Part shown: piece after piece, positions 1 through 64,000 of the stretch | Numbering within the stretch: position 1 is the first letter of the stretch | How the letters are laid out: every line of letters starts with the position of its first letter | IMG/VR virus record: IMGVR_UViG_3300020419_000010 | Location: 1 to 64,000 of that record | DNA length: 64,000 bases | Direction: 5' to 3' (one strand) | Source: a virus | Position numbers and translations under genes: made by a program | The notes under the pieces: model-generated | The model's database searches: none | Told to the model about the DNA's origin: nothing | The model's input: the letters and a program-made list of their open reading frames with translations, nothing else

Positions 1-21
1 CTAAATCTCCTAGTCCCTTAA
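1..21 (+). CDS. C-terminal tail of an upstream gene (partial)
   Basis: Frame 1 reads six sense codons and then TAA at 19-21, seven bases before the next gene starts. It is probably the last few residues of the preceding baseplate gene, but too little is present to identify it, and a chance stop cannot be excluded. Confidence 0.3.
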   Translation, partial: LNLLVP

Positions 22-28
22 TCACATA

Positions 29-2221
29 ATGGCAAAAGCAAGACTATACAAAATGGTAAACCCAGGTGTCATCAAGCGTGGTGGCATCACAGTTAAGGTT
101 GGAGATAAGACTGTCACTCAACCAACTATCAATTTCTCTAAGAATATTAGTGCAATTAATAGTTTAGGTGCTACTGTTAATAGTATTGCAATACTTACAC
201 AGGATTTAAAAGATACATTTCAAGAATATTCACGAACCTCTATATCAAATTACGAAGAGCAACTTAATAAGAGAAGAGAACAATTAGAAGTAGAACAGAA
301 GGAAAGGGATGATGCAGAACAAGCATTATTAACTGAACAGGGTAGAAAGAAAGATGATAAGTCAGAAGGGAAGCAGGAGAGTAAGTTAAAGACTGCATTG
401 AAGGGCAGTCTTGGTGTTATGAAAAAGGTTGGGAAGGCAGCATTTGGTTTCCTAGAAAAGATAGCGACTTTATTTGGTAGTATCATTTCTAAGTTTATAA
501 CTTATCAAGTGATGAAGTGGATGTCTGATCCACAGTCAGTTAAGAAGATGAAAAGTCTTATCCAAGGTATAGGAGGTATAGTCAAATTCTTTTCAACAGT
601 TGCTGGTTTTCTAATCAGTACAGGACTGAATACTCTTGCAGCAGTTTTTGATCCAGAAACATACAAGAAGATATTTGAATTTGCTAAGTTCATGATAGGT
701 TTAGCAATATTCCCAATTCCTCTTGCTATTAGTAGTATTGTAAAGTTCTGGAAATCAGGTAAATTACAGAAATCAGTAACACAATTTATGGAGGGTGTTG
801 GTAATTTGTTCAAGGGATTGATGGCAGTGCTTGGTGGATTAGGATTAGCGAAGTTTATCACAGGTGGTGGTGGCGGTGATCCTGCCAAAGAATTAGAAAA
901 ACCAGTAGAAGAGGAAGAAGAAACTGGTACAAAGACTAATGCTATCCTTGAAAAGGGACAGGTGACAGGTGGTAATATGACACAAGAGCAAGCGCAAGCA
1001 CAAATTAGATATATGGAACTTGAAGAAGCGATGAGTGATGCGTTAGAAAATCAGGATATGAAACTATATGAATCATTAGAAAAAGAACAGGCAGCGTTAC
1101 CAAAATTTGCTAAGGGTGGTTGGATCAAAGGTCCTATGTCTGGATATCCTGTGTCATTAGATGGTGGTAGATCTACATCATTTATAGGACATGGTACAGA
1201 GTATGTTGCACCGAAGATGGCAGTAGGTGGTGGACCACTTGGACAAGCATTTGTTATACCATATGACACACCAGCAACACGAACAAATCCAGGGTTGACT
1301 AACACTAGACTGTTACAAGCAAAGTCTGCTGGATTTAATGTTGCACCTATGTCAGCGGGTGGACTATTAGAAGCGATTGGTAATACAATCAGTACACCAA
1401 ATGTTCCTTATAAGAAGATTGAAAGTAAGATAGGTGCAGATAAAAAGACATGGGATACATTCAGAAATACTATTGCTGACATAGAGTCAAGTGGTAAGTA
1501 TAGAGTATTTGGTGGTAACAATGACATGTATGATGGTAGATACCAGATGGGTTCACTTGCTAAGACAGATGGTGCACGCATGATGGGTATGAGAGACCCA
1601 GGTCATGATGAAGATCCTAAGAAGTATATGCGTGTTATGTTCAGAAACAATAAAGCACTACAAGAGAGATTGTTTGCTGGATTCACCATCGCTAACCACA
1701 ACTATCTTTCCTCAGTGAAAGAATATGCAGACGCAGATTTACTTAGAAAGATGGAGATACTAGCGTATGCACATAACCAAGGATGGCAGGGTGCTAAGAT
1801 TCATATAACACAAGGAAAGGTAGGTCAGGATTCCTTTGGTACAAAGGGAACTGAGTATTCTGATAGAATCAAATCAGCATTCCAAGAGGCAAATATAACA
1901 CCACCACAGATAAACAATACAAGTAATATTACTAACCAGATAATAAACAAAGTTACACAGATAAAAGACGCAGTTAAAGGTGTCATGACAGGTGATAGGA
2001 TAAACAATAATGCGTTAGATGCAACAGAATCAAATGAGAAATCAACACAAATAATGGCAGGAGACTTAAATCCTATTGAACAACCAGCAGCACCAGCAGA
2101 AACAGCACCAATACAATCAGGTGGAGGTGGTAAACCATATGAGATTCCTGCTAATGATTACATCAAACCAAGGTTCGGACTTCTTGCTGACCTTGCAACA
2201 CAACCAGTTGAGATATTATGA
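29..2221 (+). CDS. Baseplate/tail hub protein with internal muralytic (lysozyme/transglycosylase-like) domain
   Basis: A 730-aa virion protein. Residues about 70-125 are charged and predicted coiled coil; about 140-290 is rich in hydrophobic helices and glycine. Residues about 474-615 look like a peptidoglycan lytic domain: IESSGKY with a candidate catalytic Glu486, then GRYQMG, then AHNQGWQGA, the layout of transglycosylase/lysozyme folds. The C-terminus is Ala/Pro/Gln-rich and low complexity. It overlaps the hub gene downstream by the ATGA-type junction at 2218. In T4 the tail lysozyme lies inside gp5; here the gp5-like protein shows no obvious lysozyme domain, so this protein may supply cell-wall puncture. 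The domain call is from motif reading only. Confidence 0.72.
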   Translation: MAKARLYKMVNPGVIKRGGITVKVGDKTVTQPTINFSKNISAINSLGATVNSIAILTQDLKDTFQEYSRTSISNYEEQLNKRREQLEVEQKERDDAEQALLTEQGRKKDDKSEGKQESKLKTALKGSLGVMKKVGKAAFGFLEKIATLFGSIISKFITYQVMKWMSDPQSVKKMKSLIQGIGGIVKFFSTVAGFLISTGLNTLAAVFDPETYKKIFEFAKFMIGLAIFPIPLAISSIVKFWKSGKLQKSVTQFMEGVGNLFKGLMAVLGGLGLAKFITGGGGGDPAKELEKPVEEEEETGTKTNAILEKGQVTGGNMTQEQAQAQIRYMELEEAMSDALENQDMKLYESLEKEQAALPKFAKGGWIKGPMSGYPVSLDGGRSTSFIGHGTEYVAPKMAVGGGPLGQAFVIPYDTPATRTNPGLTNTRLLQAKSAGFNVAPMSAGGLLEAIGNTISTPNVPYKKIESKIGADKKTWDTFRNTIADIESSGKYRVFGGNNDMYDGRYQMGSLAKTDGARMMGMRDPGHDEDPKKYMRVMFRNNKALQERLFAGFTIANHNYLSSVKEYADADLLRKMEILAYAHNQGWQGAKIHITQGKVGQDSFGTKGTEYSDRIKSAFQEANITPPQINNTSNITNQIINKVTQIKDAVKGVMTGDRINNNALDATESNEKSTQIMAGDLNPIEQPAAPAETAPIQSGGGGKPYEIPANDYIKPRFGLLADLATQPVEIL

Positions 2222-3783
2222 GTACTGCTAAAAGTTATAAACTAAGCAAAATTAATGTTCGTATCGGAGATCAGAAGGTAGACATTAGAGAACTCGTCGC
2301 TGAATTTAATTGGTTCGAGTCAATAGATTCTGCATTCATAAGATGTGATTTTACTATCTTAGATACTGTACAGTTTGATGACAACATACTTGGTAGTGAA
2401 TTGATTGATATTACGTTTGAATCTACGATGGAGGACAAATCTAGAATCCAACATGTGTTACAGATATACAAAATAGGTAGTATAGTAAAACAAGAAAGAG
2501 CAAAGTTATACATTCTACATTGTGCATCACCAGAAATATATGAGAACGAAGCAAACCGTGCATTCGGACAGTTTGGACCAGTATCAGGTAAGACAGATAT
2601 AGTCAAGTCAATGGTGAAGGGTAAACAACACATGAACTCACCTAAGAAAACACATATAGAATCACATACAAATATAAATGTATTGTCACCTAACTGGCGA
2701 CCTGTTGATCTTATCTCCTACATGTCTGATAAGGTTAGTAGAACAAAGGCAGGCAGTAGACAGAGTGGTAAAGGTAAGAAGCAAAGTGGTTTCTTATTCT
2801 GGGAGAACAGAGATGGATGGAACTTTAAATCTATGGATGGATTATGTGAACAGGATAGTATTGCAAAGTACACCTATGCACAAGCAAACGTAGGACAGAA
2901 CAATCCAGGGACAAATTTCTATCAGATTGAGTCAGTAATATATCCAGAAAGAGCGAATCAATTAGATAAGTTACGTCAGGGTGCATATAAACAGTGCACA
3001 TATGGTATTGTCATGGCACAGTTAACTGATAGTTATATGCCTAATGCTGGTGCTTCATCATCTACAACATTTGATGAGTGGGTAAAACTCAATGTACCAT
3101 ACACTGCTAATGATGGTAGTGCTGGGTCATTGTCTAATGAACAGTTGCTAGGGTTATATAATGCAAGTAAAGATTTGGACATAACATTTACTAACGCTGG
3201 TAATGATACATCATTCACATGGAAACCTAAGTCATTAGGTAGTAAGGATAATTTAACTGAGAGACAGTTGGCAAACAAAGATAAGACAGGTAAACCGTCA
3301 GGAACAATCAGTGGACCTATGGTATCTAATCTAAAACAAACATTTAGTAAAGCATCTAAATTACATGATGGTTTACCATACAGAGAAGAGCACTTAGATT
3401 TATATACAAGTCTATATCCTACAAGAACTAAGTTTAAGATCTTGCCTGGGTTCAACAATCAAACAGCAAATGCACCCAAGGGTGGTGCTGATGATGCAGA
3501 TGAGAGTGTATTAACTGCTGCAACATACTCTGCTGCACGTTGGGCACTATTAAATACACACTCTCTTACTATCAAAGTCCCTGGAAATACTAAACTAAAA
3601 GCAGGGGATGTAATCACAGTAAACTTACCGTCATCTAAACAAGAAAGTAAGTCAAATGTGGCAAGAGACCAGACATATTCTGGTAAGTATTTGGTCAAAG
3701 GACTAAGACATACCTATAAAAAACAGGGAATCACGACAGAACTTTACCTGTGTAGGGGTTCCTTGCCAGTCACAAAGAACTAA
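2218..3783 (+). CDS. Baseplate hub subunit, gp27/gpD-like
   Basis: A 521-aa protein that starts inside the stop of the preceding gene. The N-terminal 160 residues alternate short beta strands (VRIGDQKVDI, FIRCDFTILDT, IDITFESTM, KLYILHCASPE), like the tail-hub fold shared by T4 gp27, phage gpD and VgrG. The C-terminal part (NTKLKAGDVITVNLPS, then GKYLVKGLRHTY) matches the last hub beta-barrel, with the usual DVI-V and GKYLV strands. It is longer than T4 gp27 (391 aa). Placed directly upstream of the gp5-like spike group, it is likely the trimeric ring that holds the spike. Hub-class assignment is fairly secure; strict orthology to gp27 is inferred. Confidence 0.75.
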   Translation: MSTAKSYKLSKINVRIGDQKVDIRELVAEFNWFESIDSAFIRCDFTILDTVQFDDNILGSELIDITFESTMEDKSRIQHVLQIYKIGSIVKQERAKLYILHCASPEIYENEANRAFGQFGPVSGKTDIVKSMVKGKQHMNSPKKTHIESHTNINVLSPNWRPVDLISYMSDKVSRTKAGSRQSGKGKKQSGFLFWENRDGWNFKSMDGLCEQDSIAKYTYAQANVGQNNPGTNFYQIESVIYPERANQLDKLRQGAYKQCTYGIVMAQLTDSYMPNAGASSSTTFDEWVKLNVPYTANDGSAGSLSNEQLLGLYNASKDLDITFTNAGNDTSFTWKPKSLGSKDNLTERQLANKDKTGKPSGTISGPMVSNLKQTFSKASKLHDGLPYREEHLDLYTSLYPTRTKFKILPGFNNQTANAPKGGADDADESVLTAATYSAARWALLNTHSLTIKVPGNTKLKAGDVITVNLPSSKQESKSNVARDQTYSGKYLVKGLRHTYKKQGITTELYLCRGSLPVTKN

Positions 3784-3789
3784 TGCTAT

Positions 3790-3797
3790 AATAAATA
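3790..3797 (+). promoter_or_regulatory. T4-type late promoter, variant
   Basis: AATAAATA lies seven bases after the hub stop and about 23 bp before the CP12 ATG. It differs by one base from the TATAAATA late box used by T4-like phages. The same variant occurs at 15116-15123. Confidence 0.5.
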
Positions 3798-3819
3798 GTA
3801 GTAAATACCGAGTAATAAA

Positions 3820-4047
3820 ATGAAAAGTATAGAAGATCACATTAAAAAAGATCAAGACATAGTGGATGATCCACTAGCAAATCCTGCTGCACGCAGGCAT
3901 GCAAAAGAAGAACTACATGATCTAGTAGACTATGTAGAACATCATAAGGATGAGATAGAAGCAGGGGATCACCATGATCCAAATGCACTTGAACTATGGT
4001 GCGACCAGCATCCAGAAGAACCAGAGTGCTTAGTATACGACGACTAA
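3820..4047 (+). CDS. cp12: CP12-like Calvin-cycle regulator
   Basis: A 75-aa acidic protein. Its C-terminus (ALELWCDQHPEEPECLVYDD) is the diagnostic CP12 signature: two cysteines, C61 and C70, separated by eight residues, ending in VYDD. In cyanobacteria this end inserts into the GAPDH active site while the middle helix binds phosphoribulokinase, which shuts the Calvin cycle in the dark. The helical core KEELHDLVDYVEHH corresponds to the AWD-VEEL region. The N-terminal cysteine pair of many host CP12s is missing. Marine cyanophages carry CP12 and are thought to use it to divert carbon flux to the pentose phosphate pathway and nucleotide synthesis. It has its own late-type promoter and is followed three bases later by an oxygenase gene. 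Confidence 0.93.
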   Translation: MKSIEDHIKKDQDIVDDPLANPAARRHAKEELHDLVDYVEHHKDEIEAGDHHDPNALELWCDQHPEEPECLVYDD

Positions 4048-4050
4048 GTT

Positions 4051-4629
4051 ATGTTTATTGATGTGGATGCACCGAAGAGTTTTATCGGTGGTGCAAAGAT
4101 AGATCATGAAATCGTAGATGGAGTTGTAGACTTCTGGAATACCTGTGACTACTTTGAAAAAGAAGAAGGTCAAACAGGTAAAGGTATAGACAAGAGTATG
4201 AAAGACTCTCTTGACTTGACAATTCCTAGATATCTAAAAGACAAACGAATAACTGCATATATTGATGCCCTTGCAGAGGTCACTATAAAGTATGTTGAAC
4301 ATTATCATACTATTAAATCTATCAAGTGGGACCTATTAGAGGACTTCAATATACAATGGTATCCTCGCGGTGGTGGATTTCATTCGCTACACTGTGAGAG
4401 AAGTAATGCACACCCACAGTGTGCAAACCGAGTCATGGCATGGATGACTTTTCTTAACACTATTGAGACAGGTGGTGAAACATACTTCGAGTATCAACAG
4501 TGTAAAATAAGAGCAAGCAAGGGATTAACCCTGATCTGGCCAGCAGACTGGACACATTTTCATAAAGGATGCCCCGCACCTAACGAAGAGAAAATGATTA
4601 TCACTGGATGGTATGACCTCACTTTTTGA
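4051..4629 (+). CDS. 2OG-Fe(II) oxygenase, prolyl-4-hydroxylase-like
   Basis: 192 aa. It has the double-stranded beta-helix motifs in order: H114-x-E116 (within FHSLHCERS), FLN...GGETYF, then IWPADWTHFHKG with distal H169 or H171, and K181 ten residues after H171, the usual spacing for the 2-oxoglutarate-binding Lys of P4H enzymes. The acidic ligand is Glu rather than the usual Asp. The reaction would be O2- and 2OG-dependent hydroxylation; the substrate cannot be read from sequence. It lies between CP12 and CpeT and overlaps the CpeT gene by 17 bases. It belongs to a different subfamily from the oxygenases of 25-45 kb. Confidence 0.88.
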   Translation: MFIDVDAPKSFIGGAKIDHEIVDGVVDFWNTCDYFEKEEGQTGKGIDKSMKDSLDLTIPRYLKDKRITAYIDALAEVTIKYVEHYHTIKSIKWDLLEDFNIQWYPRGGGFHSLHCERSNAHPQCANRVMAWMTFLNTIETGGETYFEYQQCKIRASKGLTLIWPADWTHFHKGCPAPNEEKMIITGWYDLTF

Positions 4630-5113
4630 GTCCATGATACTTGGACAATTCCGTAACAGAAAACAGGCATTTACGAACCCAACTAAATGGCCACAGATAA
4701 ACGTGTTATATCAAAAGATTGCAGAGAATATACTAGACTTAAAGCAATGGTATAACTACCAGACAGAAGACACAGCATATAGACATTATCATTTAACGTG
4801 TGAGTATATTGATGAGCACACAGTTGTTACGTCAGCATTTAACATAGACACAAGGTCAGATGGTTGCCAATTACAATGGGGTTACTATGGTGGTTGGTGG
4901 TTTGGTGAAGTAAGAGGTGATTGCATCCTAAGAAATACAAGAGTAAAGAGTGAGATATGTTTTAACGGTACTCTATATCAGTCTCGTGATACTGGTATAG
5001 ATATAGATACAGGAGAGTTTAGATGGGGTAAAGAAGAAGAGGAAGGACTCTTCCGTTTTGAACGTCTAAATACTGAAAGGGAGTACGATTTAACAAATGT
5101 CACTAGGAACTAA
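4613..5113 (+). CDS. cpeT: CpeT/CpcT-type phycobiliprotein lyase
   Basis: 166 aa. The N-terminal FRNRKQAFTNPTKWPQI matches the FSNQxQAxxxP opening of CpeT/CpcT, and the rest keeps the family landmarks: YRHYHLTCEYI, DGCQLQW-GxxWWFGEVRGDCILR, then DIDTGEFRWGKEEEEGLFRFERL. The family forms a lipocalin-like barrel that attaches or chaperones bilins on phycoerythrin or phycocyanin. It is shorter than host proteins (about 195-210 aa), as in other cyanophages. This is direct evidence that the host is a cyanobacterium with phycobiliproteins. It overlaps both neighbours, so it is co-transcribed with baseplate genes. Confidence 0.93.
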   Translation: MTSLFESMILGQFRNRKQAFTNPTKWPQINVLYQKIAENILDLKQWYNYQTEDTAYRHYHLTCEYIDEHTVVTSAFNIDTRSDGCQLQWGYYGGWWFGEVRGDCILRNTRVKSEICFNGTLYQSRDTGIDIDTGEFRWGKEEEEGLFRFERLNTEREYDLTNVTRN

Positions 5114-7685
5114 AACTGACTTTGCAGGCAGAGACGGATTTCACTGGTGGATTGGTGAGGTAGAAGACCACATGGATCCCGCCCAGTTGGGTAGAGTTCG
5201 TGTGCGTATTATCGGTTGGTATACTGGTAATAGAACAAAAGATGATGGTTCAGATAGTTACTTACAAACACTTCCAACGGAAATGTTACCATGGGCAACT
5301 GTACTACTACCAACAGACAAACCACAAACTAAGAACGGTGGTACAACAACAGAATTACAACCAGGGTCAGAGGTTCTTGGTTTCTTCTTAGATGGAGAAG
5401 AAGCACAACTACCATGTGTACTAGGTGCTTTCCGTACGTTTAGACATGCAGAGGGAACATCAGAAGGTAGAGGATCATCAAATCAGATGTCTCGTACAAT
5501 CATTGCTGACGTTACAAAAGCAAATGAGAATGCAACAAACACTTCTACACAGACAGGTTTAAATAATGCCCCTGCATTTGGTGGACATCCATATGTAAAA
5601 GCACAAGGTCAAACCCCAGGATCAGCAACAGGTGGGGAAGAACAATCTCGTGGTGTAGTTAATAGAGCAGAAGTAGAGACACCATTTAACGTATATACTA
5701 ACCCTATTGGTGTACCGTCTAACATAGGTGGTATCGCTGATGGTACAACTGGACCAGCAAACGAAGGATTCCAAAAGGATCTACAACGTATGTTGACGGA
5801 TCTTGGTATGGCATTTGGATCTATCGCTCAGGACTCTGATGGCAACATGGTATCTGCTATCACAGGTCAGATCATGGAGGGTAAGGCAGCACTTAATCAG
5901 TTGACTAACCTTACAAACTTTATCACTAATGGTATCAGTGGTATGTTGGCACCATTAAAAGAGTTTCTTGCACAGAAGATGCAAATGGCGATTGATCTTA
6001 TAATGAAAGCGGTCAGTAACTTCGTACCATTGATCGTGGTCAAACAGATCATGGCAATCATACAGTCAATCATTCAAGATATATTTTGTAAACCAGTCCC
6101 AGGATTTCTTAGTGCTATAAGTGGGATAGTCGGGAATCTGGGAGGATTCCTGCAAGGAGTCATGGACTTTGTTATGAATAAGATTGATGACATGATGGCA
6201 TCTATCACTGACTTCGTTGAGAGAGCAATGAAGGGTATTCAATCAAAGATTTGTGGAGCACTTGGAGCATTTAATAAGATAGCAAACACAGTGTTATCTG
6301 CTATCAATACATTTAAGAATCTATCAAAGATTGCTGATGGTATTAGTAGTATCTTCTCTGTTAATTTCTCAGCATTAAATTTCAGCAGCATCTTAGATAT
6401 TATCGCTGCAATCATCGGATTCATTGCACAGTTCACTTCGTGTGGGAGGAAGAGTCGAAAACCAAGGGCGAAGGGGTGGATGCCACTGTTAGGCACCACC
6501 GAATGTGCAGACCCAGGAATTAGCGGACCAGGTGGAGGAGATTACAACAACTGCTCTGCTGACTCGTTCGGTGGTGGTGGATCACGACATTCTGATGGTG
6601 TACAAGGTTCAACAAGTATCTTTGATGGATACTTCCAAGACATGAATCCATTCTTGATGCAGACACAAACATTCTTGAACGGTTCTCGTGACATAGATGA
6701 TGCAACCCCAGGAAAAGAGAAGAGAGTAAGATCTGGACCAGGTGGTGTCACATCATTTGAAGATAAACGTGGTAACGTACACTATAATATACCTAACAAT
6801 GATACTAAGATCATAGGACGTGACCTAGTAGAGAACGTAAAGGGTAATCATGTTCTTACTGTTGAAGGTGACTACTATCTTAAAGTCATGGGTGACTTCC
6901 ATATCGAAGTTGCAGGGTCAATGAACGAGCATACATCTAATGGACCTGGGGCAAAAGCAAAGGCAGCAAGTGATTCTAGTTTCTTTGCAAAGGGTTCTAA
7001 GTGGAATGATCAGGGTAATGATGATCCAGATGCAGTAGAGCAACCTAGTGGTGGTAATCATTTCAATGTAAAGTCAGGACAGAAAGAAGCAAAGTCTGTA
7101 CAAACAAAAGCAGGAGACCATGATATAAGTTATCAGGGTGATATCACAATTCAAGGTGCACGAATTAATATGAAAGGTATTAATGCTATCAGTCTTGATG
7201 CACCAGAGATAAACAATTCATGTCAGGCATTGACTAATAAGGCAACAGGTGAGATAATAAATGAAACAAACTGGATCACATCTTTCTTGGCATGTGGACG
7301 TTTTGATATCGTAGGTATCTTCTCTTCTGCATTGACAAGTGTGGTCACAGGGCAGTATAGTTTAGTTAAAGGTGCTATTGTAGATGTTACAATGGATCTA
7401 CCTTTCCCTGGTCCTACTCCCCCTGCACATATTCGTATGGCAGTTGGTACAGCACAACCTAGTGCTATGGCAGACATAGTAACAGGTGGTTCCCCAGGTG
7501 CACATATGACATTAGTGGCCACTCCGACAGGTGGCATAGGAGAGATTGTAACAGCAGGATCTGGTGCTATAATAAATCAGGTAACCACAGGTCTATGCTC
7601 TTATGGAGTTGGAACTGGACTTGCTGCTCTGGGTAGTGCCCTCGGACCTACACAGATTTATGGACTCCCTGTTATGCTAAACTAA
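5097..7685 (+). CDS. Baseplate hub/tail spike, gp5-like
   Basis: 862 aa. Residues 1-120 form the OB-fold typical of gp5/VgrG (HWWIGEVEDHMDPAQLGRVRVRIIGWY, WATVLLPTD, ELQPGSEVLGFFLDGEEAQLPCVLGAF). Residues about 220-455 are long amphipathic and hydrophobic helices with no visible lysozyme catalytic signature. About 560-610 holds the repeated-strand start of a beta-helical spike (NVKGNHVLTVEGDYYLKVMGDFHIEVAGS), like the T4 gp5 C-terminal needle. The C-terminal 130 residues are Gly/Pro/Ala-rich with PAAR-like turns. Compared with T4 gp5 (575 aa) it is longer and apparently lacks the lysozyme insert. It overlaps cpeT by 17 bases. Confidence 0.85.
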   Translation: MSLGTKTDFAGRDGFHWWIGEVEDHMDPAQLGRVRVRIIGWYTGNRTKDDGSDSYLQTLPTEMLPWATVLLPTDKPQTKNGGTTTELQPGSEVLGFFLDGEEAQLPCVLGAFRTFRHAEGTSEGRGSSNQMSRTIIADVTKANENATNTSTQTGLNNAPAFGGHPYVKAQGQTPGSATGGEEQSRGVVNRAEVETPFNVYTNPIGVPSNIGGIADGTTGPANEGFQKDLQRMLTDLGMAFGSIAQDSDGNMVSAITGQIMEGKAALNQLTNLTNFITNGISGMLAPLKEFLAQKMQMAIDLIMKAVSNFVPLIVVKQIMAIIQSIIQDIFCKPVPGFLSAISGIVGNLGGFLQGVMDFVMNKIDDMMASITDFVERAMKGIQSKICGALGAFNKIANTVLSAINTFKNLSKIADGISSIFSVNFSALNFSSILDIIAAIIGFIAQFTSCGRKSRKPRAKGWMPLLGTTECADPGISGPGGGDYNNCSADSFGGGGSRHSDGVQGSTSIFDGYFQDMNPFLMQTQTFLNGSRDIDDATPGKEKRVRSGPGGVTSFEDKRGNVHYNIPNNDTKIIGRDLVENVKGNHVLTVEGDYYLKVMGDFHIEVAGSMNEHTSNGPGAKAKAASDSSFFAKGSKWNDQGNDDPDAVEQPSGGNHFNVKSGQKEAKSVQTKAGDHDISYQGDITIQGARINMKGINAISLDAPEINNSCQALTNKATGEIINETNWITSFLACGRFDIVGIFSSALTSVVTGQYSLVKGAIVDVTMDLPFPGPTPPAHIRMAVGTAQPSAMADIVTGGSPGAHMTLVATPTGGIGEIVTAGSGAIINQVTTGLCSYGVGTGLAALGSALGPTQIYGLPVMLN

Positions 7686-7870
7686 TGAATGATTTAATTG
7701 AACATGCTTACATCCACTTCGGCACACGCACTATCGAAGTATTGGATGAAGAAGGATATTCACAGACTGTGAAATTTGAATGGTCAGAAGATGGTGGACG
7801 TGGGTTTGCAGCAATGTCTGAGTTTCTACAACAGAACTTAGAATCTGAAAGACGTACTTACACATTCTAA
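7685..7870 (+). CDS. Small hypothetical protein
   Basis: A 61-aa acidic alpha/beta protein, unrecognised. It begins on the last base of the gp5-like stop (TAATG) and its own stop overlaps the next ATG the same way. It is probably translationally coupled to the baseplate operon. No transmembrane segment or metal motif. Confidence 0.75.
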   Translation: MNDLIEHAYIHFGTRTIEVLDEEGYSQTVKFEWSEDGGRGFAAMSEFLQQNLESERRTYTF

Positions 7871-8094
7871 TGAAACTAACACAAGAAATTATTGACAAAA
7901 TACAGGAAGCAATGCTTCATACCAAAAAGGATGGCACTGTTAACTGGAAAGATACTGATGAGATTGAAGTCAATCTAGCAGGAACATTTGCTGCTGATAG
8001 GTTTATTGTTATCAAGAACAAAACAAAAGACCCAGTAGTATCTGCTGCACCACACCCCAACTTTGATTACGAAAAGAAGGAATTCATCAAATGA
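7870..8094 (+). CDS. Small hypothetical protein
   Basis: 74 aa, lysine-rich, starting KLTQEIIDKIQEAM. Strands at DEIEVNLAG and RFIVIKNK suggest a small alpha/beta fold. Coupled to both neighbours by overlapping stop and start codons. Not recognised. Confidence 0.75.
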   Translation: MKLTQEIIDKIQEAMLHTKKDGTVNWKDTDEIEVNLAGTFAADRFIVIKNKTKDPVVSAAPHPNFDYEKKEFIK

Positions 8095-8369
8095 AATCAT
8101 CTATTATAGAACTATCTGTTAAAGAAGTTAAGGAAGGTTTTGATCTGGTCTTGACAATGGTGGAAAGAGGACATACAATAAAGATTGTACAAGAAGGTAA
8201 ACCAAGCGTTTTGATGTTACCTGTTCCAGAATATGTCAAAGAGTATGCACAAGACAATGAAGAATTACCAGAGATTCCAATGCCACAGGATTGGAAACCC
8301 GATCCAGTCGGAGTAAAACAGTATGTCACAGAAGAACTCAACTCCATCCAGAAAGAACTTAACAGTTGA
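8091..8369 (+). CDS. Phd/YefM-like antitoxin-fold protein (orphan)
   Basis: 92 aa. Residues about 8-50 (SVKEVKEGFDLVLTMVERG, then HTIKIVQEGKPSVLMLPVPEY) follow the Phd/YefM antitoxin pattern: a strand, a helix with a regularly spaced Val-Lys-Phe face, then ITxxGKPxxxLxP. Phd proteins bind operator DNA through this domain and neutralise a toxin (Doc, YoeB, HicA-like) with the C-terminal tail. The tail here (residues 55-92) is acidic and helical. No toxin-like gene sits next to it; the neighbours are tiny unknowns and GcvP. It may act as an anti-toxin against host systems or as a repressor. Fold call moderate, function unknown. Confidence 0.6.
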   Translation: MKSSIIELSVKEVKEGFDLVLTMVERGHTIKIVQEGKPSVLMLPVPEYVKEYAQDNEELPEIPMPQDWKPDPVGVKQYVTEELNSIQKELNS

Positions 8370-8376
8370 CATAAAA

Positions 8377-8547
8377 ATGTGGTATAGCGAACATGACCAC
8401 ACATGGCATTGGACTTTGTTCGGTTACGAGGATCACTCGTATATACATAGTTCAAGAGCATACACTGTTAAGGAGTCTATGGAGATTATCCAGAAACAGA
8501 TAGCGTCTATGATGGAGGTAGAAGGACGTGAAATACAGGATTACTAG
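8377..8547 (+). CDS. Small hypothetical protein
   Basis: 56 aa from the ATG at 8377 (MWYSEHDHTWHWTLFGY). A longer reading from 8323 lies entirely inside the preceding gene and is not preferred. It is rich in Trp, His and Tyr at the N-terminus and ends in an amphipathic helix. It overlaps the next gene by 20 bases. Not recognised. Confidence 0.65.
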   Translation: MWYSEHDHTWHWTLFGYEDHSYIHSSRAYTVKESMEIIQKQIASMMEVEGREIQDY

Positions 8548-8794
8548 CGCATATTGTAATCTAAAAGACTGCGGAGTCGTACTTATGTACATGATTGAAG
8601 GAACTCCATTCACATTTGAAGAGGACGGATTTGATTATACAGATCCTGAGATAATTGCAGAGGCAATGTTGAATCCAGAGATAACTCTGGACCAAATGTA
8701 TCAATGGTCATGTTATCTAATATTAGAAGGCATGCATCCAATAGTATATGATCTGCAAGAGCAGATCGCAAACCCAAGTATGTTACCCGAATGA
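8528..8794 (+). CDS. Small hypothetical protein (GTG start)
   Basis: 88 aa starting at GTG 8528, preceded by a GAAGGA-like ribosome site. Acidic and mostly helical (PEIIAEAMLNPEITLDQMYQ, ILEGMHPIVYDLQEQI). It overlaps the GcvP start by four bases (ATGA). Not recognised; it may belong to the GcvP transcription unit. Confidence 0.7.
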   Translation: MKYRITSAYCNLKDCGVVLMYMIEGTPFTFEEDGFDYTDPEIIAEAMLNPEITLDQMYQWSCYLILEGMHPIVYDLQEQIANPSMLPE

Positions 8795-11538
8795 CAGAAT
8801 TTATTGGTAGGCACATAGGTCCTTCCGAAGAAGAACAGACTCAGATGTTAAACGATCTGGGTCTTAATAATATAGACGAACTCATACGAGACGTTATTCC
8901 CGACTCCATACTATTAAGGGGAGACGATACACATTTACCAGAACCTTGTAGTGAATACGAAGCACTACAAGAACTGAAACATATAGCATCATTCAACAAA
9001 GTTACGAGGTGTTTAATTGGACAAGGATACTATGGAACAATTACACCGCCTGTCATACAGAGAAATGTTTTTGAGAATCCAGCGTGGTACACATCTTATA
9101 CTCCATATCAGGCAGAGATTTCGCAAGGAAGATTAGAAGCACTATTTAATTATCAGACATTAATAACAGAACTAACAGGACTACCAATTACAAATGCATC
9201 CTTACTAGATGAAGGAACTGCTGCTGCCGAAGCAATGATCATGGCACAGCAGAAAGATAAGAATACATTTCTAGTTGATAGTAAGATATTTCCACAGACA
9301 TTAAAAGTATTACAGACAAGAGCAAGACCGTTAGATATACACATACAACTTATAGATCTAGATGAAAGCATAGCACTAGAAGATTTCACTGATGCATTTG
9401 GTATCATAGTACAGTTACCTAACAATGATGGTAAACTACGACACTGTGATGGATTACTGAGGTGTGCAGAGGTATTCAATACCACAAAGATTGCAATCGT
9501 AGATCCTATGTGTCAGGTATTGATGCAACCAGTAGGTGAATGGGGATTTGATATTGCAGTTGGTAGTATGCAGAGGTTTGGTATTCCTATGGGTTTTGGA
9601 GGACCTCATGCAGCATTCTTTGCAACCACTGAGAAATATAAACGTAAGATTCCTGGACGTATTGTAGGGCAGTCGGTAGATAGTCAAGGTAATAAAGCAC
9701 TACGACTAGCGTTGCAAACAAGGGAACAACATATAAGACGAGACAAAGCAACGTCCAATATATGCACCGCCCAAGCATTACTCGCAAATATGGCAGGGTT
9801 TTACGCTGCTTATCATGGCGCGGAAGGTCTGAAAAGAATAGCAAATAGAATATTAAGATATAGACAAACGTTAATAACAGCATTAAAATGGTGTGGATAT
9901 GAGACTGATGATAGTGAAGGATTTGATACTGTTAGGTGGAAGTCTAATCTAGCAGTAGATCATATCACTATAAGATATGAAAATGGTTGGAATATTCTAT
10001 CTATTGATGAGAGAACAACACTACCAGAATTACAGGGAATTGTTAGCACTCAGGTAGACTTTGAAAACAAGTCAGATACTATTGATCATGTACATGATAT
10101 CTATAAACTATATCATTGGATGAGTATACCACAACGAACTAAACCGTGGTTACAACAGGCAGTCTTCCACAAGTATAGAAGTGAGACTAACATGATGAGA
10201 TATATGCAAAGGTTAGTGTCAAAAGACTATTCATTAGTGCATGGTATGATGCCATTGGGTAGTTGTACTATGAAATTAAATGCAGCAGCAGAACTGATAC
10301 CTGTATCATGGGAGGAGTTTGGAAGAGTACATCCATTTGCACCTGTGGCACATCATAGAGGATATGATAAGATCATACAAGATTTAGAGAAATGGTTGAA
10401 AGATATTACAGGATTTGATGCTGTATCATTACAACCTAATGCAGGGTCACAGGGAGAATATGCAGGACTGTTAGCAATACAGGCATTCCATAGAGATAAT
10501 GGAGACGATCAAAGAAAGATATGTTTAATACCCGAGTCTGCTCATGGGACAAATCCCGCTTCTGCAATCATGGCAGGGTTAAAAATTATCCCAGTAAAAA
10601 TTGACTCCCAGGGGTCGGTGGATATTCATGACCTAAGAATCAAAGCATGTCTACATGCTGATGAGTTATCTTCTTGTATGTTAACATATCCATCAACACA
10701 TGGATTGTTTGAAACTACTATTAGAGAGATATGTGGTATTATGCATGAATTCGGTGGATTAGTCTATATTGATGGTGCAAACATGAATGCACAGGTTGGA
10801 TTGGCAAAACCAGGGGAATTTGGTGCTGACGTGATGCATCTGAATTTACACAAGACATTCTGCATACCACATGGAGGTGGTGGACCAGGGGTCGGACCTA
10901 TTTGTGCATCTAAGTATCTTGCACCTTATATAAATGAGAGAGTATCATCAGCACCACAAGGTAGTGCATCAATACTACCAATAACATGGATGTATATTCG
11001 TATGATGGGTGGAGATGGACTGAGAAAGGCAAGTGAAGTTGCTATATTGAGTGCAAACTGGTTATCTAAGAAAATAGACAACTATTTTAAGGTATTATAT
11101 AAAGGAAAGAATGGTAGAGTAGCACATGAGTGTATATTTGATATAAGAGGATATGATGGTATTACAGCAGAGGATGTTGCTAAGAGACTGATGGACTATG
11201 GATTTCATGCACCAACCCTGTCATGGCCTGTATCTGGAACTGTAATGGTAGAACCAACAGAGAGTGAGTCATTAGAAGAGTTAGAAAGATTTGGTGAAGC
11301 AATGAATCTAATCAGATGTGAGATAGACGAAAACCCAGCATTATTGAAGAATGCACCACACACAGCAGCAGTATGTAGTGCAACTGAGTGGGATTATCCG
11401 TACACAAGAGAAGAAGCAGCATATCCAGTTGAACAAGAGGATAAGTTCTGGGCAGCAGTGTCAAGAATAGATAATGTTTATGGTGATCGTAACCTTGTAT
11501 GCTCCTGTGAGGATTACTTTTCCGAATCGTATAAATAA
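8791..11538 (+). CDS. gcvP: Glycine dehydrogenase (decarboxylating), P-protein of the glycine cleavage system
   Basis: 915 aa, close to full length (bacterial P-proteins are about 950-980 aa). Hallmarks in order: N-terminal FIGRHIGPSEEEQTQML; GSCTMKLNAAAELIPVSW; LQPNAGSQGEYAGLLAI; ESAHGTNPASA; YIDGANMNAQVGL; and MHLNLHKTFCIPHGGGGPGVGPI, where Lys688 should be the PLP Schiff-base lysine. The enzyme decarboxylates glycine and passes the aminomethyl group to lipoylated H-protein; T, H and L proteins are not in this window, so it must use host partners. In a cyanophage it could draw glycine, including photorespiratory glycine, into methylene-THF for nucleotide synthesis. It lies between baseplate and fibre genes, keeps phage-like A+T-rich codon use, and a late promoter overlaps its end. 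Confidence 0.96.
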   Translation: MTEFIGRHIGPSEEEQTQMLNDLGLNNIDELIRDVIPDSILLRGDDTHLPEPCSEYEALQELKHIASFNKVTRCLIGQGYYGTITPPVIQRNVFENPAWYTSYTPYQAEISQGRLEALFNYQTLITELTGLPITNASLLDEGTAAAEAMIMAQQKDKNTFLVDSKIFPQTLKVLQTRARPLDIHIQLIDLDESIALEDFTDAFGIIVQLPNNDGKLRHCDGLLRCAEVFNTTKIAIVDPMCQVLMQPVGEWGFDIAVGSMQRFGIPMGFGGPHAAFFATTEKYKRKIPGRIVGQSVDSQGNKALRLALQTREQHIRRDKATSNICTAQALLANMAGFYAAYHGAEGLKRIANRILRYRQTLITALKWCGYETDDSEGFDTVRWKSNLAVDHITIRYENGWNILSIDERTTLPELQGIVSTQVDFENKSDTIDHVHDIYKLYHWMSIPQRTKPWLQQAVFHKYRSETNMMRYMQRLVSKDYSLVHGMMPLGSCTMKLNAAAELIPVSWEEFGRVHPFAPVAHHRGYDKIIQDLEKWLKDITGFDAVSLQPNAGSQGEYAGLLAIQAFHRDNGDDQRKICLIPESAHGTNPASAIMAGLKIIPVKIDSQGSVDIHDLRIKACLHADELSSCMLTYPSTHGLFETTIREICGIMHEFGGLVYIDGANMNAQVGLAKPGEFGADVMHLNLHKTFCIPHGGGGPGVGPICASKYLAPYINERVSSAPQGSASILPITWMYIRMMGGDGLRKASEVAILSANWLSKKIDNYFKVLYKGKNGRVAHECIFDIRGYDGITAEDVAKRLMDYGFHAPTLSWPVSGTVMVEPTESESLEELERFGEAMNLIRCEIDENPALLKNAPHTAAVCSATEWDYPYTREEAAYPVEQEDKFWAAVSRIDNVYGDRNLVCSCEDYFSESYK
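11530..11537 (+). promoter_or_regulatory. T4-type late promoter
   Basis: A perfect TATAAATA inside the last codons of gcvP, 28 bp before the GTG start of the next virion gene. It matches the T4 late (gp55-dependent) box and fits late expression of the fibre cluster. Confidence 0.75.
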
Positions 11539-11565
11539 CTTGGAACAACCTATTGTCTGATAATA

Positions 11566-12900
11566 GTGGGAACAAAAAGAATATCACAACTTGAAACTGT
11601 ATCTGACGATTTAGTAACTGGTGAAGCAGTACTGCCTATTGTTATTAGTGATCCTTTGATTCCTAACCGTAAGGCAAAAGTCAACCAATTATTCAGATCG
11701 ATAAGTGCGGGGTCAAGCACCGCCCCAGGTCTAAGTTTCAACTTGGACAGGGACACTGGATTTTACCAAAGCACAGTAAACGAAATTGGTATGACGTTTG
11801 GAACAGCGTCACTATATTACTCACGTTCAGCGAACCAAGATGGTTCATCTACACTGACCATAGCGGGTAATGATACAGCAAGTGCAAACTCAAACGTAGA
11901 GATAGAACCACAAGGTAGTGGTTTCTTTACTGTTGACGGTCCGTCAGTTTTTAGAGATAACCAGTTATTCTTTGAAGATGACCAGTCATCAGGAAAGAGA
12001 GTATTCTTTAACGTTGGTACAGTTTCTACTGCGGGTGGTACAAAGAGGTTTGATTTTCCTAACCTAGGAGCAAATACATCTACTACATTCGTTGCTACTG
12101 ACACAAACCAGACAATAACAAATAAAGTTGTAATCATTAAGGATAATGACCTTAGTATTACAGGTTCTACTGATACTGCAAAGATAGCAAGATTTGAGTG
12201 TGACTCATGGACTGCACCAGGGGTAAGATTATATAAACTACCTGATGCAGGAGCAGCAACTGCTCAAACCACTTTGATTGATGATCTAACAGAGCAGAAC
12301 TTGTTTAACAAGAACATGGTTAACCCCACGTTCTCTACTACATTATCAACAGATGAGAATAACCCAACCAAGTACATTATATTTGATCAGTCAGGTATAA
12401 CACAGAATAGAACAGTTACGTTCCCTGATTTGAACGTTACAGTGGTTGGTACAGGAGCAACACAAACATTAACTAACAAAGTTTATAAAGGTGCTATTTT
12501 TGAGGATACAGCAGACGCAAGTAAGAAGATTACGTTTGCTTTAACCAATCTAAATAGTAATACAAACCTTAACTTTACCTTCCCAGAAGGTAGTTTGTTA
12601 GCACCTCTAAATAATGGTACCGATGCCAACGTTTTAGTAGCAGAAAGAGCAACACAAACTCTTAATGCTAAGACGATGGAGAACATGAGGATCAATAACC
12701 CAGAGGACGTCAATGGCGAAATCATTATTGATGCTTCAAACATCACAGGTGCAAGAACCATAGCGTTCCCAGACGGTGATGCAACGTTACTTTCTACTAA
12801 CAACATTGATGCAGTGGGTGTTAGTTTCGGTGGACCATTATCAGCACCAACATTCGGAGGTAGACTTCGACTTCAAACATTTTTCCAGTCAGGATGGTAA
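11566..12900 (+). CDS. Virion structural protein, tail-fibre-like
   Basis: 444 aa from GTG 11566. The N-terminal KRISQLETVSDDLVTGEAVLPIV resembles the attachment segments of cyanophage fibre proteins. The rest is beta-rich with repeated short blocks ending in TLTNKV/TITNKV (TNQTITNKVV, TQTLTNKVYKG, TQTLNAKTMEN), each preceded by a strand pair of the type TVTFPDLNVTVVG; these are fibre-shaft repeats. It follows a perfect late promoter and is followed after six bases by another structural gene. Exact position in the virion unknown. Confidence 0.75.
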   Translation: MGTKRISQLETVSDDLVTGEAVLPIVISDPLIPNRKAKVNQLFRSISAGSSTAPGLSFNLDRDTGFYQSTVNEIGMTFGTASLYYSRSANQDGSSTLTIAGNDTASANSNVEIEPQGSGFFTVDGPSVFRDNQLFFEDDQSSGKRVFFNVGTVSTAGGTKRFDFPNLGANTSTTFVATDTNQTITNKVVIIKDNDLSITGSTDTAKIARFECDSWTAPGVRLYKLPDAGAATAQTTLIDDLTEQNLFNKNMVNPTFSTTLSTDENNPTKYIIFDQSGITQNRTVTFPDLNVTVVGTGATQTLTNKVYKGAIFEDTADASKKITFALTNLNSNTNLNFTFPEGSLLAPLNNGTDANVLVAERATQTLNAKTMENMRINNPEDVNGEIIIDASNITGARTIAFPDGDATLLSTNNIDAVGVSFGGPLSAPTFGGRLRLQTFFQSGW

Positions 12901-12906
12901 TTTAAA

Positions 12907-15117
12907 ATGACAGCAGGAAGACTCGCTGCAAGCAACCCCAGCGCAACGACTAATACACTTTTATACAGAAGTGTGATTGACCAAACAGCATCAACAGTAC
13001 TCACAGCAACTAATATAAGTGGTTCTGGTGTTACATATCGTGCTGCACTTCGTAATTATGATCAGATTCTTAAATTAGATGGTGACGAACCGTCCAATTT
13101 GGTATTTAATAAAGGAAACCCAGTATCAACCTATAAGTTGAAGATAACACCTGGAATTTCATTCGCAGCAGCATCACCAAACGCTGAACTTAACTCACAA
13201 TCTGGTTCAAGAGCAAAGTTACTCGATGTATATAAGGATACTGCAACAATAAACAGATATGTAAAGGTAGAGAAGATAGCAAACTTTGAAGGAAGTTCTG
13301 AGACTTTAATAGGTACATTTCAAAATGGTGAAACAATTACTGGGGCAGTTTCAACATTTACAGCAACATTAAAACAGTTTGAAGCAACAACTGGACTGAT
13401 ATATGCAAGCATAGCAGACGTAGCACAAGGTGCAACATCAGTCAAAGTTTCTCGTAACACAGGTTTAGCAGAAGGCACTAAGTTAATGCTTTCAGAGAAT
13501 GCTGTTACAACAGGAACCGAAATTATTACTATTGATACTGGTGGTATTGATACAGCGACTAACTCCCTGACTGTTACTCGTGGTGTATATGGTACAACAG
13601 CAAGTCCTATCTCTGGTGGACAGTATGCTAAGTCATTCATTGATTCAGCAACTGCATCAACAATTAACGAAGGTGCAACATTTACTGCTGCTGACGTTAC
13701 ACTAACTCTTACTGATGCTACTGGATTCTTAGAAGGTAGTTTCATTCGTATTGGTAACGAGATTTTAGCAGTATCAACAGTTGCTGGTAACGACTTAACA
13801 GTTATTCGTGGTCAGTATGGTACATCAGCAGTTGACCATAACGATGGATCAGCAGTTACACAAATGACTGACGCTGGTGATTATTATCTTAATTTCTTCA
13901 CCGAATCAGAGGGTCTTCAAGGTGGAACTTCAAATGCTACTATCAGTTCTAACGTATCACAAAGTTCTAACTCTATTACTAACGCTGATAGATTTACTAT
14001 CGCAGAAGGTTCAATAGGTGGTGTATATGAGTATCTAACTTTATCTAACCATAATAACGAAAGAGTTTATCGTTATGATCAGTCAGATAGTTCAAACGCT
14101 GGTCATCCATTCAGATTATCTGAACAGGCAGATGGTACACAGACACTAACAGGTGCTGAATATACAACTGGTGTAACGAAAGTTGGAACTGCTGGGTCTG
14201 CTGGTGCATACTTAGAGATTACTATTACATCAGGTACACCATTATCACTATATTCATACGCAGAACCAGCAGTAGCAAACACTGCTGATGGTAATGCAAA
14301 CTATGGTTTCCAAATTGGTACAACACTAACACCTGACTATGAAGAGATATACATCTATGACGTAGCAGGAGAACCATGGGCAGCAGCACAAGCATTTGAA
14401 ATTGGTGGCACAACATATACTGTACAGGCAAGTGGTGTTACTGTTGGTAAGTATGGGTATGTACACGAATGGAATCCAACACTTAACGAGTTAAAAATCT
14501 CGCTGGGTGTAGGATCATCAGCATTTGCAACAGGGGATCAACTTTATGATACACCTACACTTGTTGATGCTAATAGAACTATGGCAGAAGTTGTTGCTGG
14601 TAAAGTTCTTGCTATTGATACAGTTAGTGCTGCTAATGCAAGTAGGACTGCTGGAACATACTCTGGTTTATCTCCCACAGGTGGATCAGGATCAGGACTA
14701 AAAGTTGATATTGTAGTTGCAGCATCCACAGGTGCAGCGACTGTAACACTCGTAAATGGTGGAAAGAATTATGCAGACGGTGAAACACTAACAGTAACTG
14801 ACGCTAACTTAGGTGGTGGTGGTGCTCCTAACCTTACATTTGCAACTGATGGTATCGGTGCGGGTGATGGTATTGGTGCAACATCAACAACATATGTGAA
14901 GACTGAGGATTACATACATTATGGCAAGGCAATCGCTGCAAACGCATCAGACAGAACAACTGGTATTGTAGTAGGACCTGGGCAAAATCTGGTCGTATGG
15001 GCATCAGATACAAACATAGCATTCCAAGTACAAGGATTTGAATCTGTTTCTGAGGATTACACTGTACTAGGTAACGCTAAGACCGCTGACTCTGGTGGTG
15101 GTGGTGCAACTCCATAA
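12907..15117 (+). CDS. Virion structural protein
   Basis: 736 aa, beta-rich, Thr/Ala/Gly-rich and Cys-free in the parts read. It contains imperfect repeats of a module in which SIADVAQGATSVKVSRNTGL, VTLTDATGFLEGSFIRIGNEI and LTVTRGVYGT/LTVIRGQYGT recur, a two-copy layout typical of phage surface beta-sandwich modules. A VNGGKNYADGETLTVTD segment near residue 600 resembles the GxGY modules of the giant protein at 52771. Probably a fibre or baseplate-periphery component. No specific homologue recognised. Confidence 0.75.
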   Translation: MTAGRLAASNPSATTNTLLYRSVIDQTASTVLTATNISGSGVTYRAALRNYDQILKLDGDEPSNLVFNKGNPVSTYKLKITPGISFAAASPNAELNSQSGSRAKLLDVYKDTATINRYVKVEKIANFEGSSETLIGTFQNGETITGAVSTFTATLKQFEATTGLIYASIADVAQGATSVKVSRNTGLAEGTKLMLSENAVTTGTEIITIDTGGIDTATNSLTVTRGVYGTTASPISGGQYAKSFIDSATASTINEGATFTAADVTLTLTDATGFLEGSFIRIGNEILAVSTVAGNDLTVIRGQYGTSAVDHNDGSAVTQMTDAGDYYLNFFTESEGLQGGTSNATISSNVSQSSNSITNADRFTIAEGSIGGVYEYLTLSNHNNERVYRYDQSDSSNAGHPFRLSEQADGTQTLTGAEYTTGVTKVGTAGSAGAYLEITITSGTPLSLYSYAEPAVANTADGNANYGFQIGTTLTPDYEEIYIYDVAGEPWAAAQAFEIGGTTYTVQASGVTVGKYGYVHEWNPTLNELKISLGVGSSAFATGDQLYDTPTLVDANRTMAEVVAGKVLAIDTVSAANASRTAGTYSGLSPTGGSGSGLKVDIVVAASTGAATVTLVNGGKNYADGETLTVTDANLGGGGAPNLTFATDGIGAGDGIGATSTTYVKTEDYIHYGKAIAANASDRTTGIVVGPGQNLVVWASDTNIAFQVQGFESVSEDYTVLGNAKTADSGGGGATP

Positions 15118-15123
15118 TAAATA
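15116..15123 (+). promoter_or_regulatory. T4-type late promoter, variant
   Basis: AATAAATA spans the stop of the preceding gene, about 20 bp before the ATG of the 1192-aa structural gene. Same one-base variant as the box upstream of CP12. Confidence 0.45.
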
Positions 15124-15142
15124 GAACATAAGGGAAACCTAG

Positions 15143-18100
15143 ATGGCATTAACACGTCTTAAAAATATCATCACGTCGAGGACTGGTCGTATCATATACG
15201 TCAACCCCGACGACTTCGATGCATCGGATGCTTACGACAATAGAGGTAACTCAGCGTTACGTCCGTTTAAGACGTTGCAACGTGCTTTTTTAGAAGTAGC
15301 AAGATTTTCATACAGAGTTGGTCTAAGTAATGACGAATTCGACGCATTCAGTATATACCTATATCCCTCAGAGTATGTTTTAGATAACAGACCTGGGGTT
15401 GCTGACTTTAATGACGTACAACCGTTTGATGCTAACTCAAACTTTGATCTAACATCTTCAAGTAATGTACTTTATAAATTCAATTCAGTTCGTGGTGGCA
15501 TTATATGCCCCAGAGGTGTGTCAGTCGTGGGATCCGACCTCAGAAGAACTAAGATTGTACCTAAATATGTACCGTATCCAACAGTCCAAGGATCCCTTGG
15601 TATAACTGCGGTTAACGAACCAGGACCAACAGCGATATTCAGATTGACTGGTGGTTGCTATTTCTGGCAGATGTCATTCTTTGATGGTGACAACAACGGT
15701 GTATATTATCGTGGTGATGATATTGGAACTATTGCTCCAAACTTCTCACATCATAAGGTCACATGTTTTGAGTACGCAGATGTACCTGACCTAAACTTAT
15801 ACTACCAAAAGATTTCAAAAGCATATGCTACAATTCCTGACTCATCAGGTGTAGTTGCACAAGACCAGTTACAGGCAAGAATTGAAGAGAACAGGATCGT
15901 TGGTCCTATTAGTGATGAATTTGCTATATCACAAATTATCAGAAATGGACAAACAGCGACAGCGTTCACAGTCGACGAACTCGGTAATCCGAAGAATCAT
16001 GGATTCTCCGTGGGTGTCGCTGTTAATATATCTGGGGTTACTGGTCCTACTGAGCAGGATCAGCTCCTCTATAATGGTTCATTCTTGGTAACGTCTGCAC
16101 AGGGTAACCAGTTTACTTATCAGATGTCATCTGAACCTAGTGGTAACGCTATTGGTTCTAACATACTTGTTAAGGTTGAGATTGATACTGTTGACTCAGC
16201 GTCACCATATGTGTTCAACTGTTCACTAAGATCTGTTTGGGGCATCAATGGTATGCACGCAGATGGAGCATTTGCAACTGGTTTCAAATCAATGGTTGTT
16301 GCTCAGTTCACTGGTATCTCACTACAAAAAGACGATAGAGCATTTGTTGTTTATAACCAATCAACTGGACAATATGAACCACAGGCAGCGGGTTCTGGTG
16401 CACACATTAATGGTTTCGCAGAATATAGAAGAGGATGGCGACATGTACACATACATGCATCTAATGACTCATTCATACAGGTCGTTTCTGTGTTCGCTGT
16501 GGGATTTGGAGATCACTTCTTCTCAGAGAGTGGCGGTGACTTATCAATCACCAACTCTAACTCAAACTTTGGTAACACATCACTAAGATCAAAAGGATTC
16601 AAGGCAGCAGCATTTACGAAAGATAAGGCAGGACAGATAACACACGTTATACCACCAAAAGGATTGAGTGATGTATCAGAGGTATCAATTAACTGGGTTA
16701 CCATTGATATTACTGCAACAAAAGCAGAAGCAGATGCATCAAGACTATACTTATATGGTTACACATCAGAGTTAGGTAAACCACCAAGTAAGATACAGGG
16801 TTATACTATTGGTGCTAGACGTGATGACGTTAATACACCTGATCAGATATATGTTGCTCTTGTAGCATCAGGTGCAAGTGAACCCACAACACACTATGCA
16901 CATATATCCCCAGCAGGACCAACAGTTACAGGTACAAAAGCGGGTGATGATGATTCACCATTGAAGTTTGATAGTAACAGAAGTCAGTGGTACTTACAGG
17001 TTGACAACGCAAACAACACAATATACACAACACTACAAGCGAACAGCATATATCAGAACTTAGGATTCACACCTACTACATTCATTAGAAGGGTGCCCGA
17101 TGCAAGAGACCTTAATGACAGAACATATAGATTTAGATATGTACTAGACAAGGATGCATTCCCTATACCAAGACCACCTATTACTGGTTTCGTTCTACAA
17201 CCTAGATCCAGCGAGTCAAACTCACCAGCATATAGTAAAACTTACTACATCTATGATGTAGAAACATACCAGACATTTGAACGTGGTGTTACAGATGGTA
17301 TATACTACTTGACATTCCTGTCAGCGTCAGTATCCCCAGGTGCTACTAACTTCAATGACTTTGAGTTCTCTCAACAGACAGTGGACATATATCCTGCATT
17401 TGACAGAGACAACCCAGTTGCAGACCCAGCAGCAGCAGTTTCGGTTGCAGACTCAGAGGTATTAGGATTGGTTAGGACAACTGATGGTGCAACACCAACA
17501 CCTAACGAGAACACACAGTTATCAATTACTAAGGAGACTACACAGTTCTTCTTACAAGAGACAGAGAATAACTTAGGATATACAACCACAGTCAACACAC
17601 TAACAGGTATAGTTGTTACTGCTAGACTAGGAGATGAAGAAGAGAGAAAGATACCACTTAAACTAAATCCAGACAACTCAGTAGCACCTTTACAGGTAGA
17701 ACTGAGACGTTACTCTATCCTTAGAGCGTCAGGACACACGTTTGAGTATCTTGGTTTCGGGCCAGGTAACTACTCAACAGCGTTCCCATCTACTCAGGTA
17801 GAGGTTCTAAGTCCAGAGCAAGTCAGACTGTCACAGTCATTGAAAGAAGCAGCGGGTGTTGCTTACTACTCTGGTGTTAACAGTGATGGAGAACTATTCG
17901 TTGGTAACCAAGTTATCAACCCAGTTACAGGTCAGATCACTAACGAAGATATCGCTCAGTTAAACGTCCTCGGTGAAGAGGGAACTACGATTGAGACGTT
18001 CTCTGAATTAGTATTGACTGATAAACTGACTGTAATTGGTGGAGCATCTAACCAGTTAGAATCTGTATTCTCAGGTCCTGTAACGATGCAGAAGAAACTG

Positions 18101-18721
18101 ACATCACAGGATGAGATTCAGTCTCTTAAATTCACTTATAGTAATGATGATGGTACTGTACTAAAACAAACATTCCTAGCAAATGAACTTGCTGGTGTAC
18201 CCGATCTCGCTGCTGGATTAGCATTCAACAATGGCGACATATGTTATAACATAGACTGGTCACCAGGGGCATCCCTTGGTTGGGTTTATGATGCTGGCAC
18301 ATGGTATAAGATCGGATTGAGTGATACAGCACCGATCACATCACAAAGATATAGTGGTGTAACTCATTATGGTATTGGTATGGCACCTGACGCTTCAAAT
18401 AGATTGAAGGTCAGTGGCAACACATTCTTCTCTGGTAACATAGATGTTACTGGAACTTATGGTGCTGCCGATAAATATAGATTGGCGACTGGTCTTGCGA
18501 ATAACAATAACGGTGTAACATATAGTGGAAATGGATCCACAGTTACATTTGCTATATCACCAGGGCACACCGCATTCTCTGTATTGGTATTTTTAAATGG
18601 TGTTGCCCAAGTCCCAGGTGTAGACTACACTGTGACTGGTAACGCAGTTGATTTTAGTATTGCTGGGGCAACAATCCCTGCATCAGGTGATGTGATTCAA
18701 ATTCGTGAATTAGTAATCTAA
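15143..18721 (+). CDS. Large tail-fibre/baseplate structural protein with beta-helix-like region
   Basis: 1192 aa. It starts MALTRLKNIITSRTGRIIYVNPDDFDASDAYDNRGNSALRPFKTLQRAFLEVARF, a pattern seen in pectate-lyase-like beta-helix proteins that begin with a parallel-helix cap (YVNPxxxxxxxGxxxxPFKTLQxA). Residues about 110-460 continue with stacked-strand composition (IICPRGVSVVGSDLRRTKI, FFDGDNNGVYYRGDD). The C-terminal 90 residues (GNGSTVTFAISPGHTAFSVLVFLNG, PGVDYTVTGNAVDFS) are a small beta domain common at fibre tips. Probably a host-contact or baseplate-attached fibre. A late-type box lies just upstream. Confidence 0.78.
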   Translation: MALTRLKNIITSRTGRIIYVNPDDFDASDAYDNRGNSALRPFKTLQRAFLEVARFSYRVGLSNDEFDAFSIYLYPSEYVLDNRPGVADFNDVQPFDANSNFDLTSSSNVLYKFNSVRGGIICPRGVSVVGSDLRRTKIVPKYVPYPTVQGSLGITAVNEPGPTAIFRLTGGCYFWQMSFFDGDNNGVYYRGDDIGTIAPNFSHHKVTCFEYADVPDLNLYYQKISKAYATIPDSSGVVAQDQLQARIEENRIVGPISDEFAISQIIRNGQTATAFTVDELGNPKNHGFSVGVAVNISGVTGPTEQDQLLYNGSFLVTSAQGNQFTYQMSSEPSGNAIGSNILVKVEIDTVDSASPYVFNCSLRSVWGINGMHADGAFATGFKSMVVAQFTGISLQKDDRAFVVYNQSTGQYEPQAAGSGAHINGFAEYRRGWRHVHIHASNDSFIQVVSVFAVGFGDHFFSESGGDLSITNSNSNFGNTSLRSKGFKAAAFTKDKAGQITHVIPPKGLSDVSEVSINWVTIDITATKAEADASRLYLYGYTSELGKPPSKIQGYTIGARRDDVNTPDQIYVALVASGASEPTTHYAHISPAGPTVTGTKAGDDDSPLKFDSNRSQWYLQVDNANNTIYTTLQANSIYQNLGFTPTTFIRRVPDARDLNDRTYRFRYVLDKDAFPIPRPPITGFVLQPRSSESNSPAYSKTYYIYDVETYQTFERGVTDGIYYLTFLSASVSPGATNFNDFEFSQQTVDIYPAFDRDNPVADPAAAVSVADSEVLGLVRTTDGATPTPNENTQLSITKETTQFFLQETENNLGYTTTVNTLTGIVVTARLGDEEERKIPLKLNPDNSVAPLQVELRRYSILRASGHTFEYLGFGPGNYSTAFPSTQVEVLSPEQVRLSQSLKEAAGVAYYSGVNSDGELFVGNQVINPVTGQITNEDIAQLNVLGEEGTTIETFSELVLTDKLTVIGGASNQLESVFSGPVTMQKKLTSQDEIQSLKFTYSNDDGTVLKQTFLANELAGVPDLAAGLAFNNGDICYNIDWSPGASLGWVYDAGTWYKIGLSDTAPITSQRYSGVTHYGIGMAPDASNRLKVSGNTFFSGNIDVTGTYGAADKYRLATGLANNNNGVTYSGNGSTVTFAISPGHTAFSVLVFLNGVAQVPGVDYTVTGNAVDFSIAGATIPASGDVIQIRELVI

Positions 18722-18732
18722 GGTAGAATCTA

Positions 18733-19599
18733 ATGTCAACCAAAATAATTGGTAATCAGATTAGCGATGCGACAAGAGCAATTATTACTGCCCTTACTGT
18801 CACAGAGCAAGTCAACTTACCTAACTTAAATCAAACACAAATCAATGCACTTGGAACAGTTGCGTTAGGTACTATCATATACAACTCTTCTGAAAAGATA
18901 TTCCAAGGATACTTACCTGATGTTAACGGACCAGGGTCACCAGGGTGGGATGACGTTGGTGGTGGTGGACCGAGTATTGGTGAAGACTCAATCATTAGAA
19001 CTAATGGTAATACTATTTCTGAGAACCTAACAATAGGACCCAGTGCTAACAATGGTACTGAGTTTACTAACGGTTTTACTGCTGCTCCTATTACAGTTGC
19101 AAACGGTTACACTGTTACTATTGAGACTGGTGCAACATGGACTATTATTGGTCCTGACGAAGATTTAAGTGCATACAGATACTATAACAACTTAGGTATT
19201 AACCAACATTTAAGAATGGTTCCTGGCTCTACATTTGAGTTTGGACAAACAAAAGAAAGAATTCTATCATTTGCTAAGTCATCTACTGTAACTGTGGATC
19301 ACAGTTTAGCAAACGTATTTGAAACCAAAAACCCAACAGGGTATAACGGTAACATTACTATCAATTTTAATAATGTACCTAATGAGTCTGGCATCATGTA
19401 CAACGGATCAGTGCTTATATACCAACAAAATGGTAATGGTGCTGTTACATCTGTACAAGTAAATGGTAGTACAGCAAACACTAAATTTAATGTAGATGAC
19501 TTGACCCCAGCAGAATATGCGAACTCATATCAGTGTATGTTCTACTTAGAGGGTTCTCAGTGGACTTGTTTTGTCATGGTAACCGCATTCGCTAATTAA
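18733..19599 (+). CDS. Virion structural protein, fibre-tip-like
   Basis: 288 aa. The first 35 residues are hydrophilic (STKIIGNQISDATRAIITALTVTEQVNLPNL) and followed by LGTVALGTIIYNSSEKIFQGYLPD, a segment often found where phage fibres end or join an adhesin. The C-terminal half is beta-rich (NITINFNNVPNESGIMYNGSVLIYQQ, YQCMFYLEGSQWTCFVMVTAF). It is followed after five bases by a glycine-rich adhesin-like gene, so the two may form one tip assembly. Confidence 0.7.
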   Translation: MSTKIIGNQISDATRAIITALTVTEQVNLPNLNQTQINALGTVALGTIIYNSSEKIFQGYLPDVNGPGSPGWDDVGGGGPSIGEDSIIRTNGNTISENLTIGPSANNGTEFTNGFTAAPITVANGYTVTIETGATWTIIGPDEDLSAYRYYNNLGINQHLRMVPGSTFEFGQTKERILSFAKSSTVTVDHSLANVFETKNPTGYNGNITINFNNVPNESGIMYNGSVLIYQQNGNGAVTSVQVNGSTANTKFNVDDLTPAEYANSYQCMFYLEGSQWTCFVMVTAFAN

Positions 19600-19604
19600 T
19601 TATT

Positions 19605-20546
19605 ATGCCTATTGGAACCAATAAACTTATGCAACAAGGTGGTGGAGGAGGAGACTCTACACCATACATTGCTGCATCTGGTGGATCTCTCTCAACTGGT
19701 TCTCATAGTGACGCAGCAAATTTACCACTTACACTACACTCATGGCAGTCTAGTGGTACAAGCACATTCAGTATAAACGATATATCAGGTACAGGAGAAG
19801 GTATCATCTATGTATGGGCATGGGGTGGTGCAGGAGGAAATGGTGGACAAGGTGGAAATGGTGGTGGGTCTGGTGGATTCGCATTTGGAAGTTTTCAAGT
19901 AACAGCAGGACAAAGTTTTAGAGTCGCAGTCGGTGGTGGCGGTGGAAATGGTAGTGGTTGCTATGGTTGTTGGGGAGCAGGAGGAGCAGGAAGTAATGGA
20001 AGTTCATGGTGTAATGGAGGACAAGGAAGGTATGCAGGATGTCGAGGATGTTCCGCTGGTGGCGGGGGTGGCGGTGCTGGCACCGTCTTATACAATGGTA
20101 CCGAAGCATTTGGGAATATATGGTTAGTCGCTGGCGGTGGCGGTGGCGGAGGTGGTCGCGAAGGTTGCGGTGGTGCAGGACAAGGTGGTGGTGGAAATCA
20201 AAACGGTCAAGGTGGTTCGTGCAGTGCAGGAGGAGGTTCCTGTTGTGCAAACGGTGGTGGTGGAGTAGGTTCTAATGGACGCCCAGGTGGAGATCGCTCT
20301 GGCGGTGGCGGTGGCGGAGGAGGTTACGCAGGCGGTAACGTCGGTGGAGACCCAGGATGTGACTGTCATGGTGCAGCAGGCGGTGGCGGTGGATCTAACT
20401 TCGTTATTGGATCAGCGTTAGATTCAAGAACTGCTGCTGGAAACTACGGTACCGCAGGGGAATCTGGTCACTCATTCAGAAACAATGCAGGAAACAGAAA
20501 TGGTGGTACAGGTCGAATTGTTATTGGTTACGAGAGGCAAACTTAA
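19605..20546 (+). CDS. Glycine- and cysteine-rich tail adhesin-like protein
   Basis: 313 aa. After a 70-residue N-terminal beta region (SWQSSGTSTFSINDISGTGEGIIYVWAWGGAGG), residues about 80-270 are dominated by glycine runs (GGGGG, GGNGG), with at least eleven clustered cysteines (GCYGCWG, GCRGC, SCC, GCDC). Polyglycine motifs are known from receptor-binding adhesins such as gp38 of T2/S16-type phages, where they stack as polyglycine-II helices. The cysteine load is unusual for a marine phage fibre and suggests disulfide or metal cross-linking. The C-terminus ends in GTGRIVIGYERQT, parallel to the VVVYEF ends of the two glycine-rich paralogues downstream. Its stop overlaps the next ATG. Confidence 0.75.
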   Translation: MPIGTNKLMQQGGGGGDSTPYIAASGGSLSTGSHSDAANLPLTLHSWQSSGTSTFSINDISGTGEGIIYVWAWGGAGGNGGQGGNGGGSGGFAFGSFQVTAGQSFRVAVGGGGGNGSGCYGCWGAGGAGSNGSSWCNGGQGRYAGCRGCSAGGGGGGAGTVLYNGTEAFGNIWLVAGGGGGGGGREGCGGAGQGGGGNQNGQGGSCSAGGGSCCANGGGGVGSNGRPGGDRSGGGGGGGGYAGGNVGGDPGCDCHGAAGGGGGSNFVIGSALDSRTAAGNYGTAGESGHSFRNNAGNRNGGTGRIVIGYERQT

Positions 20547-21124
20547 TGGAATTTACTAACATTGACAATGGTGGTGTCGACACCATCACAGACGTACAAC
20601 GTCACACACATTTCAATTTCATCATAGATATTGATAAGCAGAGTATTATGATCTCTCGCTCTATATTTCATGCACCAAATATACAGTGTCATGTTGGTGC
20701 TATCAAGAACGGTAGTAATGGATCTATTTTTACTGAATATGATAACCTTAAATATGGTATAGACATCATAAGACAGAAAGATAAGGCAAGTATCTATTCA
20801 ATTACACATGATGGTCCAACATCATCAGATCAATCATGTTTCGAGGAAATATGGATCAGTGGTTTTACTGACGGTGACCATATAGAAGAAGGCACTAATC
20901 TATATGATGCAACATTCTGGTTCTGTGAAGGCGAAGGTGCAGTCGTAGAACAGAAAATTGTATTCAATATACAACCATGTAATCATGACACCCCAGGGAC
21001 TTTTGAACGTTCATCTATAAATAAGATGATATATAACCCAGGGTATTATCCTACTGACGAAGAGTGGGAAGCACATCAAAAGTATTTGGAAGATGGGGCA
21101 ACACGTCCTATCGCTCCTAATTAG
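20546..21124 (+). CDS. Hypothetical protein within the fibre cluster
   Basis: 192 aa, acidic, alpha/beta, with several His and Cys residues (CHVGAIK, SSDQSCFEEIW, FWFCEGEG, IQPCNHDTPG). It starts on the last A of the preceding stop. Not recognised. Its place between glycine-rich adhesin genes suggests a fibre component, chaperone or modifier. Confidence 0.7.
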   Translation: MEFTNIDNGGVDTITDVQRHTHFNFIIDIDKQSIMISRSIFHAPNIQCHVGAIKNGSNGSIFTEYDNLKYGIDIIRQKDKASIYSITHDGPTSSDQSCFEEIWISGFTDGDHIEEGTNLYDATFWFCEGEGAVVEQKIVFNIQPCNHDTPGTFERSSINKMIYNPGYYPTDEEWEAHQKYLEDGATRPIAPN

Positions 21125-21131
21125 ATAAATA
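21124..21131 (+). promoter_or_regulatory. T4-type late promoter, variant
   Basis: GATAAATA overlaps the stop of the preceding gene and lies 16 bp before the ATG at 21148. One mismatch to the TATAAATA late box. Confidence 0.5.
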
Positions 21132-21147
21132 AAAGAAAAGGTATCAG

Positions 21148-21951
21148 ATGACGCAGTTAACAGTTGCACAAGTTAAAGACCTTAGTAATCAAGGCGGTAT
21201 GTCGTTCTCAAACGGGACGATAACTGCTAATGGTACCCTTAATGTAACTAATATTGTTATAAATGGAAATGTATCAGGTTCATCAGGTTATATTGTTCCA
21301 TCACAGTCAGGGCAATCAGGATCCTTTTTAGGTAATAACGGATCTACAATAAGTTGGGTTGGAAACTCAACAAACAAAGGTATTCCAAATGGAATCTCAG
21401 TATATAATGGTAACTCTACATGGAATAAACCAAGTGGAGTAAAAAGGATCTGGGTTAAATGCACAGGTGGTGGTGGAGGTGGTTCTGGATATGGTGAATC
21501 TGGTGCTGCTGGTGCCCATACAGAATCATTTGTTGATGTGAGTAACATCAATAGTATTTCAGTAACAGTTGGTGGTGCTGGTAGTGGTACTGGTTATAAT
21601 GGTCGTGGTGGAAATGGTGGTACATCATCATTTGGTAACTATTGTTCATCAGGTGGTGGTCAAGGTGCCAACAGACGACAACAACATGATGGTTCCACAG
21701 GTGGTAATCCCAACCAAGGTTCAGTAAGAATCTATGGTGGTTCATCACAGGGTCATAGAAACCCACCAGGGTTAGGACATGGTGGTTGTTCATTCTGGGG
21801 TGGTGCTGCACCAACATCCCATAGACAACAACAATGGGCACAGCGACATAGAGCACATGCTGCATATGGAGCAGGCGGTTCATCAGGTAGAAACAGTGAA
21901 CGTGGTGGAGACGGACGTCAAGGAATCGTAGTTGTCTACGAATTTATTTGA
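21148..21951 (+). CDS. Glycine-rich tail-fibre adhesin, copy A
   Basis: 267 aa. The N-terminal 90 residues (LTVAQVKDLSNQGGMSFSNG, GTLNVTNIVINGNVSG) form a small beta region with a linker. From about residue 90 (SVYNGNSTWNKPSGVKRIWV) it enters a glycine-rich domain with GGGGGGSGYGESGA, a basic QRHRAHAAYGAG stretch and a GRQGIVVVYEFI end. It is a clear paralogue of the next gene: the C-terminal two thirds are almost identical in protein while the N-termini differ more. The W-x-x-P-GVKRIWV opening is common in glycine-rich phage tail-fibre domains. Confidence 0.8.
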   Translation: MTQLTVAQVKDLSNQGGMSFSNGTITANGTLNVTNIVINGNVSGSSGYIVPSQSGQSGSFLGNNGSTISWVGNSTNKGIPNGISVYNGNSTWNKPSGVKRIWVKCTGGGGGGSGYGESGAAGAHTESFVDVSNINSISVTVGGAGSGTGYNGRGGNGGTSSFGNYCSSGGGQGANRRQQHDGSTGGNPNQGSVRIYGGSSQGHRNPPGLGHGGCSFWGGAAPTSHRQQQWAQRHRAHAAYGAGGSSGRNSERGGDGRQGIVVVYEFI

Positions 21952-21959
21952 TATAAATA
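21952..21959 (+). promoter_or_regulatory. T4-type late promoter
   Basis: A perfect TATAAATA immediately after the stop of adhesin copy A and 24 bp before the ATG of copy B, with a GAAGGAG ribosome site between. It gives copy B its own late promoter. Confidence 0.75.
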
Positions 21960-21983
21960 ACAACGAAGGAGATTTAGTACCCA

Positions 21984-22784
21984 ATGAGTACCCTCAAAGT
22001 AACATCAATTAGAGACCTATCAGGTTCTGGTGGATTAAACCTAAGTTCTGGTTCCATCACAGTGAACGGTACTCTTACTGTAAGCAACATTAATATTAAC
22101 GGAACAATAGCAGGGTCATCTGCACAGGTTATTCCGTCAGTATCAGGACAGTCAGGTAAATTCTTGACTACAAACGGTAGTACAATGTCATGGGGTACTA
22201 TCGAATCAGGTGGTGGACCAAAATCCATTTCAGTGTATAATGGTAATAGTACATGGAATAAACCGTCAGGTATCAAACGTATCTGGGTTATGTGTACTGG
22301 TGGCGGTGGCGGTGGATCAGGTTATGGTGAATCAGCGGGTGCTGGTGCACATACAGAATCCATAGTCAACGTTGAGAATATCAACTCTATCTCTGTTACC
22401 GTTGGTGGTGCGGGTGGTGGAACTGGTTACTCAGGTCGTGGTGGTAACGGAGGAACTTCATCCTTTGGTAACTACGTCTCATCTGGTGGTGGACAGGGTG
22501 CTAACAGACGTCAGCAGCATGAAGGTGCTACTGGTGGAAACCCAAACCAAGGTTCAGTAAGAATCTATGGTGGTTCTGGTCAAGGACACAGAAACCCACC
22601 AGGGTTAGGTCATGGTGGAACATCTTTCTGGGGTGGTTCTGCTCCTACATCACATAGACAGCAGCAGTGGGCACAACGTCACAGAGCACATGCTGCATAT
22701 GGAGCAGGAGGTAGTTCGGGTAGAAACTCTGAAAGGGGTGGAGACGGACGCCAAGGTATTGTTGTAGTTTACGAATTCGATTAA
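21984..22784 (+). CDS. Glycine-rich tail-fibre adhesin, copy B
   Basis: 266 aa, a tandem paralogue of the upstream gene: same layout, with SVYNGNSTWNKPSGIKRIWV, GGGGGGSGYGES, SGGGQGANRRQQHEG, APTSHRQQQWAQRHRAHAAYG and a VVVYEFD end. Differences in the shared domain fall mostly at third codon positions, so the duplication is not recent and the protein is under purifying selection. Its own late promoter and a good ribosome site (GAAGGAG) suggest separate dosage control. Probably a receptor-contact tip, with two versions that may assemble together or widen host range. Confidence 0.8.
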   Translation: MSTLKVTSIRDLSGSGGLNLSSGSITVNGTLTVSNININGTIAGSSAQVIPSVSGQSGKFLTTNGSTMSWGTIESGGGPKSISVYNGNSTWNKPSGIKRIWVMCTGGGGGGSGYGESAGAGAHTESIVNVENINSISVTVGGAGGGTGYSGRGGNGGTSSFGNYVSSGGGQGANRRQQHEGATGGNPNQGSVRIYGGSGQGHRNPPGLGHGGTSFWGGSAPTSHRQQQWAQRHRAHAAYGAGGSSGRNSERGGDGRQGIVVVYEFD

Positions 22785-22786
22785 CA

Positions 22787-23317
22787 ATGGGAAAAAGAGC
22801 ATTAGTCCGTGCAGACGGATTTATTACAGACATCGTTGAAGCAGGAAGCGAATTCGAGGTCTACACAGGTCCAGGGTCATCTATGAAATGGATGGATATA
22901 CCTGACGAAGCATCTAACTTATGGAAGTTAGAATTAGGAGAGTGGATTCCAGATTTTGAATACCACGACCCAGAATTAGTTCGCCAAGTAAGTTATGGCG
23001 ACCCAGGGTTGCAACTTTCTATGATCTATAATGACATCAAGAATGGTACATTAGATCAGACAGGTGAGTTTTTCACTCACATCAAGAAAGTTAAAGAAGA
23101 GTGCCCGAAAGTAGAGTATCAAGAAGTAGAAGTACTAGATGAAATGAGTGGCGAAACTCACATGGAGACACAGAAAGTGTTACCAGATGAACCATTCCCA
23201 CATGATGAATCAATGCCTGCATGGATGGGTCCAGAGGAAATGCCAGAAGAAGTACAGATAGAATTTAAGATAGGAAAATACGATCCAAAGAACGAAGAAC
23301 AAGTACCTGACGTTTAA
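22787..23317 (+). CDS. Hypothetical protein, possible fibre chaperone
   Basis: 176 aa, very acidic. It opens MGKRALVRADGFITDIVEAGSEFEVYTGPGSSMKWMDIPDE and continues with Glu/Pro-rich helices. It starts two bases after adhesin copy B. Small acidic proteins directly after a fibre gene are often tail-fibre assembly factors; that is an inference from position only. Confidence 0.7.
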   Translation: MGKRALVRADGFITDIVEAGSEFEVYTGPGSSMKWMDIPDEASNLWKLELGEWIPDFEYHDPELVRQVSYGDPGLQLSMIYNDIKNGTLDQTGEFFTHIKKVKEECPKVEYQEVEVLDEMSGETHMETQKVLPDEPFPHDESMPAWMGPEEMPEEVQIEFKIGKYDPKNEEQVPDV

Positions 23318-23325
23318 CTTACATA

Positions 23326-24894
23326 ATGCAAATTCGTAATGTACTCATTGTGGGAGGTGGTACCGCAGGATGGATGACTGCTACTGCCTTAGTGAAACTT
23401 TGCCCACATATTAAAACCAGTCTAATAGAGTCGAAAGATCAACCCATCATAGGTGTAGGAGAGTCTACCCTTGGGCAGATCAACGACTTTTTTGCGTTAT
23501 TAGACTTAAATGATGAAGAATGGATGAAGGAGACAGGAAGCACATATAAATCCAACATAAGATTTACTGATTTCTATAAGAAAGGAGAGACATGGGATTA
23601 TCCCTTTGGTAAATCTACTATTGTAGAAGATCTACCACATGGGTGGATGTCGTGGTTTGCTCTGAATATAGAGAAACCAGAGAAGTTTACAAGAGACACA
23701 TTTGCTCGATCTATGAATATCATAGGTCATCTAGCATATGCTAATAAACTTACAAGATGTGATAAGTTTCCTTTCGATCATGATACTGCATATCATATGG
23801 ACGCAGTTAAGTTTGGTCAGTGGTTACGAGATAATAGATGTCAAGAAGTAAATCATATGTATGGACACATCACAGGGTGTGTAAAAGATGAACGTGGTAA
23901 CATTGACGTATTATATGCAGGGAATAAAGAACTAAAATATGATCTGTATATAGACTGCACAGGGTTTAACTCAGTATTATTAGAAGGTATCATGGACGTG
24001 CCTTTTAAATCATTTCATGTAAATGAAGGTGGTTGTTTATTAAATGACACAGCAGTTACATGTCATATGCCACATGAACAACCACACTTGGAAGTTACTA
24101 ATACAACTACATGTACAGCAATAGACAATGGTTGGGTCTGGGACGTACCATTATGGGAGAGATCAGGGTGTGGTTATGTACACTCAAAAGATTTTGCAAA
24201 GAATCCAGAAGAAGAACTATATCAATACCTAGTTAGAAGAAGTGGTAAGTATAGGGCAGACCAAGCAAAGTTTAGGACAGTACCATTTAGAAATGGTAAG
24301 CATGAAAAAGCATGGGAGAAGAATGTAGTAGCAGTTGGGTTAGCAAACTGTTTTGTTGAACCATTAGAAGCAACAGGACTATTGACAACACATGAACAGA
24401 TCATTAGAATCTGTAACACTTTGAAAGGTAGAGAGGGATTTGTACCCAAAGTTGAAGCAGATATGCTAAACTTAGTGAATGATCTTGAAATAGAAGGATT
24501 CAAGAATTTCATTGCTGCTCATTATGCCTTTTCTGCTCGGGAAACACCCTATTGGCAAACCGTAGCAAATGATGTAGAATATGATTTTACGACTGCATCA
24601 CTAGATAATCTATTTGTTAAATATAGTTCTGAAAAGCATGTTTCCTATGAATGGTCTGGCGATCAAAACTATAATGACGGACTTAGATACATAGGAGCAG
24701 GCATGGGTTTTAATCCCCTAAATAAACATACATTGAAACTTACCCGACTACAAAATCAACTATCAGAAGCAGCGGACAAAATTGAACTTGACAAAGCAGA
24801 GTTGTTATTTGACGGTTGGAACAAAGCAATGTATCATTGGTGTGATGATCTACCCTCGTCATACGAATTCCAAAAGCAAACTATTTACAGTTAA
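23326..24894 (+). CDS. Flavin-dependent halogenase (tryptophan-halogenase family)
   Basis: 522 aa. The N-terminal VLIVGGGTAGWMTA is the FAD-binding GxGxxG box. K75 (in TYKSNIRF) aligns with the catalytic lysine that carries the haloamine/hypohalous acid in PrnA/RebH. W270-V-W272-D-V-P275 is the WxWxIP-type motif that separates halogenases from monooxygenases. NCFVEPLEATGL matches the conserved active-site glutamate segment. A related cyanophage enzyme, VirX1 of phage Syn10, has been characterised as an iodinating halogenase, so a small-molecule or aromatic substrate is possible. No flavin reductase was seen here; a host reductase would be needed. It sits between fibre genes and a run of oxygenases. 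Confidence 0.92.
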   Translation: MQIRNVLIVGGGTAGWMTATALVKLCPHIKTSLIESKDQPIIGVGESTLGQINDFFALLDLNDEEWMKETGSTYKSNIRFTDFYKKGETWDYPFGKSTIVEDLPHGWMSWFALNIEKPEKFTRDTFARSMNIIGHLAYANKLTRCDKFPFDHDTAYHMDAVKFGQWLRDNRCQEVNHMYGHITGCVKDERGNIDVLYAGNKELKYDLYIDCTGFNSVLLEGIMDVPFKSFHVNEGGCLLNDTAVTCHMPHEQPHLEVTNTTTCTAIDNGWVWDVPLWERSGCGYVHSKDFAKNPEEELYQYLVRRSGKYRADQAKFRTVPFRNGKHEKAWEKNVVAVGLANCFVEPLEATGLLTTHEQIIRICNTLKGREGFVPKVEADMLNLVNDLEIEGFKNFIAAHYAFSARETPYWQTVANDVEYDFTTASLDNLFVKYSSEKHVSYEWSGDQNYNDGLRYIGAGMGFNPLNKHTLKLTRLQNQLSEAADKIELDKAELLFDGWNKAMYHWCDDLPSSYEFQKQTIYS

Positions 24895-24896
24895 TT

Positions 24897-25379
24897 ATGA
24901 CAGTACCACCATTAGACGTAGTATTACCTGACGGAGAATCCTCAGAACTGCCCGAATTGCCTGAGCAAATTACAGAGGTAGATACTGCACAAGAAGCAGT
25001 TAAATCATTTGATGATCTCTGGTTAAATTTACGCTATCAGCATAGAGAAAAGTATAACGAATATACTGAACTACAAGCATCACTATCTGCTATGAACTTT
25101 GAGTCAGCAGAGACAAGAGTTGACTTCACTAGAATGAATGAAATGCGTGATGATATTGTTAAACTAGAAGGTGGTTTAGAAACATTAAATCTATACAGAA
25201 CCCTAGTGTTAGGAGTAGAAGCAGAACCTTGGTTAGAGATTGACATCCAAGAAAAACGTAAGAAGATTAAAGTTAGAACTAACTCTAAGTATTCTAAGAA
25301 AGGTGGAGATTATGCCAAGTATGCTAACTGGGAAGCAGATGCAACAGCAACTAATGCTGACGTAAACATTCCTAAGTAA
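24897..25379 (+). CDS. Hypothetical coiled-coil protein
   Basis: 160 aa. The Pro/Glu-rich N-terminus is followed by heptad-like helices (residues about 30-105: FDDLWLNLRYQHREKYNEY, MNEMRDDIVKLEGGLETL) and a basic segment EKRKKIKVRTNSKYSKK. It lies two bases after the halogenase and abuts the next oxygenase without a gap. Not recognised; it could be an accessory subunit of the oxidative cluster. Confidence 0.7.
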   Translation: MTVPPLDVVLPDGESSELPELPEQITEVDTAQEAVKSFDDLWLNLRYQHREKYNEYTELQASLSAMNFESAETRVDFTRMNEMRDDIVKLEGGLETLNLYRTLVLGVEAEPWLEIDIQEKRKKIKVRTNSKYSKKGGDYAKYANWEADATATNADVNIPK

Positions 25380-26060
25380 ATGATGAATCTTGATTATATT
25401 TTTCCCACACCAATTTGGTGGGTTGATTTAAAGATTGACGTGCAAAAAATGCAGGATATTTGTTACGAAGTAGCAAGTACTATGGAGGGTAAAGCACGAA
25501 GTAATCGGGGTGTATTGAATTATCAATCCCCTGATTTTATGGGAGAACAAGTAATCGAAGATTTAGATAATGGAACTCATGTAGATGAGTTTGGTTTATT
25601 ATTGAAAGATATTAAATCAAATGCACTAGATTGTTATAAAACATTTGGTCCAATGTCTACTGAATTATCATTTGCAAATGCGTGGATTAATATAAATGGA
25701 AATGGTGGATATAACGAGGTACATACACACCCAGGGTGCGTAATATCTGGTGTATATTATGTTAAAGTACCAAAGGAAGGTGAACCAGGGAGGATATGTT
25801 TTCACCGTGATGGTACTGATGGTTATGTATTACATAGTCTCGGTGTAGCAGAAGATATGAGTACAGCAGAAGTACCTCATACCAGTAGTACTTGGTCTTA
25901 TCCACCACAAGAAGGTAGGTTAATCTTGTTTCCTGCTTGGTTAAGTCATGGAGTTAGAGAGAATGAAACTGACGAAGATCGTATTAGTATTTCATTCAAC
26001 TTAGTTCCTAAAAGATCAAAACAAGATCTGTTGAATATTGTTAGAAACAATGCTACTTAA
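25380..26060 (+). CDS. 2OG-Fe(II) oxygenase (PF13759/TIGR02466-like), no. 1 of cluster
   Basis: 226 aa. Opening NLDYIFPTPIWWVDL is the family signature (IFPTPI). The core NEVHTHPGCVISGVYYVKVP carries H115-T-H117, then LILFPAWLSHGV with distal H190 and DRISISFN with R201, the candidate 2OG-carboxylate ligand. The second ligand position is His rather than the HxD/E of classic 2OG enzymes. Predicted to hydroxylate an unknown substrate. It begins directly after the coiled-coil gene and overlaps the next oxygenase by 11 bases, so the cluster is translated as one operon. Confidence 0.88.
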   Translation: MMNLDYIFPTPIWWVDLKIDVQKMQDICYEVASTMEGKARSNRGVLNYQSPDFMGEQVIEDLDNGTHVDEFGLLLKDIKSNALDCYKTFGPMSTELSFANAWININGNGGYNEVHTHPGCVISGVYYVKVPKEGEPGRICFHRDGTDGYVLHSLGVAEDMSTAEVPHTSSTWSYPPQEGRLILFPAWLSHGVRENETDEDRISISFNLVPKRSKQDLLNIVRNNAT

Positions 26061-26712
26061 TGTATTCCCAACACTCATACGATTCGGTACGATAACACCC
26101 TCTGAGAGCGACCTAGAAGCGTCTCTGGGCATCTTAAATGCCTATTTTGCCCTATCCAATAGAGCAGACTATGGTTTAGAATCTGGACTGTCTACTGGTT
26201 CACAACGTGGTGGTAAAGAGTTGTTCGATCATGAAGAACTAGACTGGTTGACACACCCTATCATGGTAGAAGCAGCAGACTATTGGAGGAATGATCTAAA
26301 CTATCGTAGAGACTGGCACATATATTTGGATAGTATGTGGAGTAATAAGCACAGCGAAGGAGATACTACTGGGGTGCATTGTCATAAAGGAGGTAGAGGT
26401 AAGTCAGATGTATCAGTAGTATATTATTTACAGAAACAAAAAGGTGCAGGCAATATAGAATTTAAGAATCCATTAGAACAAATATGGAGAATGTTACCAC
26501 TCAATGAAGATTATGATGATTGGGTAAGAGACGACTATTATCATCAAGGAGTACAATATGATTGGCAAGAAATAGATGCAGAATCATATAATTATATAAT
26601 ATTTCCCTCATGGTTAAAGCATAGAACTCAACCAGCAAGAGGAGATAGAATTGCTATTAGTTTTAATGTAGCGGGTTGTTCTATTGAACCAGCGGAGAGA
26701 GATTTTGAATAG
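26050..26712 (+). CDS. 2OG-Fe(II) oxygenase, no. 2 of cluster
   Basis: 220 aa from ATG 26050 (MLLNVFPTLIRF); a TTG at 26038 would add four residues but has no ribosome site. Motifs: H110-C-H112 in TGVHCHKG, VVYYLQ, then YIIFPSWLKHRTQP with H191 and DRIAISFN with R200. Same HxH...H...R layout as its neighbour but low overall similarity, so these are old paralogues. It has an insertion of about 40 residues between the two motifs (PLEQIWRMLPLNEDYDDWV). Confidence 0.86.
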   Translation: MLLNVFPTLIRFGTITPSESDLEASLGILNAYFALSNRADYGLESGLSTGSQRGGKELFDHEELDWLTHPIMVEAADYWRNDLNYRRDWHIYLDSMWSNKHSEGDTTGVHCHKGGRGKSDVSVVYYLQKQKGAGNIEFKNPLEQIWRMLPLNEDYDDWVRDDYYHQGVQYDWQEIDAESYNYIIFPSWLKHRTQPARGDRIAISFNVAGCSIEPAERDFE

Positions 26713-27406
26713 ACTTATACTTCCATTTTTAAATCCTAATCTATTTGTATGTGGAGATAAACCAAAAGTATGGAGAAACGCATTACCTGACCCTACACAG
26801 TATGTGAATTGGGATACAGTTGCACATTGCTTTAATAATCCTTGGTATTATAGAACTCAGATATTAAATAAGAACGGAAGAAGATTGATGTTACCAGAGA
26901 AGTTTGAAGTCTGGTATGAGAAGGGAGTACCTCGCAAGGAAGAATTATTCGCAGCAATTAATGAAGGATATACATTTATTATTGAACAGTATGGACACTA
27001 TAATTCAGCAGTAGATAATCTATTAGAAAATATAGAATCAGTATTTGACTGTAATTGTGATGCACATATATTTGGAGCAGCAAAACCAGATAGCACATCA
27101 TTTGGTTCGCATTGGGACATACCACCAAACTTTATATGTCAGATAGAAGGAGAGACACATTGGAATGTATTTGAAGAGCGTTGTTCAGCACTCGTAGAAA
27201 TGACTGATGAACCATATCTACCTGATAAGGCAGGGCAAGAGTTAAACGTGGCATTAGATGTTACACTCAAAGCGGGAGACGTCATGTACATACCCGCTAG
27301 GACATATCATAAACCATTTCCTAGTGGTAAACGATTGAGTATGTCTATACCTTGTATGTACCCACTTGATGTAGAGAGTGATAGGAAGCAATATGTTATC
27401 GAGTAG
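26705..27406 (+). CDS. JmjC/cupin-type 2OG oxygenase
   Basis: 233 aa, preferred start TTG 26705 because GGAGAG sits five bases upstream; a TTG at 26684 lacks a ribosome site. Motifs are those of cupin_4/JmjC ribosomal-oxygenase-like proteins: FGSHWDIPPNFICQIEG with H136-W-D138, HWNVFEE, then KAGDVMYIPARTYHKPFP with H202 as the third metal ligand. Bacterial relatives such as YcfD hydroxylate a ribosomal-protein arginine, so a protein side chain is a plausible substrate class. This is a different fold subfamily from its neighbours, indicating independent recruitment. Confidence 0.85.
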   Translation: MNRLILPFLNPNLFVCGDKPKVWRNALPDPTQYVNWDTVAHCFNNPWYYRTQILNKNGRRLMLPEKFEVWYEKGVPRKEELFAAINEGYTFIIEQYGHYNSAVDNLLENIESVFDCNCDAHIFGAAKPDSTSFGSHWDIPPNFICQIEGETHWNVFEERCSALVEMTDEPYLPDKAGQELNVALDVTLKAGDVMYIPARTYHKPFPSGKRLSMSIPCMYPLDVESDRKQYVIE

Positions 27407-27947
27407 TTGTTTTCCATTGCCTGATCCTATGATGGATCAGATCGAGGAGATAGTAACCTCGCAGACATTCCCTTGGTACTTGTTAAAAGAAACAACGTTT
27501 GCTGATGAACAAGCAACACCATACGCAGGAGTATATGATAACAATAGTTTCTCTCATGTACTGGTGATGAACTATGAAGTTGTTAGTCACCAGTATGATC
27601 TATTTGAATCAGCATTAAGATTAATAGCACACAGAGCAAAGCAACCATTTACTGACATATACAGAGTCAGGTTAGGGTGTCTGTTACCTGATAACCTACC
27701 ACACCATTGCCCTCATGTTGACTTTGAAGAACCACACACCACAGCATTATATTATGTGAACAAAAGTGATGGAGACACATACTTTTTTCCTGATGAAGAT
27801 AAGTATGTCAACAAGGTAAACATACACATACCACCAGAGAGAGGTAAGATGATAGTATTTGATGGACTACAAAAGCACGCAAGTAGTAGTCCAAGCAAGG
27901 GGTACAGGATAGCACTCAATGTTAACTTCAAACCAAGGGTCACATAA
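27393..27947 (+). CDS. 2OG-Fe(II) oxygenase, HxD type
   Basis: 184 aa from ATG 27393, preceded by GGAAG at good distance; a GTG at 27378 would add five residues. Motifs: H108-V-D110 in HHCPHVDFEEPHTTALYYVN, SDGDTYFF, then GKMIVFDGLQKHASSSP with H162 and YRIALNVNF with R172. Here the canonical HxD...H...R set is complete. It shares this form with the genes at 28206 and 31509, forming a second subgroup of short enzymes that open with a FPWY/FPWF segment. Confidence 0.86.
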   Translation: MLSSSCFPLPDPMMDQIEEIVTSQTFPWYLLKETTFADEQATPYAGVYDNNSFSHVLVMNYEVVSHQYDLFESALRLIAHRAKQPFTDIYRVRLGCLLPDNLPHHCPHVDFEEPHTTALYYVNKSDGDTYFFPDEDKYVNKVNIHIPPERGKMIVFDGLQKHASSSPSKGYRIALNVNFKPRVT

Positions 27948-27969
27948 TGCCTATTTTGCCCAAATTGTC

Positions 27970-28029
27970 TTGAATTTATGACAGTTTTGTGGTAAACTGT
28001 TTGAGTATGTGGTTAAATAAACATATACG
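27970..28029 (+). promoter_or_regulatory. Promoter region with inverted repeat, variant of the dyad modules
   Basis: A perfect inverted repeat ACAGTTT-N6-AAACTGT spans 27981-28000. It overlaps TTGAGT (28001-28006), which is 17 bp from TATACG (28024-28029), a usable -35/-10 pair. The short gene downstream starts at 28049 behind CAACT. Arm sequence and spacing differ from the eleven standard modules, so it is listed as a relative, not a member. Confidence 0.4.
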
Positions 28030-28048
28030 CATAACCCAGTATGCAACT

Positions 28049-28219
28049 ATGTTTCCTAAATCCGCTATTCTGACGTCAGAGCAAAAGAAACTCGTACGTC
28101 ACGCTCTTTTTGCCTTACAGAAAGAGTATTACAATAAGATGGGAGAAATCCCACCCGCTAAACTAATCTTATTAGATGAAATTGCAACAGCATTGCACCT
28201 TAGAGATGAATACTTATGA
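28049..28219 (+). CDS. Small hypothetical protein
   Basis: 56 aa from ATG 28049 (MFPKSAILTSEQKKLV); the longer reading from GTG 27989 would begin inside the inverted repeat and is not preferred. Helical and basic (EQKKLVRHALFALQKEYYNKMG). It overlaps the next oxygenase by 14 bases. Not recognised. Confidence 0.6.
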   Translation: MFPKSAILTSEQKKLVRHALFALQKEYYNKMGEIPPAKLILLDEIATALHLRDEYL

Positions 28220-28697
28220 TGATTTCCTTGAAGAGGACTATCATCAAGAGTTATTGTCTATCCTCACAGGGTGGGAGTTCCCTTGGTTCTACCAGAATAC
28301 TCTAACAGCAGGCAGTCTTGACGTCTCAGCACTAGGGTTCAACCACTGGTTGAGTAATGAAAATGACCCAGAATTTTCTGAGTTAGTATTAAAAATGCAA
28401 GAGAAAGTAGGGGCAAAAGAGTGTTATAGAGCAAGATGTGACATGACAATGTATAATCCAAAAGGATATAGACATGACTTTCATACTGATGCTAAACAAC
28501 CACACCGAGTTTGTATATATTATGTGAATGATAGTGATGGAGATACTATAATAATGGGAGAGGATAATTCAATACATAGAGTCACACCCAAAGCAAACAG
28601 AATGATTACCTTTAATGGTAAACATTTACACACAGGTCACAGTCCTCAACTACATAAATGTCGTATCTTGATTAATGCAAACTACTCACTTAACTGA
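28206..28697 (+). CDS. 2OG-Fe(II) oxygenase, HxD type
   Basis: 163 aa from ATG 28206; a start at 28176 would lie deep in the preceding gene. Motifs: H93-T-D95 in YRHDFHTDAKQPHRVCIYYVN, SDGDTIIM, then RMITFNGKHLHTGHSP with H142 as the likely distal ligand and R153 in CRILINANY. Closest in layout to the gene at 27393 (shared FPW opening, YYVNxSDGDT). Small even for this family, close to a minimal core. Confidence 0.84.
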   Translation: MNTYDDFLEEDYHQELLSILTGWEFPWFYQNTLTAGSLDVSALGFNHWLSNENDPEFSELVLKMQEKVGAKECYRARCDMTMYNPKGYRHDFHTDAKQPHRVCIYYVNDSDGDTIIMGEDNSIHRVTPKANRMITFNGKHLHTGHSPQLHKCRILINANYSLN

Positions 28698-29289
28698 TAA
28701 AGTAATACCACTATTCTCTACACCTGTATTTGTAGAGGTAGGTAAAGATATGCCTGATGTTATCCCTAACATTAAGGATTTAGAATATCATAATTATTCT
28801 AATAGGCATAAAGGTGGAGAACAAACAACCAACATGAATATACTGGACACATTACCAGAACTAACAGAGTGGTTAAGTCCATTTGTTAAAGAGTATGTGT
28901 ATGGTGTCATGGGGTGTGATACTAAGAATGATATAGACATACCTTGTTCATGGGTCAATAGACATAAGTTTCAAGATAAATCACATGAACATAATCATAG
29001 AAACTGTTTATATTCTGGAATAGTATATTTGGAGTGCGAACCTAACGGTGGTGATTTGGTATTCACCAACCATAAATTTGAAATGATAAGTCCAGACAAG
29101 ACACACCATAACATATACAATAGTATGAAGTGGACTATCAGACCAGAGAAGGGCATGGTTATTATGTTCCCTAGTGACCTATTTCATTTTGTAACAGAGA
29201 ACCTATCAAGTGAGATAAGATACTCGTTAGCATTTAATATGATGTTACGAGGAAAGTTTGGCAATCCCTCGTCATTCATAAACCTATGA
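28675..29289 (+). CDS. 2OG-Fe(II) oxygenase, HxH type
   Basis: 204 aa. The opening VIPLFSTPVFVEV is the IFPTPI-like start. H106-N-H108 in SHEHNHRNCLYSGIVYL aligns with the HxH of gene 25380 (same distance to the SG), followed by GMVIMFPSDLFHFV with H171 and IRYSLAFN with R182. It overlaps the preceding oxygenase by 23 bases and the next gene by four. Confidence 0.86.
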   Translation: MQTTHLTDKVIPLFSTPVFVEVGKDMPDVIPNIKDLEYHNYSNRHKGGEQTTNMNILDTLPELTEWLSPFVKEYVYGVMGCDTKNDIDIPCSWVNRHKFQDKSHEHNHRNCLYSGIVYLECEPNGGDLVFTNHKFEMISPDKTHHNIYNSMKWTIRPEKGMVIMFPSDLFHFVTENLSSEIRYSLAFNMMLRGKFGNPSSFINL

Positions 29290-29612
29290 GTACACCTTTA
29301 TTCATTTCAGAGAGCATACCATTGGAAATCAGAGACATACTAAAAGCACTATCAGTTGGTAGTAAAGCAAGATGGCAAGGATTTGAAGGCACTATTGGAT
29401 TTGTGAGTGATGACTACATCACATTAATATTAAGAGAGATACCTGACGAGAATACCAGATATGGATATAGAACAGTCAGTCTATTAGTCAGGCGGTGTGA
29501 CTGGGAAGAACTAGAACTAGACCCAGTACACTTTAAGAGAGTGAGAGCATATAGAGGTAAGATCAATGACCACGCAGGCAATGATATGATGCCAGAGATA
29601 GACAAAAGATAA
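29286..29612 (+). CDS. Hypothetical protein, SH3-like barrel candidate
   Basis: 108 aa. Central strands GSKARWQGFEGTIGFVSDDYITLIL suggest a small SH3/KOW-like barrel, and YGYRTVSLLVRRCDWEELEL continues it. The dyad of the UvsW promoter overlaps its end. Not recognised. Confidence 0.7.
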   Translation: MSTPLFISESIPLEIRDILKALSVGSKARWQGFEGTIGFVSDDYITLILREIPDENTRYGYRTVSLLVRRCDWEELELDPVHFKRVRAYRGKINDHAGNDMMPEIDKR

Positions 29613-29656
29613 ACTGTCACAAGGGGTTGACTACTGTTCAATCTATGCACTATACT
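29599..29656 (+). promoter_or_regulatory. Dyad-promoter module 1, upstream of the UvsW-like helicase
   Basis: Dyad 29599-29620: right arm ACTGTCAC is perfect, the left arm keeps only the GACA core. Exactly 30 bp later is TATACT (29651-29656). A good -35 TTGACT (29627-29632) sits 18 bp before it, so this member could work without an activator. No CAACCAC follows. Confidence 0.65.
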
Positions 29657-29680
29657 AAGGAATATTATATTATTATTGAG

Positions 29681-30934
29681 TTGACAATTACATTACGACC
29701 ACATCAACAGCGAGCATTCACAGCAATGCGTGAGAACAACAAAGGTTCAGTTATAGTACCCACAGGTGGTGGTAAGACTATGGTTATGATTGAACACGCT
29801 CGTATGACATATTGTCAGAACTCAGTACCTAAAACTATTGTAGTGGTTGCACCTCGCATACTACTAGCAAATCAATTATGTTCAGAGTTTCTAGAACAGA
29901 ACCTAGACGGTTGGTACAATCAGTCTATCGAGGTTATACATTGCCACTCAGGAGAGACTCACTTCAAGTCAACTACTAAGACTGAGCAATTAGAGGAGTG
30001 GTATCACAATACACCTAAGAACCTTATCATATTTACTACATATCATTCATTACACAAGATTACAAATAGTCTTGATATTGAAGTTGACGTAGCATACTAT
30101 GATGAAGCACATAACTCAGTTACTAGACGATTCTTTGATGGTACTCAGGCAATGAGTCACAGATCAAGACAATCATATTTTTTCACAGCAACACCTCGTA
30201 TAGCACATCAACATGAGCGTAGTATGACTAACGAGAAAGTATATGGTAAGACACTTATCAATGTACCCGCACCAGAACTCGTAGAGCAAGGTCATATACT
30301 ACCACCAACTATCGTACCGTTTGAAGTTGATGCAACTAGAACCAGAGAAAATTGTCATGAAGTAGATGCAGAGTCAGTTGATGATATTATTGATACACTA
30401 GATGATACACACGCATCTAAGGTACTTGTAGCAGTTCCTAGTAGTGGTACGTTGCAAGGTATGATCTCTAAGACCACTCTATTGTATCGCTTGTCAGAGC
30501 GTGGATACGACACCTTACACATCACATCTAAGTTCGGTGCTATCATCAATGGTAAGAAGGTATCAAGAGAGTATTTCTTTGATACTCTTACATCATGGGG
30601 TAGAGACCCAGATAAGAAGTTTGTTATCTTTCACTATTCTATTCTTAGTGAAGGTATCAATGTTCATGGACTGACCCATTGCATCTTGTTAAGAAACCTT
30701 AACGTAGTTGAAATGGCACAGACTATTGGTAGAGTTATACGTCTAGATAAGAGAGATAGTAACAGGTTGCAGAGTGGAGAACTAACACCTTGCAAGTGGT
30801 CACTATATCATAAACCTACTGGTTACATTACAGTTCCAGTACACAAGACATCTAAGAGAACTATCAAGAGACTAGAATTAGTTTGTGATAGTATCTTTAA
30901 CAAAGGAGAACCACCACTTAGTATTGTTAGATGA
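29681..30934 (+). CDS. uvsW: SF2 helicase, UvsW-like
   Basis: 417 aa from TTG 29681 (TTG ACA ATT ACA: MTITLRPHQQRAF). Earlier in-frame starts (29627, ATG 29645) fall inside the -35/-10 of module 1, so the later start is preferred. Motifs: LRPHQQ Q-motif-like, Walker A PTGGGKT (27-33), DEAH (141-144), TATPR (169-173) and motif VI QTIGRVIRLD (about 347). T4 UvsW is a DEXH helicase that unwinds branched DNA, drives branch migration and removes R-loops, and ends origin-dependent replication. It is the only recognisable DNA-metabolism gene here and sits inside the oxygenase run, overlapping the next one by four bases. Confidence 0.9.
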   Translation: MTITLRPHQQRAFTAMRENNKGSVIVPTGGGKTMVMIEHARMTYCQNSVPKTIVVVAPRILLANQLCSEFLEQNLDGWYNQSIEVIHCHSGETHFKSTTKTEQLEEWYHNTPKNLIIFTTYHSLHKITNSLDIEVDVAYYDEAHNSVTRRFFDGTQAMSHRSRQSYFFTATPRIAHQHERSMTNEKVYGKTLINVPAPELVEQGHILPPTIVPFEVDATRTRENCHEVDAESVDDIIDTLDDTHASKVLVAVPSSGTLQGMISKTTLLYRLSERGYDTLHITSKFGAIINGKKVSREYFFDTLTSWGRDPDKKFVIFHYSILSEGINVHGLTHCILLRNLNVVEMAQTIGRVIRLDKRDSNRLQSGELTPCKWSLYHKPTGYITVPVHKTSKRTIKRLELVCDSIFNKGEPPLSIVR

Positions 30935-31512
30935 GTCAAATCTGTACATTATTTCCACAATTCTATTATCATGGAGAGGTAGAGAAACATCAACAGTTAA
31001 AAGATAAACTATTATCTGAATTAACTGTTGATAAACTATCTCAACCAAAGGAGTGGAATTGTAGTGTTCAATCATCATTTGAAACTGATAACAATTTCTC
31101 ATGGGATTATTTTTATGAGTGCATTAAACCTAACTTGTTAGATATGCACCAACAATTAAAAGGTAATCCATTGCACCAGTTTAATATGACCGAAGCATGG
31201 TTAAACAAATATGAGCGAGGAGATAGTCAAGAAGTACACACCCACATAGGTGCTGATAACACAACTTTCTCATGTTCATATTTTGCCCAATATGCCCCTA
31301 ATGACGCTAGATTTTTGTTCTATGACCCAGATCAAACTAAACATTTAGGAGAGTTCTCTAAACATTATGGTGGAGTGGTAAACACATGGTTTCCTGATGT
31401 ACAAGAAGGAGATATAATAATATTTCCCTCATGGATACATCATCAAGTAGAACCACATAGGTCAGACACCACACGCATTACAGTATCAGCAAACTTTAAA
31501 GTAACATCATGA
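30931..31512 (+). CDS. 2OG-Fe(II) oxygenase, HxH type
   Basis: 193 aa. Opening CTLFPQFYYHGEV, then EWNCSVQSSF, AWLNKYERGDSQEVHTHIGADNTTFSCSYFAQY with H103-T-H105, DIIIFPSWIHHQVEP with H171 (H170 adjacent) and TRITVSANF with R182. The WNCSV...W-LN-Y...G signature is shared with the gene at 34401, so these two are the closest pair in the window. It overlaps uvsW by ATGA and the next gene by four bases. Confidence 0.87.
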   Translation: MSQICTLFPQFYYHGEVEKHQQLKDKLLSELTVDKLSQPKEWNCSVQSSFETDNNFSWDYFYECIKPNLLDMHQQLKGNPLHQFNMTEAWLNKYERGDSQEVHTHIGADNTTFSCSYFAQYAPNDARFLFYDPDQTKHLGEFSKHYGGVVNTWFPDVQEGDIIIFPSWIHHQVEPHRSDTTRITVSANFKVTS

Positions 31513-32039
31513 CATATAGCACAAGTGACGTCAGAGTAATTGACGGATATTTCCCAGACTGGTTAATAGATGACGTAGGTAAATACTTGTCAACTGATTT
31601 CCCTATGTACTATAACAATACACCATACGGAGACTATAAGAAAGCAAGATTCTGGGGTAATACTGTTATCAGGGATAACGAGTTTACAGGAGAGACACCT
31701 TGGTATTGGTTTTTTGCTTATCTTAATGAATGTATAATGAAAGATATATGTAAAGACCTACCTTTAAGTCATATCCATAGAGTTTTAGTCAATGCTCAAC
31801 ACCCACATCAAGTGAGTCAGACACATACAGATTTTAACCATAAAGCAACAAGTATCATATACCACGCATACGGTCAGAGTGGCGATACAACATTTGCTGA
31901 CGGTCACAGAGTGCCATTTAGAGAAGGTAGGTTAGTTATATTTGATTCCCAAAAGGAACATGATGGCGAACCACCTAGTGAAGATATAAGAATAACACTA
32001 GGAGTAATTGCACCACACAAAGGTGTGTCAGTATATTAA
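31509..32039 (+). CDS. 2OG-Fe(II) oxygenase, HxD type
   Basis: 176 aa. H106-T-D108 in VSQTHTDFNHKATSIIYHAY, SGDTTFADG, then GRLVIFDSQKEHDGEPP with H151 and DIRITLGV with R161. It groups with the genes at 27393 and 28206. The next dyad-promoter module begins inside its last codons. Confidence 0.85.
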   Translation: MTYSTSDVRVIDGYFPDWLIDDVGKYLSTDFPMYYNNTPYGDYKKARFWGNTVIRDNEFTGETPWYWFFAYLNECIMKDICKDLPLSHIHRVLVNAQHPHQVSQTHTDFNHKATSIIYHAYGQSGDTTFADGHRVPFREGRLVIFDSQKEHDGEPPSEDIRITLGVIAPHKGVSVY

Positions 32040-32107
32040 GTGTCACATAGTTTGTTGAAATCGTACGACAATCATATAATATAGAACTATCAAACTATTT
32101 CAACCAC
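32025..32107 (+). promoter_or_regulatory. Dyad-promoter module 2
   Basis: Dyad 32025-32046 (GTGTCAGT-N6-AGTGTCAC, one mismatch in each arm), TATAAT at 32075-32080 (28 bp later), CAACCAC at 32101-32107, ATG at 32109. TTGTTG at 32052-32057 gives a 17-bp spacer. The stop of the preceding oxygenase lies in the dyad. It drives the three-gene operon 32109-32694. Confidence 0.8.
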
Positions 32108-32108
32108 T

Positions 32109-32240
32109 ATGTCAAGAAAAGAATTTGAACTCATGTATGATGCTTTCAAGAACTATCATATCTACATGACACCAGAACAAAAAGAATTAGCAGAACAATT
32201 ATTGAATAGAGGTTTCTACAATACAGGTGCATCAAAATGA
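32109..32240 (+). CDS. 43-aa hypothetical protein
   Basis: 43 aa (MSRKEFELMYDAF..., ends TGASK), one base after CAACCAC and with no Shine-Dalgarno. Amphipathic helices. Its stop overlaps the next ATG (ATGA). Too short for usual ORF calling; supported by the promoter module and coupling. Confidence 0.7.
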   Translation: MSRKEFELMYDAFKNYHIYMTPEQKELAEQLLNRGFYNTGASK

Positions 32241-32458
32241 TGTATCCAGATATAAGAGACTTTCATAAACTTCAAGGTAAGAAAGTTGACATCAAACTAT
32301 CATGGGAACAACTCAATGATATTATGTACTACCTAGAATGGAAACTAACAGACATATCTGAATCAGGTAATGATCTAGAATTTCCAGAGGTAGAGGAAGC
32401 AATGCAATCACTTGAAGAACAACAGTATCAAATTTACAAACAGGGGTGCGAAGCATGA
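32237..32458 (+). CDS. Small hypothetical protein
   Basis: 73 aa. The segment VDIKLSWEQLNDIMYYLEWKL resembles LTFDQVEEILDSIEW (gene 37615) and FTFDELHAFQQHVDW (gene 38926): a strand, then a helix ending in W. A possible small paralogous family. Overlaps both neighbours. Confidence 0.75.
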   Translation: MMYPDIRDFHKLQGKKVDIKLSWEQLNDIMYYLEWKLTDISESGNDLEFPEVEEAMQSLEEQQYQIYKQGCEA

Positions 32459-32694
32459 AGCATACAATCACACTAGATGACATGGAAATCACAGCACTCA
32501 ATATCCTATTAGAAGGGGAGAGTGAGATTATGGTAGAGTCTAGACTCAATACTACTGGCAATGTTAATCCAGATAGACGAGAGATCTTAATAAATCTAGT
32601 TTATACCAAAGTCTTTGATGCCTGTTGGAAAGCAGATAAAGACCCGAATAACGATTATGACTTAATGAAAAACTATGATAGGGTTCTAGCGTGA
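32455..32694 (+). CDS. Small hypothetical protein
   Basis: 79 aa from ATG 32455, which overlaps the preceding TGA; the longer reading from 32446 is less likely. MKHTITLDDMEITALNILLEGE has the same strand-plus-helix start as its neighbour; the C-terminus is Asp/Asn-rich. Module 3 begins in its final codons. Confidence 0.72.
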   Translation: MKHTITLDDMEITALNILLEGESEIMVESRLNTTGNVNPDRREILINLVYTKVFDACWKADKDPNNDYDLMKNYDRVLA

Positions 32695-32768
32695 CAGTTA
32701 TATTACTGGCACACTACTTGTTTAAATCGTAGAATTATACCTTTATAATGATTATATACTTCAACCAC
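32691..32768 (+). promoter_or_regulatory. Dyad-promoter module 3 (best dyad)
   Basis: Dyad 32691-32712 is GTGACAGT-tatatt-ACTGGCAC, one mismatch in 16. TATAAT at 32744-32749 is 31 bp on, CAACCAC at 32762-32768, ATG at 32775. No good -35 (TTGTTT at 20 bp). It heads the longest operon of the island, ten genes ending with the oxygenase at 34401. Confidence 0.85.
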
Positions 32769-32774
32769 AAAGCA

Positions 32775-33077
32775 ATGGACACAATTACAAACAAAAGACA
32801 ACTTGATGATTTTGTTGATTATGTATGGTCATTCTATGGTAGTGATGATGATTCACTCTATCCAATAGAAGGACTAACAAAGTTATTAATCCACAAAGCA
32901 ACTTCTATATACTTCAAAGCAATTATCTCATCAAGAGGTAACATCACATGGGGAGACGGAGACTCACTTGATAGAGAGCGTGTAAGAGATATATTAACTG
33001 GTGTTATGGGCATGACCATAGACTACAACCCACAAAAGGGAATTACAGTTCAAGATTTAAAGGATTTAGCACTATGA
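32775..33077 (+). CDS. Hypothetical protein
   Basis: 100 aa from ATG 32775, six bases after CAACCAC; the earlier ATG at 32748 overlaps the -10 box. Opens MDTITNKRQLDDFVDYVWSFYGSDDD; alpha/beta, acidic. First gene of its operon. Not recognised. Confidence 0.75.
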   Translation: MDTITNKRQLDDFVDYVWSFYGSDDDSLYPIEGLTKLLIHKATSIYFKAIISSRGNITWGDGDSLDRERVRDILTGVMGMTIDYNPQKGITVQDLKDLAL

Positions 33078-33205
33078 TTGAATTAACACATGATGAAATC
33101 CGTAGAGCATCTACTACTAAACTACGCAATATTCTTAAAGAGGATATTGACGTAGATCTAGATGACATGATTAACTATGAACTTTATATTAGGGAGTTTA
33201 GTTAA
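33074..33205 (+). CDS. 43-aa hypothetical protein
   Basis: MIELTHDEIRRASTTKLRNI... (43 aa), coupled by ATGA to the gene before and abutting the next ATG. Two amphipathic helices. Same length as the products at 32109 and 33429, but no obvious similarity. Confidence 0.65.
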   Translation: MIELTHDEIRRASTTKLRNILKEDIDVDLDDMINYELYIREFS

Positions 33206-33436
33206 ATGACTAGATTATGGGAATACCCAGAGGAAAATCCCTATGGAGAGTGTACTTATGATGGTAAAGTTGAAGTTTATTATAACATGACTTCATTCTT
33301 AGATGATGCAGAAGTACATCAAATTTGGGAAATTGTGGGTAAAGCAATGGACAGAAAAGGTATTGTCACAACAGACAATGAACAACTCTCAGTAAGAGTG
33401 TATGATGAAATTAATTCAGAGGACAATGATGAATAG
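33206..33436 (+). CDS. Small acidic hypothetical protein
   Basis: 76 aa, very acidic, strands VEVYYNM and LSVRVYDEI around a helix (DDAEVHQIWEIVGKAM). Starts right after the preceding TAA. Not recognised. Confidence 0.72.
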   Translation: MTRLWEYPEENPYGECTYDGKVEVYYNMTSFLDDAEVHQIWEIVGKAMDRKGIVTTDNEQLSVRVYDEINSEDNDE

Positions 33437-33560
33437 ATCAAAACTTGAACAACTCATTACTGATTTTGTAATAGAGAATAATCTTGATGCTTCATTTGTA
33501 CAACAAACAGAAGGATTAACATACGTTAGATTTACAGTAGAAGAGGACAATCATGAATAG
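33429..33560 (+). CDS. 43-aa hypothetical protein
   Basis: 43 aa, MNRSKLEQLITDFVIENN... then LTYVRFTVEEDNHE. A helix followed by two strands. Overlaps both neighbours by eight bases. Supported by coupling only. Confidence 0.6.
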   Translation: MNRSKLEQLITDFVIENNLDASFVQQTEGLTYVRFTVEEDNHE

Positions 33561-33744
33561 TAATCAGATCAAAATTGAAACATTCGATAAGTACATCATG
33601 CGAGGTGGAGATCAATCACTCTCAAATATAGAGGACTTATGTGAATATGGTTTCATGCTATTAGGTGCTGAACCAAATGATGAAAATGTATTCAATGACG
33701 TAGTTATTGGAACTATTCAGAAACTAACACAAAATTTGACTTAA
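33553..33744 (+). CDS. Small hypothetical protein
   Basis: 63 aa (MNSNQIKIETFDKYIMRGGD...). Acidic, mixed alpha/beta. Starts inside the preceding gene. Not recognised. Confidence 0.68.
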   Translation: MNSNQIKIETFDKYIMRGGDQSLSNIEDLCEYGFMLLGAEPNDENVFNDVVIGTIQKLTQNLT

Positions 33745-33762
33745 CATTATTATTAGAGTATT

Positions 33763-33957
33763 ATGGAAGTTGTTATTCAACCTATGAATCTATTTGAATC
33801 AGAAATTTGCGTAGATTGTGGAAAACCTTGTCACATGGGTTCGGGAAGATTTGTTAATCGTTATGCTTACTACGGAGACGAGGTAGAAGGTTGGCGGTGT
33901 GGCGAATGTTCAGCAGAACTAGATAGGTTACAGGAAGAAATTGGAGGATTTGAATGA
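33763..33957 (+). CDS. Small zinc-ribbon-like protein
   Basis: 64 aa with two CxxC knuckles: CVDCGKPCHMGSGRF and WRCGECSAEL, about 30 residues apart. This is a typical zinc-ribbon layout, often used to bind nucleic acid or another protein. Acidic helical tail. It overlaps the next gene by four bases. Confidence 0.75.
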   Translation: MEVVIQPMNLFESEICVDCGKPCHMGSGRFVNRYAYYGDEVEGWRCGECSAELDRLQEEIGGFE

Positions 33958-34094
33958 AACCCTATTTTTTATACATCTTAATCGGACTTGTATTTTTATC
34001 ACTCATTAGAACATCATTTAAAATTGATAGGAGTGAAAGAAACAATAGATTATACGAGGAATTATGCAAAGTAGATCAGGAGTATTGTAAATGA
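33954..34094 (+). CDS. 46-aa single-pass membrane protein
   Basis: MKPYFLYILIGLVFLSLIRT is a transmembrane segment at residues 3-19, followed by a charged tail (KIDRSERNNRLYEELCKVD). Coupled at both ends by ATGA. A candidate inner-membrane peptide acting early in infection; function unknown. Confidence 0.7.
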   Translation: MKPYFLYILIGLVFLSLIRTSFKIDRSERNNRLYEELCKVDQEYCK

Positions 34095-34303
34095 TAACAC
34101 CAGAATCTAACGGTTACTTCACTAAAACAAGTGATAAACAATACGATAGAAACAAGTATAAGATTAATTGTAAAGACGGTAGTTCGCTCATTACATACGA
34201 TTATAATGATGTTATAGAGAACTATTGGCATAAATCTAACTTAATAGAGAATGTAGAAGTACTGGACATTAAACCTAAGAGATCAGGCGGTAAGGGATTT
34301 TGA
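34091..34303 (+). CDS. Small basic hypothetical protein
   Basis: 70 aa, Lys/Asn/Tyr-rich (TKTSDKQYDRNKYKINCKDG), mostly beta, ending KPKRSGGKGF. Overlaps its neighbours by four bases. Not recognised. Confidence 0.68.
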   Translation: MITPESNGYFTKTSDKQYDRNKYKINCKDGSSLITYDYNDVIENYWHKSNLIENVEVLDIKPKRSGGKGF

Positions 34304-34401
34304 AATCAGATACATTACTAAGGATACTCAAAGTTGTTAGAGTCAAGAAGGTTAAGTATAAACCTACTCGTAAACACCATAATATGCACTTATACGGTTA
34401 A
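34300..34401 (+). CDS. 33-aa basic peptide (TTG start)
   Basis: TTG start with AAGGG six bases upstream. Product MKSDTLLRILKVVRVKKVKY... then PTRKHHNMHLYG, strongly basic. Its stop overlaps the ATG of the oxygenase at 34401. Support is the ribosome site and tight packing; it could be only a coupling device. Confidence 0.45.
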   Translation: MKSDTLLRILKVVRVKKVKYKPTRKHHNMHLYG

Positions 34402-34970
34402 TGAAACATACATTATTTCCCATACAATACTACCATTGCAAGATACATAACCATAAAGAGTTATTTGGTTCATTATTAGATAGTGCTAAACATTTACTCA
34501 AAGATGCTCAGGGTAAATGGAATTGTAGTGTTTATACAACATATTTTGAAGAGCAAGATGTAGTAGATGCTGATGAACTAGGCAAGGTTCTCGCACCCTA
34601 TTTGTATCAATATTTCCCCACACATTGCAACATAGATTTAATAAACTCATGGTTAAACTTATATAATAGTGGACACACACAAGAACCACACCATCATGTA
34701 AATTTCCCTGACTTTATTAATTTTAGTGGAGTAATATTCATACAGTATAAGAAGGGAGAAGATGCTAACTTTTATTTTGAGAATTTAAACTTAGAGCATA
34801 CAGTACTAGGTTACACACATATATTCGAGCAAGATCAGATATTAACACCTGATATAACGGAAGGCGATTTGTTGTTATTTCCCTCGTTTGTACGACATGG
34901 AGTAAAGACTCAGAAATTTGATAATAACAGATTAACGCTCAGTTTCAATCTTGCTGTGACACCTATGTAA
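34401..34970 (+). CDS. 2OG-Fe(II) oxygenase, HxH type
   Basis: 189 aa. Opening HTLFPIQYYHCKI, WNCSVYTTYF, SWLNLYNSGHTQEPHHHVNFPDFINFSG with H97-H-H99, DLLLFPSFVRHGV with H166 and NRLTLSFN with R177. Closest layout to the gene at 30931 (shared WNCSV and SWLN-Y). It closes the ten-gene operon and is thus co-transcribed with tiny genes and a zinc ribbon. Module 4 overlaps its stop. Confidence 0.86.
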   Translation: MKHTLFPIQYYHCKIHNHKELFGSLLDSAKHLLKDAQGKWNCSVYTTYFEEQDVVDADELGKVLAPYLYQYFPTHCNIDLINSWLNLYNSGHTQEPHHHVNFPDFINFSGVIFIQYKKGEDANFYFENLNLEHTVLGYTHIFEQDQILTPDITEGDLLLFPSFVRHGVKTQKFDNNRLTLSFNLAVTPM

Positions 34971-35028
34971 GTGTCACATAGTTTGACACAAGTGCTAGAC
35001 GTATGATTATAATGGATATATCAACCAC
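34956..35028 (+). promoter_or_regulatory. Dyad-promoter module 4
   Basis: Dyad 34956-34977 (GTGACACC-N6-AGTGTCAC; the outer hexamers GTGACA/TGTCAC are perfect), 30 bp to TATAAT at 35008-35013, CAACCAC at 35022-35028, ATG at 35036. TTGACA at 34983-34988 with a 19-bp spacer. Confidence 0.85.
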
Positions 35029-35035
35029 AGATAAC

Positions 35036-35626
35036 ATGATTTTCAACTTCTTAGAAACAAGTTTCCAAAACGTAAGATCATCTAAGAGAACTGACCAGTT
35101 GCATGATGCACTACTAACTCAGTTCCTAGAAACATATCCAGAACTAAAATCATTACATTGGAGACAAGAGTATAAACTACAAAAAGACGCATTTGGCGGT
35201 ACATTCGATATTGATATTGTAGGACTTGATGACAATGGTTATATCAAGTATGCAATTCTTGCTAAGGCAATCAACAGCAATGTCAACAAGAATATCAAGA
35301 ACTATGCAAATACTACCATAGGCGAAGCATCAAGACTATTCTATGCACCTATCGTAAATGAAACAATCGAAAAGATATTATTTGTTTCATTACTACCTAG
35401 AACAGCACCTAGATTCAATAAGAAGGGAGAAGTTGTAGGATTTGATGACGTCAAGTCAGCGAAGGATAGAACTAATATCAAACCAGTACTAAAAACACAG
35501 TATGGTAACAAAGTACAATCTATTGATCTATTCTATACTATTGATGATGTAAGATCAGGATTAACTAACGAGGACTATAATACAATAACACCTAGTTTTA
35601 TTGATTCATTTGTATTCGAGGTTTAA
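35036..35626 (+). CDS. Hypothetical protein, possible PD-(D/E)XK-like fold
   Basis: 196 aa from ATG 35036, eight bases after CAACCAC; the ATG at 35003 overlaps the -10 box. Residues about 40-75 (WRQEYKLQKDAFGGTFDIDIVG...IKYAILAKAI) follow the order E - GxFDIDI - hydrophobic strand with K, which recalls divergent restriction-endonuclease-like folds. The last catalytic D/E-x-K is A-K here, so activity is doubtful. A second part (EKILFVSLLPRTAPRF, QSIDLFYTIDD) is alpha/beta. Low-confidence fold, real gene. Confidence 0.72.
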   Translation: MIFNFLETSFQNVRSSKRTDQLHDALLTQFLETYPELKSLHWRQEYKLQKDAFGGTFDIDIVGLDDNGYIKYAILAKAINSNVNKNIKNYANTTIGEASRLFYAPIVNETIEKILFVSLLPRTAPRFNKKGEVVGFDDVKSAKDRTNIKPVLKTQYGNKVQSIDLFYTIDDVRSGLTNEDYNTITPSFIDSFVFEV

Positions 35627-35628
35627 TC

Positions 35629-35799
35629 ATGAAAACATTTGTAGCAACATTCTCAGAGTATAAAGCAATCTGGTTACAGAGGTGTGATGAAGATGACCGC
35701 ACCATACCAACATTTGAGCAGTATTTACATGCCACTAAACTAGGCAGAGACTACTCAGCAATCTATGATAAGTACGGTTTCTTAAAGGAGGACTATTAA
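35629..35799 (+). CDS. 56-aa hypothetical protein
   Basis: MKTFVATFSEYKAIWLQRCD... then TFEQYLHATKLGRDYSAI. Helical. Starts two bases after the preceding stop and abuts the next ATG, with AAAGGAGG of the following ribosome site inside its 3' end. Not recognised. Confidence 0.68.
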   Translation: MKTFVATFSEYKAIWLQRCDEDDRTIPTFEQYLHATKLGRDYSAIYDKYGFLKEDY

Positions 35800-36033
35800 A
35801 TGACATACAAAACATTTGAGGAAATTTCAATAGGAGACATTGTATCATACAATCGGGTATGGGGATATGTTTTAGCAAGATTTGATGACGTTAAACAAAT
35901 TAAAATAGTAGATGAATATACTGACGATAAGATCATGGTAGATTATAGAAGAGTGCAGTTATTACAGAAATTCGATCTCAATACTACCTATGAAGATGAT
36001 ATGTTGAGACAAGACCCCAGACGGTTAAAATAG
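35800..36033 (+). CDS. Small hypothetical protein, SH3-like
   Basis: 77 aa with a strong upstream AAAGGAGG. EEISIGDIVSYNRVWGYVLARFDDV resembles a small barrel with the GDIV turn often seen in SH3-like proteins. C-terminal basic tail. Not recognised. Confidence 0.72.
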   Translation: MTYKTFEEISIGDIVSYNRVWGYVLARFDDVKQIKIVDEYTDDKIMVDYRRVQLLQKFDLNTTYEDDMLRQDPRRLK

Positions 36034-36170
36034 TGTCACACACATTATAGTAATCGACATTCACTCGACTATAATGAATACATGGGATAAGTTAGTACTC
36101 ACACCTCTAAGGTCAAAGTTGAGTGAAGCACCTCTTGACTATCCCTAATCAATTTAATTAATTCAACCAC
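36018..36170 (+). promoter_or_regulatory. Dyad-promoter module 5 with long leader
   Basis: Dyad 36018-36039 (left arm 5/8, right AGTGTCAC), exactly 30 bp to TATAAT at 36070-36075. CAACCAC at 36164-36170 is 88 bases downstream instead of about 12, so the leader is unusually long. TTGACT at 36135-36140 may mark a second, internal promoter nearer the gene. ATG at 36172. Confidence 0.7.
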
Positions 36171-36171
36171 A

Positions 36172-36372
36172 ATGAATGCAAACAAATTAAAGCAAGTCAG
36201 ACTTTCAGTATTACTTGATAAGTTAACTGAACTAGGTTGGGATTATTCTTGTAATAGAATGTCTAGATCTGGTATGCAAATCTATGATGAGATTATGCAA
36301 TATGTTGGAGTTCTAGATGCTAACGAGCATTGGAATGAAGATGTTTATGCTGATTCTAACGGAGACTGGTAG
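36172..36372 (+). CDS. Small hypothetical protein
   Basis: 66 aa, starting one base after CAACCAC with no Shine-Dalgarno. Helical start (NANKLKQVRLSVLLDKLTELGW), acidic end. Not recognised. Confidence 0.7.
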   Translation: MNANKLKQVRLSVLLDKLTELGWDYSCNRMSRSGMQIYDEIMQYVGVLDANEHWNEDVYADSNGDW

Positions 36373-36373
36373 T

Positions 36374-36697
36374 ATGAACTTCACAGATAGAGAACTAGGA
36401 TTAATCGCTCATAAACTAGGTATGGCATATTGCGACCTAGACACACCCAATAGTGGTAACACATGGACATTTGAGAGATATGGTAAAGACGCAGTTGTAG
36501 GAGCATTTAAGAAGGTTCAAGAAGAAATTAAGAACAGAGGATTAAATGCTGACACACTTGAACTAAAACGTCAACCGTACCGTAGTCCAGTTACAAAAGA
36601 GTCCGCCTTTGGACTTGATAGAGACTTTGAGGTGCTAGGATTATATCGTAAAGATCAATCCAAGATCAGGAAAAGACCAACCACATTTTATTGCTAG
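36374..36697 (+). CDS. Hypothetical protein
   Basis: 107 aa from ATG 36374, right after the preceding stop; an earlier frame start at 36317 lies inside that gene. MNFTDRELGLIAHKLGMAYCD, basic C-terminus (YRKDQSKIRKRPTTFYC). Not recognised. Confidence 0.7.
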   Translation: MNFTDRELGLIAHKLGMAYCDLDTPNSGNTWTFERYGKDAVVGAFKKVQEEIKNRGLNADTLELKRQPYRSPVTKESAFGLDRDFEVLGLYRKDQSKIRKRPTTFYC

Positions 36698-36699
36698 TC

Positions 36700-36921
36700 A
36701 TGACCAAAAGAGAACTAACAGATCAACAGTTTAAAGACTTAAAAGAGTTATATGTTGATAGAATCGTTGACAATATGTCAATGAAGGATTTAATCATCTA
36801 TGCTACCGAGGATATGCAGAAGTGGATAGACTCACTAACATTCAATGATGCAATGGTAGAAATAGAGGAGTATTTTGATGAGTATTTTACAGACACTATC
36901 GAGGAAGTAATCAATGGTTAA
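36700..36921 (+). CDS. Small acidic hypothetical protein
   Basis: 73 aa from ATG 36700 (MTKRELTDQQFKDLKELYVD); a TTG at 36691 is less likely. Acidic, all-helical (DAMVEIEEYFDEYFTDTIEEV). Overlaps the next gene by eight bases. Confidence 0.7.
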   Translation: MTKRELTDQQFKDLKELYVDRIVDNMSMKDLIIYATEDMQKWIDSLTFNDAMVEIEEYFDEYFTDTIEEVING

Positions 36922-37177
36922 ACAACAGTATGTTATGCAGTTCACAACAAGAACTGACTATTACCAAAGTTTTGAAATTTCATTTGATGAATTTTGGGAA
37001 GATTATTGTAAAGAGTGTGATTTTGATGAAGAGGAGTCAGATCTCTCAATGTGGGAGAATAGAGACTTGATGGAAATTGCATGGGATTTCATACTCAAAA
37101 ATCCAGACAAGTATCGTTATGGAAATTCTGATTATGATAATGAAGAGATCATGAACTACAACTTACAGAGGATTTAA
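36914..37177 (+). CDS. Small acidic hypothetical protein
   Basis: 87 aa, strongly acidic (FDEFWEDYCKECDFDEEESDL). Such acidic small proteins are common among early phage inhibitors, sometimes as DNA mimics; no direct evidence here. Confidence 0.7.
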   Translation: MVKQQYVMQFTTRTDYYQSFEISFDEFWEDYCKECDFDEEESDLSMWENRDLMEIAWDFILKNPDKYRYGNSDYDNEEIMNYNLQRI

Positions 37178-37180
37178 ACA

Positions 37181-37393
37181 ATGACTGAACAGATTTATAG
37201 AGTACTGGTATCTAAACAAATAGAATACTCAGTTGAAGTTGAAGCGGAGAATCCACAGGAAGCAATGGAACTAATAGAAGAAGAGATACAAGAGAATGAA
37301 GGTATCTACAACTATGAGATCGAAGCATCATGTGAAGAGTTCAATGTAACATCAGCAGAACTACATGATGGATACTATGTGACAGCATCATAA
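37181..37393 (+). CDS. Small hypothetical protein, DpnD/PcfM-like pattern
   Basis: 70 aa. YRVLVSKQIEYSVEVEAENPQEAMELIEEEI follows the strand - strand - EAENPxEA helix pattern of small DpnD/PcfM-like proteins. Last gene of its operon; module 6 overlaps its stop. Family link tentative. Confidence 0.7.
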   Translation: MTEQIYRVLVSKQIEYSVEVEAENPQEAMELIEEEIQENEGIYNYEIEASCEEFNVTSAELHDGYYVTAS

Positions 37394-37456
37394 GTGTCTA
37401 CTTTTTGTTTAAATTGCCCTTATAGTCCATTATAATAATATTAATGATTCAACCAC
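37379..37456 (+). promoter_or_regulatory. Dyad-promoter module 6
   Basis: Dyad 37379-37400 (GTGACAGC-N6-AGTGTCTA), exactly 30 bp to TATAAT at 37431-37436, CAACCAC at 37450-37456, ATG at 37461. The -10 upstream block TTGCCCTTATAGTCCATTA is nearly the same as in module 8. No proper -35. Confidence 0.8.
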
Positions 37457-37460
37457 TATC

Positions 37461-37622
37461 ATGAAGAAATTAAACATCACAGTCACATCAGGTCAGTACA
37501 ACCTATTATGGTTAATGATCGCAGAGCATGGCGAACAGATCGTTGCTAATTCCAATGGAGACATGGATATGCAGACTTTCGATAATCTATTTGATGCAGT
37601 ATGTCAGGCGGATTATGTGTAA
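37461..37622 (+). CDS. 53-aa hypothetical protein
   Basis: MKKLNITVTSGQYNLLWLMI... then EQIVANSNGDMDMQTFDNLF. Starts four bases after CAACCAC. Helix-rich after an N-terminal strand. Its end overlaps the next gene by eight bases. Confidence 0.68.
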   Translation: MKKLNITVTSGQYNLLWLMIAEHGEQIVANSNGDMDMQTFDNLFDAVCQADYV

Positions 37623-37845
37623 TAGAGGAATTCCACCAATAAGGAAAACAAGTCCTAGAAAGTACTTAGAGGGAGATCACTACCTCGATTATAAACTTAC
37701 TTTCGATCAAGTAGAAGAAATACTTGATTCAATCGAGTGGATAGCAGAGGAGAATGAAGAACACATGAAGGTTCTAATATCCGCCTATTACGCTCTAAGA
37801 GACCAAAACGGTTACACTATACCAAAAGAATGGAGGAACGGTTAA
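37615..37845 (+). CDS. Small hypothetical protein
   Basis: 76 aa from ATG 37615; the longer frame from 37528 lies inside the preceding gene. DYKLTFDQVEEILDSIEWIAEE resembles genes 32237 and 38926. Ends TIPKEWRNG, where the sequence also encodes the GGAGG site of the next gene. Confidence 0.7.
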   Translation: MCNRGIPPIRKTSPRKYLEGDHYLDYKLTFDQVEEILDSIEWIAEENEEHMKVLISAYYALRDQNGYTIPKEWRNG

Positions 37846-38111
37846 TGAATTTTAAAGAAGAGATTTATGAAATAGCATTCGGAGACAATGCTATAAACAG
37901 AGATTTTGATGAACTCGAAGTAATCGAGAGAATACAATCATATAGTGATGGGAGTAACCCAGTACTAATAGAGGAAGCATGGAATGAAGCAGAGGAACTA
38001 AACACTTCACTCAGAGAACTATCAGATCAGGACTTGATAGAATGCAGACAGGCATTAATTGATAGAACTAATCTTATTATGTCAGCACTTGATGAGATAG
38101 GAGTAGAATAA
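37845..38111 (+). CDS. Small acidic hypothetical protein
   Basis: 88 aa from ATG 37845, overlapping the preceding TAA by one base and preceded by GGAGG. Acidic, all-helical. Not recognised. Confidence 0.72.
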   Translation: MNFKEEIYEIAFGDNAINRDFDELEVIERIQSYSDGSNPVLIEEAWNEAEELNTSLRELSDQDLIECRQALIDRTNLIMSALDEIGVE

Positions 38112-38359
38112 TGTCATATTGTGATGTATGTGGCAACTATGATGAGTCACATATCGAAGATATTAAAGAGAATATCAAAACAGTTCCAGATGAGGACTAT
38201 CAACCAGATTTATATTATTATTGGGATAGTTGGACAGGACTATGTGATGAGGATTATGACTGGCGAGAGAAATATCCAAAAGTTGACTGTATGTGTGAGA
38301 TCTGTTTTGATATAGCAAATCAAAATAAGGAAATCAAGTGGGAGTGTACCAGTTTATGA
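38111..38359 (+). CDS. Small zinc-ribbon-like acidic protein
   Basis: 82 aa with CDVCG (residues 4-8) and CMCEIC near residue 60, plus many acidic and aromatic residues between. The paired cysteines suggest a zinc site. It starts on the last base of the preceding stop; module 7 overlaps its end. Confidence 0.7.
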   Translation: MSYCDVCGNYDESHIEDIKENIKTVPDEDYQPDLYYYWDSWTGLCDEDYDWREKYPKVDCMCEICFDIANQNKEIKWECTSL

Positions 38360-38423
38360 GGTGTCACACATATTTCCCATTTAATGTAATTATCGGTTAT
38401 ATTAAATAATATAAGACAACCAC
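38346..38423 (+). promoter_or_regulatory. Dyad-promoter module 7
   Basis: Dyad 38346-38367 (GTACCAGT-N6-GGTGTCAC), exactly 30 bp to TATATT at 38398-38403, CAACCAC at 38417-38423, ATG at 38431. No -35 match. Confidence 0.72.
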
Positions 38424-38430
38424 AGAAATT

Positions 38431-38628
38431 ATGAGCAGTTTAACTAATACAGCAATCTTTGAAGATATTGCAGACAAGTGGGATATAGTAGAATGCACCA
38501 ACGGAGTTGGAGTATTTGAACTCACTTATGAAGGAGAGCATACAGGAGACACATTCGACACCGAAGCAGAGTGTTGGCACTTCATTAAGCACGCAGTTTA
38601 CAATGAATTTGATTCAAGGTGTGAGTGA
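38431..38628 (+). CDS. Small acidic hypothetical protein
   Basis: 65 aa (MSSLTNTAIFEDIADKWDIVE...). FELTYEGEHTGDTFDTEAECWHFIKHA is strand then helix. Seven bases after CAACCAC. A one-gene operon between two modules. Confidence 0.7.
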   Translation: MSSLTNTAIFEDIADKWDIVECTNGVGVFELTYEGEHTGDTFDTEAECWHFIKHAVYNEFDSRCE

Positions 38629-38642
38629 GACAGTTGAGACTT

Positions 38643-38719
38643 GTGACAGTCTATATACTGACCACACACCGCCCACTTTGCCCTTTTAGTCCATTACAAT
38701 AGAAACATACAACAACCAC
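38643..38719 (+). promoter_or_regulatory. Dyad-promoter module 8
   Basis: Dyad 38643-38664 (perfect left arm GTGACAGT, right arm ACTGACCA), exactly 30 bp to TACAAT at 38695-38700, CAACCAC at 38713-38719, ATG at 38726. Confidence 0.78.
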
Positions 38720-38725
38720 AGAAAA

Positions 38726-38926
38726 ATGCCACAATTCAAATATACAATCGAAACACCAAAATTATTCAAAAGTGAGGTTTTTACAGATGATTTACAGAAA
38801 GCAGAAGATTTATGTTTTGACATGGGTCTTGACTACGAGTATTCTTGTGTTAGAGATAATGCCACAGGCGAAATTGTTTACGAAATGGGGAATGTTATGG
38901 GTTTAGTTGAGGAGGGCATAGTATAA
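38726..38926 (+). CDS. Small hypothetical protein
   Basis: 66 aa (MPQFKYTIETPKLFKSEVF...). Beta-alpha-beta, acidic. Six bases after CAACCAC. Stop overlaps the next ATG. Confidence 0.72.
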   Translation: MPQFKYTIETPKLFKSEVFTDDLQKAEDLCFDMGLDYEYSCVRDNATGEIVYEMGNVMGLVEEGIV

Positions 38927-39180
38927 TGTCAGCATTTAATAGACTCAATCATCTAAAAGAGTTAACAACACCAGTTATAGACGATAATGCAGGCACTATC
39001 TCAGTCACATTTACATTTGACGAGTTACACGCATTTCAGCAACACGTTGATTGGTGCATTTATGAGCAAGATCAACCAGTAAATGATAATTTACAGTCAT
39101 TTATTGATAAATTACTCTATAATAAGAGAAATACAGCACCTAAAATCAAGCAAGTTAATCTACCGAAGGAGGAATGGTAA
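38926..39180 (+). CDS. Small hypothetical protein
   Basis: 84 aa. ISVTFTFDELHAFQQHVDWCIYE is the third occurrence of the strand-helix-W pattern seen in genes 32237 and 37615. Basic C-terminus with a ribosome site (GGAGG) for the next gene. Confidence 0.72.
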   Translation: MSAFNRLNHLKELTTPVIDDNAGTISVTFTFDELHAFQQHVDWCIYEQDQPVNDNLQSFIDKLLYNKRNTAPKIKQVNLPKEEW

Positions 39181-39181
39181 A

Positions 39182-39421
39182 ATGAGTTTTGAAACATGGT
39201 TAAAACAATGCCCTGACCCTAGTAGATTCGCAACTGAATATGTTGATATTAGGTCAGATATTCAGAACGTAATTGATACTTATGACCGCCCAGAGTGGAA
39301 GAAGATCAACTTTAATAAGGATAAATTAGATGATCTAGTTTATCAAGTTTACGATCAAGACTGGTCAGAGTGGAACGATTTTATTGCTTATTTAATAGAC
39401 AATGAGGTTACATGGTCATGA
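39182..39421 (+). CDS. Small hypothetical protein
   Basis: 79 aa from ATG 39182 behind GGAGG (MSFETWLKQCPDPSRFATEYVD); the frame start at 39083 lies inside the preceding gene. Asp/Trp-rich. ATGA overlap with the next gene. Confidence 0.72.
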   Translation: MSFETWLKQCPDPSRFATEYVDIRSDIQNVIDTYDRPEWKKINFNKDKLDDLVYQVYDQDWSEWNDFIAYLIDNEVTWS

Positions 39422-39585
39422 ATGAAAAGTTATTCAAACAAATAAGATTTCCTACAAGAGAGAAATTACTTGAATATCGTTATGAACAGTTCCAAGAGTG
39501 GTTAAATAAATGCCCACTTGTTGTAACAGATTATCAGGATTTTACAGATCGTTTTCAAGTTACTTTCGATTTGGAAGCAGACTAA
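39418..39585 (+). CDS. 55-aa hypothetical protein
   Basis: MNEKLFKQIRFPTREKLLEY... then FQEWLNKCPLV, ending DRFQVTFDLEAD. Basic helix, acidic end. EWLNKCP recalls TWLKQCP of the preceding gene. Last gene of its operon. Confidence 0.68.
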   Translation: MNEKLFKQIRFPTREKLLEYRYEQFQEWLNKCPLVVTDYQDFTDRFQVTFDLEAD

Positions 39586-39777
39586 ATACAATCGGCATGA
39601 GGTGGGTACACTATACGATTCCCTATCTGTAAGTCCGATATGATACGAAATCGTATCACTAGGCAGTAAGCATACGAACTTTAAAACACCAACTTTAATT
39701 AGATGTGGCAGTTGCAATCTTACATAAGACCTAATCAAAGACCTTACCATAAAGAGAATTAAATTTGTTATGTGGTT
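39586..39777 (+). other. Gene-free spacer with palindrome and possible structured RNA
   Basis: The longest gene-free stretch of the island (to 39858 including module 9). It holds a near-perfect palindrome TGATACGA-AA-TCGTATCA at 39641-39658, a TATACG-like box near 39613, and the 5' half of a long hairpin (39738 onward). No ORF of credible length on either strand. It could encode a small RNA or hold an operator. Confidence 0.4.
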
Positions 39778-39816
39778 GTGACAGTTTAATTACTTACACA
39801 TGGTGAGGTCTTTTTT
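39738..39816 (+). terminator. Long nested hairpin with T run, terminator-like
   Basis: AAGACCTTACCAT (39738-39750) pairs with ATGGTGAGGTCTT (39800-39812): 13 consecutive pairs with one G-U, followed by T through 39816. An inner stem AATTAAA/TTTAATT (39757-39763 with 39785-39791) nests inside. The dyad of module 9 lies in the loop, so hairpin and operator overlap. It may terminate the upstream operon or be a structured RNA. Confidence 0.5.
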
Positions 39817-39852
39817 CACCTTTATATGATTATAATAGAATCAAACAACCAC
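39778..39852 (+). promoter_or_regulatory. Dyad-promoter module 9
   Basis: Dyad 39778-39799 (perfect left arm GTGACAGT, right arm ACTTACAC), 31 bp to TATAAT at 39831-39836, CAACCAC at 39846-39852, ATG at 39859 with AGGA in between. The region between dyad and -10 contains the T run of the hairpin and a GGTGA/TCACC stem. Confidence 0.78.
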
Positions 39853-39858
39853 AGGATT

Positions 39859-40227
39859 ATGAGCAAATTAAACACTTATCAGCAATTAGTAGTAGATGCA
39901 ATCAATACATACGGAAGCGGAGACTGGAAAAATTGGATCTCAGTTCATTATGTTCATGAGTCAGGTTACTCAAATATTATATGTCATTCTGAAATAATAG
40001 GTAAAGTATTCTATGAGTATAAGAAGAGAGACCTAGACATGGAAGAGTACACAGAAATAATAATGGATAAGACTAAGAAAGCACCAGTTGATGTAATTTT
40101 CATGATGGATAGAAAAGGAGCAGAGGAGAGTTTTAACGAAACACAGATAACCAGATACAGAAATATGTTTGTAAAGCAAGGTTTCACAGTTGTTAATGTA
40201 CATAAGAAAGCATTAGCACAATATTAA
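39859..40227 (+). CDS. Hypothetical protein
   Basis: 122 aa from ATG 39859; the ATG at 39826 precedes the -10 and is excluded. MSKLNTYQQLVVDAINTYGSGDW; alpha/beta with a basic C-terminus (VKQGFTVVNVHKKALAQY). One-gene operon. Not recognised. Confidence 0.74.
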   Translation: MSKLNTYQQLVVDAINTYGSGDWKNWISVHYVHESGYSNIICHSEIIGKVFYEYKKRDLDMEEYTEIIMDKTKKAPVDVIFMMDRKGAEESFNETQITRYRNMFVKQGFTVVNVHKKALAQY

Positions 40228-40246
40228 TCAAAATACAGGTGTGAGT

Positions 40247-40321
40247 GTGACAGTTATATTAGTGTCACTTCGCACCAGAAAACACCTCTATATTCGCTAT
40301 AATATAGACATAAGCAACCAC
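40247..40321 (+). promoter_or_regulatory. Dyad-promoter module 10
   Basis: Dyad 40247-40268 is GTGACAGT-tatatt-AGTGTCAC, one mismatch in 16, with the same N6 as module 3. 29 bp to TATAAT at 40298-40303, CAACCAC at 40315-40321, ATG at 40337 behind AGGA. Confidence 0.85.
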
Positions 40322-40336
40322 ACAGGAATTTTTAAA

Positions 40337-40663
40337 ATGAGAATCATTGAAAAGAACATGAACAGAGCAATCAGAGGTCAGAGAAATTGGGCATCTGGTA
40401 ATACAACTGTATTCACTACTGACAATGGTTTAGAGTCAACAGTATATCTACATGGCAATCATATCGCAACTTTCGATCATGTACATCAGAATCTTTATAT
40501 CTTTGATGGCGGTTGGCAGTCTAACACCACTAAGTCTAGACTCAATGCACTTTGCTATGAGTTCAACACAGGTTTCAAAGTTATTCAACGTGACTGGACA
40601 TGGTACTTAGTCAACTTCCTAGGCACTAAGCAGTTATTCAACTCAGGCATGGAGGTTGCATAA
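40337..40663 (+). CDS. Hypothetical protein
   Basis: 108 aa from ATG 40337; the frame start at 40241 is upstream of the promoter. MRIIEKNMNRAIRGQRNWASGNTTVF, then beta-rich (STVYLHGNHIATFDHVHQNLYIFDGGW) and KSRLNALCYEF. Basic N-terminus. First of three genes. Not recognised. Confidence 0.74.
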   Translation: MRIIEKNMNRAIRGQRNWASGNTTVFTTDNGLESTVYLHGNHIATFDHVHQNLYIFDGGWQSNTTKSRLNALCYEFNTGFKVIQRDWTWYLVNFLGTKQLFNSGMEVA

Positions 40664-40842
40664 TGTCAAATTTAGAATATGATGCAATGGCAGTAATGGA
40701 GCAAATACACATGGCAGAATCTAGGCATATGCAGATGGGTGCTTTATGTTCCTATCTACTACAATATCCTGATATGACAATCAGAGATTTCTTTGCAATG
40801 GCAAGTAAGGAATTAGAAGAGCAGGAGGAAGATTTATGTTAA
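40663..40842 (+). CDS. 59-aa hypothetical protein
   Basis: MSNLEYDAMAVMEQIHMAES... then MTIRDFFAMASKELEEQEED. Helical, Met-rich. Starts on the last base of the preceding stop and overlaps the next gene by seven. Confidence 0.68.
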   Translation: MSNLEYDAMAVMEQIHMAESRHMQMGALCSYLLQYPDMTIRDFFAMASKELEEQEEDLC

Positions 40843-41033
40843 GAAGAGAAAAGTCATATTACTCAATCTTTGAACCAGTAAGGGAACTAATCGAAGAATA
40901 CGCAAACGATCATTTTTCAACATTTGGATACTATCCCGCCACAGTTCGATTATATCCACCAGTAGGCGAAGGATTACCGAGGGAATTAAGTTATGAAGAA
41001 TACCAGTTTATCATAACTGGAAAGGAAGTATAA
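40836..41033 (+). CDS. Small hypothetical protein
   Basis: 65 aa (MLRREKSYYSIFEPVRELIE...). Preceded by GGAGGAAG. FGYYPATVRLYPPVGEGLPREL is a Pro-rich middle. Not recognised. Confidence 0.7.
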   Translation: MLRREKSYYSIFEPVRELIEEYANDHFSTFGYYPATVRLYPPVGEGLPRELSYEEYQFIITGKEV

Positions 41034-41062
41034 CACATTTTCAGAGTATTTCCCAATCGAGT

Positions 41063-41149
41063 GTGACGATTTTTTTAGTTGCACACCGCACCAGAGAAAG
41101 CACCCCAAACAGGTGCTTTTTATGGTACAATTAATATATAAGCAACCAC
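41063..41149 (+). promoter_or_regulatory. Dyad-promoter module 11 with terminator inserted
   Basis: Dyad 41063-41084 (GTGACGAT-N6-AGTTGCAC, degenerate), TACAAT at 41126-41131, CAACCAC at 41143-41149, ATG at 41161. Spacing is 41 bp rather than 30 because a terminator stem lies between; the difference is about one helical turn. Shares the CGCACCAGA block with module 10. Confidence 0.65.
41097..41121 (+). terminator. Rho-independent terminator
   Basis: AAAGCACC (41097-41104), loop of seven, GGTGCTTT (41112-41119), then T through 41121. It would end the operon 40337-41033, and the next -10 box lies immediately after it. Confidence 0.75.
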
Positions 41150-41160
41150 AGGTAACACAC

Positions 41161-41505
41161 ATGAATTTATTTGACGCAGTTCCAGTTATCGTTAACGATA
41201 TGTTCTCAGGATACAGACCAGAGCAGAGCATATCCACAGGAGAGAAAGCAATGGCAGTAAAGAACAGTATATTAGCGACAGATTCGCTAGATTATGGTAA
41301 TATGAAGAGAGCGACATATTCGCATGTTCACACTATGGTATCGAACGCAATCGACCTATTAATAAACGATAAAGACACATTTTGGAATGTACTATATCCA
41401 GACAATCTAACACCAGAGCAGAAACTATCCCCACTATTCAGATATAACACACTATACGGAGATACAATCTATTCTACCGAAGTCCCAACACTAAAATTTC
41501 AGTAA
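41161..41505 (+). CDS. Hypothetical protein
   Basis: 114 aa from ATG 41161, behind CAACCACAGG; the frame start at 41113 lies in the terminator. MNLFDAVPVIVNDMFSGYRP, helical. Its DNA has unusually many TCG/GCG codons for this phage. First gene of a three-gene operon with an oxygenase. Confidence 0.74.
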   Translation: MNLFDAVPVIVNDMFSGYRPEQSISTGEKAMAVKNSILATDSLDYGNMKRATYSHVHTMVSNAIDLLINDKDTFWNVLYPDNLTPEQKLSPLFRYNTLYGDTIYSTEVPTLKFQ

Positions 41506-41517
41506 GGAGCAATAACA

Positions 41518-41763
41518 ATGATTTTTAACTATGATGACTGTACATTTGAAGCATACGAGAGAGACGGATATATGTATTACAGAGAGGTTTCCCAAGGCGG
41601 AGACCCATTATACGACTTTATTAAGTTAGAGTGGCATCAGTTCGATTTTATCAACACCACAGAGGACTTAGTAGAGATATTAGAGGATATGGAGTCATGT
41701 TTCGATAATGTCATAAATACGCATGACCAGACAGAGCAAACACCTTATAGTTTTTATCATTAA
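41518..41763 (+). CDS. Small acidic hypothetical protein
   Basis: 81 aa (MIFNYDDCTFEAYERDGYMY...), behind AAGGAG. Acidic, aromatic-rich. Stop overlaps the next ATG. Confidence 0.74.
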   Translation: MIFNYDDCTFEAYERDGYMYYREVSQGGDPLYDFIKLEWHQFDFINTTEDLVEILEDMESCFDNVINTHDQTEQTPYSFYH

Positions 41764-42389
41764 TGAGCGACTCTACAATTAACTTATCCGATAGTCTCGA
41801 AACAGCGATTGATTTTGAGACTTATGGATTATTCATGATACCAGTTACAAAGTATTCAGCAACCGCACTTGTTGATGATGTTTTGAAGTGGGCAAGAAAT
41901 CAGGATTTTGTTAAACATGATAGGCAGGCAATTTCCCATAACATTCAACAAATCGGAGAGACTAACCAAATTTTAACAGATATACCAGAGTTAAAGGCAT
42001 TACTGTTAGAAGTGGCAAGAAAGCATAATGAAAGCGGATTAAACTATGCTAGTAATTTTGAGATAAGCGACTGTTACCTAGAAGTTGCACATCAGGGAGC
42101 GATTTATGCACCACATGAACACAGTAATTGCTTATTCTCAGGCACTTATTTTATATCATACGAGAAAGATGCACACAGTTATTTGAAATTCAAACGTAAT
42201 ACAATTTCAAATACATATCCTATTATGATGCTACCATACGAGAGCATGACCGCATTCAATTTACAGGAAGCGACAATCCCATACGCAGCAGGGGATATTG
42301 TGATTTATCCAAGTAACCTAACACATGGTTTTGACAGCAATCCAACAGACAATCGGATAACATTAACCTTTAATGTGATACCTATTTAA
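41763..42389 (+). CDS. 2OG-Fe(II) oxygenase, HxH type
   Basis: 208 aa. GLFMIPVTKY start, SDCYLEVAHQGAIYAPHEHSNCLFSGTYFISY with H118-E-H120 in the family position before SG, GDIVIYPSNLTHGF with H188, NRITLTFN with R198. The N-terminal 25 residues are an extra extension. It is the second oxygenase placed last in an operon of tiny early genes, after the one at 34401. Confidence 0.87.
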   Translation: MSDSTINLSDSLETAIDFETYGLFMIPVTKYSATALVDDVLKWARNQDFVKHDRQAISHNIQQIGETNQILTDIPELKALLLEVARKHNESGLNYASNFEISDCYLEVAHQGAIYAPHEHSNCLFSGTYFISYEKDAHSYLKFKRNTISNTYPIMMLPYESMTAFNLQEATIPYAAGDIVIYPSNLTHGFDSNPTDNRITLTFNVIPI

Positions 42390-42580
42390 AATGTACAAAT
42401 AAATGTATGTGTGTGTTCAATAGGTCTCGGTACATTGCTACCTCGGACTGTAACACATCAGGCGAGAGTTGTCAAGTAATGCGAGGAAATTCTGACAGTT
42501 CGCCCTGACTGTTTTGCCCCTCTTGACTCTACCGACAGATCTGGTATAATATATAATGAGCAGACTTTGCCCTGATCGCT
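42390..42580 (+). promoter_or_regulatory. Spacer with strong promoter and variant dyad
   Basis: TTGACT (42523-42528), 16 bp, TATAAT (42545-42550) is the best classical promoter of the window. TGACAGT (42493-42499) and ACTGT (42508-42512) form a dyad with an 8-bp gap whose right side is about 30 bp from the -10, a variant of the modules. The rest of the spacer shows direct-repeat remnants (TTTGCCC blocks) but no gene. Confidence 0.6.
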
Positions 42581-42784
42581 TTGCCCTCTTTGACTTCGCT
42601 GGCAGTATTTCCCCCTGTTGTATTAGAGACAGTTCCCCCTGTTACTATTATAATAGGTAAATCTCATGCTGGTTACTATTGGAAGTATAATTATACAGGG
42701 TGCGAACCAATGGGGTATTTCTTTAATTACTCACAGGCATTGCAAGATGCTTTAACCTACTCAACTAAACACTATGCCGACTAA
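42581..42784 (+). CDS. Small hypothetical protein, start uncertain
   Basis: Open frame of 67 aa with only TTG-type starts (42581, 42590) near the front. The reliable part is the second half: GKSHAGYYWKYNYTGCEPMGYFFNYSQALQDALTYS. The first 25 codons are made of direct repeats (TTCCCCCTGTT twice) and may be leader rather than coding. It overlaps the next gene by 11 bases. Confidence 0.5.
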   Translation: MPSLTSLAVFPPVVLETVPPVTIIIGKSHAGYYWKYNYTGCEPMGYFFNYSQALQDALTYSTKHYAD

Positions 42785-42962
42785 GTATAAATTACTACTA
42801 GACTTATACGACATGGGAGGGTTGCCACCTGATGAACAGATAGACCTTATCCAGTTCTTAATAGATACAGAGTTAAGGGAGGAGTTACACCAGTATGCAC
42901 CCATATGTGAGTATTTCATTCTAGAAGGACTATGTTATGATGTAGCAATTCATGATACATAA
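42774..42962 (+). CDS. Small conserved-type hypothetical protein
   Basis: 62 aa (MPTKYKLLLDLYDMGGLPPD...; EQIDLIQFLIDTELREELHQY). Compact helical protein with a pattern I associate with small cyanophage/marine phage proteins, but cannot name. Starts inside the preceding gene. Confidence 0.72.
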   Translation: MPTKYKLLLDLYDMGGLPPDEQIDLIQFLIDTELREELHQYAPICEYFILEGLCYDVAIHDT

Positions 42963-43151
42963 GACAGTTAATTACAGTTGTTAATTAACACTTAGGACAG
43001 TTATTTCATGCTGTTTGTTATTATATTGGGTTGCCGATATAAAAGGGTTCCTAGTTCATAAGCTATAAAAGTATCCCAGAGGGGTAGATATAATTCGATT
43101 CTTTGTCAAAGTCTATATACAAAAAATTCCCCAGGTAGAAAATCACTCTCT
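42963..43151 (+). promoter_or_regulatory. AT-rich spacer before the NlpC region
   Basis: Contains ACAGTT repeats (42965, 42975, 42998), a perfect palindrome GTTAATTAAC near 42979-42988, and TATATT at 43022-43027, which may be a -10 box. No CAACCAC and no gene. It separates the small early island from the structural genes downstream. Confidence 0.4.
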
Positions 43152-43835
43152 ATGTCTTCACTAATTGCTAACATGCCCGCTGAGGAGGTCTGGGTAAGGA
43201 AAGAATACCTTACTGACTTTAAGAGTGGTCATGGTGAGTTTACCCCTGGTGTGTGGGTATCATGTAAGAGTATGCCTGGTAGAGCATTCTACTTTGAGAC
43301 ATATCTACCTGAGTATGCTGCCATATATGATAAGTTACCTATCAGTGCGTTCGTCAGTCGCCCCGAGACACCTTCTCCTGATATGGATTTACCTAACTTA
43401 CAGTTCTGGAATTGTATGGACTATGGGGTGACTGCTATATGTAAACAGTTTATAGGGAGTATGGATTATGAAATATACAGTAGAGATTATGGGAATATTC
43501 GTGGTAAGTACGTTGTTACACTGGATAATTATCATGATGATATAGATAGAGTCGATTACAGTACTGCTGAGACTCCTGCTGAACACAAGAGTCATAACTT
43601 AATAGAACTTGACAATGGACAGTTTGCATTGTATCCTAATAACAGGATAAGGATATATGATAACTCTCTTACACCTAAACAACCTAAGATGCCAGATTTC
43701 AAAGTGTCTACTAGGATATACAGTGTAGAGAGAGGACACATGGAACGTTATGGAGACACAGATGACTACCACTATGGACTATCAGAGACCGTCAATGGAG
43801 ATGATGAGGAAGACATATTGTCAGTGGGTGGATAG
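43152..43835 (+). CDS. Hypothetical protein
   Basis: 227 aa, acidic (MSSLIANMPAEEVWVRKEYL...; KSMPGRAFYFETYLPEYAA; FALYPNNRIRIYDNSL). Mostly beta with many Tyr and Asp. It sits upstream of the NlpC/P60-like gene and overlaps it. Function unknown; a virion or lysis role would fit the position. Confidence 0.72.
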   Translation: MSSLIANMPAEEVWVRKEYLTDFKSGHGEFTPGVWVSCKSMPGRAFYFETYLPEYAAIYDKLPISAFVSRPETPSPDMDLPNLQFWNCMDYGVTAICKQFIGSMDYEIYSRDYGNIRGKYVVTLDNYHDDIDRVDYSTAETPAEHKSHNLIELDNGQFALYPNNRIRIYDNSLTPKQPKMPDFKVSTRIYSVERGHMERYGDTDDYHYGLSETVNGDDEEDILSVGG

Positions 43836-44298
43836 ACCATGGATTAAGGAGAAGATGAAGGTTGGTGATTGTTATGGTATATGCATGGAGTTCTATGATA
43901 AGTTCTTTGATCTAAACCTGAGAGACTATCCAAATATTAATAGGAAGGCATTGTTTATGCCTGAGTTTATCGCTGATCAGGCAGACAGATGGGAGGATGG
44001 TGTAATACATGTTTATCAGGGAGATAGGGATACACCACCACCTAGTTTAGATGATCTTATGTTTGGTGACATGATGGTCATGAAACTGTACTTAAATCCC
44101 CTACAAGGCGGTTATGCGAGTAAGGATGGGCGAATGTGTAACCACAGTGGCATTTACCTAGGACATGGTTATATGCTCCATCATGCATGGTTAGATCCAA
44201 GTAACATAGTGGACTTAAAGATTGATGGGTATTTGCTGAGGGCAGTAGAACTTGTTCTTAGATCACCACATGTTGCAAACTATACAAATCCTATATAA
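43795..44298 (+). CDS. NlpC/P60-like cysteine peptidase
   Basis: About 167 aa from ATG 43795; ATGs at 43750, 43801 and 43804 are alternatives. VGDCYGICMEFYDKFFDL holds the candidate catalytic Cys, LDDLMFGDMMVMKL the family GD turn, NHSGIYLGHGYMLHHAWL the catalytic His and a second polar residue. NlpC/P60 enzymes cut gamma-D-Glu-diaminopimelate links in peptidoglycan; in phages they act in tail assembly or entry (lambda gpK type). With the muralytic domain of the first gene this gives two wall-active proteins in the window. Confidence 0.78.
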   Translation: MEMMRKTYCQWVDRPWIKEKMKVGDCYGICMEFYDKFFDLNLRDYPNINRKALFMPEFIADQADRWEDGVIHVYQGDRDTPPPSLDDLMFGDMMVMKLYLNPLQGGYASKDGRMCNHSGIYLGHGYMLHHAWLDPSNIVDLKIDGYLLRAVELVLRSPHVANYTNPI

Positions 44299-44489
44299 TG
44301 ATGACACACATTTGTAACAAGAGTATGAGTAGACGATTCACATTACCTGTTGAGGTTGATGATTTCGGTGACATGTCGATAACATTCCCAGCAGAGTTAA
44401 TGACTGAATTGGGATGGTACGAAGGAACCGAGATAGAATATACTGAGGAACTCGACGGAAGTATTATATTAAGAAAAGCAGAAAAATAA
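44298..44489 (+). CDS. AbrB/MazE-like DNA-binding domain protein
   Basis: 63 aa. RRFTLPVEVDDFGDMSITFPAELMTELGWYEGTEIEYTEELDGSIILRK follows the swapped-hairpin pattern V-D-xG-xxxIP-xxL-xxLGW-xGt-x(v/i)-x(6)dGsI-L. Such proteins are antitoxins or transition-state regulators. It starts on the last base of the preceding stop. It may bind the dyads described here, but nothing in the sequence links them directly. Confidence 0.72.
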   Translation: MMTHICNKSMSRRFTLPVEVDDFGDMSITFPAELMTELGWYEGTEIEYTEELDGSIILRKAEK

Positions 44490-44501
44490 CCCCTTAACAT
44501 T

Positions 44502-45170
44502 ATGAAGAGCGTGAGTCAACAGATGCAATGGTTCGGAGTCGAAGCATGTGCAGGGAGAGTAAAATACGATGATCCAAGAATGTATCATTTTAGGAGTTGG
44601 GAACCAAAGACTCCTTTTGCTCCAAGGTTTGATTGCCCGATGTGGTTAGATCAGGTAGAACCAGAGAAATGTAAAAAAATCCTAGAACAATGGGAAGAAG
44701 AAAAACGTCCGTGGGCAACATATAACTTCTTTGACGAGCAAACAGAAAATAACCTCTTACCTGAGATTAGTTTGATGACTGGGGCATTTTGTGATATACT
44801 TGAAGTAGAGATGCCTGAGAACTTATGGGTTCGTGGTTGGATTCATAAATTAACTGTCGGGCAGCACTTGCCAACTCATCATCATAGTATTCATGAGAAT
44901 ACTTTCCTATCGGGTAATATGTTACTTACACATAGTAAGACACCTACTGAGTATTACATTCCTGGGTACTCTCTATATGGTGGTAACCTAACTCCTGCCC
45001 CTATCCCTGGTATGACTACGATCTTCCCTTCTTGGTTAGAACATAAAGTAGGCACAGTCAAGGAAACAAGGATTGCTCTTGCATGGGACATATATACTCA
45101 GGAAGCAATAGACTACTGTAAGAGAAGTTCACCTTCTAATGAAATGATGATGTCTATACCTTTTAACTAA
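44502..45170 (+). CDS. 2OG-Fe(II) oxygenase-like protein
   Basis: 222 aa. WVRGWIHKLTVGQHLPTHHHSIHENTFLSGNMLLTHS has a His cluster (H126-H128, H131) before SG, then GMTTIFPSWLEHKVG with H181 and TRIALAWD with R190. The central alignment needs one inserted residue, so the exact ligands are unclear. It stands apart from the main cluster, in front of fibre genes, and overlaps the next gene by one base. Confidence 0.76.
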   Translation: MKSVSQQMQWFGVEACAGRVKYDDPRMYHFRSWEPKTPFAPRFDCPMWLDQVEPEKCKKILEQWEEEKRPWATYNFFDEQTENNLLPEISLMTGAFCDILEVEMPENLWVRGWIHKLTVGQHLPTHHHSIHENTFLSGNMLLTHSKTPTEYYIPGYSLYGGNLTPAPIPGMTTIFPSWLEHKVGTVKETRIALAWDIYTQEAIDYCKRSSPSNEMMMSIPFN

Positions 45171-45418
45171 TGGATAACGAATTCTTAGACGCATATAAAG
45201 AACACATGGATATGATCTCCAAGGCATTGGAGAACCTTGCTGCTCGTATGCAAACACTAGAAGGTGCTATGGGTCGTATGCCTGCACCTGGGGCAGACAT
45301 GATAAAGTATAAACCAGATGGTTACCAAGATCACCTAAACATTAAGGAAGTGTTAGATGATCTGTATATGCGACTAAATATGTTAGAAGACAGAGTTAAT
45401 CAACACAACATACCTTAG
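45170..45418 (+). CDS. Small coiled-coil protein
   Basis: 82 aa (MDNEFLDAYKEHMDMISKAL...; ENLAARMQTLEGAMGRM; IKEVLDDLYMRLNMLEDRV). Two heptad helices with a short linker. Probably a structural or chaperone partner of the fibre protein it overlaps. Confidence 0.72.
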   Translation: MDNEFLDAYKEHMDMISKALENLAARMQTLEGAMGRMPAPGADMIKYKPDGYQDHLNIKEVLDDLYMRLNMLEDRVNQHNIP

Positions 45419-48400
45419 TGGCAATATACATCCTCGAAACTGGGAGAGGATTTCCAAATGTAGATGCAGGGGGAGAATATCAACAGACATGGGAACGTCC
45501 ATCGTCTAGTAGATACAAATCACACAAGTTTCATTCGGGACCTGGCACCAACTACAACATAACCTTTAATGACGACGGACCTGGGTCCAGTATCTTCGGT
45601 CAGGACAAGGTGTATTATATTGGGAATCAGGAAGAGATATGTGTAGGTAACTGTGATAATGAAAGAATAGGATTCCATCGCTTCTATCGTGCTGATGGTA
45701 GTAACAGAGATCATAAGTATTCTCCTAACAGTGAACTCAGATATCCAGAAGACTTTCCTGGTGACACAAGAGGAAGTAGAAAGAACTTAGCACACTCATA
45801 TAACAAAGAACCAAGAAACGGTCAAGCAGTATTCTTTATGTCAGGCACTAATGTGTCAGGCACAACTCAACTATACCAATGGTATAACGCAACTCTTAAC
45901 GATAGTGCACTCAGTACAGCAACTTCATACCTAAGTGGGTATGTCAATGTAGGCACAGTTGGATACATTTATACATCTGCATCAAATGCATCGACCTATG
46001 CTGACACTGGTGAGACAGCAGTGCCACTATATGAGTATTATAGAAACACAAATAACAGAAAGAGAGATCACTTCTACACAGCAGACCCAACAGTAGAAGT
46101 AAATTTACAGACAAACGTTGCAGGAGTACCTAATCCAAGAGATCCTCGTGAACAAGAGTATCAGTATGTGGGTATTGTGGGGTATGTCTTTCAAGAAGAC
46201 CTAGGTCAAGGTAACAGAAAGACACTAAGAGACCAAGGAATCATAGGACCAACTGGTTATGGTAGTCCAGTAACCTATGGAACGAGAGCAGGATGGTATA
46301 ATTGGGACGCAACTGGTGCTGGAATCTATACTCAGAAGAATTATGAGTATCAATATGATGCAAATGCTGGTCCACTCAACCCAACTCCGACTCAAAGACG
46401 TAATAATCGGTGGAGAGGAACTCCATCAACCTCTGCATTTCCTAATTTTGGTTGGGGAGATCCAACTCTCTGCCCAAATTTAAACACAGATGCATTATTT
46501 GAGTGGGTCTATGGTAAAAGTGGAGCAGTCAAAGCAGCAGTTCCGAGGTATTTGGAGTTTCATACTCTCTTTGATAGTCAATTTACCTATTATGTGTACG
46601 ATACTTCCTATCCATGGAAGGGTCCTGTCTTCGGAATCCAGTATGCGACGTCAAATCGTAACTGTTGCCCCAATCAATCCTCTGGTGACAACTGTATTTG
46701 TAACGAATCACTCCTTACTTACGACTACTACTCACATTTTTATGAGATTAGAGAGGATTCTTGGAAGACTACACGTTCTAAGATGGCAATTACTGGTGCA
46801 CCTGGCGGAACTGGTGTCAATGAGTCGTTCAAAACTGTTGACACAGACACAAAACGTATACTTTTCCGTTACACATCCAGATTTGGTGACTCATTTAGCG
46901 TAGGTGACACCGTAAATGGGTGGGAAATTAGTGAAGTTGCATATTTTGGTAACAAACTAAGAGCAGGATACATGGAATTGAAGGGAGATGGTAAGATATT
47001 TACTTACAATCAGACAATTACTGCGAATGGAGAGAACGGAAAGACAGCAAATGTGATATGTGGTTATGGAATACAGGACAAAGCAGGGTTCTTTGGAGTA
47101 TATGAGTTCCCTAAACGTATATCTTACTACCGAGTTGAGATAGATAAGACCGCATTGGTCAGTAAACAGTCGATTGATATCGCAGATGTGGAGTGTGAGG
47201 TCAATAAGAACGGAGAAATTCAGTCAATTAAGATAATCAATGGTGGAAGAGGGTATCTAAATCCGAAAATTGTCATAGAAGAACCCGCACAACTCACAGA
47301 AGGTGGTGCGATGGACAATGTAAAAGAGAATATGAGGCAATTAGATGGTTGGGAAGGTGCACCTTTGCGTTCTCCTACCTCTACATTGGACAATCCTGAC
47401 GGAACTAAGCACAATTTTACCTTCAATAGCATCAAAGAGAACCAAAGAGACTCGGAAAGAAGCATAGAATCCGATATGTCGGAGCGTGAAGCGAAGGTTC
47501 CTTATGGAAAAGACTCAAATACACAGATTGTTGGTGCAGATGAAGAACCAGATGTGGATGAAGTCTCCGTATCTATGAACGATAGATCAAAAGTAAGAAC
47601 AATTAGTGCGGAACATAGGAGAAGAGGTAAGTTCAGACAGGCAAAAGTGGAGGTTTTATCCCTAACTGACGACGGAGCGATAGATGAGATCGTGATTAGA
47701 GACCGTGGATTTGGTTATGACACCGATCCTAACCGCAAACCAAAGGTTTGGATCATCCAAACAGAGGATGAGCAGTATAAAATGCGTGGTCCTAATACAA
47801 AAACACAGCAAAAGGAGTTCAAGAACACCATAGATGCTAATGAAAAGACCGAAGACCTTACTGAAAGGATGCGTGGAACTGGTGTAGAACCCTCACAGGG
47901 GTCACAAGAGGTCACTGGTATCAAAGGAGAGGTGCGTACGAAGAGTGGAGCGAAAGAAAATCAACTTTCTATCATGGATGATGGTGTCATGGGGTCATTT
48001 GAAAGCATGATGGAAGGGTTCACTGCTGAATATCCTACTGGATACATCAAGATGACCAGTCCTGACGACGTTGAGAAGACTAAACTCTGTAATAACTTAC
48101 CAGCAGGGTGTGTAAACATCGAAATGCCATCAGTTGTAGGTAAAGCATTGTTCCCAGTAGAGACCGTACAGGGCATTATAGAGGTCAATAGCAGTTTTAA
48201 GAGTGTAATGGAGAATCAATACCCAGAAATGAAACGTGGTGCAACCACATCTGACGATTCTACGTCCTCTCTAAGCGATTTGTACGGGTGGAATAGTGGT
48301 GATGAGTGTATTTCCATAGCCCAACCCAAGTTTAAGACCGTTACACGTCTCCAAGACCTACCTTGTCCCTATGTTGATGATGATACTGGTAAGAACTTTG

Positions 48401-49506
48401 GGTGGATGATCTACAAATACTGTGCAGCAGAGGGTGACAACGCATCATTTAAGGTTTCTTTGTCTGTTGAGGGCAAAACAACAGGTCCACAGGGTGAAGC
48501 ATTCATGGAATTCATGCAAAAGTTGGCAAGACCCCAAGTTCAAGCAACTAGACCTGTGATTGATAGTGGAAATAAGAAGAAAATGTGGAGATGTACTCGT
48601 CAGAACATTGAAGGAAGGTGTTATTGGGCACCTAGCGGAGCAGATGACGTAGTTTTCGTGCCAGTTGGACTTGATGAGAACACTTTTAGTTGGGATGCTG
48701 CTGGTTTTTCGGAAGTACAGCAACTTGAACTCTGGTTAGGCAACAATTTTGTCCATTCTACTAAGAGTGTAACTGGAAGTGGCAACAATTTCTCCCAAAC
48801 CTTCAATGTAATTTCGGTTTCTGCGCTTTCTGGTGGAGTTCCACCTAATGAATGTTGGGATACATACCTTAGACACGGTAATAATGCTAACGGAGTGTTA
48901 GATGTTTACTCTGCGTACTACAATAACAACAATACGCAAGGTAGAACAGCAGGAGGAGGGTACTGGACGAGTAGTGGACTGTACAATGGTTATACTTGCG
49001 GGTCTAGTCCATGCTCAGGAAGTCTGAATTACTCATACGGAACATCTGGATTCAATAATAACAACGCTTGCGGTCTTGAATACGTCAATGACATCTCTGT
49101 TGCTGTTGATCCGCGTATGTTTACGCAACTTGGTATGCGTATGGGACCATATACAGGAACCATGAACGTGAAAAACTGGAACACGGGCTCTAACATCGCA
49201 TTTGGGCAAGCAGTGCAGAATATGGGCAACCCATTTTTCGCAGAATGTGAAGGAGAAGCATTTGGTCAGTCTCCTGCACAGATAAATCCACAACCTCCAC
49301 TAAAAAGACGTCGAGTTCACAAAGCGTCGCATGATCCAGGTGATGCTGAACTGTTAAAATCACAAGCACGCGATATTAACGACCTAGAATTCAGCGATGA
49401 CTCATGGAGAGAAAATTATGATCCTGATTTTGACTATGAAGCAGAAATAGCGAACAATCCAGTTTCTGATTTCTCAACTAACCCCATAACGGACATGACA
49501 CAATAA
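45418..49506 (+). CDS. Large tail-fibre/structural protein with DUF5648-like repeats
   Basis: 1362 aa from GTG 45418, overlapping the preceding TAG. Residues about 65-270 contain lectin-like blocks of the form IGFHRFYRADGSNRDHKYS and VPLYEYYRNTNNRKRDHFYTADP followed by GYVF, matching the DHFYT repeat unit of DUF5648-type domains. Two GxGY modules occur (INGGRGYLNPKIVI and IRDRGFGYDTDPNRKPKVWI), shared with the giant protein. Residues about 970-1250 are Gly/Asn/Tyr-rich with many cysteines (CGSSPCSGSLNYSYGTSG), adhesin-like. The C-terminal 110 residues are acidic. Probably a baseplate-linked host-recognition fibre. Confidence 0.78.
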   Translation: MAIYILETGRGFPNVDAGGEYQQTWERPSSSRYKSHKFHSGPGTNYNITFNDDGPGSSIFGQDKVYYIGNQEEICVGNCDNERIGFHRFYRADGSNRDHKYSPNSELRYPEDFPGDTRGSRKNLAHSYNKEPRNGQAVFFMSGTNVSGTTQLYQWYNATLNDSALSTATSYLSGYVNVGTVGYIYTSASNASTYADTGETAVPLYEYYRNTNNRKRDHFYTADPTVEVNLQTNVAGVPNPRDPREQEYQYVGIVGYVFQEDLGQGNRKTLRDQGIIGPTGYGSPVTYGTRAGWYNWDATGAGIYTQKNYEYQYDANAGPLNPTPTQRRNNRWRGTPSTSAFPNFGWGDPTLCPNLNTDALFEWVYGKSGAVKAAVPRYLEFHTLFDSQFTYYVYDTSYPWKGPVFGIQYATSNRNCCPNQSSGDNCICNESLLTYDYYSHFYEIREDSWKTTRSKMAITGAPGGTGVNESFKTVDTDTKRILFRYTSRFGDSFSVGDTVNGWEISEVAYFGNKLRAGYMELKGDGKIFTYNQTITANGENGKTANVICGYGIQDKAGFFGVYEFPKRISYYRVEIDKTALVSKQSIDIADVECEVNKNGEIQSIKIINGGRGYLNPKIVIEEPAQLTEGGAMDNVKENMRQLDGWEGAPLRSPTSTLDNPDGTKHNFTFNSIKENQRDSERSIESDMSEREAKVPYGKDSNTQIVGADEEPDVDEVSVSMNDRSKVRTISAEHRRRGKFRQAKVEVLSLTDDGAIDEIVIRDRGFGYDTDPNRKPKVWIIQTEDEQYKMRGPNTKTQQKEFKNTIDANEKTEDLTERMRGTGVEPSQGSQEVTGIKGEVRTKSGAKENQLSIMDDGVMGSFESMMEGFTAEYPTGYIKMTSPDDVEKTKLCNNLPAGCVNIEMPSVVGKALFPVETVQGIIEVNSSFKSVMENQYPEMKRGATTSDDSTSSLSDLYGWNSGDECISIAQPKFKTVTRLQDLPCPYVDDDTGKNFGWMIYKYCAAEGDNASFKVSLSVEGKTTGPQGEAFMEFMQKLARPQVQATRPVIDSGNKKKMWRCTRQNIEGRCYWAPSGADDVVFVPVGLDENTFSWDAAGFSEVQQLELWLGNNFVHSTKSVTGSGNNFSQTFNVISVSALSGGVPPNECWDTYLRHGNNANGVLDVYSAYYNNNNTQGRTAGGGYWTSSGLYNGYTCGSSPCSGSLNYSYGTSGFNNNNACGLEYVNDISVAVDPRMFTQLGMRMGPYTGTMNVKNWNTGSNIAFGQAVQNMGNPFFAECEGEAFGQSPAQINPQPPLKRRRVHKASHDPGDAELLKSQARDINDLEFSDDSWRENYDPDFDYEAEIANNPVSDFSTNPITDMTQ

Positions 49507-50039
49507 TGGCAGCAGGAATTTTACTACCAGTAGCACCTATTACAGGTTTACCTTGCTCGGGACATGGTATTTGTATCCCAAGTACGGTTCACTCTGTGCA
49601 ATCTTGTGGTTCACCACCTATTCCCTATACTATTAAGATAAAAGAGTGGACATGTTGGTGGCCACCCACTCCATTGGTACCTCTTGGACCACTTAGTCCA
49701 TTGAAAGCAATGGTATTGACCAATGGGTTGCCTACAATGACATTTGGTGATAGATTCATACCACATATTTCACCATGTACCAATATTATCATCTATATGT
49801 GCCCATGTGGTAAATCTTTATGCCCAGTTCCGACTCCAATCCCTTGTAGCATACTTACAACCGAAGATATGGGTGGTGTAGGTCATATGAGAATCTTATT
49901 TGCGACCTCTTTGACTGTATATGTTACTAAGTTACCAATCGGACGTGTTCTAGACCCTCTGGGTGTAGGTACGTTGGCATATAGTTATCCATGTAACAGT
50001 GTGGTTGCATATGGGTCACCAAATGTGCTATCATCATAG
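49506..50039 (+). CDS. PAAR-like spike-tip protein
   Basis: 177 aa, rich in Pro, Cys and Gly. LPCSGHGICIPSTVHSVQSCGSPP and MVLTNGLPTMTFGDRF match PAAR blocks (a HG-xIP-s-V opening and an NGxPxxxxGD turn), followed by VVAYGSPNVLSS, a typical PAAR end. Several Cys/His could bind the tip metal. In T4 the gp5.4 PAAR protein caps the gp5 needle. Placed just upstream of gp25 and gp6, this fits a baseplate tip. Confidence 0.78.
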   Translation: MAAGILLPVAPITGLPCSGHGICIPSTVHSVQSCGSPPIPYTIKIKEWTCWWPPTPLVPLGPLSPLKAMVLTNGLPTMTFGDRFIPHISPCTNIIIYMCPCGKSLCPVPTPIPCSILTTEDMGGVGHMRILFATSLTVYVTKLPIGRVLDPLGVGTLAYSYPCNSVVAYGSPNVLSS

Positions 50040-50058
50040 AATATTGCTTTTTTACTAA

Positions 50059-50211
50059 ATGCCAGTTAGAACAAAGACAGGAAATTTCGGATCTCAGGTA
50101 GTTTCGGACACAGTTCCAAAAAAGACAAGACAGGGACAATCTCAGAATACAAAAATCAGTGCTACGTCGAGAAATAAGGCGAAAAAGAAGTATAGAGGGC
50201 AAGGTCGCTAA
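50059..50211 (+). CDS. 50-aa basic protein
   Basis: MPVRTKTGNFGSQVVSDTVP... then NTKISATSRNKAKKKYRGQGR. Very basic, low complexity, no Shine-Dalgarno but well packed. I recall similar short basic proteins in this region of other cyanomyoviruses. Role unknown; a baseplate or DNA-binding peptide is possible. Confidence 0.68.
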   Translation: MPVRTKTGNFGSQVVSDTVPKKTRQGQSQNTKISATSRNKAKKKYRGQGR

Positions 50212-50217
50212 AACTGC

Positions 50218-50225
50218 TATAAATA
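50218..50225 (+). promoter_or_regulatory. T4-type late promoter before gp25
   Basis: Perfect TATAAATA, 25 bp upstream of the gp25 ATG and seven bases after the preceding stop. Drives the baseplate wedge genes. Confidence 0.78.
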
Positions 50226-50250
50226 AAACTGTAACGACTAAATAATCGTA

Positions 50251-50664
50251 ATGTCGACATACAGATTCCGATCAGAAAAGTTCTTATCTCGTGGATTCAA
50301 AGATTTAGCGATTTCTTTTGAAGCAAATCCTAATACTAATGATTTCTCAGCAGTAACAAACGAAAATGCTATCAAGCAATCGATTCGGAACCTTGTATTG
50401 ACAAGTTTTGGTGAAAGACCTTTCCAACCGACCATTGGGTCAAGAGTGAGAGGTCTATTATTTGAACCGTTTGATGTTTTCATGTCAGAAGACTTGAAAG
50501 ATGAAATATCAAACACAATAGAACGATTAGAACCAAGAGTAGAGTTGGTTGACGTTGACGTGAGACTTTCTGAGGATGAACATAGTATAGACGTTGGTGT
50601 TGAATATGCCATCGTTGGACAACCACAAACACAAGTGGTTGAATTCCTTTTAGAGAGAACATAA
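50251..50664 (+). CDS. 25: Baseplate wedge protein gp25
   Basis: 137 aa, same size as T4 gp25 (132 aa). NENAIKQSIRNLVLTSFGERPFQPTIGSRVRGLLFEPFD is the gp25/GPW signature (lysozyme-like wedge fold shared with TssE). Forms part of the baseplate wedge core with gp6 and gp53. One base separates it from gp6. Confidence 0.95.
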   Translation: MSTYRFRSEKFLSRGFKDLAISFEANPNTNDFSAVTNENAIKQSIRNLVLTSFGERPFQPTIGSRVRGLLFEPFDVFMSEDLKDEISNTIERLEPRVELVDVDVRLSEDEHSIDVGVEYAIVGQPQTQVVEFLLERT

Positions 50665-50665
50665 C

Positions 50666-52765
50666 ATGCCTGCCACCCCATCGAATCTAACGTCATTAGA
50701 TTTCTTCGAGATTAAGGAGTCCATTAAGTCATATCTCAGAACAAGACCTGAGTTTAGTGATTATGACTTTGAAGGATCTAGTGCATCATACCTAATAGAC
50801 ACATTAGCGTACAATACTTATTACAGCGCATTCACCGCTAACATGTCGATGAATGAAGCGTTCCTAGAATCAGCGACAGTAAGAGATAATGTTGTAAGAA
50901 TTGCAAAGCAGATAAACTATACACCTAGATCAATAAAGGCAGCAAAAGCATGTGTTCGTATTACTGCACAGGCAGCAGTGTTACCTGGTGCTCAGAGTTA
51001 CCCTGATAGTATTACTATCAAGAAGGGTGATGTGTTTATATCTGAGATCAATGGTGAGACATTTACATATGCTCTTACAAGAGACACACAAGCAACAGTT
51101 GACCAAACTACTGGATTAGCAACATTCTCTCAACTTATAATCTATCAAGGCAACTTTGTTAGTTTCAATTATACAGTTGATGATACTGCTAAGGCAAACT
51201 ATGTAATCCCTGCTGAGGGAGTTGATACTGAGTTACTTACAGTATCTGTAAAACCAAACGAACAGTCTGCTGAGATTGATGAATACTCTCTATCATCAAA
51301 CGTAACAGCATTGACTGCAACTTCTCGTGTTTACTTTTTAGAAGAGACAGAAGATCTTAGATACAAGGTAATATTTGGTGATGGTGTTCTAGGACGTAAG
51401 TTAATTGATAATGAGTTTATTGTATTAGAGTACATTACTACTGACGGACCAAAAGCAAACGGTGCTAATAAGTTTAGTTTCATAGGTCAAGCAGTGGATG
51501 TCACAGGACGTGCTGTACTACCTTCTCAGATGTCCCTAGCAACGATTGACAGCAGTCAAAGTGGCGAGGAGAGAGAATCTGCCCTGTCAGTTAAGTTTCG
51601 CGCTCCTAGGGCATTCTCGACGCAGAACAGAGCAGTTACAGAGAATGACTACGCTCACATTGTTCAAGACATCTATCCCCAGGCAGCAGCAGTAACTGCC
51701 TATGGTGGTGAGAAACTTTCACCCCCTGAGTACGGTAAAGTGTTTATTGCAGTCAGATCAAAGTCTGGTGTAAACTTAAACACTACAACAAAGAAACGTA
51801 TTCAGAATCAACTACTTGCATACTCCATGGCGTCGATTCAACCAGTAGTTGTTGATCCACGCATTTTCTACTTGTCACCTAAGATCTATCCATCATTTGA
51901 TGGTAACAGTACAACAAGGTCTGCTAACGAATTAGCATCTGCTATTTTAAAGTCAGTTGATAAGTTTAACTCACAGAATAGAGATGACAGATTTAGTGGT
52001 CGTCTTGAAATGTCAAAATTTAATAGTATGATTGACTCTGCTGATAATGCTATCGCTGGTACAACGACACAGATGTCTATTGGTCAGAATTTAGACCAGT
52101 TTACATTTGGTAACGTATTTACCCAGTGTCTTGACTTTGGTAATGTACTAACAGACCCTAGTTCATTAGGTGGTGGTGATGGTGCTGATTGTGATCCTAA
52201 GTTCTCATCTGTTAAGTCTGGTTCATTCTATGCAACTGGTTATACAGAGGAAGTAGCAGACTTAATTGCTGCTGGTGAAGCAGCGGGATCCCTTACTACG
52301 TCTCAACAGTCAAGTGGTCTTGAAGCAGCAGTATTTAATGGCACCCTAGTAGAATCAAGTACATTAGTACCAGTAAATCTTCGTGATGATGGAAAAGGTA
52401 ACTTATTGATGGTTACTAATAGAAATGAAAAAGAGGTCATCCTTTCTTCATCAGTTGGAACAGTAGATTACTCAACTGGAAAAGTCTGTGCTGGACCGCT
52501 AAATATTGCAGATACCCCTGACAGTACAACTCGTGTTCCTATTGTAGTATTACCTGACGGTGATGGATTAACAATCCCACCAGGTGTCGATCCTACGTTA
52601 TTTGATCCGAAAGTTTTCCCTGTTGATTATATTACTAACCCATCAAACGTAAGTGGGTTTGATCCTTACAACTTTGGTGGTTGGAACTATGGTGGAGGCA
52701 CCATAAATACAATTAATTACCCGATAGATGCGTTTACCTATCCAGAAATCGACTCCTGTTTCTAA
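50666..52765 (+). CDS. 6: Baseplate wedge protein gp6
   Basis: 699 aa (T4 gp6: 660 aa). TSLDFFEIKESIKSYLRTRPEFSDYDFEGSSASYLIDTLAYNTYY and FTANMSMNEAFLESATVRDNVVRIAKQINYTPRS are the conserved gp6/gpJ-like N-terminal helices; SGEERESALSVKFRAPRAFSTQNRAVTENDYAHIV is the middle baseplate_J-like block. gp6 dimers join the wedges into the hexagonal baseplate. The C-terminus is longer and Gly/Pro-rich. Confidence 0.95.
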   Translation: MPATPSNLTSLDFFEIKESIKSYLRTRPEFSDYDFEGSSASYLIDTLAYNTYYSAFTANMSMNEAFLESATVRDNVVRIAKQINYTPRSIKAAKACVRITAQAAVLPGAQSYPDSITIKKGDVFISEINGETFTYALTRDTQATVDQTTGLATFSQLIIYQGNFVSFNYTVDDTAKANYVIPAEGVDTELLTVSVKPNEQSAEIDEYSLSSNVTALTATSRVYFLEETEDLRYKVIFGDGVLGRKLIDNEFIVLEYITTDGPKANGANKFSFIGQAVDVTGRAVLPSQMSLATIDSSQSGEERESALSVKFRAPRAFSTQNRAVTENDYAHIVQDIYPQAAAVTAYGGEKLSPPEYGKVFIAVRSKSGVNLNTTTKKRIQNQLLAYSMASIQPVVVDPRIFYLSPKIYPSFDGNSTTRSANELASAILKSVDKFNSQNRDDRFSGRLEMSKFNSMIDSADNAIAGTTTQMSIGQNLDQFTFGNVFTQCLDFGNVLTDPSSLGGGDGADCDPKFSSVKSGSFYATGYTEEVADLIAAGEAAGSLTTSQQSSGLEAAVFNGTLVESSTLVPVNLRDDGKGNLLMVTNRNEKEVILSSSVGTVDYSTGKVCAGPLNIADTPDSTTRVPIVVLPDGDGLTIPPGVDPTLFDPKVFPVDYITNPSNVSGFDPYNFGGWNYGGGTINTINYPIDAFTYPEIDSCF

Positions 52766-52770
52766 ATTAG

Positions 52771-55700
52771 ATGTTTGCTGACAAAATAAACATTTCGGAC
52801 AGAGTTAGTAATCAACTCCCAGAGTTTATAAGGGATGAAGATCAACAACTCGTTAACTTTCTCTTTGAATACTATAAGTCACAAGAGAAGACTGGTCGTG
52901 CGTATAATGTACTAAACAATTTACTTGAATATCTTGATATTGATGCTTATGATCCTAAGATCTTAACATCTAACACAATTCTTATCAAAGATGTTGATAC
53001 AAGTGTAGAAAAGATTGAAGTAGAAGCAATAGATGGATTCTTATCGAAAGATGGTTCGGTAATGATCGATAATGAAGTAATATATTACCAAGAAACAGTT
53101 CGTGGTCCTGATGCTATATTAACACCAGGAATTTCACTAGAAGAATTTAATAAAAAGCGTCAAAACCTAGAAAGTCCTATAAGTTTGTTCGATGGAGTCA
53201 AAACTACCTTCGATCTTAAATTCTTAGGCACCCCAGTCTCACCTGTCTCAGCAGAACACCTTGTTGTCACTGTTTATGGGACAATGATGCAACCAGTTGT
53301 TGATTATACAATTAGTGGTTCTCAAATTGTCTTTACAACACCTCCAAGATCAAAAACTGGTACTGACCAAGTAGAGTTTACACAAATTCTTTATTATATT
53401 GGTTTTGCTGACTCAGTAATCAAAAAATTAGAATATCCTGATGTTGCGACTCTTGCTGGTGAAGAGTCAATGCCTATTACTTACAATAGTCAACCATATT
53501 CACCTATTTCAGAGATTGGTCTAATTATTAATCGTAATGGTACTCTACAAAGACCATATATCGATTATGTACTAACTGACAACAATACAAGAATCAAATT
53601 CTTTGTAAATATCACCTCACAGGATGTTTACCATATAAGGTCTATCGAATACGTCTCTCCGTCCGTTGGATCGGGTGCTGAGGCGGTTACAAGGATAGGA
53701 GTCAATGGTGAGATTGAAGCAATCATAATCAAAAACGGAGGATCAGGATATGAACTTAACTTTGCTCCAAAAGTTTCTATATACAGTTCGACTGGTGTCG
53801 GTGGCAACTCAGCTGCAAGATCACTTGTCTCGGGTATCAAAAACATCCAACTTATAAGTGGTGGACAAGGATATACATCATATAACCCTCCACTTATTAA
53901 TATCACACCCCCTAGTGATTTAATCAACGGTTCAAGGGCAACTGCTGCTATTACAGTTGATGATACTACTGGTCAGGTAGATAGTGTTACTATCACAGAC
54001 TCTGGTTCTGGATATGACTTTATTCCAGCAATCACTTTCCAAAACCCAGGTGGTGCATCAATTAGTGATCCTACTATTGATGGTGAGGGTAGATTAAACG
54101 TTGATTCTATCACAGTTACTTCAACAGGTATAGGATACAGCAACCCTCCAACAATTTACATTGATCCTGCTCCTGTTGATGGTATTAATGCAGAAGCATC
54201 ATGTACAGTATCACCTGATGGACAGGTTGTTCAAGTTACTATTAATAATAGAGGTAGAGGATATTTAACTGCACCAAGAGCAAGAATTATACAACCAGTT
54301 GGTGCACAGGTTTTAGATGTAACTGTTGCTAATGGTAGTGTTACTAATATCAACCTATTAACTGGTGGTGCTGGATATACAGATGCACCTTCTGTTTATA
54401 TTGTGGATGATCGTAAAGGACCACTAGGAGAAGCAATCGGTGGTACAGGAGCATTGGCAGCAGCGACTATATTCAACGGAGAAATTACTGATATCAATAT
54501 CATTAGTTTTGGTACAGGATACTCAACAGAAACGCCCCCAAAGGTGTACATAGCCGAACCTTTATCCGCTGCATCGTCCTGTGACGTTGGATTTGGTGAA
54601 ATCACTGGTTGTAAGATTTTAAGTGCTGGTTCTTATTACGAACCCTCTGCATTCCTTAATTGTGCTCGTGGTGTATCTGATATAGTACAGTTTGACAACT
54701 ATGGTAATCAGATATATGCAAAAGAAGCACAACTAGCACAAACTAACCATTCAAGTGGTGCTGTTGTACATAACCTTGACTCTCAGATCATTAGACAGGT
54801 ATTTGACAAGTTTAGACGTCAATATATGCCTACTATCAACATTGACTACTCACAGGTCAATCCGATACAGGTTATTAAGACTATTAAGGACTTCTATATC
54901 TCTAAGGGTACAAAAACTGCTGCACAATACCTATTCAAGATATTATTTGGTGAACAGGTTGATGTTTACTACCCAAGAGAAGAATTAGTTACACCATCTG
55001 CTGCTTCATGGATAGTTGACACTATTTTAAGAGCAGAGTTGATATCTGGTGATCCTGCTAACTTACCTAACTCACAACTTAATCAATTTGCTGATGCTGT
55101 TGATCCAAACATAGGAGATGCTAATGTATTGATTGAAAACGTCATTTCAATCATAGAAGGTACTGATGTAATTTACGAATTAGCAATATCAGAAGAAACA
55201 TTATCAGGGGTATTCAAGATTCCCTATAAAACAGTTCTTGCAGAACCATTAACAACAACAGAGAACATAATAACAGTTGACTCAACTATTGGGTGGCCCG
55301 AGAAGAACGGAACTATCATTATTGGTGATTCTGAGATTGTACAGTATAAAGAAAAATCACTAAACCAGTTTATTGAGTGTACACGTTCTAAAAACGGTGT
55401 AGTAGAAGACTGGGACCCAGGAACTACTATATTCTCTGACATATTTGTATATGTCAACCGTGGTTTAACAACAGAAGTCAAACTTCGTGTTCTAGGTATT
55501 GCAGAAGCGGGTACAACAGTCTTAGAAGACAGTGGATCATATTATCTACCTGGTGACAAGTTAAATGTTGCTGCGTTAGGTTCTACTGCTAATGATAAGC
55601 GTCTAAACTCATGGTTATACAACGTTAAGAAGTTAATCTCTGTTACCGAGATTAATCCTACACAAAATAGCAATTCAATAAGTCAAATTGCTAACGTTGT

Positions 55701-58700
55701 TTGTTCTAACCCACATGGTTTACTTGTAGAAGACAAGGTTACCATCTATGGTGCTAACCCTGCTGTATATAATGGCACGTTTGAAGTAACGTCACGTCTT
55801 GATGAATTTACCTTTACATATAACTTACCTGTTCCTACTGATATTGTTCCACAGGGTAATATTCTATTATCAGTTGACCTCAACAGAGGTAAGTCAACTG
55901 TAACCTCTATTAATGAAGTTATATCACTCTTTACATCTAACATACAGAACTCCTTCTTCAATAGTGCTTATGTTTACATTGCTGCATCTGGATTACCCAA
56001 CTATAAGGTTGGACCATTTACAGGATCTGCACTTATTCCAGGAAACCAACGTAAGTTACTAAGATTCCCTAGAACAGTTGAGACAGTATCTACAAGAACA
56101 ATAGTTGCACCCAATACTCCTATTGGATCATGGGTAAATGGTGTTGCTGCATGGTCTTACAAGTCTGCTGATGTTGTAACATTTGGACCTTTAACCAGTA
56201 TTAGTATTCTTACAAATGGACAAGACTATGATGCTGGATCAAAACCAGCATTAGAAATAACTGGTGGTGGAGGTACAGGTGCTGCTGCTGCGGTAACTGT
56301 TAATGGTTCTTTATTCTCTATTGCTGTAACTAATGAAGGATCTAATTACACAACACAACCATTAATCTCTATTGTTGGTGGTGGTGGATCTGGTGCAACT
56401 GCACAAGCGGTTGTTACTAATGGTAGAGTAACAAGAGTACTTGTAGAGAATGCTGGAACTGGATATACATCTCAACCTACTATATCAATAACTGGTGGTG
56501 GCGGTATAGGTGCCCTTGCATCTGCACAAGTTCGTGGTCCTATATCAGGTGTAACTCTAACATCCCCTGGTGCTGGATATACATCAACTCCTTCAATCAG
56601 ACTAAATTCTGGTGAAGGTGCTCTGGCACAACCTATTGTTATTAATGGTCGTATTGTATCAATCGCTATTATTAACTCTGGATCTGGATATACAACTGCA
56701 CCTACTATCTTTATTAATGGTGATGGATTTGGTGCTCAGGCAGTTGCTGTTATTGGAACATTAGGAGAAGATAAAGGTAAAGTTATATCTGTAACAATTA
56801 CAAATAGAGGTGTTGGATATACACAAGGAATGACAACCGTACGTTTAGAAGCGGTTGGTCAACTAGCAACATTCCAAGCAAACGTATTCCAGTGGAATAA
56901 AAACCTTGAATACGATTTAGCATCAAAGTATGACGTAGCGAGAGGATATGTATTTACTGGATTCAATAACCAGTATGGTGGTGAGTATGCACATATATCA
57001 GATCCAAAAGAACTAAGATATGTTGTTGGTGATAACGTTGTATTAGATCCAGTCACACAATCATTCAGAGAGATAGGTGTTAACGAAGCACACTCTCCTA
57101 TTATTGGTTGGGCATTTGATGGTAACCCAATCTACGGTCCATATGGATATATCGACCCAACTGATCAGAACAGTGGATTAAGAAGAATGCGTTCCTCTTA
57201 TAAACTTAAAGACGAAGTTGTATATGATCTAGATACTAACCCAACACCATCAAGAACAGATGGTCCTGCATTATCAGAGTATCCTGCTGGTATATTTGTT
57301 AATGACTATGAATACACATTCCAAAGAGGTGACTTAGATCCTTACAATGGTAGATTCTGTAAGACACCTGATTTCCCTGCTGGAACTTATGCATACTTCA
57401 TTACTATTGATGAATCAGATACAGGTTTACCAGTATTCCCTTATATTATTGGTCCACAGTTTAACTCTGTTGTTGATACATGGAACTTATCATTAAATGC
57501 AGTTCAAGAGAATATACCTCTTGATGTTTCTCGTTTCAGAGATCCATATGCTAATGTTGATATTGATATTGACCGCCAACCTAACCAAGAGTCAGATTCT
57601 TTCGTTACTGAGAAAGAAGGTGATGTACTTATCTTTGAAATAGAGGATATTGACGGTGATGGATTAATTACTCCTGTTGAGATTGCAAATCAGCAAGCAA
57701 TTACAGAAGAAGCAGCATTACAGATATATGATTACTTCCCATTAGTATCTGCTGAGTCAAGAGTTGATATTGAAGTAGAAACAACTACAAAATTTGAATC
57801 TGCACAGATTGATGGGTTTGTTATTGAAAACCCAGGTGTATCATATCAGGTTAATGATACATTGTTCTTTGACAACACAGGAACAGGTGGATTTGGTGCA
57901 TCTGCACAAATTGAGTCAGTGGTAGGTCAAAGTATTGCTGCTTATCAGAAACAAATTATAAATGACATACCATACGGTAAAATTATTACTTCTGCTAACC
58001 ATGAACTTATTGCACAAGATGAAATCATCGTAAGTTCACGAGTTATTACAGAAAACACAAATAAGAGATTCTACATGTCAGTTGTTACTGGTATTGAGAC
58101 AATCTCTGTTGATCAGATAGGTGTTGGTTATAATGAGCAGATTCCTGCAACTTATGAGATTATTGCAAGTCAAGGACAAGACGTAGAACTAGATGTCGTT
58201 CTTGATACTACTACTGGTAAGATTGATACTGTTAATATCATTAATTCTGGTTATGGATACTCAGTAGATGCTATACCACAAATTAGAGTATCACATCCAC
58301 AACAATACAAGAAAACTTACTATTGGTTAAACCAGTATGCTGAATCTTCTGCATCATTTGAAATATTTGACATTCAACCAGCAGATGATCGTACATGGTA
58401 TGCGTGTGGTGAACTTACAGAGACAAATGGCAATAGTTCTGCATTCTTAGCTAAGTTCTCTGATCTTGGTGGTGTAATTTGGGATAGAACACTTTTACCA
58501 AGTGCAAGTATCAAGAAAGCAAGATTTAAACGTATATACTTAGATCAAACAACTGCTGATGACCATATCATCTATGTTCTTGGTGAAACAGAGTCACAAT
58601 CAACTGCTGCATACAATCCTGACATATTAGTTGTCAAATATCAATCTGGTCTTGATAATGCTAACAACCCAGAGGGTATTGTTGAGTGGCAGAAGGAAAT

Positions 58701-61700
58701 TGCTGGTGTATCGGGTTCAACAAGGTCTGACTATGCTGGTGACCTCTATATGGACGATGAACAACGTCTATACATCTGTGGTTGGACAGATACTAACTCA
58801 GTTGACCCAGATGACATCTGGATCATGCAACTTAACAGTTTAGGTGATGTTATCGAGAAACGTAAGTTTGCTTCACCTAATAAAGGAGAACAATTACATC
58901 AGATTCATTATATTGGAAATGATAAGATTATATTCACTGGTATTGACTTAGATAACAACGATCTCATGTTTGGTGAGATGATCTATGATGGATCTAACAT
59001 TGAAATGAGATATGTTAAGAAATTAGCAGTATCTGGTGGTCAGGTAAGAAGACCACAGTTTGTTATTGATTCTTACAATGATTTGTTCTTCACATGTGAT
59101 ATGTGGAACGGAACTAAGCATTATGGTGTTGCATTGTTCAAAATTGCAATGTCACAGGTTGAAACCACTGCTGCTAACCCAACATGGGTATTCTCAAAGA
59201 TTATTGCACCTAGTATTCCTTTTGAGTCAATTACACACGCTGGTGTCTCTCTTGATGAGTTTGGAAACATTAATCTTGTTACACACGTTTTATATGAAGA
59301 TAATAACCAACAAGCAATTATTAATTACATCAAATACGATGGAACGACTCTTAAAAAGTCAAATGTCATTTCTGGTGCTTGGAATAGTGGAACTTCAACA
59401 ACAGATTACGGTTTAGGGTTTACTGCACATAATCATACTGTTGATAACTCTGGTGATGTCATAATTCCAGCAAATATCCAAAAATCAGTTCAAAGTGCTG
59501 TATATCGTTTTAATGACACTAACGATCTTTACTTTGACGCTACAAAACAGAAAAAGGCGATTCCTACGATTGTAAACAGTGCACAACTTGTTTATGACAG
59601 TACAGTTCAAAAATTTGGTACAGGATCACTTAAATTCCAACAATACGGTTCTTTATCATGGGCAAACCTTGATAACAATGATGATTGGACTGTTGCAATG
59701 TGGGTCAAGATGGATACGTCTCATGACTCCAATAATCCAATAATGGAGATGATTACAGCGATAGATGACGCTGGTTCGACTGTAAAACTTAATATTATCG
59801 GTGCAGCGTCAGATGCCAACTTTGGTAAGATCAGAATGGTGATTGCACCGCAAGGTGCAAGTGCAGTGACTGTTGATTCAGTTGGATCAACATATTTCAC
59901 TACAATGGACGCTGGTAACTGGCATCACATTGCATTTGTTAAAGAAGAACCTAGTTTGGGTTCATATGACTATTCTGTTTATTTTGATGGTGTAAGAACA
60001 AATACTGCAACTAGCACTGCTGATATTGCAATGGATGACCTTACAATCGGTTGTGCAACATCAGGACAAGCAATTACTAACTCATTCCTTGGACATATTG
60101 ATGATATCGCTATTGAAGCAAGAGCAGTCTATACTGGATCATCTTTACAAGTTCCTACCGAAAGATATCGTATTACAACAGTTAATAGCAATACTGACTA
60201 CATTAAGTTTGATAGGGAGCATATTAAGCGTGCTGATTACCAAACATCAACAGATGGACTCGTATTTACAGAAAATACAAATCTCAACATTAATAATCTT
60301 AATAATCCAGTAATTACCGTTTGGAACGAAGGTGCAAGTGGATTACAGATATTAGACTACTCTGACGTGACTTCTCAACTAAGTCCAGGAACTTATACGT
60401 TCTCAGAGACAGTTACAACATTTGCGTCTAAAACTTCGACTATTCCAACTCCATTAGGTAAGAGACTACTTATTACACCTAATGTTGTTGCAAAATACTA
60501 TATTAGGGATGCTGGGTATTCTAAGATTGATAACGTCCTAGAATTCACATTTAACCAAGCAATCAAGTATTCTAAGGGAACTATCATTCAACAGTTCAAT
60601 TCCCAAGGTGTAACACAAGCATTTGGTACTATTGTTGGAGTTCCAACAGGAACACTTAATAATCCTGGATTAGGCACCAAATACAAGATTGGTAAGATAT
60701 ATGGTACTTTTAACGATTCTGACAGATTTAGAAACGATACTAACGAAGAAAACACTATTGACAACGTAGAGTTCAATGTTAAGCGTCCACAGGAACAATG
60801 GGTAACTGGTAAGGCATATGTCGTTGGAGATCAAGTTTATAGTGCTGGTAAGATATATGCTGCTACAAACTCTGCTACATCAGGTGGAACTGCTCCTACA
60901 CACTCTATTGGTATAGTTACTGATGGTGCTGTTACATGGAACTTTATTAGCGTATCTGGAACATTACAAGTTAATCTTGCAGACTATGCTTGGCCCAGAC
61001 CATCAGAACCAGAATGGGAAGAAAATAGATCTTATTCTGCTAATGATTTTGTTTACTATGGTAGATACAAGTATCAGGCACAAGCAGATGGTATTGCTGG
61101 ACCAACTGCTCCTGTACATACAACTGGTACTGTTAGTGATGGAAATGTCAACTGGGCATACGTTTCAACATATACAGGATTAGATTCGTTTGCTAGATTC
61201 AGACCATATGCTGAGAACGATTATCGAATACAAATTATGGGAATCTACACAGATTCCGATTTCATAGTTGGTGACGTAATTTCGCTAGGTAATAGTATCA
61301 CGGCTATACCAAACGCAGATAATCCAAAGATAGCAGATATCGATGGAATTGGATCTGTAAGTAAGATTAGATTTACTGTAAACCTTGATAAAGATATTAT
61401 TAGAACTGCTAATACAAGAACTGACTTAATATATGCAACTGCTACTACTAAGCATAATCTAAACGTAAATGACATTCTATATGTTGAAGGATTCACAACT
61501 GCTGAATTTAATGGATCATTCTTTGTACAAGAACTATTCTCTTCAAGAGATTACACATATAGACTTCGTTCAACTGCAAGTGCTGACCCACTATTTGTAA
61601 ACAGTGGTATTGCGAATGTCAAGATATCATCTAAGCACCCAACATTAATGTTGGTTAGAAATCATTCTTATATCTTTGATATGAGTGATGTATCTAACTT

Positions 61701-64000
61701 CGGATATTTCTTATCATTCTCACAAGACAACCAGTTTAAACTTGAATACTCATTCAACGTTATTGAAAGAGAAGGAACCCCTGGTGTAGCATCTGCAACT
61801 GAGACACCTACCGTTCAGTTTACAATCGGTGGAGAAGTTACTAATATTACTTACTACTTTGACCCATCAAGACTTGGTTCTAATTCACCTGTTGGTACAA
61901 ACTCATTTATTGATGTTATTAAGACACCGTTTGATGGTACATTTAGAATTTCTGAGGTTCTAAGTGATACTGAGTTTAGATTCCCACTATTATATGAACC
62001 AGAATTTACAAATGCTAATATAGGACTTGATGATCAAGATGAACCTAATTCCAAATACTCTACTACATCAGTAAAAGCGATTGGTCCTATTAATAATATT
62101 AAACTGATATCCCCAGGTGGATTCTATCAAAGACTACCTGTTGTATCTGATATTGCATCAGATCGTAAGATTGAGAAAGTTAGAATTGTTAATGGTGGTA
62201 CTGAATATGCAGTTGGTGTTTACACACAAGTTCCTATTTTAGGTGATGGTGAAGGTGGTCTTGTTCAACTTACTGTTGAAGTTGATGAAGAGATTGGATC
62301 AGGAACTATTACTGCTGTTGCATTAACAGATCCAGGAAAAGGATATACAGAGGCATCTATTGATGTAGATGGTATTGAAGGTATTTTAGGACCTACATTG
62401 TCAGGTTCTGGTGCTGAATTAAATGTTGTAATTCCTGCTGAGGGTACTGGTGCTGCTGTATTCTTAACTGGTAGACAGATTGGTAAGATTAAAACTCTTA
62501 AAAACAATGAATTTGGTTATGGTTACTCACATGACTATACCTTACGTCCTGAGATTGCATTCCCAGTCAACTTACAGTTATTCAATACATCTATTCTTTC
62601 ACAGATTACGATTACAAATCCTGGTGCTGGTTATACATCTCCTCCTTCTGTTATCATCGAAGGTGGTGGTGGAACAGGTGCTGAGGCAGAGGCAATCGTT
62701 AAGAACAATAGATTATCAGAGATTCTAATTAAAAATCCTGGTGCTGGATATAGTTCACAACCATCAGTAACACTTAAATCAGAATTTACATACGTTGTAA
62801 ACCTTGACTTGAACTACTTACAGTTTAACTTCCCACATGGTATTACAACTGGTGCTGCTGTACAGTTTAGAGCAGAAGATATTGGTTCTACTGTCGGTGT
62901 ACTACCAAAACCAAGTTCAGTTGGTTTGACATCATTATCATCAACACAAACATACTATGCTATCACTGGTGATGCTAACTCACTAGAATCTGATCAGTTA
63001 AGATTTGCTTTAACACCTGTTGATGCACAGTCTGGTAACTTTATCACATTCTTAACACAGGGTGATGGTCGTCAGGTTCTTCTTACTGAGGTATTTGGTG
63101 GTCAAGCAGATGCTGTTGTTGAAACATCACGTTTCTTAGAAGGTGAAGAAGTATTCCAAGGTGAGACATATGAATTAGCAAGTGCATTTGGTATTGTATC
63201 AGAAAATGAAGGTTGGCAGATACAACCTAAGATTTTAAAGATTACTAACCCACGAGGAGATTTTGTTGTTGGTGGTAAAGTACAAGGTGTGATATCTCGT
63301 GCATCTGGTATTATTGATAACTTGAATATTGCTAAGGGTGTTCTTAATATTGACGCTCTTACTAGAACTCCTGGTAGATTTATTGATGACGTTGGTAAAC
63401 CATCAGAGATTGTACAAAAGATTCAAGACTCTTACTTCTATCAGAACTTCTCTTATGTTATTAAGTCTAAGATTCCTATCAATAGATGGAAAGAACAAAT
63501 ATTAGAAAACAACCATCCTGTTGGATTCAGCATGTTTGGTCAGTTAGAACTAACTGGTGGTAAAGACGTATCTGGACGTAAAGTTGTTGCTGGATTTACA
63601 AAACAGGTAAACATCAATGAGTATTCTAATGTAAACCAAATTACATCCTTTGGTGCTGCACAACCTATCTACTCTACATTCAACAACTCTGAGGTTCTAT
63701 TCCGTAAGAAGAGATTAACTAACTCTGAGGAAATTCTAACTTCTATTGTTAAAAAGATTGATAATATTGCATCACAGTTTGATGGATCTAAGAAATCATT
63801 CCCAATCGCTGTTGAAGGTGAGAACTTAGTTGTAAATGAGAACCAGTTACTAATTACACTTAATGGTATTATACAGGCACCTGGAACTTCATATAGTGTT
63901 GTTGGTAATAACCTTGTATTTGCTGAACCTCCAAAACCTGATTCTAAGGTTGTATACAGAAATGTAGAAGTTGATCTATATCCAATTACAAGATTTAACT
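52771..64000 (+). CDS. Giant baseplate/tail structural protein (partial, at least 3743 codons)
   Basis: Starts MFADKINISDRVSNQLPEFI; the frame was open at every point I sampled and no stop is seen before the window ends. Domains: residues about 320-610 and 1140-1360 with repeated GxGYxxxP modules (SGSGYDFIP, GAGYTSTPSI, GSGYTTAPTI); about 1370-1565 a YHYH-type domain (IIGWAFDGNPIYGPYGY, LDPYNGRFCKTPDFPAGTYAYFITI); about 1860-2240 a propeller-like block (YICGWTDTN, DDIWIMQLNSLGD); about 2243-2470 a LamG/lectin-like domain (WTVAMWVKM, NWHHIAFVK, SFLGHIDDIAI); about 2670-2800 two chitin-binding-type-3-like repeats (GKAYVVGDQVYSAGKIYAA, NRSYSANDFVYYGRYKYQA). Its place after gp6 is that of gp7/peripheral wedge genes in T4-like phages; carbohydrate-binding domains suggest a host-surface function. 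Confidence 0.85.
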   Translation, partial: MFADKINISDRVSNQLPEFIRDEDQQLVNFLFEYYKSQEKTGRAYNVLNNLLEYLDIDAYDPKILTSNTILIKDVDTSVEKIEVEAIDGFLSKDGSVMIDNEVIYYQETVRGPDAILTPGISLEEFNKKRQNLESPISLFDGVKTTFDLKFLGTPVSPVSAEHLVVTVYGTMMQPVVDYTISGSQIVFTTPPRSKTGTDQVEFTQILYYIGFADSVIKKLEYPDVATLAGEESMPITYNSQPYSPISEIGLIINRNGTLQRPYIDYVLTDNNTRIKFFVNITSQDVYHIRSIEYVSPSVGSGAEAVTRIGVNGEIEAIIIKNGGSGYELNFAPKVSIYSSTGVGGNSAARSLVSGIKNIQLISGGQGYTSYNPPLINITPPSDLINGSRATAAITVDDTTGQVDSVTITDSGSGYDFIPAITFQNPGGASISDPTIDGEGRLNVDSITVTSTGIGYSNPPTIYIDPAPVDGINAEASCTVSPDGQVVQVTINNRGRGYLTAPRARIIQPVGAQVLDVTVANGSVTNINLLTGGAGYTDAPSVYIVDDRKGPLGEAIGGTGALAAATIFNGEITDINIISFGTGYSTETPPKVYIAEPLSAASSCDVGFGEITGCKILSAGSYYEPSAFLNCARGVSDIVQFDNYGNQIYAKEAQLAQTNHSSGAVVHNLDSQIIRQVFDKFRRQYMPTINIDYSQVNPIQVIKTIKDFYISKGTKTAAQYLFKILFGEQVDVYYPREELVTPSAASWIVDTILRAELISGDPANLPNSQLNQFADAVDPNIGDANVLIENVISIIEGTDVIYELAISEETLSGVFKIPYKTVLAEPLTTTENIITVDSTIGWPEKNGTIIIGDSEIVQYKEKSLNQFIECTRSKNGVVEDWDPGTTIFSDIFVYVNRGLTTEVKLRVLGIAEAGTTVLEDSGSYYLPGDKLNVAALGSTANDKRLNSWLYNVKKLISVTEINPTQNSNSISQIANVVCSNPHGLLVEDKVTIYGANPAVYNGTFEVTSRLDEFTFTYNLPVPTDIVPQGNILLSVDLNRGKSTVTSINEVISLFTSNIQNSFFNSAYVYIAASGLPNYKVGPFTGSALIPGNQRKLLRFPRTVETVSTRTIVAPNTPIGSWVNGVAAWSYKSADVVTFGPLTSISILTNGQDYDAGSKPALEITGGGGTGAAAAVTVNGSLFSIAVTNEGSNYTTQPLISIVGGGGSGATAQAVVTNGRVTRVLVENAGTGYTSQPTISITGGGGIGALASAQVRGPISGVTLTSPGAGYTSTPSIRLNSGEGALAQPIVINGRIVSIAIINSGSGYTTAPTIFINGDGFGAQAVAVIGTLGEDKGKVISVTITNRGVGYTQGMTTVRLEAVGQLATFQANVFQWNKNLEYDLASKYDVARGYVFTGFNNQYGGEYAHISDPKELRYVVGDNVVLDPVTQSFREIGVNEAHSPIIGWAFDGNPIYGPYGYIDPTDQNSGLRRMRSSYKLKDEVVYDLDTNPTPSRTDGPALSEYPAGIFVNDYEYTFQRGDLDPYNGRFCKTPDFPAGTYAYFITIDESDTGLPVFPYIIGPQFNSVVDTWNLSLNAVQENIPLDVSRFRDPYANVDIDIDRQPNQESDSFVTEKEGDVLIFEIEDIDGDGLITPVEIANQQAITEEAALQIYDYFPLVSAESRVDIEVETTTKFESAQIDGFVIENPGVSYQVNDTLFFDNTGTGGFGASAQIESVVGQSIAAYQKQIINDIPYGKIITSANHELIAQDEIIVSSRVITENTNKRFYMSVVTGIETISVDQIGVGYNEQIPATYEIIASQGQDVELDVVLDTTTGKIDTVNIINSGYGYSVDAIPQIRVSHPQQYKKTYYWLNQYAESSASFEIFDIQPADDRTWYACGELTETNGNSSAFLAKFSDLGGVIWDRTLLPSASIKKARFKRIYLDQTTADDHIIYVLGETESQSTAAYNPDILVVKYQSGLDNANNPEGIVEWQKEIAGVSGSTRSDYAGDLYMDDEQRLYICGWTDTNSVDPDDIWIMQLNSLGDVIEKRKFASPNKGEQLHQIHYIGNDKIIFTGIDLDNNDLMFGEMIYDGSNIEMRYVKKLAVSGGQVRRPQFVIDSYNDLFFTCDMWNGTKHYGVALFKIAMSQVETTAANPTWVFSKIIAPSIPFESITHAGVSLDEFGNINLVTHVLYEDNNQQAIINYIKYDGTTLKKSNVISGAWNSGTSTTDYGLGFTAHNHTVDNSGDVIIPANIQKSVQSAVYRFNDTNDLYFDATKQKKAIPTIVNSAQLVYDSTVQKFGTGSLKFQQYGSLSWANLDNNDDWTVAMWVKMDTSHDSNNPIMEMITAIDDAGSTVKLNIIGAASDANFGKIRMVIAPQGASAVTVDSVGSTYFTTMDAGNWHHIAFVKEEPSLGSYDYSVYFDGVRTNTATSTADIAMDDLTIGCATSGQAITNSFLGHIDDIAIEARAVYTGSSLQVPTERYRITTVNSNTDYIKFDREHIKRADYQTSTDGLVFTENTNLNINNLNNPVITVWNEGASGLQILDYSDVTSQLSPGTYTFSETVTTFASKTSTIPTPLGKRLLITPNVVAKYYIRDAGYSKIDNVLEFTFNQAIKYSKGTIIQQFNSQGVTQAFGTIVGVPTGTLNNPGLGTKYKIGKIYGTFNDSDRFRNDTNEENTIDNVEFNVKRPQEQWVTGKAYVVGDQVYSAGKIYAATNSATSGGTAPTHSIGIVTDGAVTWNFISVSGTLQVNLADYAWPRPSEPEWEENRSYSANDFVYYGRYKYQAQADGIAGPTAPVHTTGTVSDGNVNWAYVSTYTGLDSFARFRPYAENDYRIQIMGIYTDSDFIVGDVISLGNSITAIPNADNPKIADIDGIGSVSKIRFTVNLDKDIIRTANTRTDLIYATATTKHNLNVNDILYVEGFTTAEFNGSFFVQELFSSRDYTYRLRSTASADPLFVNSGIANVKISSKHPTLMLVRNHSYIFDMSDVSNFGYFLSFSQDNQFKLEYSFNVIEREGTPGVASATETPTVQFTIGGEVTNITYYFDPSRLGSNSPVGTNSFIDVIKTPFDGTFRISEVLSDTEFRFPLLYEPEFTNANIGLDDQDEPNSKYSTTSVKAIGPINNIKLISPGGFYQRLPVVSDIASDRKIEKVRIVNGGTEYAVGVYTQVPILGDGEGGLVQLTVEVDEEIGSGTITAVALTDPGKGYTEASIDVDGIEGILGPTLSGSGAELNVVIPAEGTGAAVFLTGRQIGKIKTLKNNEFGYGYSHDYTLRPEIAFPVNLQLFNTSILSQITITNPGAGYTSPPSVIIEGGGGTGAEAEAIVKNNRLSEILIKNPGAGYSSQPSVTLKSEFTYVVNLDLNYLQFNFPHGITTGAAVQFRAEDIGSTVGVLPKPSSVGLTSLSSTQTYYAITGDANSLESDQLRFALTPVDAQSGNFITFLTQGDGRQVLLTEVFGGQADAVVETSRFLEGEEVFQGETYELASAFGIVSENEGWQIQPKILKITNPRGDFVVGGKVQGVISRASGIIDNLNIAKGVLNIDALTRTPGRFIDDVGKPSEIVQKIQDSYFYQNFSYVIKSKIPINRWKEQILENNHPVGFSMFGQLELTGGKDVSGRKVVAGFTKQVNINEYSNVNQITSFGAAQPIYSTFNNSEVLFRKKRLTNSEEILTSIVKKIDNIASQFDGSKKSFPIAVEGENLVVNENQLLITLNGIIQAPGTSYSVVGNNLVFAEPPKPDSKVVYRNVEVDLYPITRFN

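Follow-up and report, generated by a model that had tools for sequence, protein, structure and literature searches.

A dyad at near-constant distance from the -10 box as a putative operator of early promoters in T4-like cyanophages

The closest described system comes from the same phage group. In Doron et al. (2016), a novel regulatory element reportedly controls early-gene transcription in Syn9, P-TIM40 being similar, and the element is said to be conserved among T4-like cyanophages. The early regions of both phages bear dyads of the type analysed here, in degenerate form in Syn9. The middle promoters of T4 are also related in design, in that a sigma-70 -10 box is combined with a poor -35 region and a protein site upstream; however, the MotA box is found around -30, does not form a 24-bp dyad and requires MotA together with AsiA. 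T4-like cyanophages lack promoters of the T4 middle type and motA and/or asiA (PMC5780444, citing earlier literature), and a study of pelagimyophages reports that the approaches applied to middle and late promoters of cyanophages did not work there (PMC7029224). Operators of the CRP/FNR family, such as those of CRP and NtcA, are likewise palindromes 5' of a promoter, and the outer TGTGA/TCACA of the cyanophage dyad resemble the arms of the CRP site. The CRP arms, however, are separated by N6 whereas the cyanophage dyad reads TGTGA-N14-TCACA, and the NtcA operator, GTA-N8-TAC, is not the dyad consensus. With consensus arms 14 bp apart, the element thus differs in layout from the operators of both CRP and NtcA, as a preliminary description of this locus had held. 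As in the PeSL cassettes of T4-like phages, early promoters may here lie between gene modules, and some spacers hold a stem-loop that resembles a terminator; unlike in PeSLs, what is shared here is a DNA dyad 5' of the promoter, free of RNA covariation. No description of the motif was found in the other literature searched, a set that stands apart from the original Syn9 and PeSL papers.

The window, that is, the whole stretch of DNA analysed, covers 64 kb of a virus record that is 92,432 bases long, and is a cyanomyovirus fragment. T4-like cyanophage genes follow each other across it in the known order, from a helicase gene (29627) through a series of short ORFs to a gp25 homologue (50251) and a gp6-like gene (50666). 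A helicase-to-gp25 interval packed with short ORFs is also annotated in Syn9, P-TIM40, S-SSM7, P-RSM4, P-SSM2 and S-PM2. By its appearance, the short-ORF region that holds the eleven dyads is an early region, and its genes appear to be early, not middle, ones. The ORF map fits a layout in which each dyad would head a separate short operon.

All eleven dyads and their -10 boxes lie on the plus strand. Dyad 1 (29598-29621), with a degenerate left arm, heads the helicase gene (ORF 29627-30934, the real start of which is probably further in) and is followed at an offset of 30 by TATACT (29651-29656). Dyad 2 (TGTGTCAGTATATTAAGTGTCACA, 32024-32047) holds the stop codon of ORF 31509-32039 in its centre and precedes TATAAT at 32075-32080, while dyad 3 (CGTGACAGTTATATTACTGGCACA, 32690-32713), whose left arm includes the TGA of ORF 32446-32694, precedes TATAAT at 32744-32749 and heads a T4-GC82-family gene that begins at about 32775. 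Dyads 4 to 7 span the ends of upstream ORFs, namely ORF 34401-34970 for dyad 4 (TGTGACACCTATGTAAGTGTCACA, 34955-34978), ORF 35800-36033 for dyad 5 (36017-36040, left arm degenerate), ORF 37181-37393 for dyad 6 (37378-37401) and ORF 38111-38359 for dyad 7 (38345-38368). Their -10 boxes are, in this order, TATAAT at 35008-35013, TATAAT at 36070-36075, which leaves a leader of about 95 nt ahead of ORF 36172, TATAAT at 37431-37436 and TATATT at 38398-38403. Dyad 8 (38642-38665; TACAAT, 38695-38700) lies 14 bp beyond the end of ORF 38431-38628, and the spacer of dyad 9 (39777-39800; TATAAT, 39831-39836) holds the terminator-like GGTGAGGTCTTTTTTCACC. Dyad 10 (TGTGACAGTTATATTAGTGTCACT, 40246-40269; TATAAT, 40298-40303) heads a T4-GC637-family gene from about 40337. 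The spacer of dyad 11 (41062-41085; TACAAT, 41126-41131) is 11 bp longer and contains GCACC...GGTGC with a T run behind it; the excess of its 41-bp gap over the mode, 11 bp, corresponds to about one helical turn.

The stop codons of six upstream ORFs fall in the dyad centre (ORF end 13-15 bp past the dyad start), and a seventh upstream ORF terminates within the left arm, which is therefore partly coding. The right, promoter-proximal arm is the better conserved one, and the weaker conservation of the left arm is explained by the upstream genes that end in the dyad centre or left arm. Directly 5' of the start codon, the leaders behind dyads 2-11 carry the element CAACCAC on the same strand within 32101-41149 (at 32101, 32762, 35022, 36164, 37450, 38417, 38713, 39846, 40315 and 41143); it occurs in 21 copies across the 92-kb contig, these ten each downstream of a dyad promoter.

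The preliminary description had listed these sites as 22-mers, all eleven of which were found in place, together with their distances to the -10 boxes. We searched for the best TATAAT-like hexamer 10-60 bp 3' of each dyad and obtained offsets from the dyad end of 30, 28, 31, 30, 30, 30, 12, 30, 31, 29 and 41 bp. The outlier at offset 12, dyad 7 (22-mer at 38346), has a TATATT of equal quality at 30, and the original list of gaps stands at this site as well. Nine of the eleven best matches fell inside one 4-bp band. In the comparison with shuffled sequence that had been suggested along with the sites, a comparable regularity was never seen (nine reached in 0/2000 dinucleotide shuffles; mean 2.4 in the band, maximum 6). 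A symmetrised matrix built from the eleven sites and scanned over the 92-kb contig returned the eleven dyads as its top eleven positions, the next scores being 11.6 (33347, within a CDS) and 9.5, and in a leave-one-out scan of the contig 10 of the 11 sites ranked first and 29599 ranked fifth. This matrix check, also proposed at the outset, recovered the dyads both in the contig and in other cyanomyoviruses. Single shuffled contigs gave top matrix scores of 9.9-20.1; because these peaks cover the scores of the weakest dyads, the latter are not significant individually and rest on position and orthology, not on score alone. For the site at 29599, support comes from orthologues of the helicase gene, which a dyad likewise precedes in P-RSM4, S-SSM7, P-TIM40, S-PM2, P-SSM2 and Syn9. 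Matrix scores of up to 20 in shuffled contigs are also what could be cited for a pattern due to chance or composition. The joint spacing and the conservation of the element at hundreds of loci leave that reading a negligible probability, and the shuffles together with the spacing in IMG/VR (below) already refute it.

The dyad-promoter element is a hallmark of T4-like cyanophages and not peculiar to the window phage. Its consensus is TGTGMCAST-N6-ASTGKCACA, followed after a gap of 28-30 bp by TATAAT, and it is present in eight of eight T4-like cyanophages (Syn9, P-TIM40, P-HM2, S-PM2, P-SSM2, S-SSM7, P-RSM4 and S-CRM01). Composites of a dyad and a spaced -10 box, counted on both strands with the eleven-site matrix so that palindromes may count twice, numbered 23 in P-SSM2, 17 in S-SSM7, 16 in P-RSM4, 14 in S-PM2, 12 in P-TIM40, 11 in P-HM2, 9 in S-CRM01 and 4 in Syn9, with 0-2 in each shuffled genome. 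The weak score of Syn9 reflects the more degenerate form of its motif, in which the right arm is often AGTGTCCAC; two of its four matches lie outside the early region. Read directly, the upstream regions of Syn9 show dyad-like sites ahead of several early genes and of the helicase gene, and composite or degenerate sites occur in the helicase-gp25 regions of both Syn9 and P-TIM40, whose dyad-carrying genes we take, in line with the literature, to be early. In an inverted operon of P-HM2 the composite lies on the minus strand, the orientation of the dyad following that of the operon. The dyad is kept ahead of orthologous genes in different phages (helicase, GC82 family and GC637 family), and in some phages a few sites lie outside the interval, ahead of cobS, a peptidase gene and an HNH gene. 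The matrix scan of both strands found zero composites in T4, P-SSP7 and Ma-LMM01, and pelagiphage HTVC008M was at chance level (3 matches vs 0-2 in shuffles, none of them promoter-like).

The exact degenerate pattern was found in >120 stretches of IMG/VR, and with further scans added, the matches listed held 489 distinct dyads. Among these, an exact TATAAT stood 28, 29 and 30 bp past the end of the 24-mer in 9, 58 and 34 independent flank clusters, respectively, and at nearly all other distances in a handful of clusters or fewer, the set having been fetched in part with patterns that included TATAAT in several distance windows. The clean estimate comes from a dyad-only fetch, in which, among the matches listed, 86 of the 105 exact TATAAT boxes lay at 28-30 bp. 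A separate spacing class at one additional helical turn, 39-41 bp, was considered and set aside as weak, several of its members being divergent TTGACA-TATAAT promoters across the dyad. Among the matches listed, 252 IMG/VR loci carried the composite; 244 of them had a protein match to reference phages, and the best match was a T4-like cyanophage in all but two. Across the genomes of 84,980 species of bacteria and archaea, the exact composite was confined to contigs from cyanophages or resembling them. One such contig, filed under Nonlabens, shares 98% identity with P-TIM40 across a tested stretch of 8 kb, and among TMED113 MAG contigs with the composite the single stretch tested gave a partial match to cyanophages.

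Since the dyads overlap or come after upstream stop codons, they might work at the RNA level and provide the upstream transcript with a hairpin at its 3' end, a terminator or a processing site. Annotated Rho-independent terminators of S-CRM01 overlap or adjoin some dyads, and certain window dyads fold well (40247, z=-5.3; 41063, z=-3.4); taken together, however, the window sites give uneven RNA folding results (z=-5.3 to +0.06), several of them folding no better than shuffles. Covariation between the arms was evaluated at two variable position pairs in 141 independent promoters, one per cluster. No association was found between M5 and K20 (odds ratio 0.68, p=0.34, Fisher), and the association between S8 and S17 (odds ratio 7.65, p=3e-7) runs against base pairing, in favour of mismatched arms. 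Because compensatory change between the arms is missing, the dyad is better understood as a DNA operator than as an RNA hairpin; this agrees with the earlier remark that half-sites are conserved without matching changes in the other arm. Terminator-like hairpins do exist as separate elements in the spacer (11 of 141 clusters vs 1.2 in shuffles), and as the spacing is kept despite them, the spacing itself appears to be under selection. A role in RNA would make the distance to the -10 box irrelevant, and we consider such a role very unlikely. The positions of the units, between short ORF modules of phage-variable content and in some cases with a terminator-like hairpin, would also suit a dyad-promoter unit that serves chiefly as a PeSL-like recombination cassette at module borders. 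PeSLs have been discussed for S-PM2, where the authors judged them an unlikely cause (PMC4503421). Recombination, however, requires neither a 28-30 bp spacing nor a separately conserved operator, and a cassette is compatible with regulation rather than a true alternative to it; as the chief function of the unit we give it scant credence.

In the promoter itself, the -35 region carries at most 0.27 bits per position vs 0.8-1.7 in the -10 box. The -35 boxes had been called mostly poor, and they are; a consensus-type -35 exists at some sites, for example TTGACA at dyad 4. With the -10 box taken to start at -12, the dyad centre computes to about -53, next to the -54 given before. The centre near -53, the strict spacing and the weak -35 region favour an activator, and the dyads are probably DNA operators at which a bound factor activates early operons from SigA-type promoters; that activation rather than repression is at work we infer from geometry. 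The phage regulon acting through a DNA site that the preliminary description had proposed is borne out by fixed spacing at hundreds of sites, by the lack of arm covariation and by the dyad of the inverted P-HM2 operon.

Repressors typically bind palindromic sites, and a phage-encoded repressor that silences early genes at the onset of middle transcription could in principle use the dyad. Cyanophage early transcripts fall off later. In the dark, expression of the P-HM2 early genes is highest at 30 min and declines thereafter (PMC5082946), which counts in the same direction. The site, however, ends about 29 bp 5' of the -10 box, outside the core promoter, and the -35 region is weak; moreover, repression needs no spacing fixed to about 1 bp, and the ORF profile described below revealed no DNA-binding protein common to the phages. 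Altogether, a repressor seems unlikely as the explanation of the dyad.

In the activation mechanism that we favour, a dimeric or tetrameric transcription factor would bind the dyad at about -53, upstream of a core promoter of the host sigma-70 (SigA) type with a good -10 and a weak -35. The bound factor would most likely contact RNA polymerase, for example the alpha-CTD or sigma, and this contact would turn on the early takeover operons as well as the few genes elsewhere (cobS, the peptidase gene and HNH in some phages). As nearly all early promoters seem to bear the dyad, the factor would probably be present at time zero, being either host-encoded or virion-injected. Each arm resembles GTGNCAC, a near-palindrome in its own right, and the factor might therefore bind as a tetramer.

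Candidates for the factor were sought among phage proteins. MotA (PF09114) was found in T4 only, with none in the eight cyanophages or the window fragment, and neither a ribbon-helix-helix domain nor a CRP-type HTH was detected in the cyanophages. An AbrB/MazE-like protein (PF04014) is encoded at 44298-44489, near the dyad region; it was rejected as the dyad regulator, being found in six records and missing from the dyad-bearing S-SSM7, P-HM2 and S-CRM01. In a phylogenetic profile, P-HM2 ORFs were selected that all eight cyanophages share and four outgroups lack; the products that could be recognised on inspection, among them MazG, ThyX and a baseplate-like protein, included no obvious transcription factor. 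The profile was sequence-based, mixed real and spurious ORFs, and was of a kind that fast-evolving proteins would escape. That perfect composites are missing from host genomes speaks mildly against a host regulator, the scan being one for the exact form only. We tentatively suggest that a pre-existing factor, either a recruited host protein or a virion-injected one, might bind the tandem GTGNCAC-type dyad at -53 and activate the whole early regulon in Prochlorococcus and Synechococcus. This would be a takeover switch unlike that of T4, operated by a protein whose family has so far not been counted among the DNA-binding ones.

The dyad of the window is very probably the element that Doron et al. 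(2016) reportedly described for the early genes of Syn9 and P-TIM40. Putative additions to that known element, all measured here, are its two-arm 24-bp form, the spacing law, the covariation test with its lack of covariation, and the absence from host genomes. The hosts of T4-like cyanophages are the sea's most abundant photosynthetic cells, and the question is how transcription starts in hosts so different from one another. The operator, its measured spacing law and the sites in P-TIM40, P-HM2, S-PM2 and S-SSM7 make the regulator directly searchable, and the element can be used as a sequence marker of early promoters in uncultured cyanophages.

Taken downstream of the early promoters that carry a palindromic dyad, the motif CAACCAC lies directly 5' of the start codon in ten of eleven cases (window 32101-41149). 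At the promoter of site 36018 (named by its dyad start), the start codon is about 95 nt further on and CAACCAC still adjoins it, so the motif looks like a translation leader. Leaders resembling AACAAACA are present in other cyanophages.

In one family of sites (L008:19743 and many IMG/VR metagenomic loci), divergent promoters flank the dyad. The promoter on the other side, of consensus TTGACA-N17-TATAAT, lies at 39-41 bp and points away from the dyad, perhaps reading toward a non-coding RNA.

Two small proteins are encoded further downstream. Among the nine records with dyads that were searched, six share a conserved AbrB/MazE-like protein (PF04014; 44298-44489 in the window). A short, very basic protein, KKTRQGxxxxTKxSATSRNxAKKxYRGQG (50059-50211), adjoins gp25 and is present in seven cyanophage records, this fragment included, as well as in the pelagiphage HTVC008M. 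By reading of the sequence, the 915-aa product of 8791-11538 looks like a glycine dehydrogenase (GcvP), here in a phage fragment, and resemblance to annotated neighbours in cyanophages Syn9 and P-TIM40 points to 2OG-Fe(II) oxygenase-like ORFs (4051-4629, 25380-26060, 30931-31512, 34401-34970, 41763-42389 and others) and a tryptophan-halogenase-like ORF (23326-24894).

The 188-kb contig NZ_RMVE01000006.1 (loci L130 and L134), assigned to Nonlabens xiamenensis, is 98% identical to P-TIM40 across the 8 kb tested; it is apparently a contaminant in that genome assembly.
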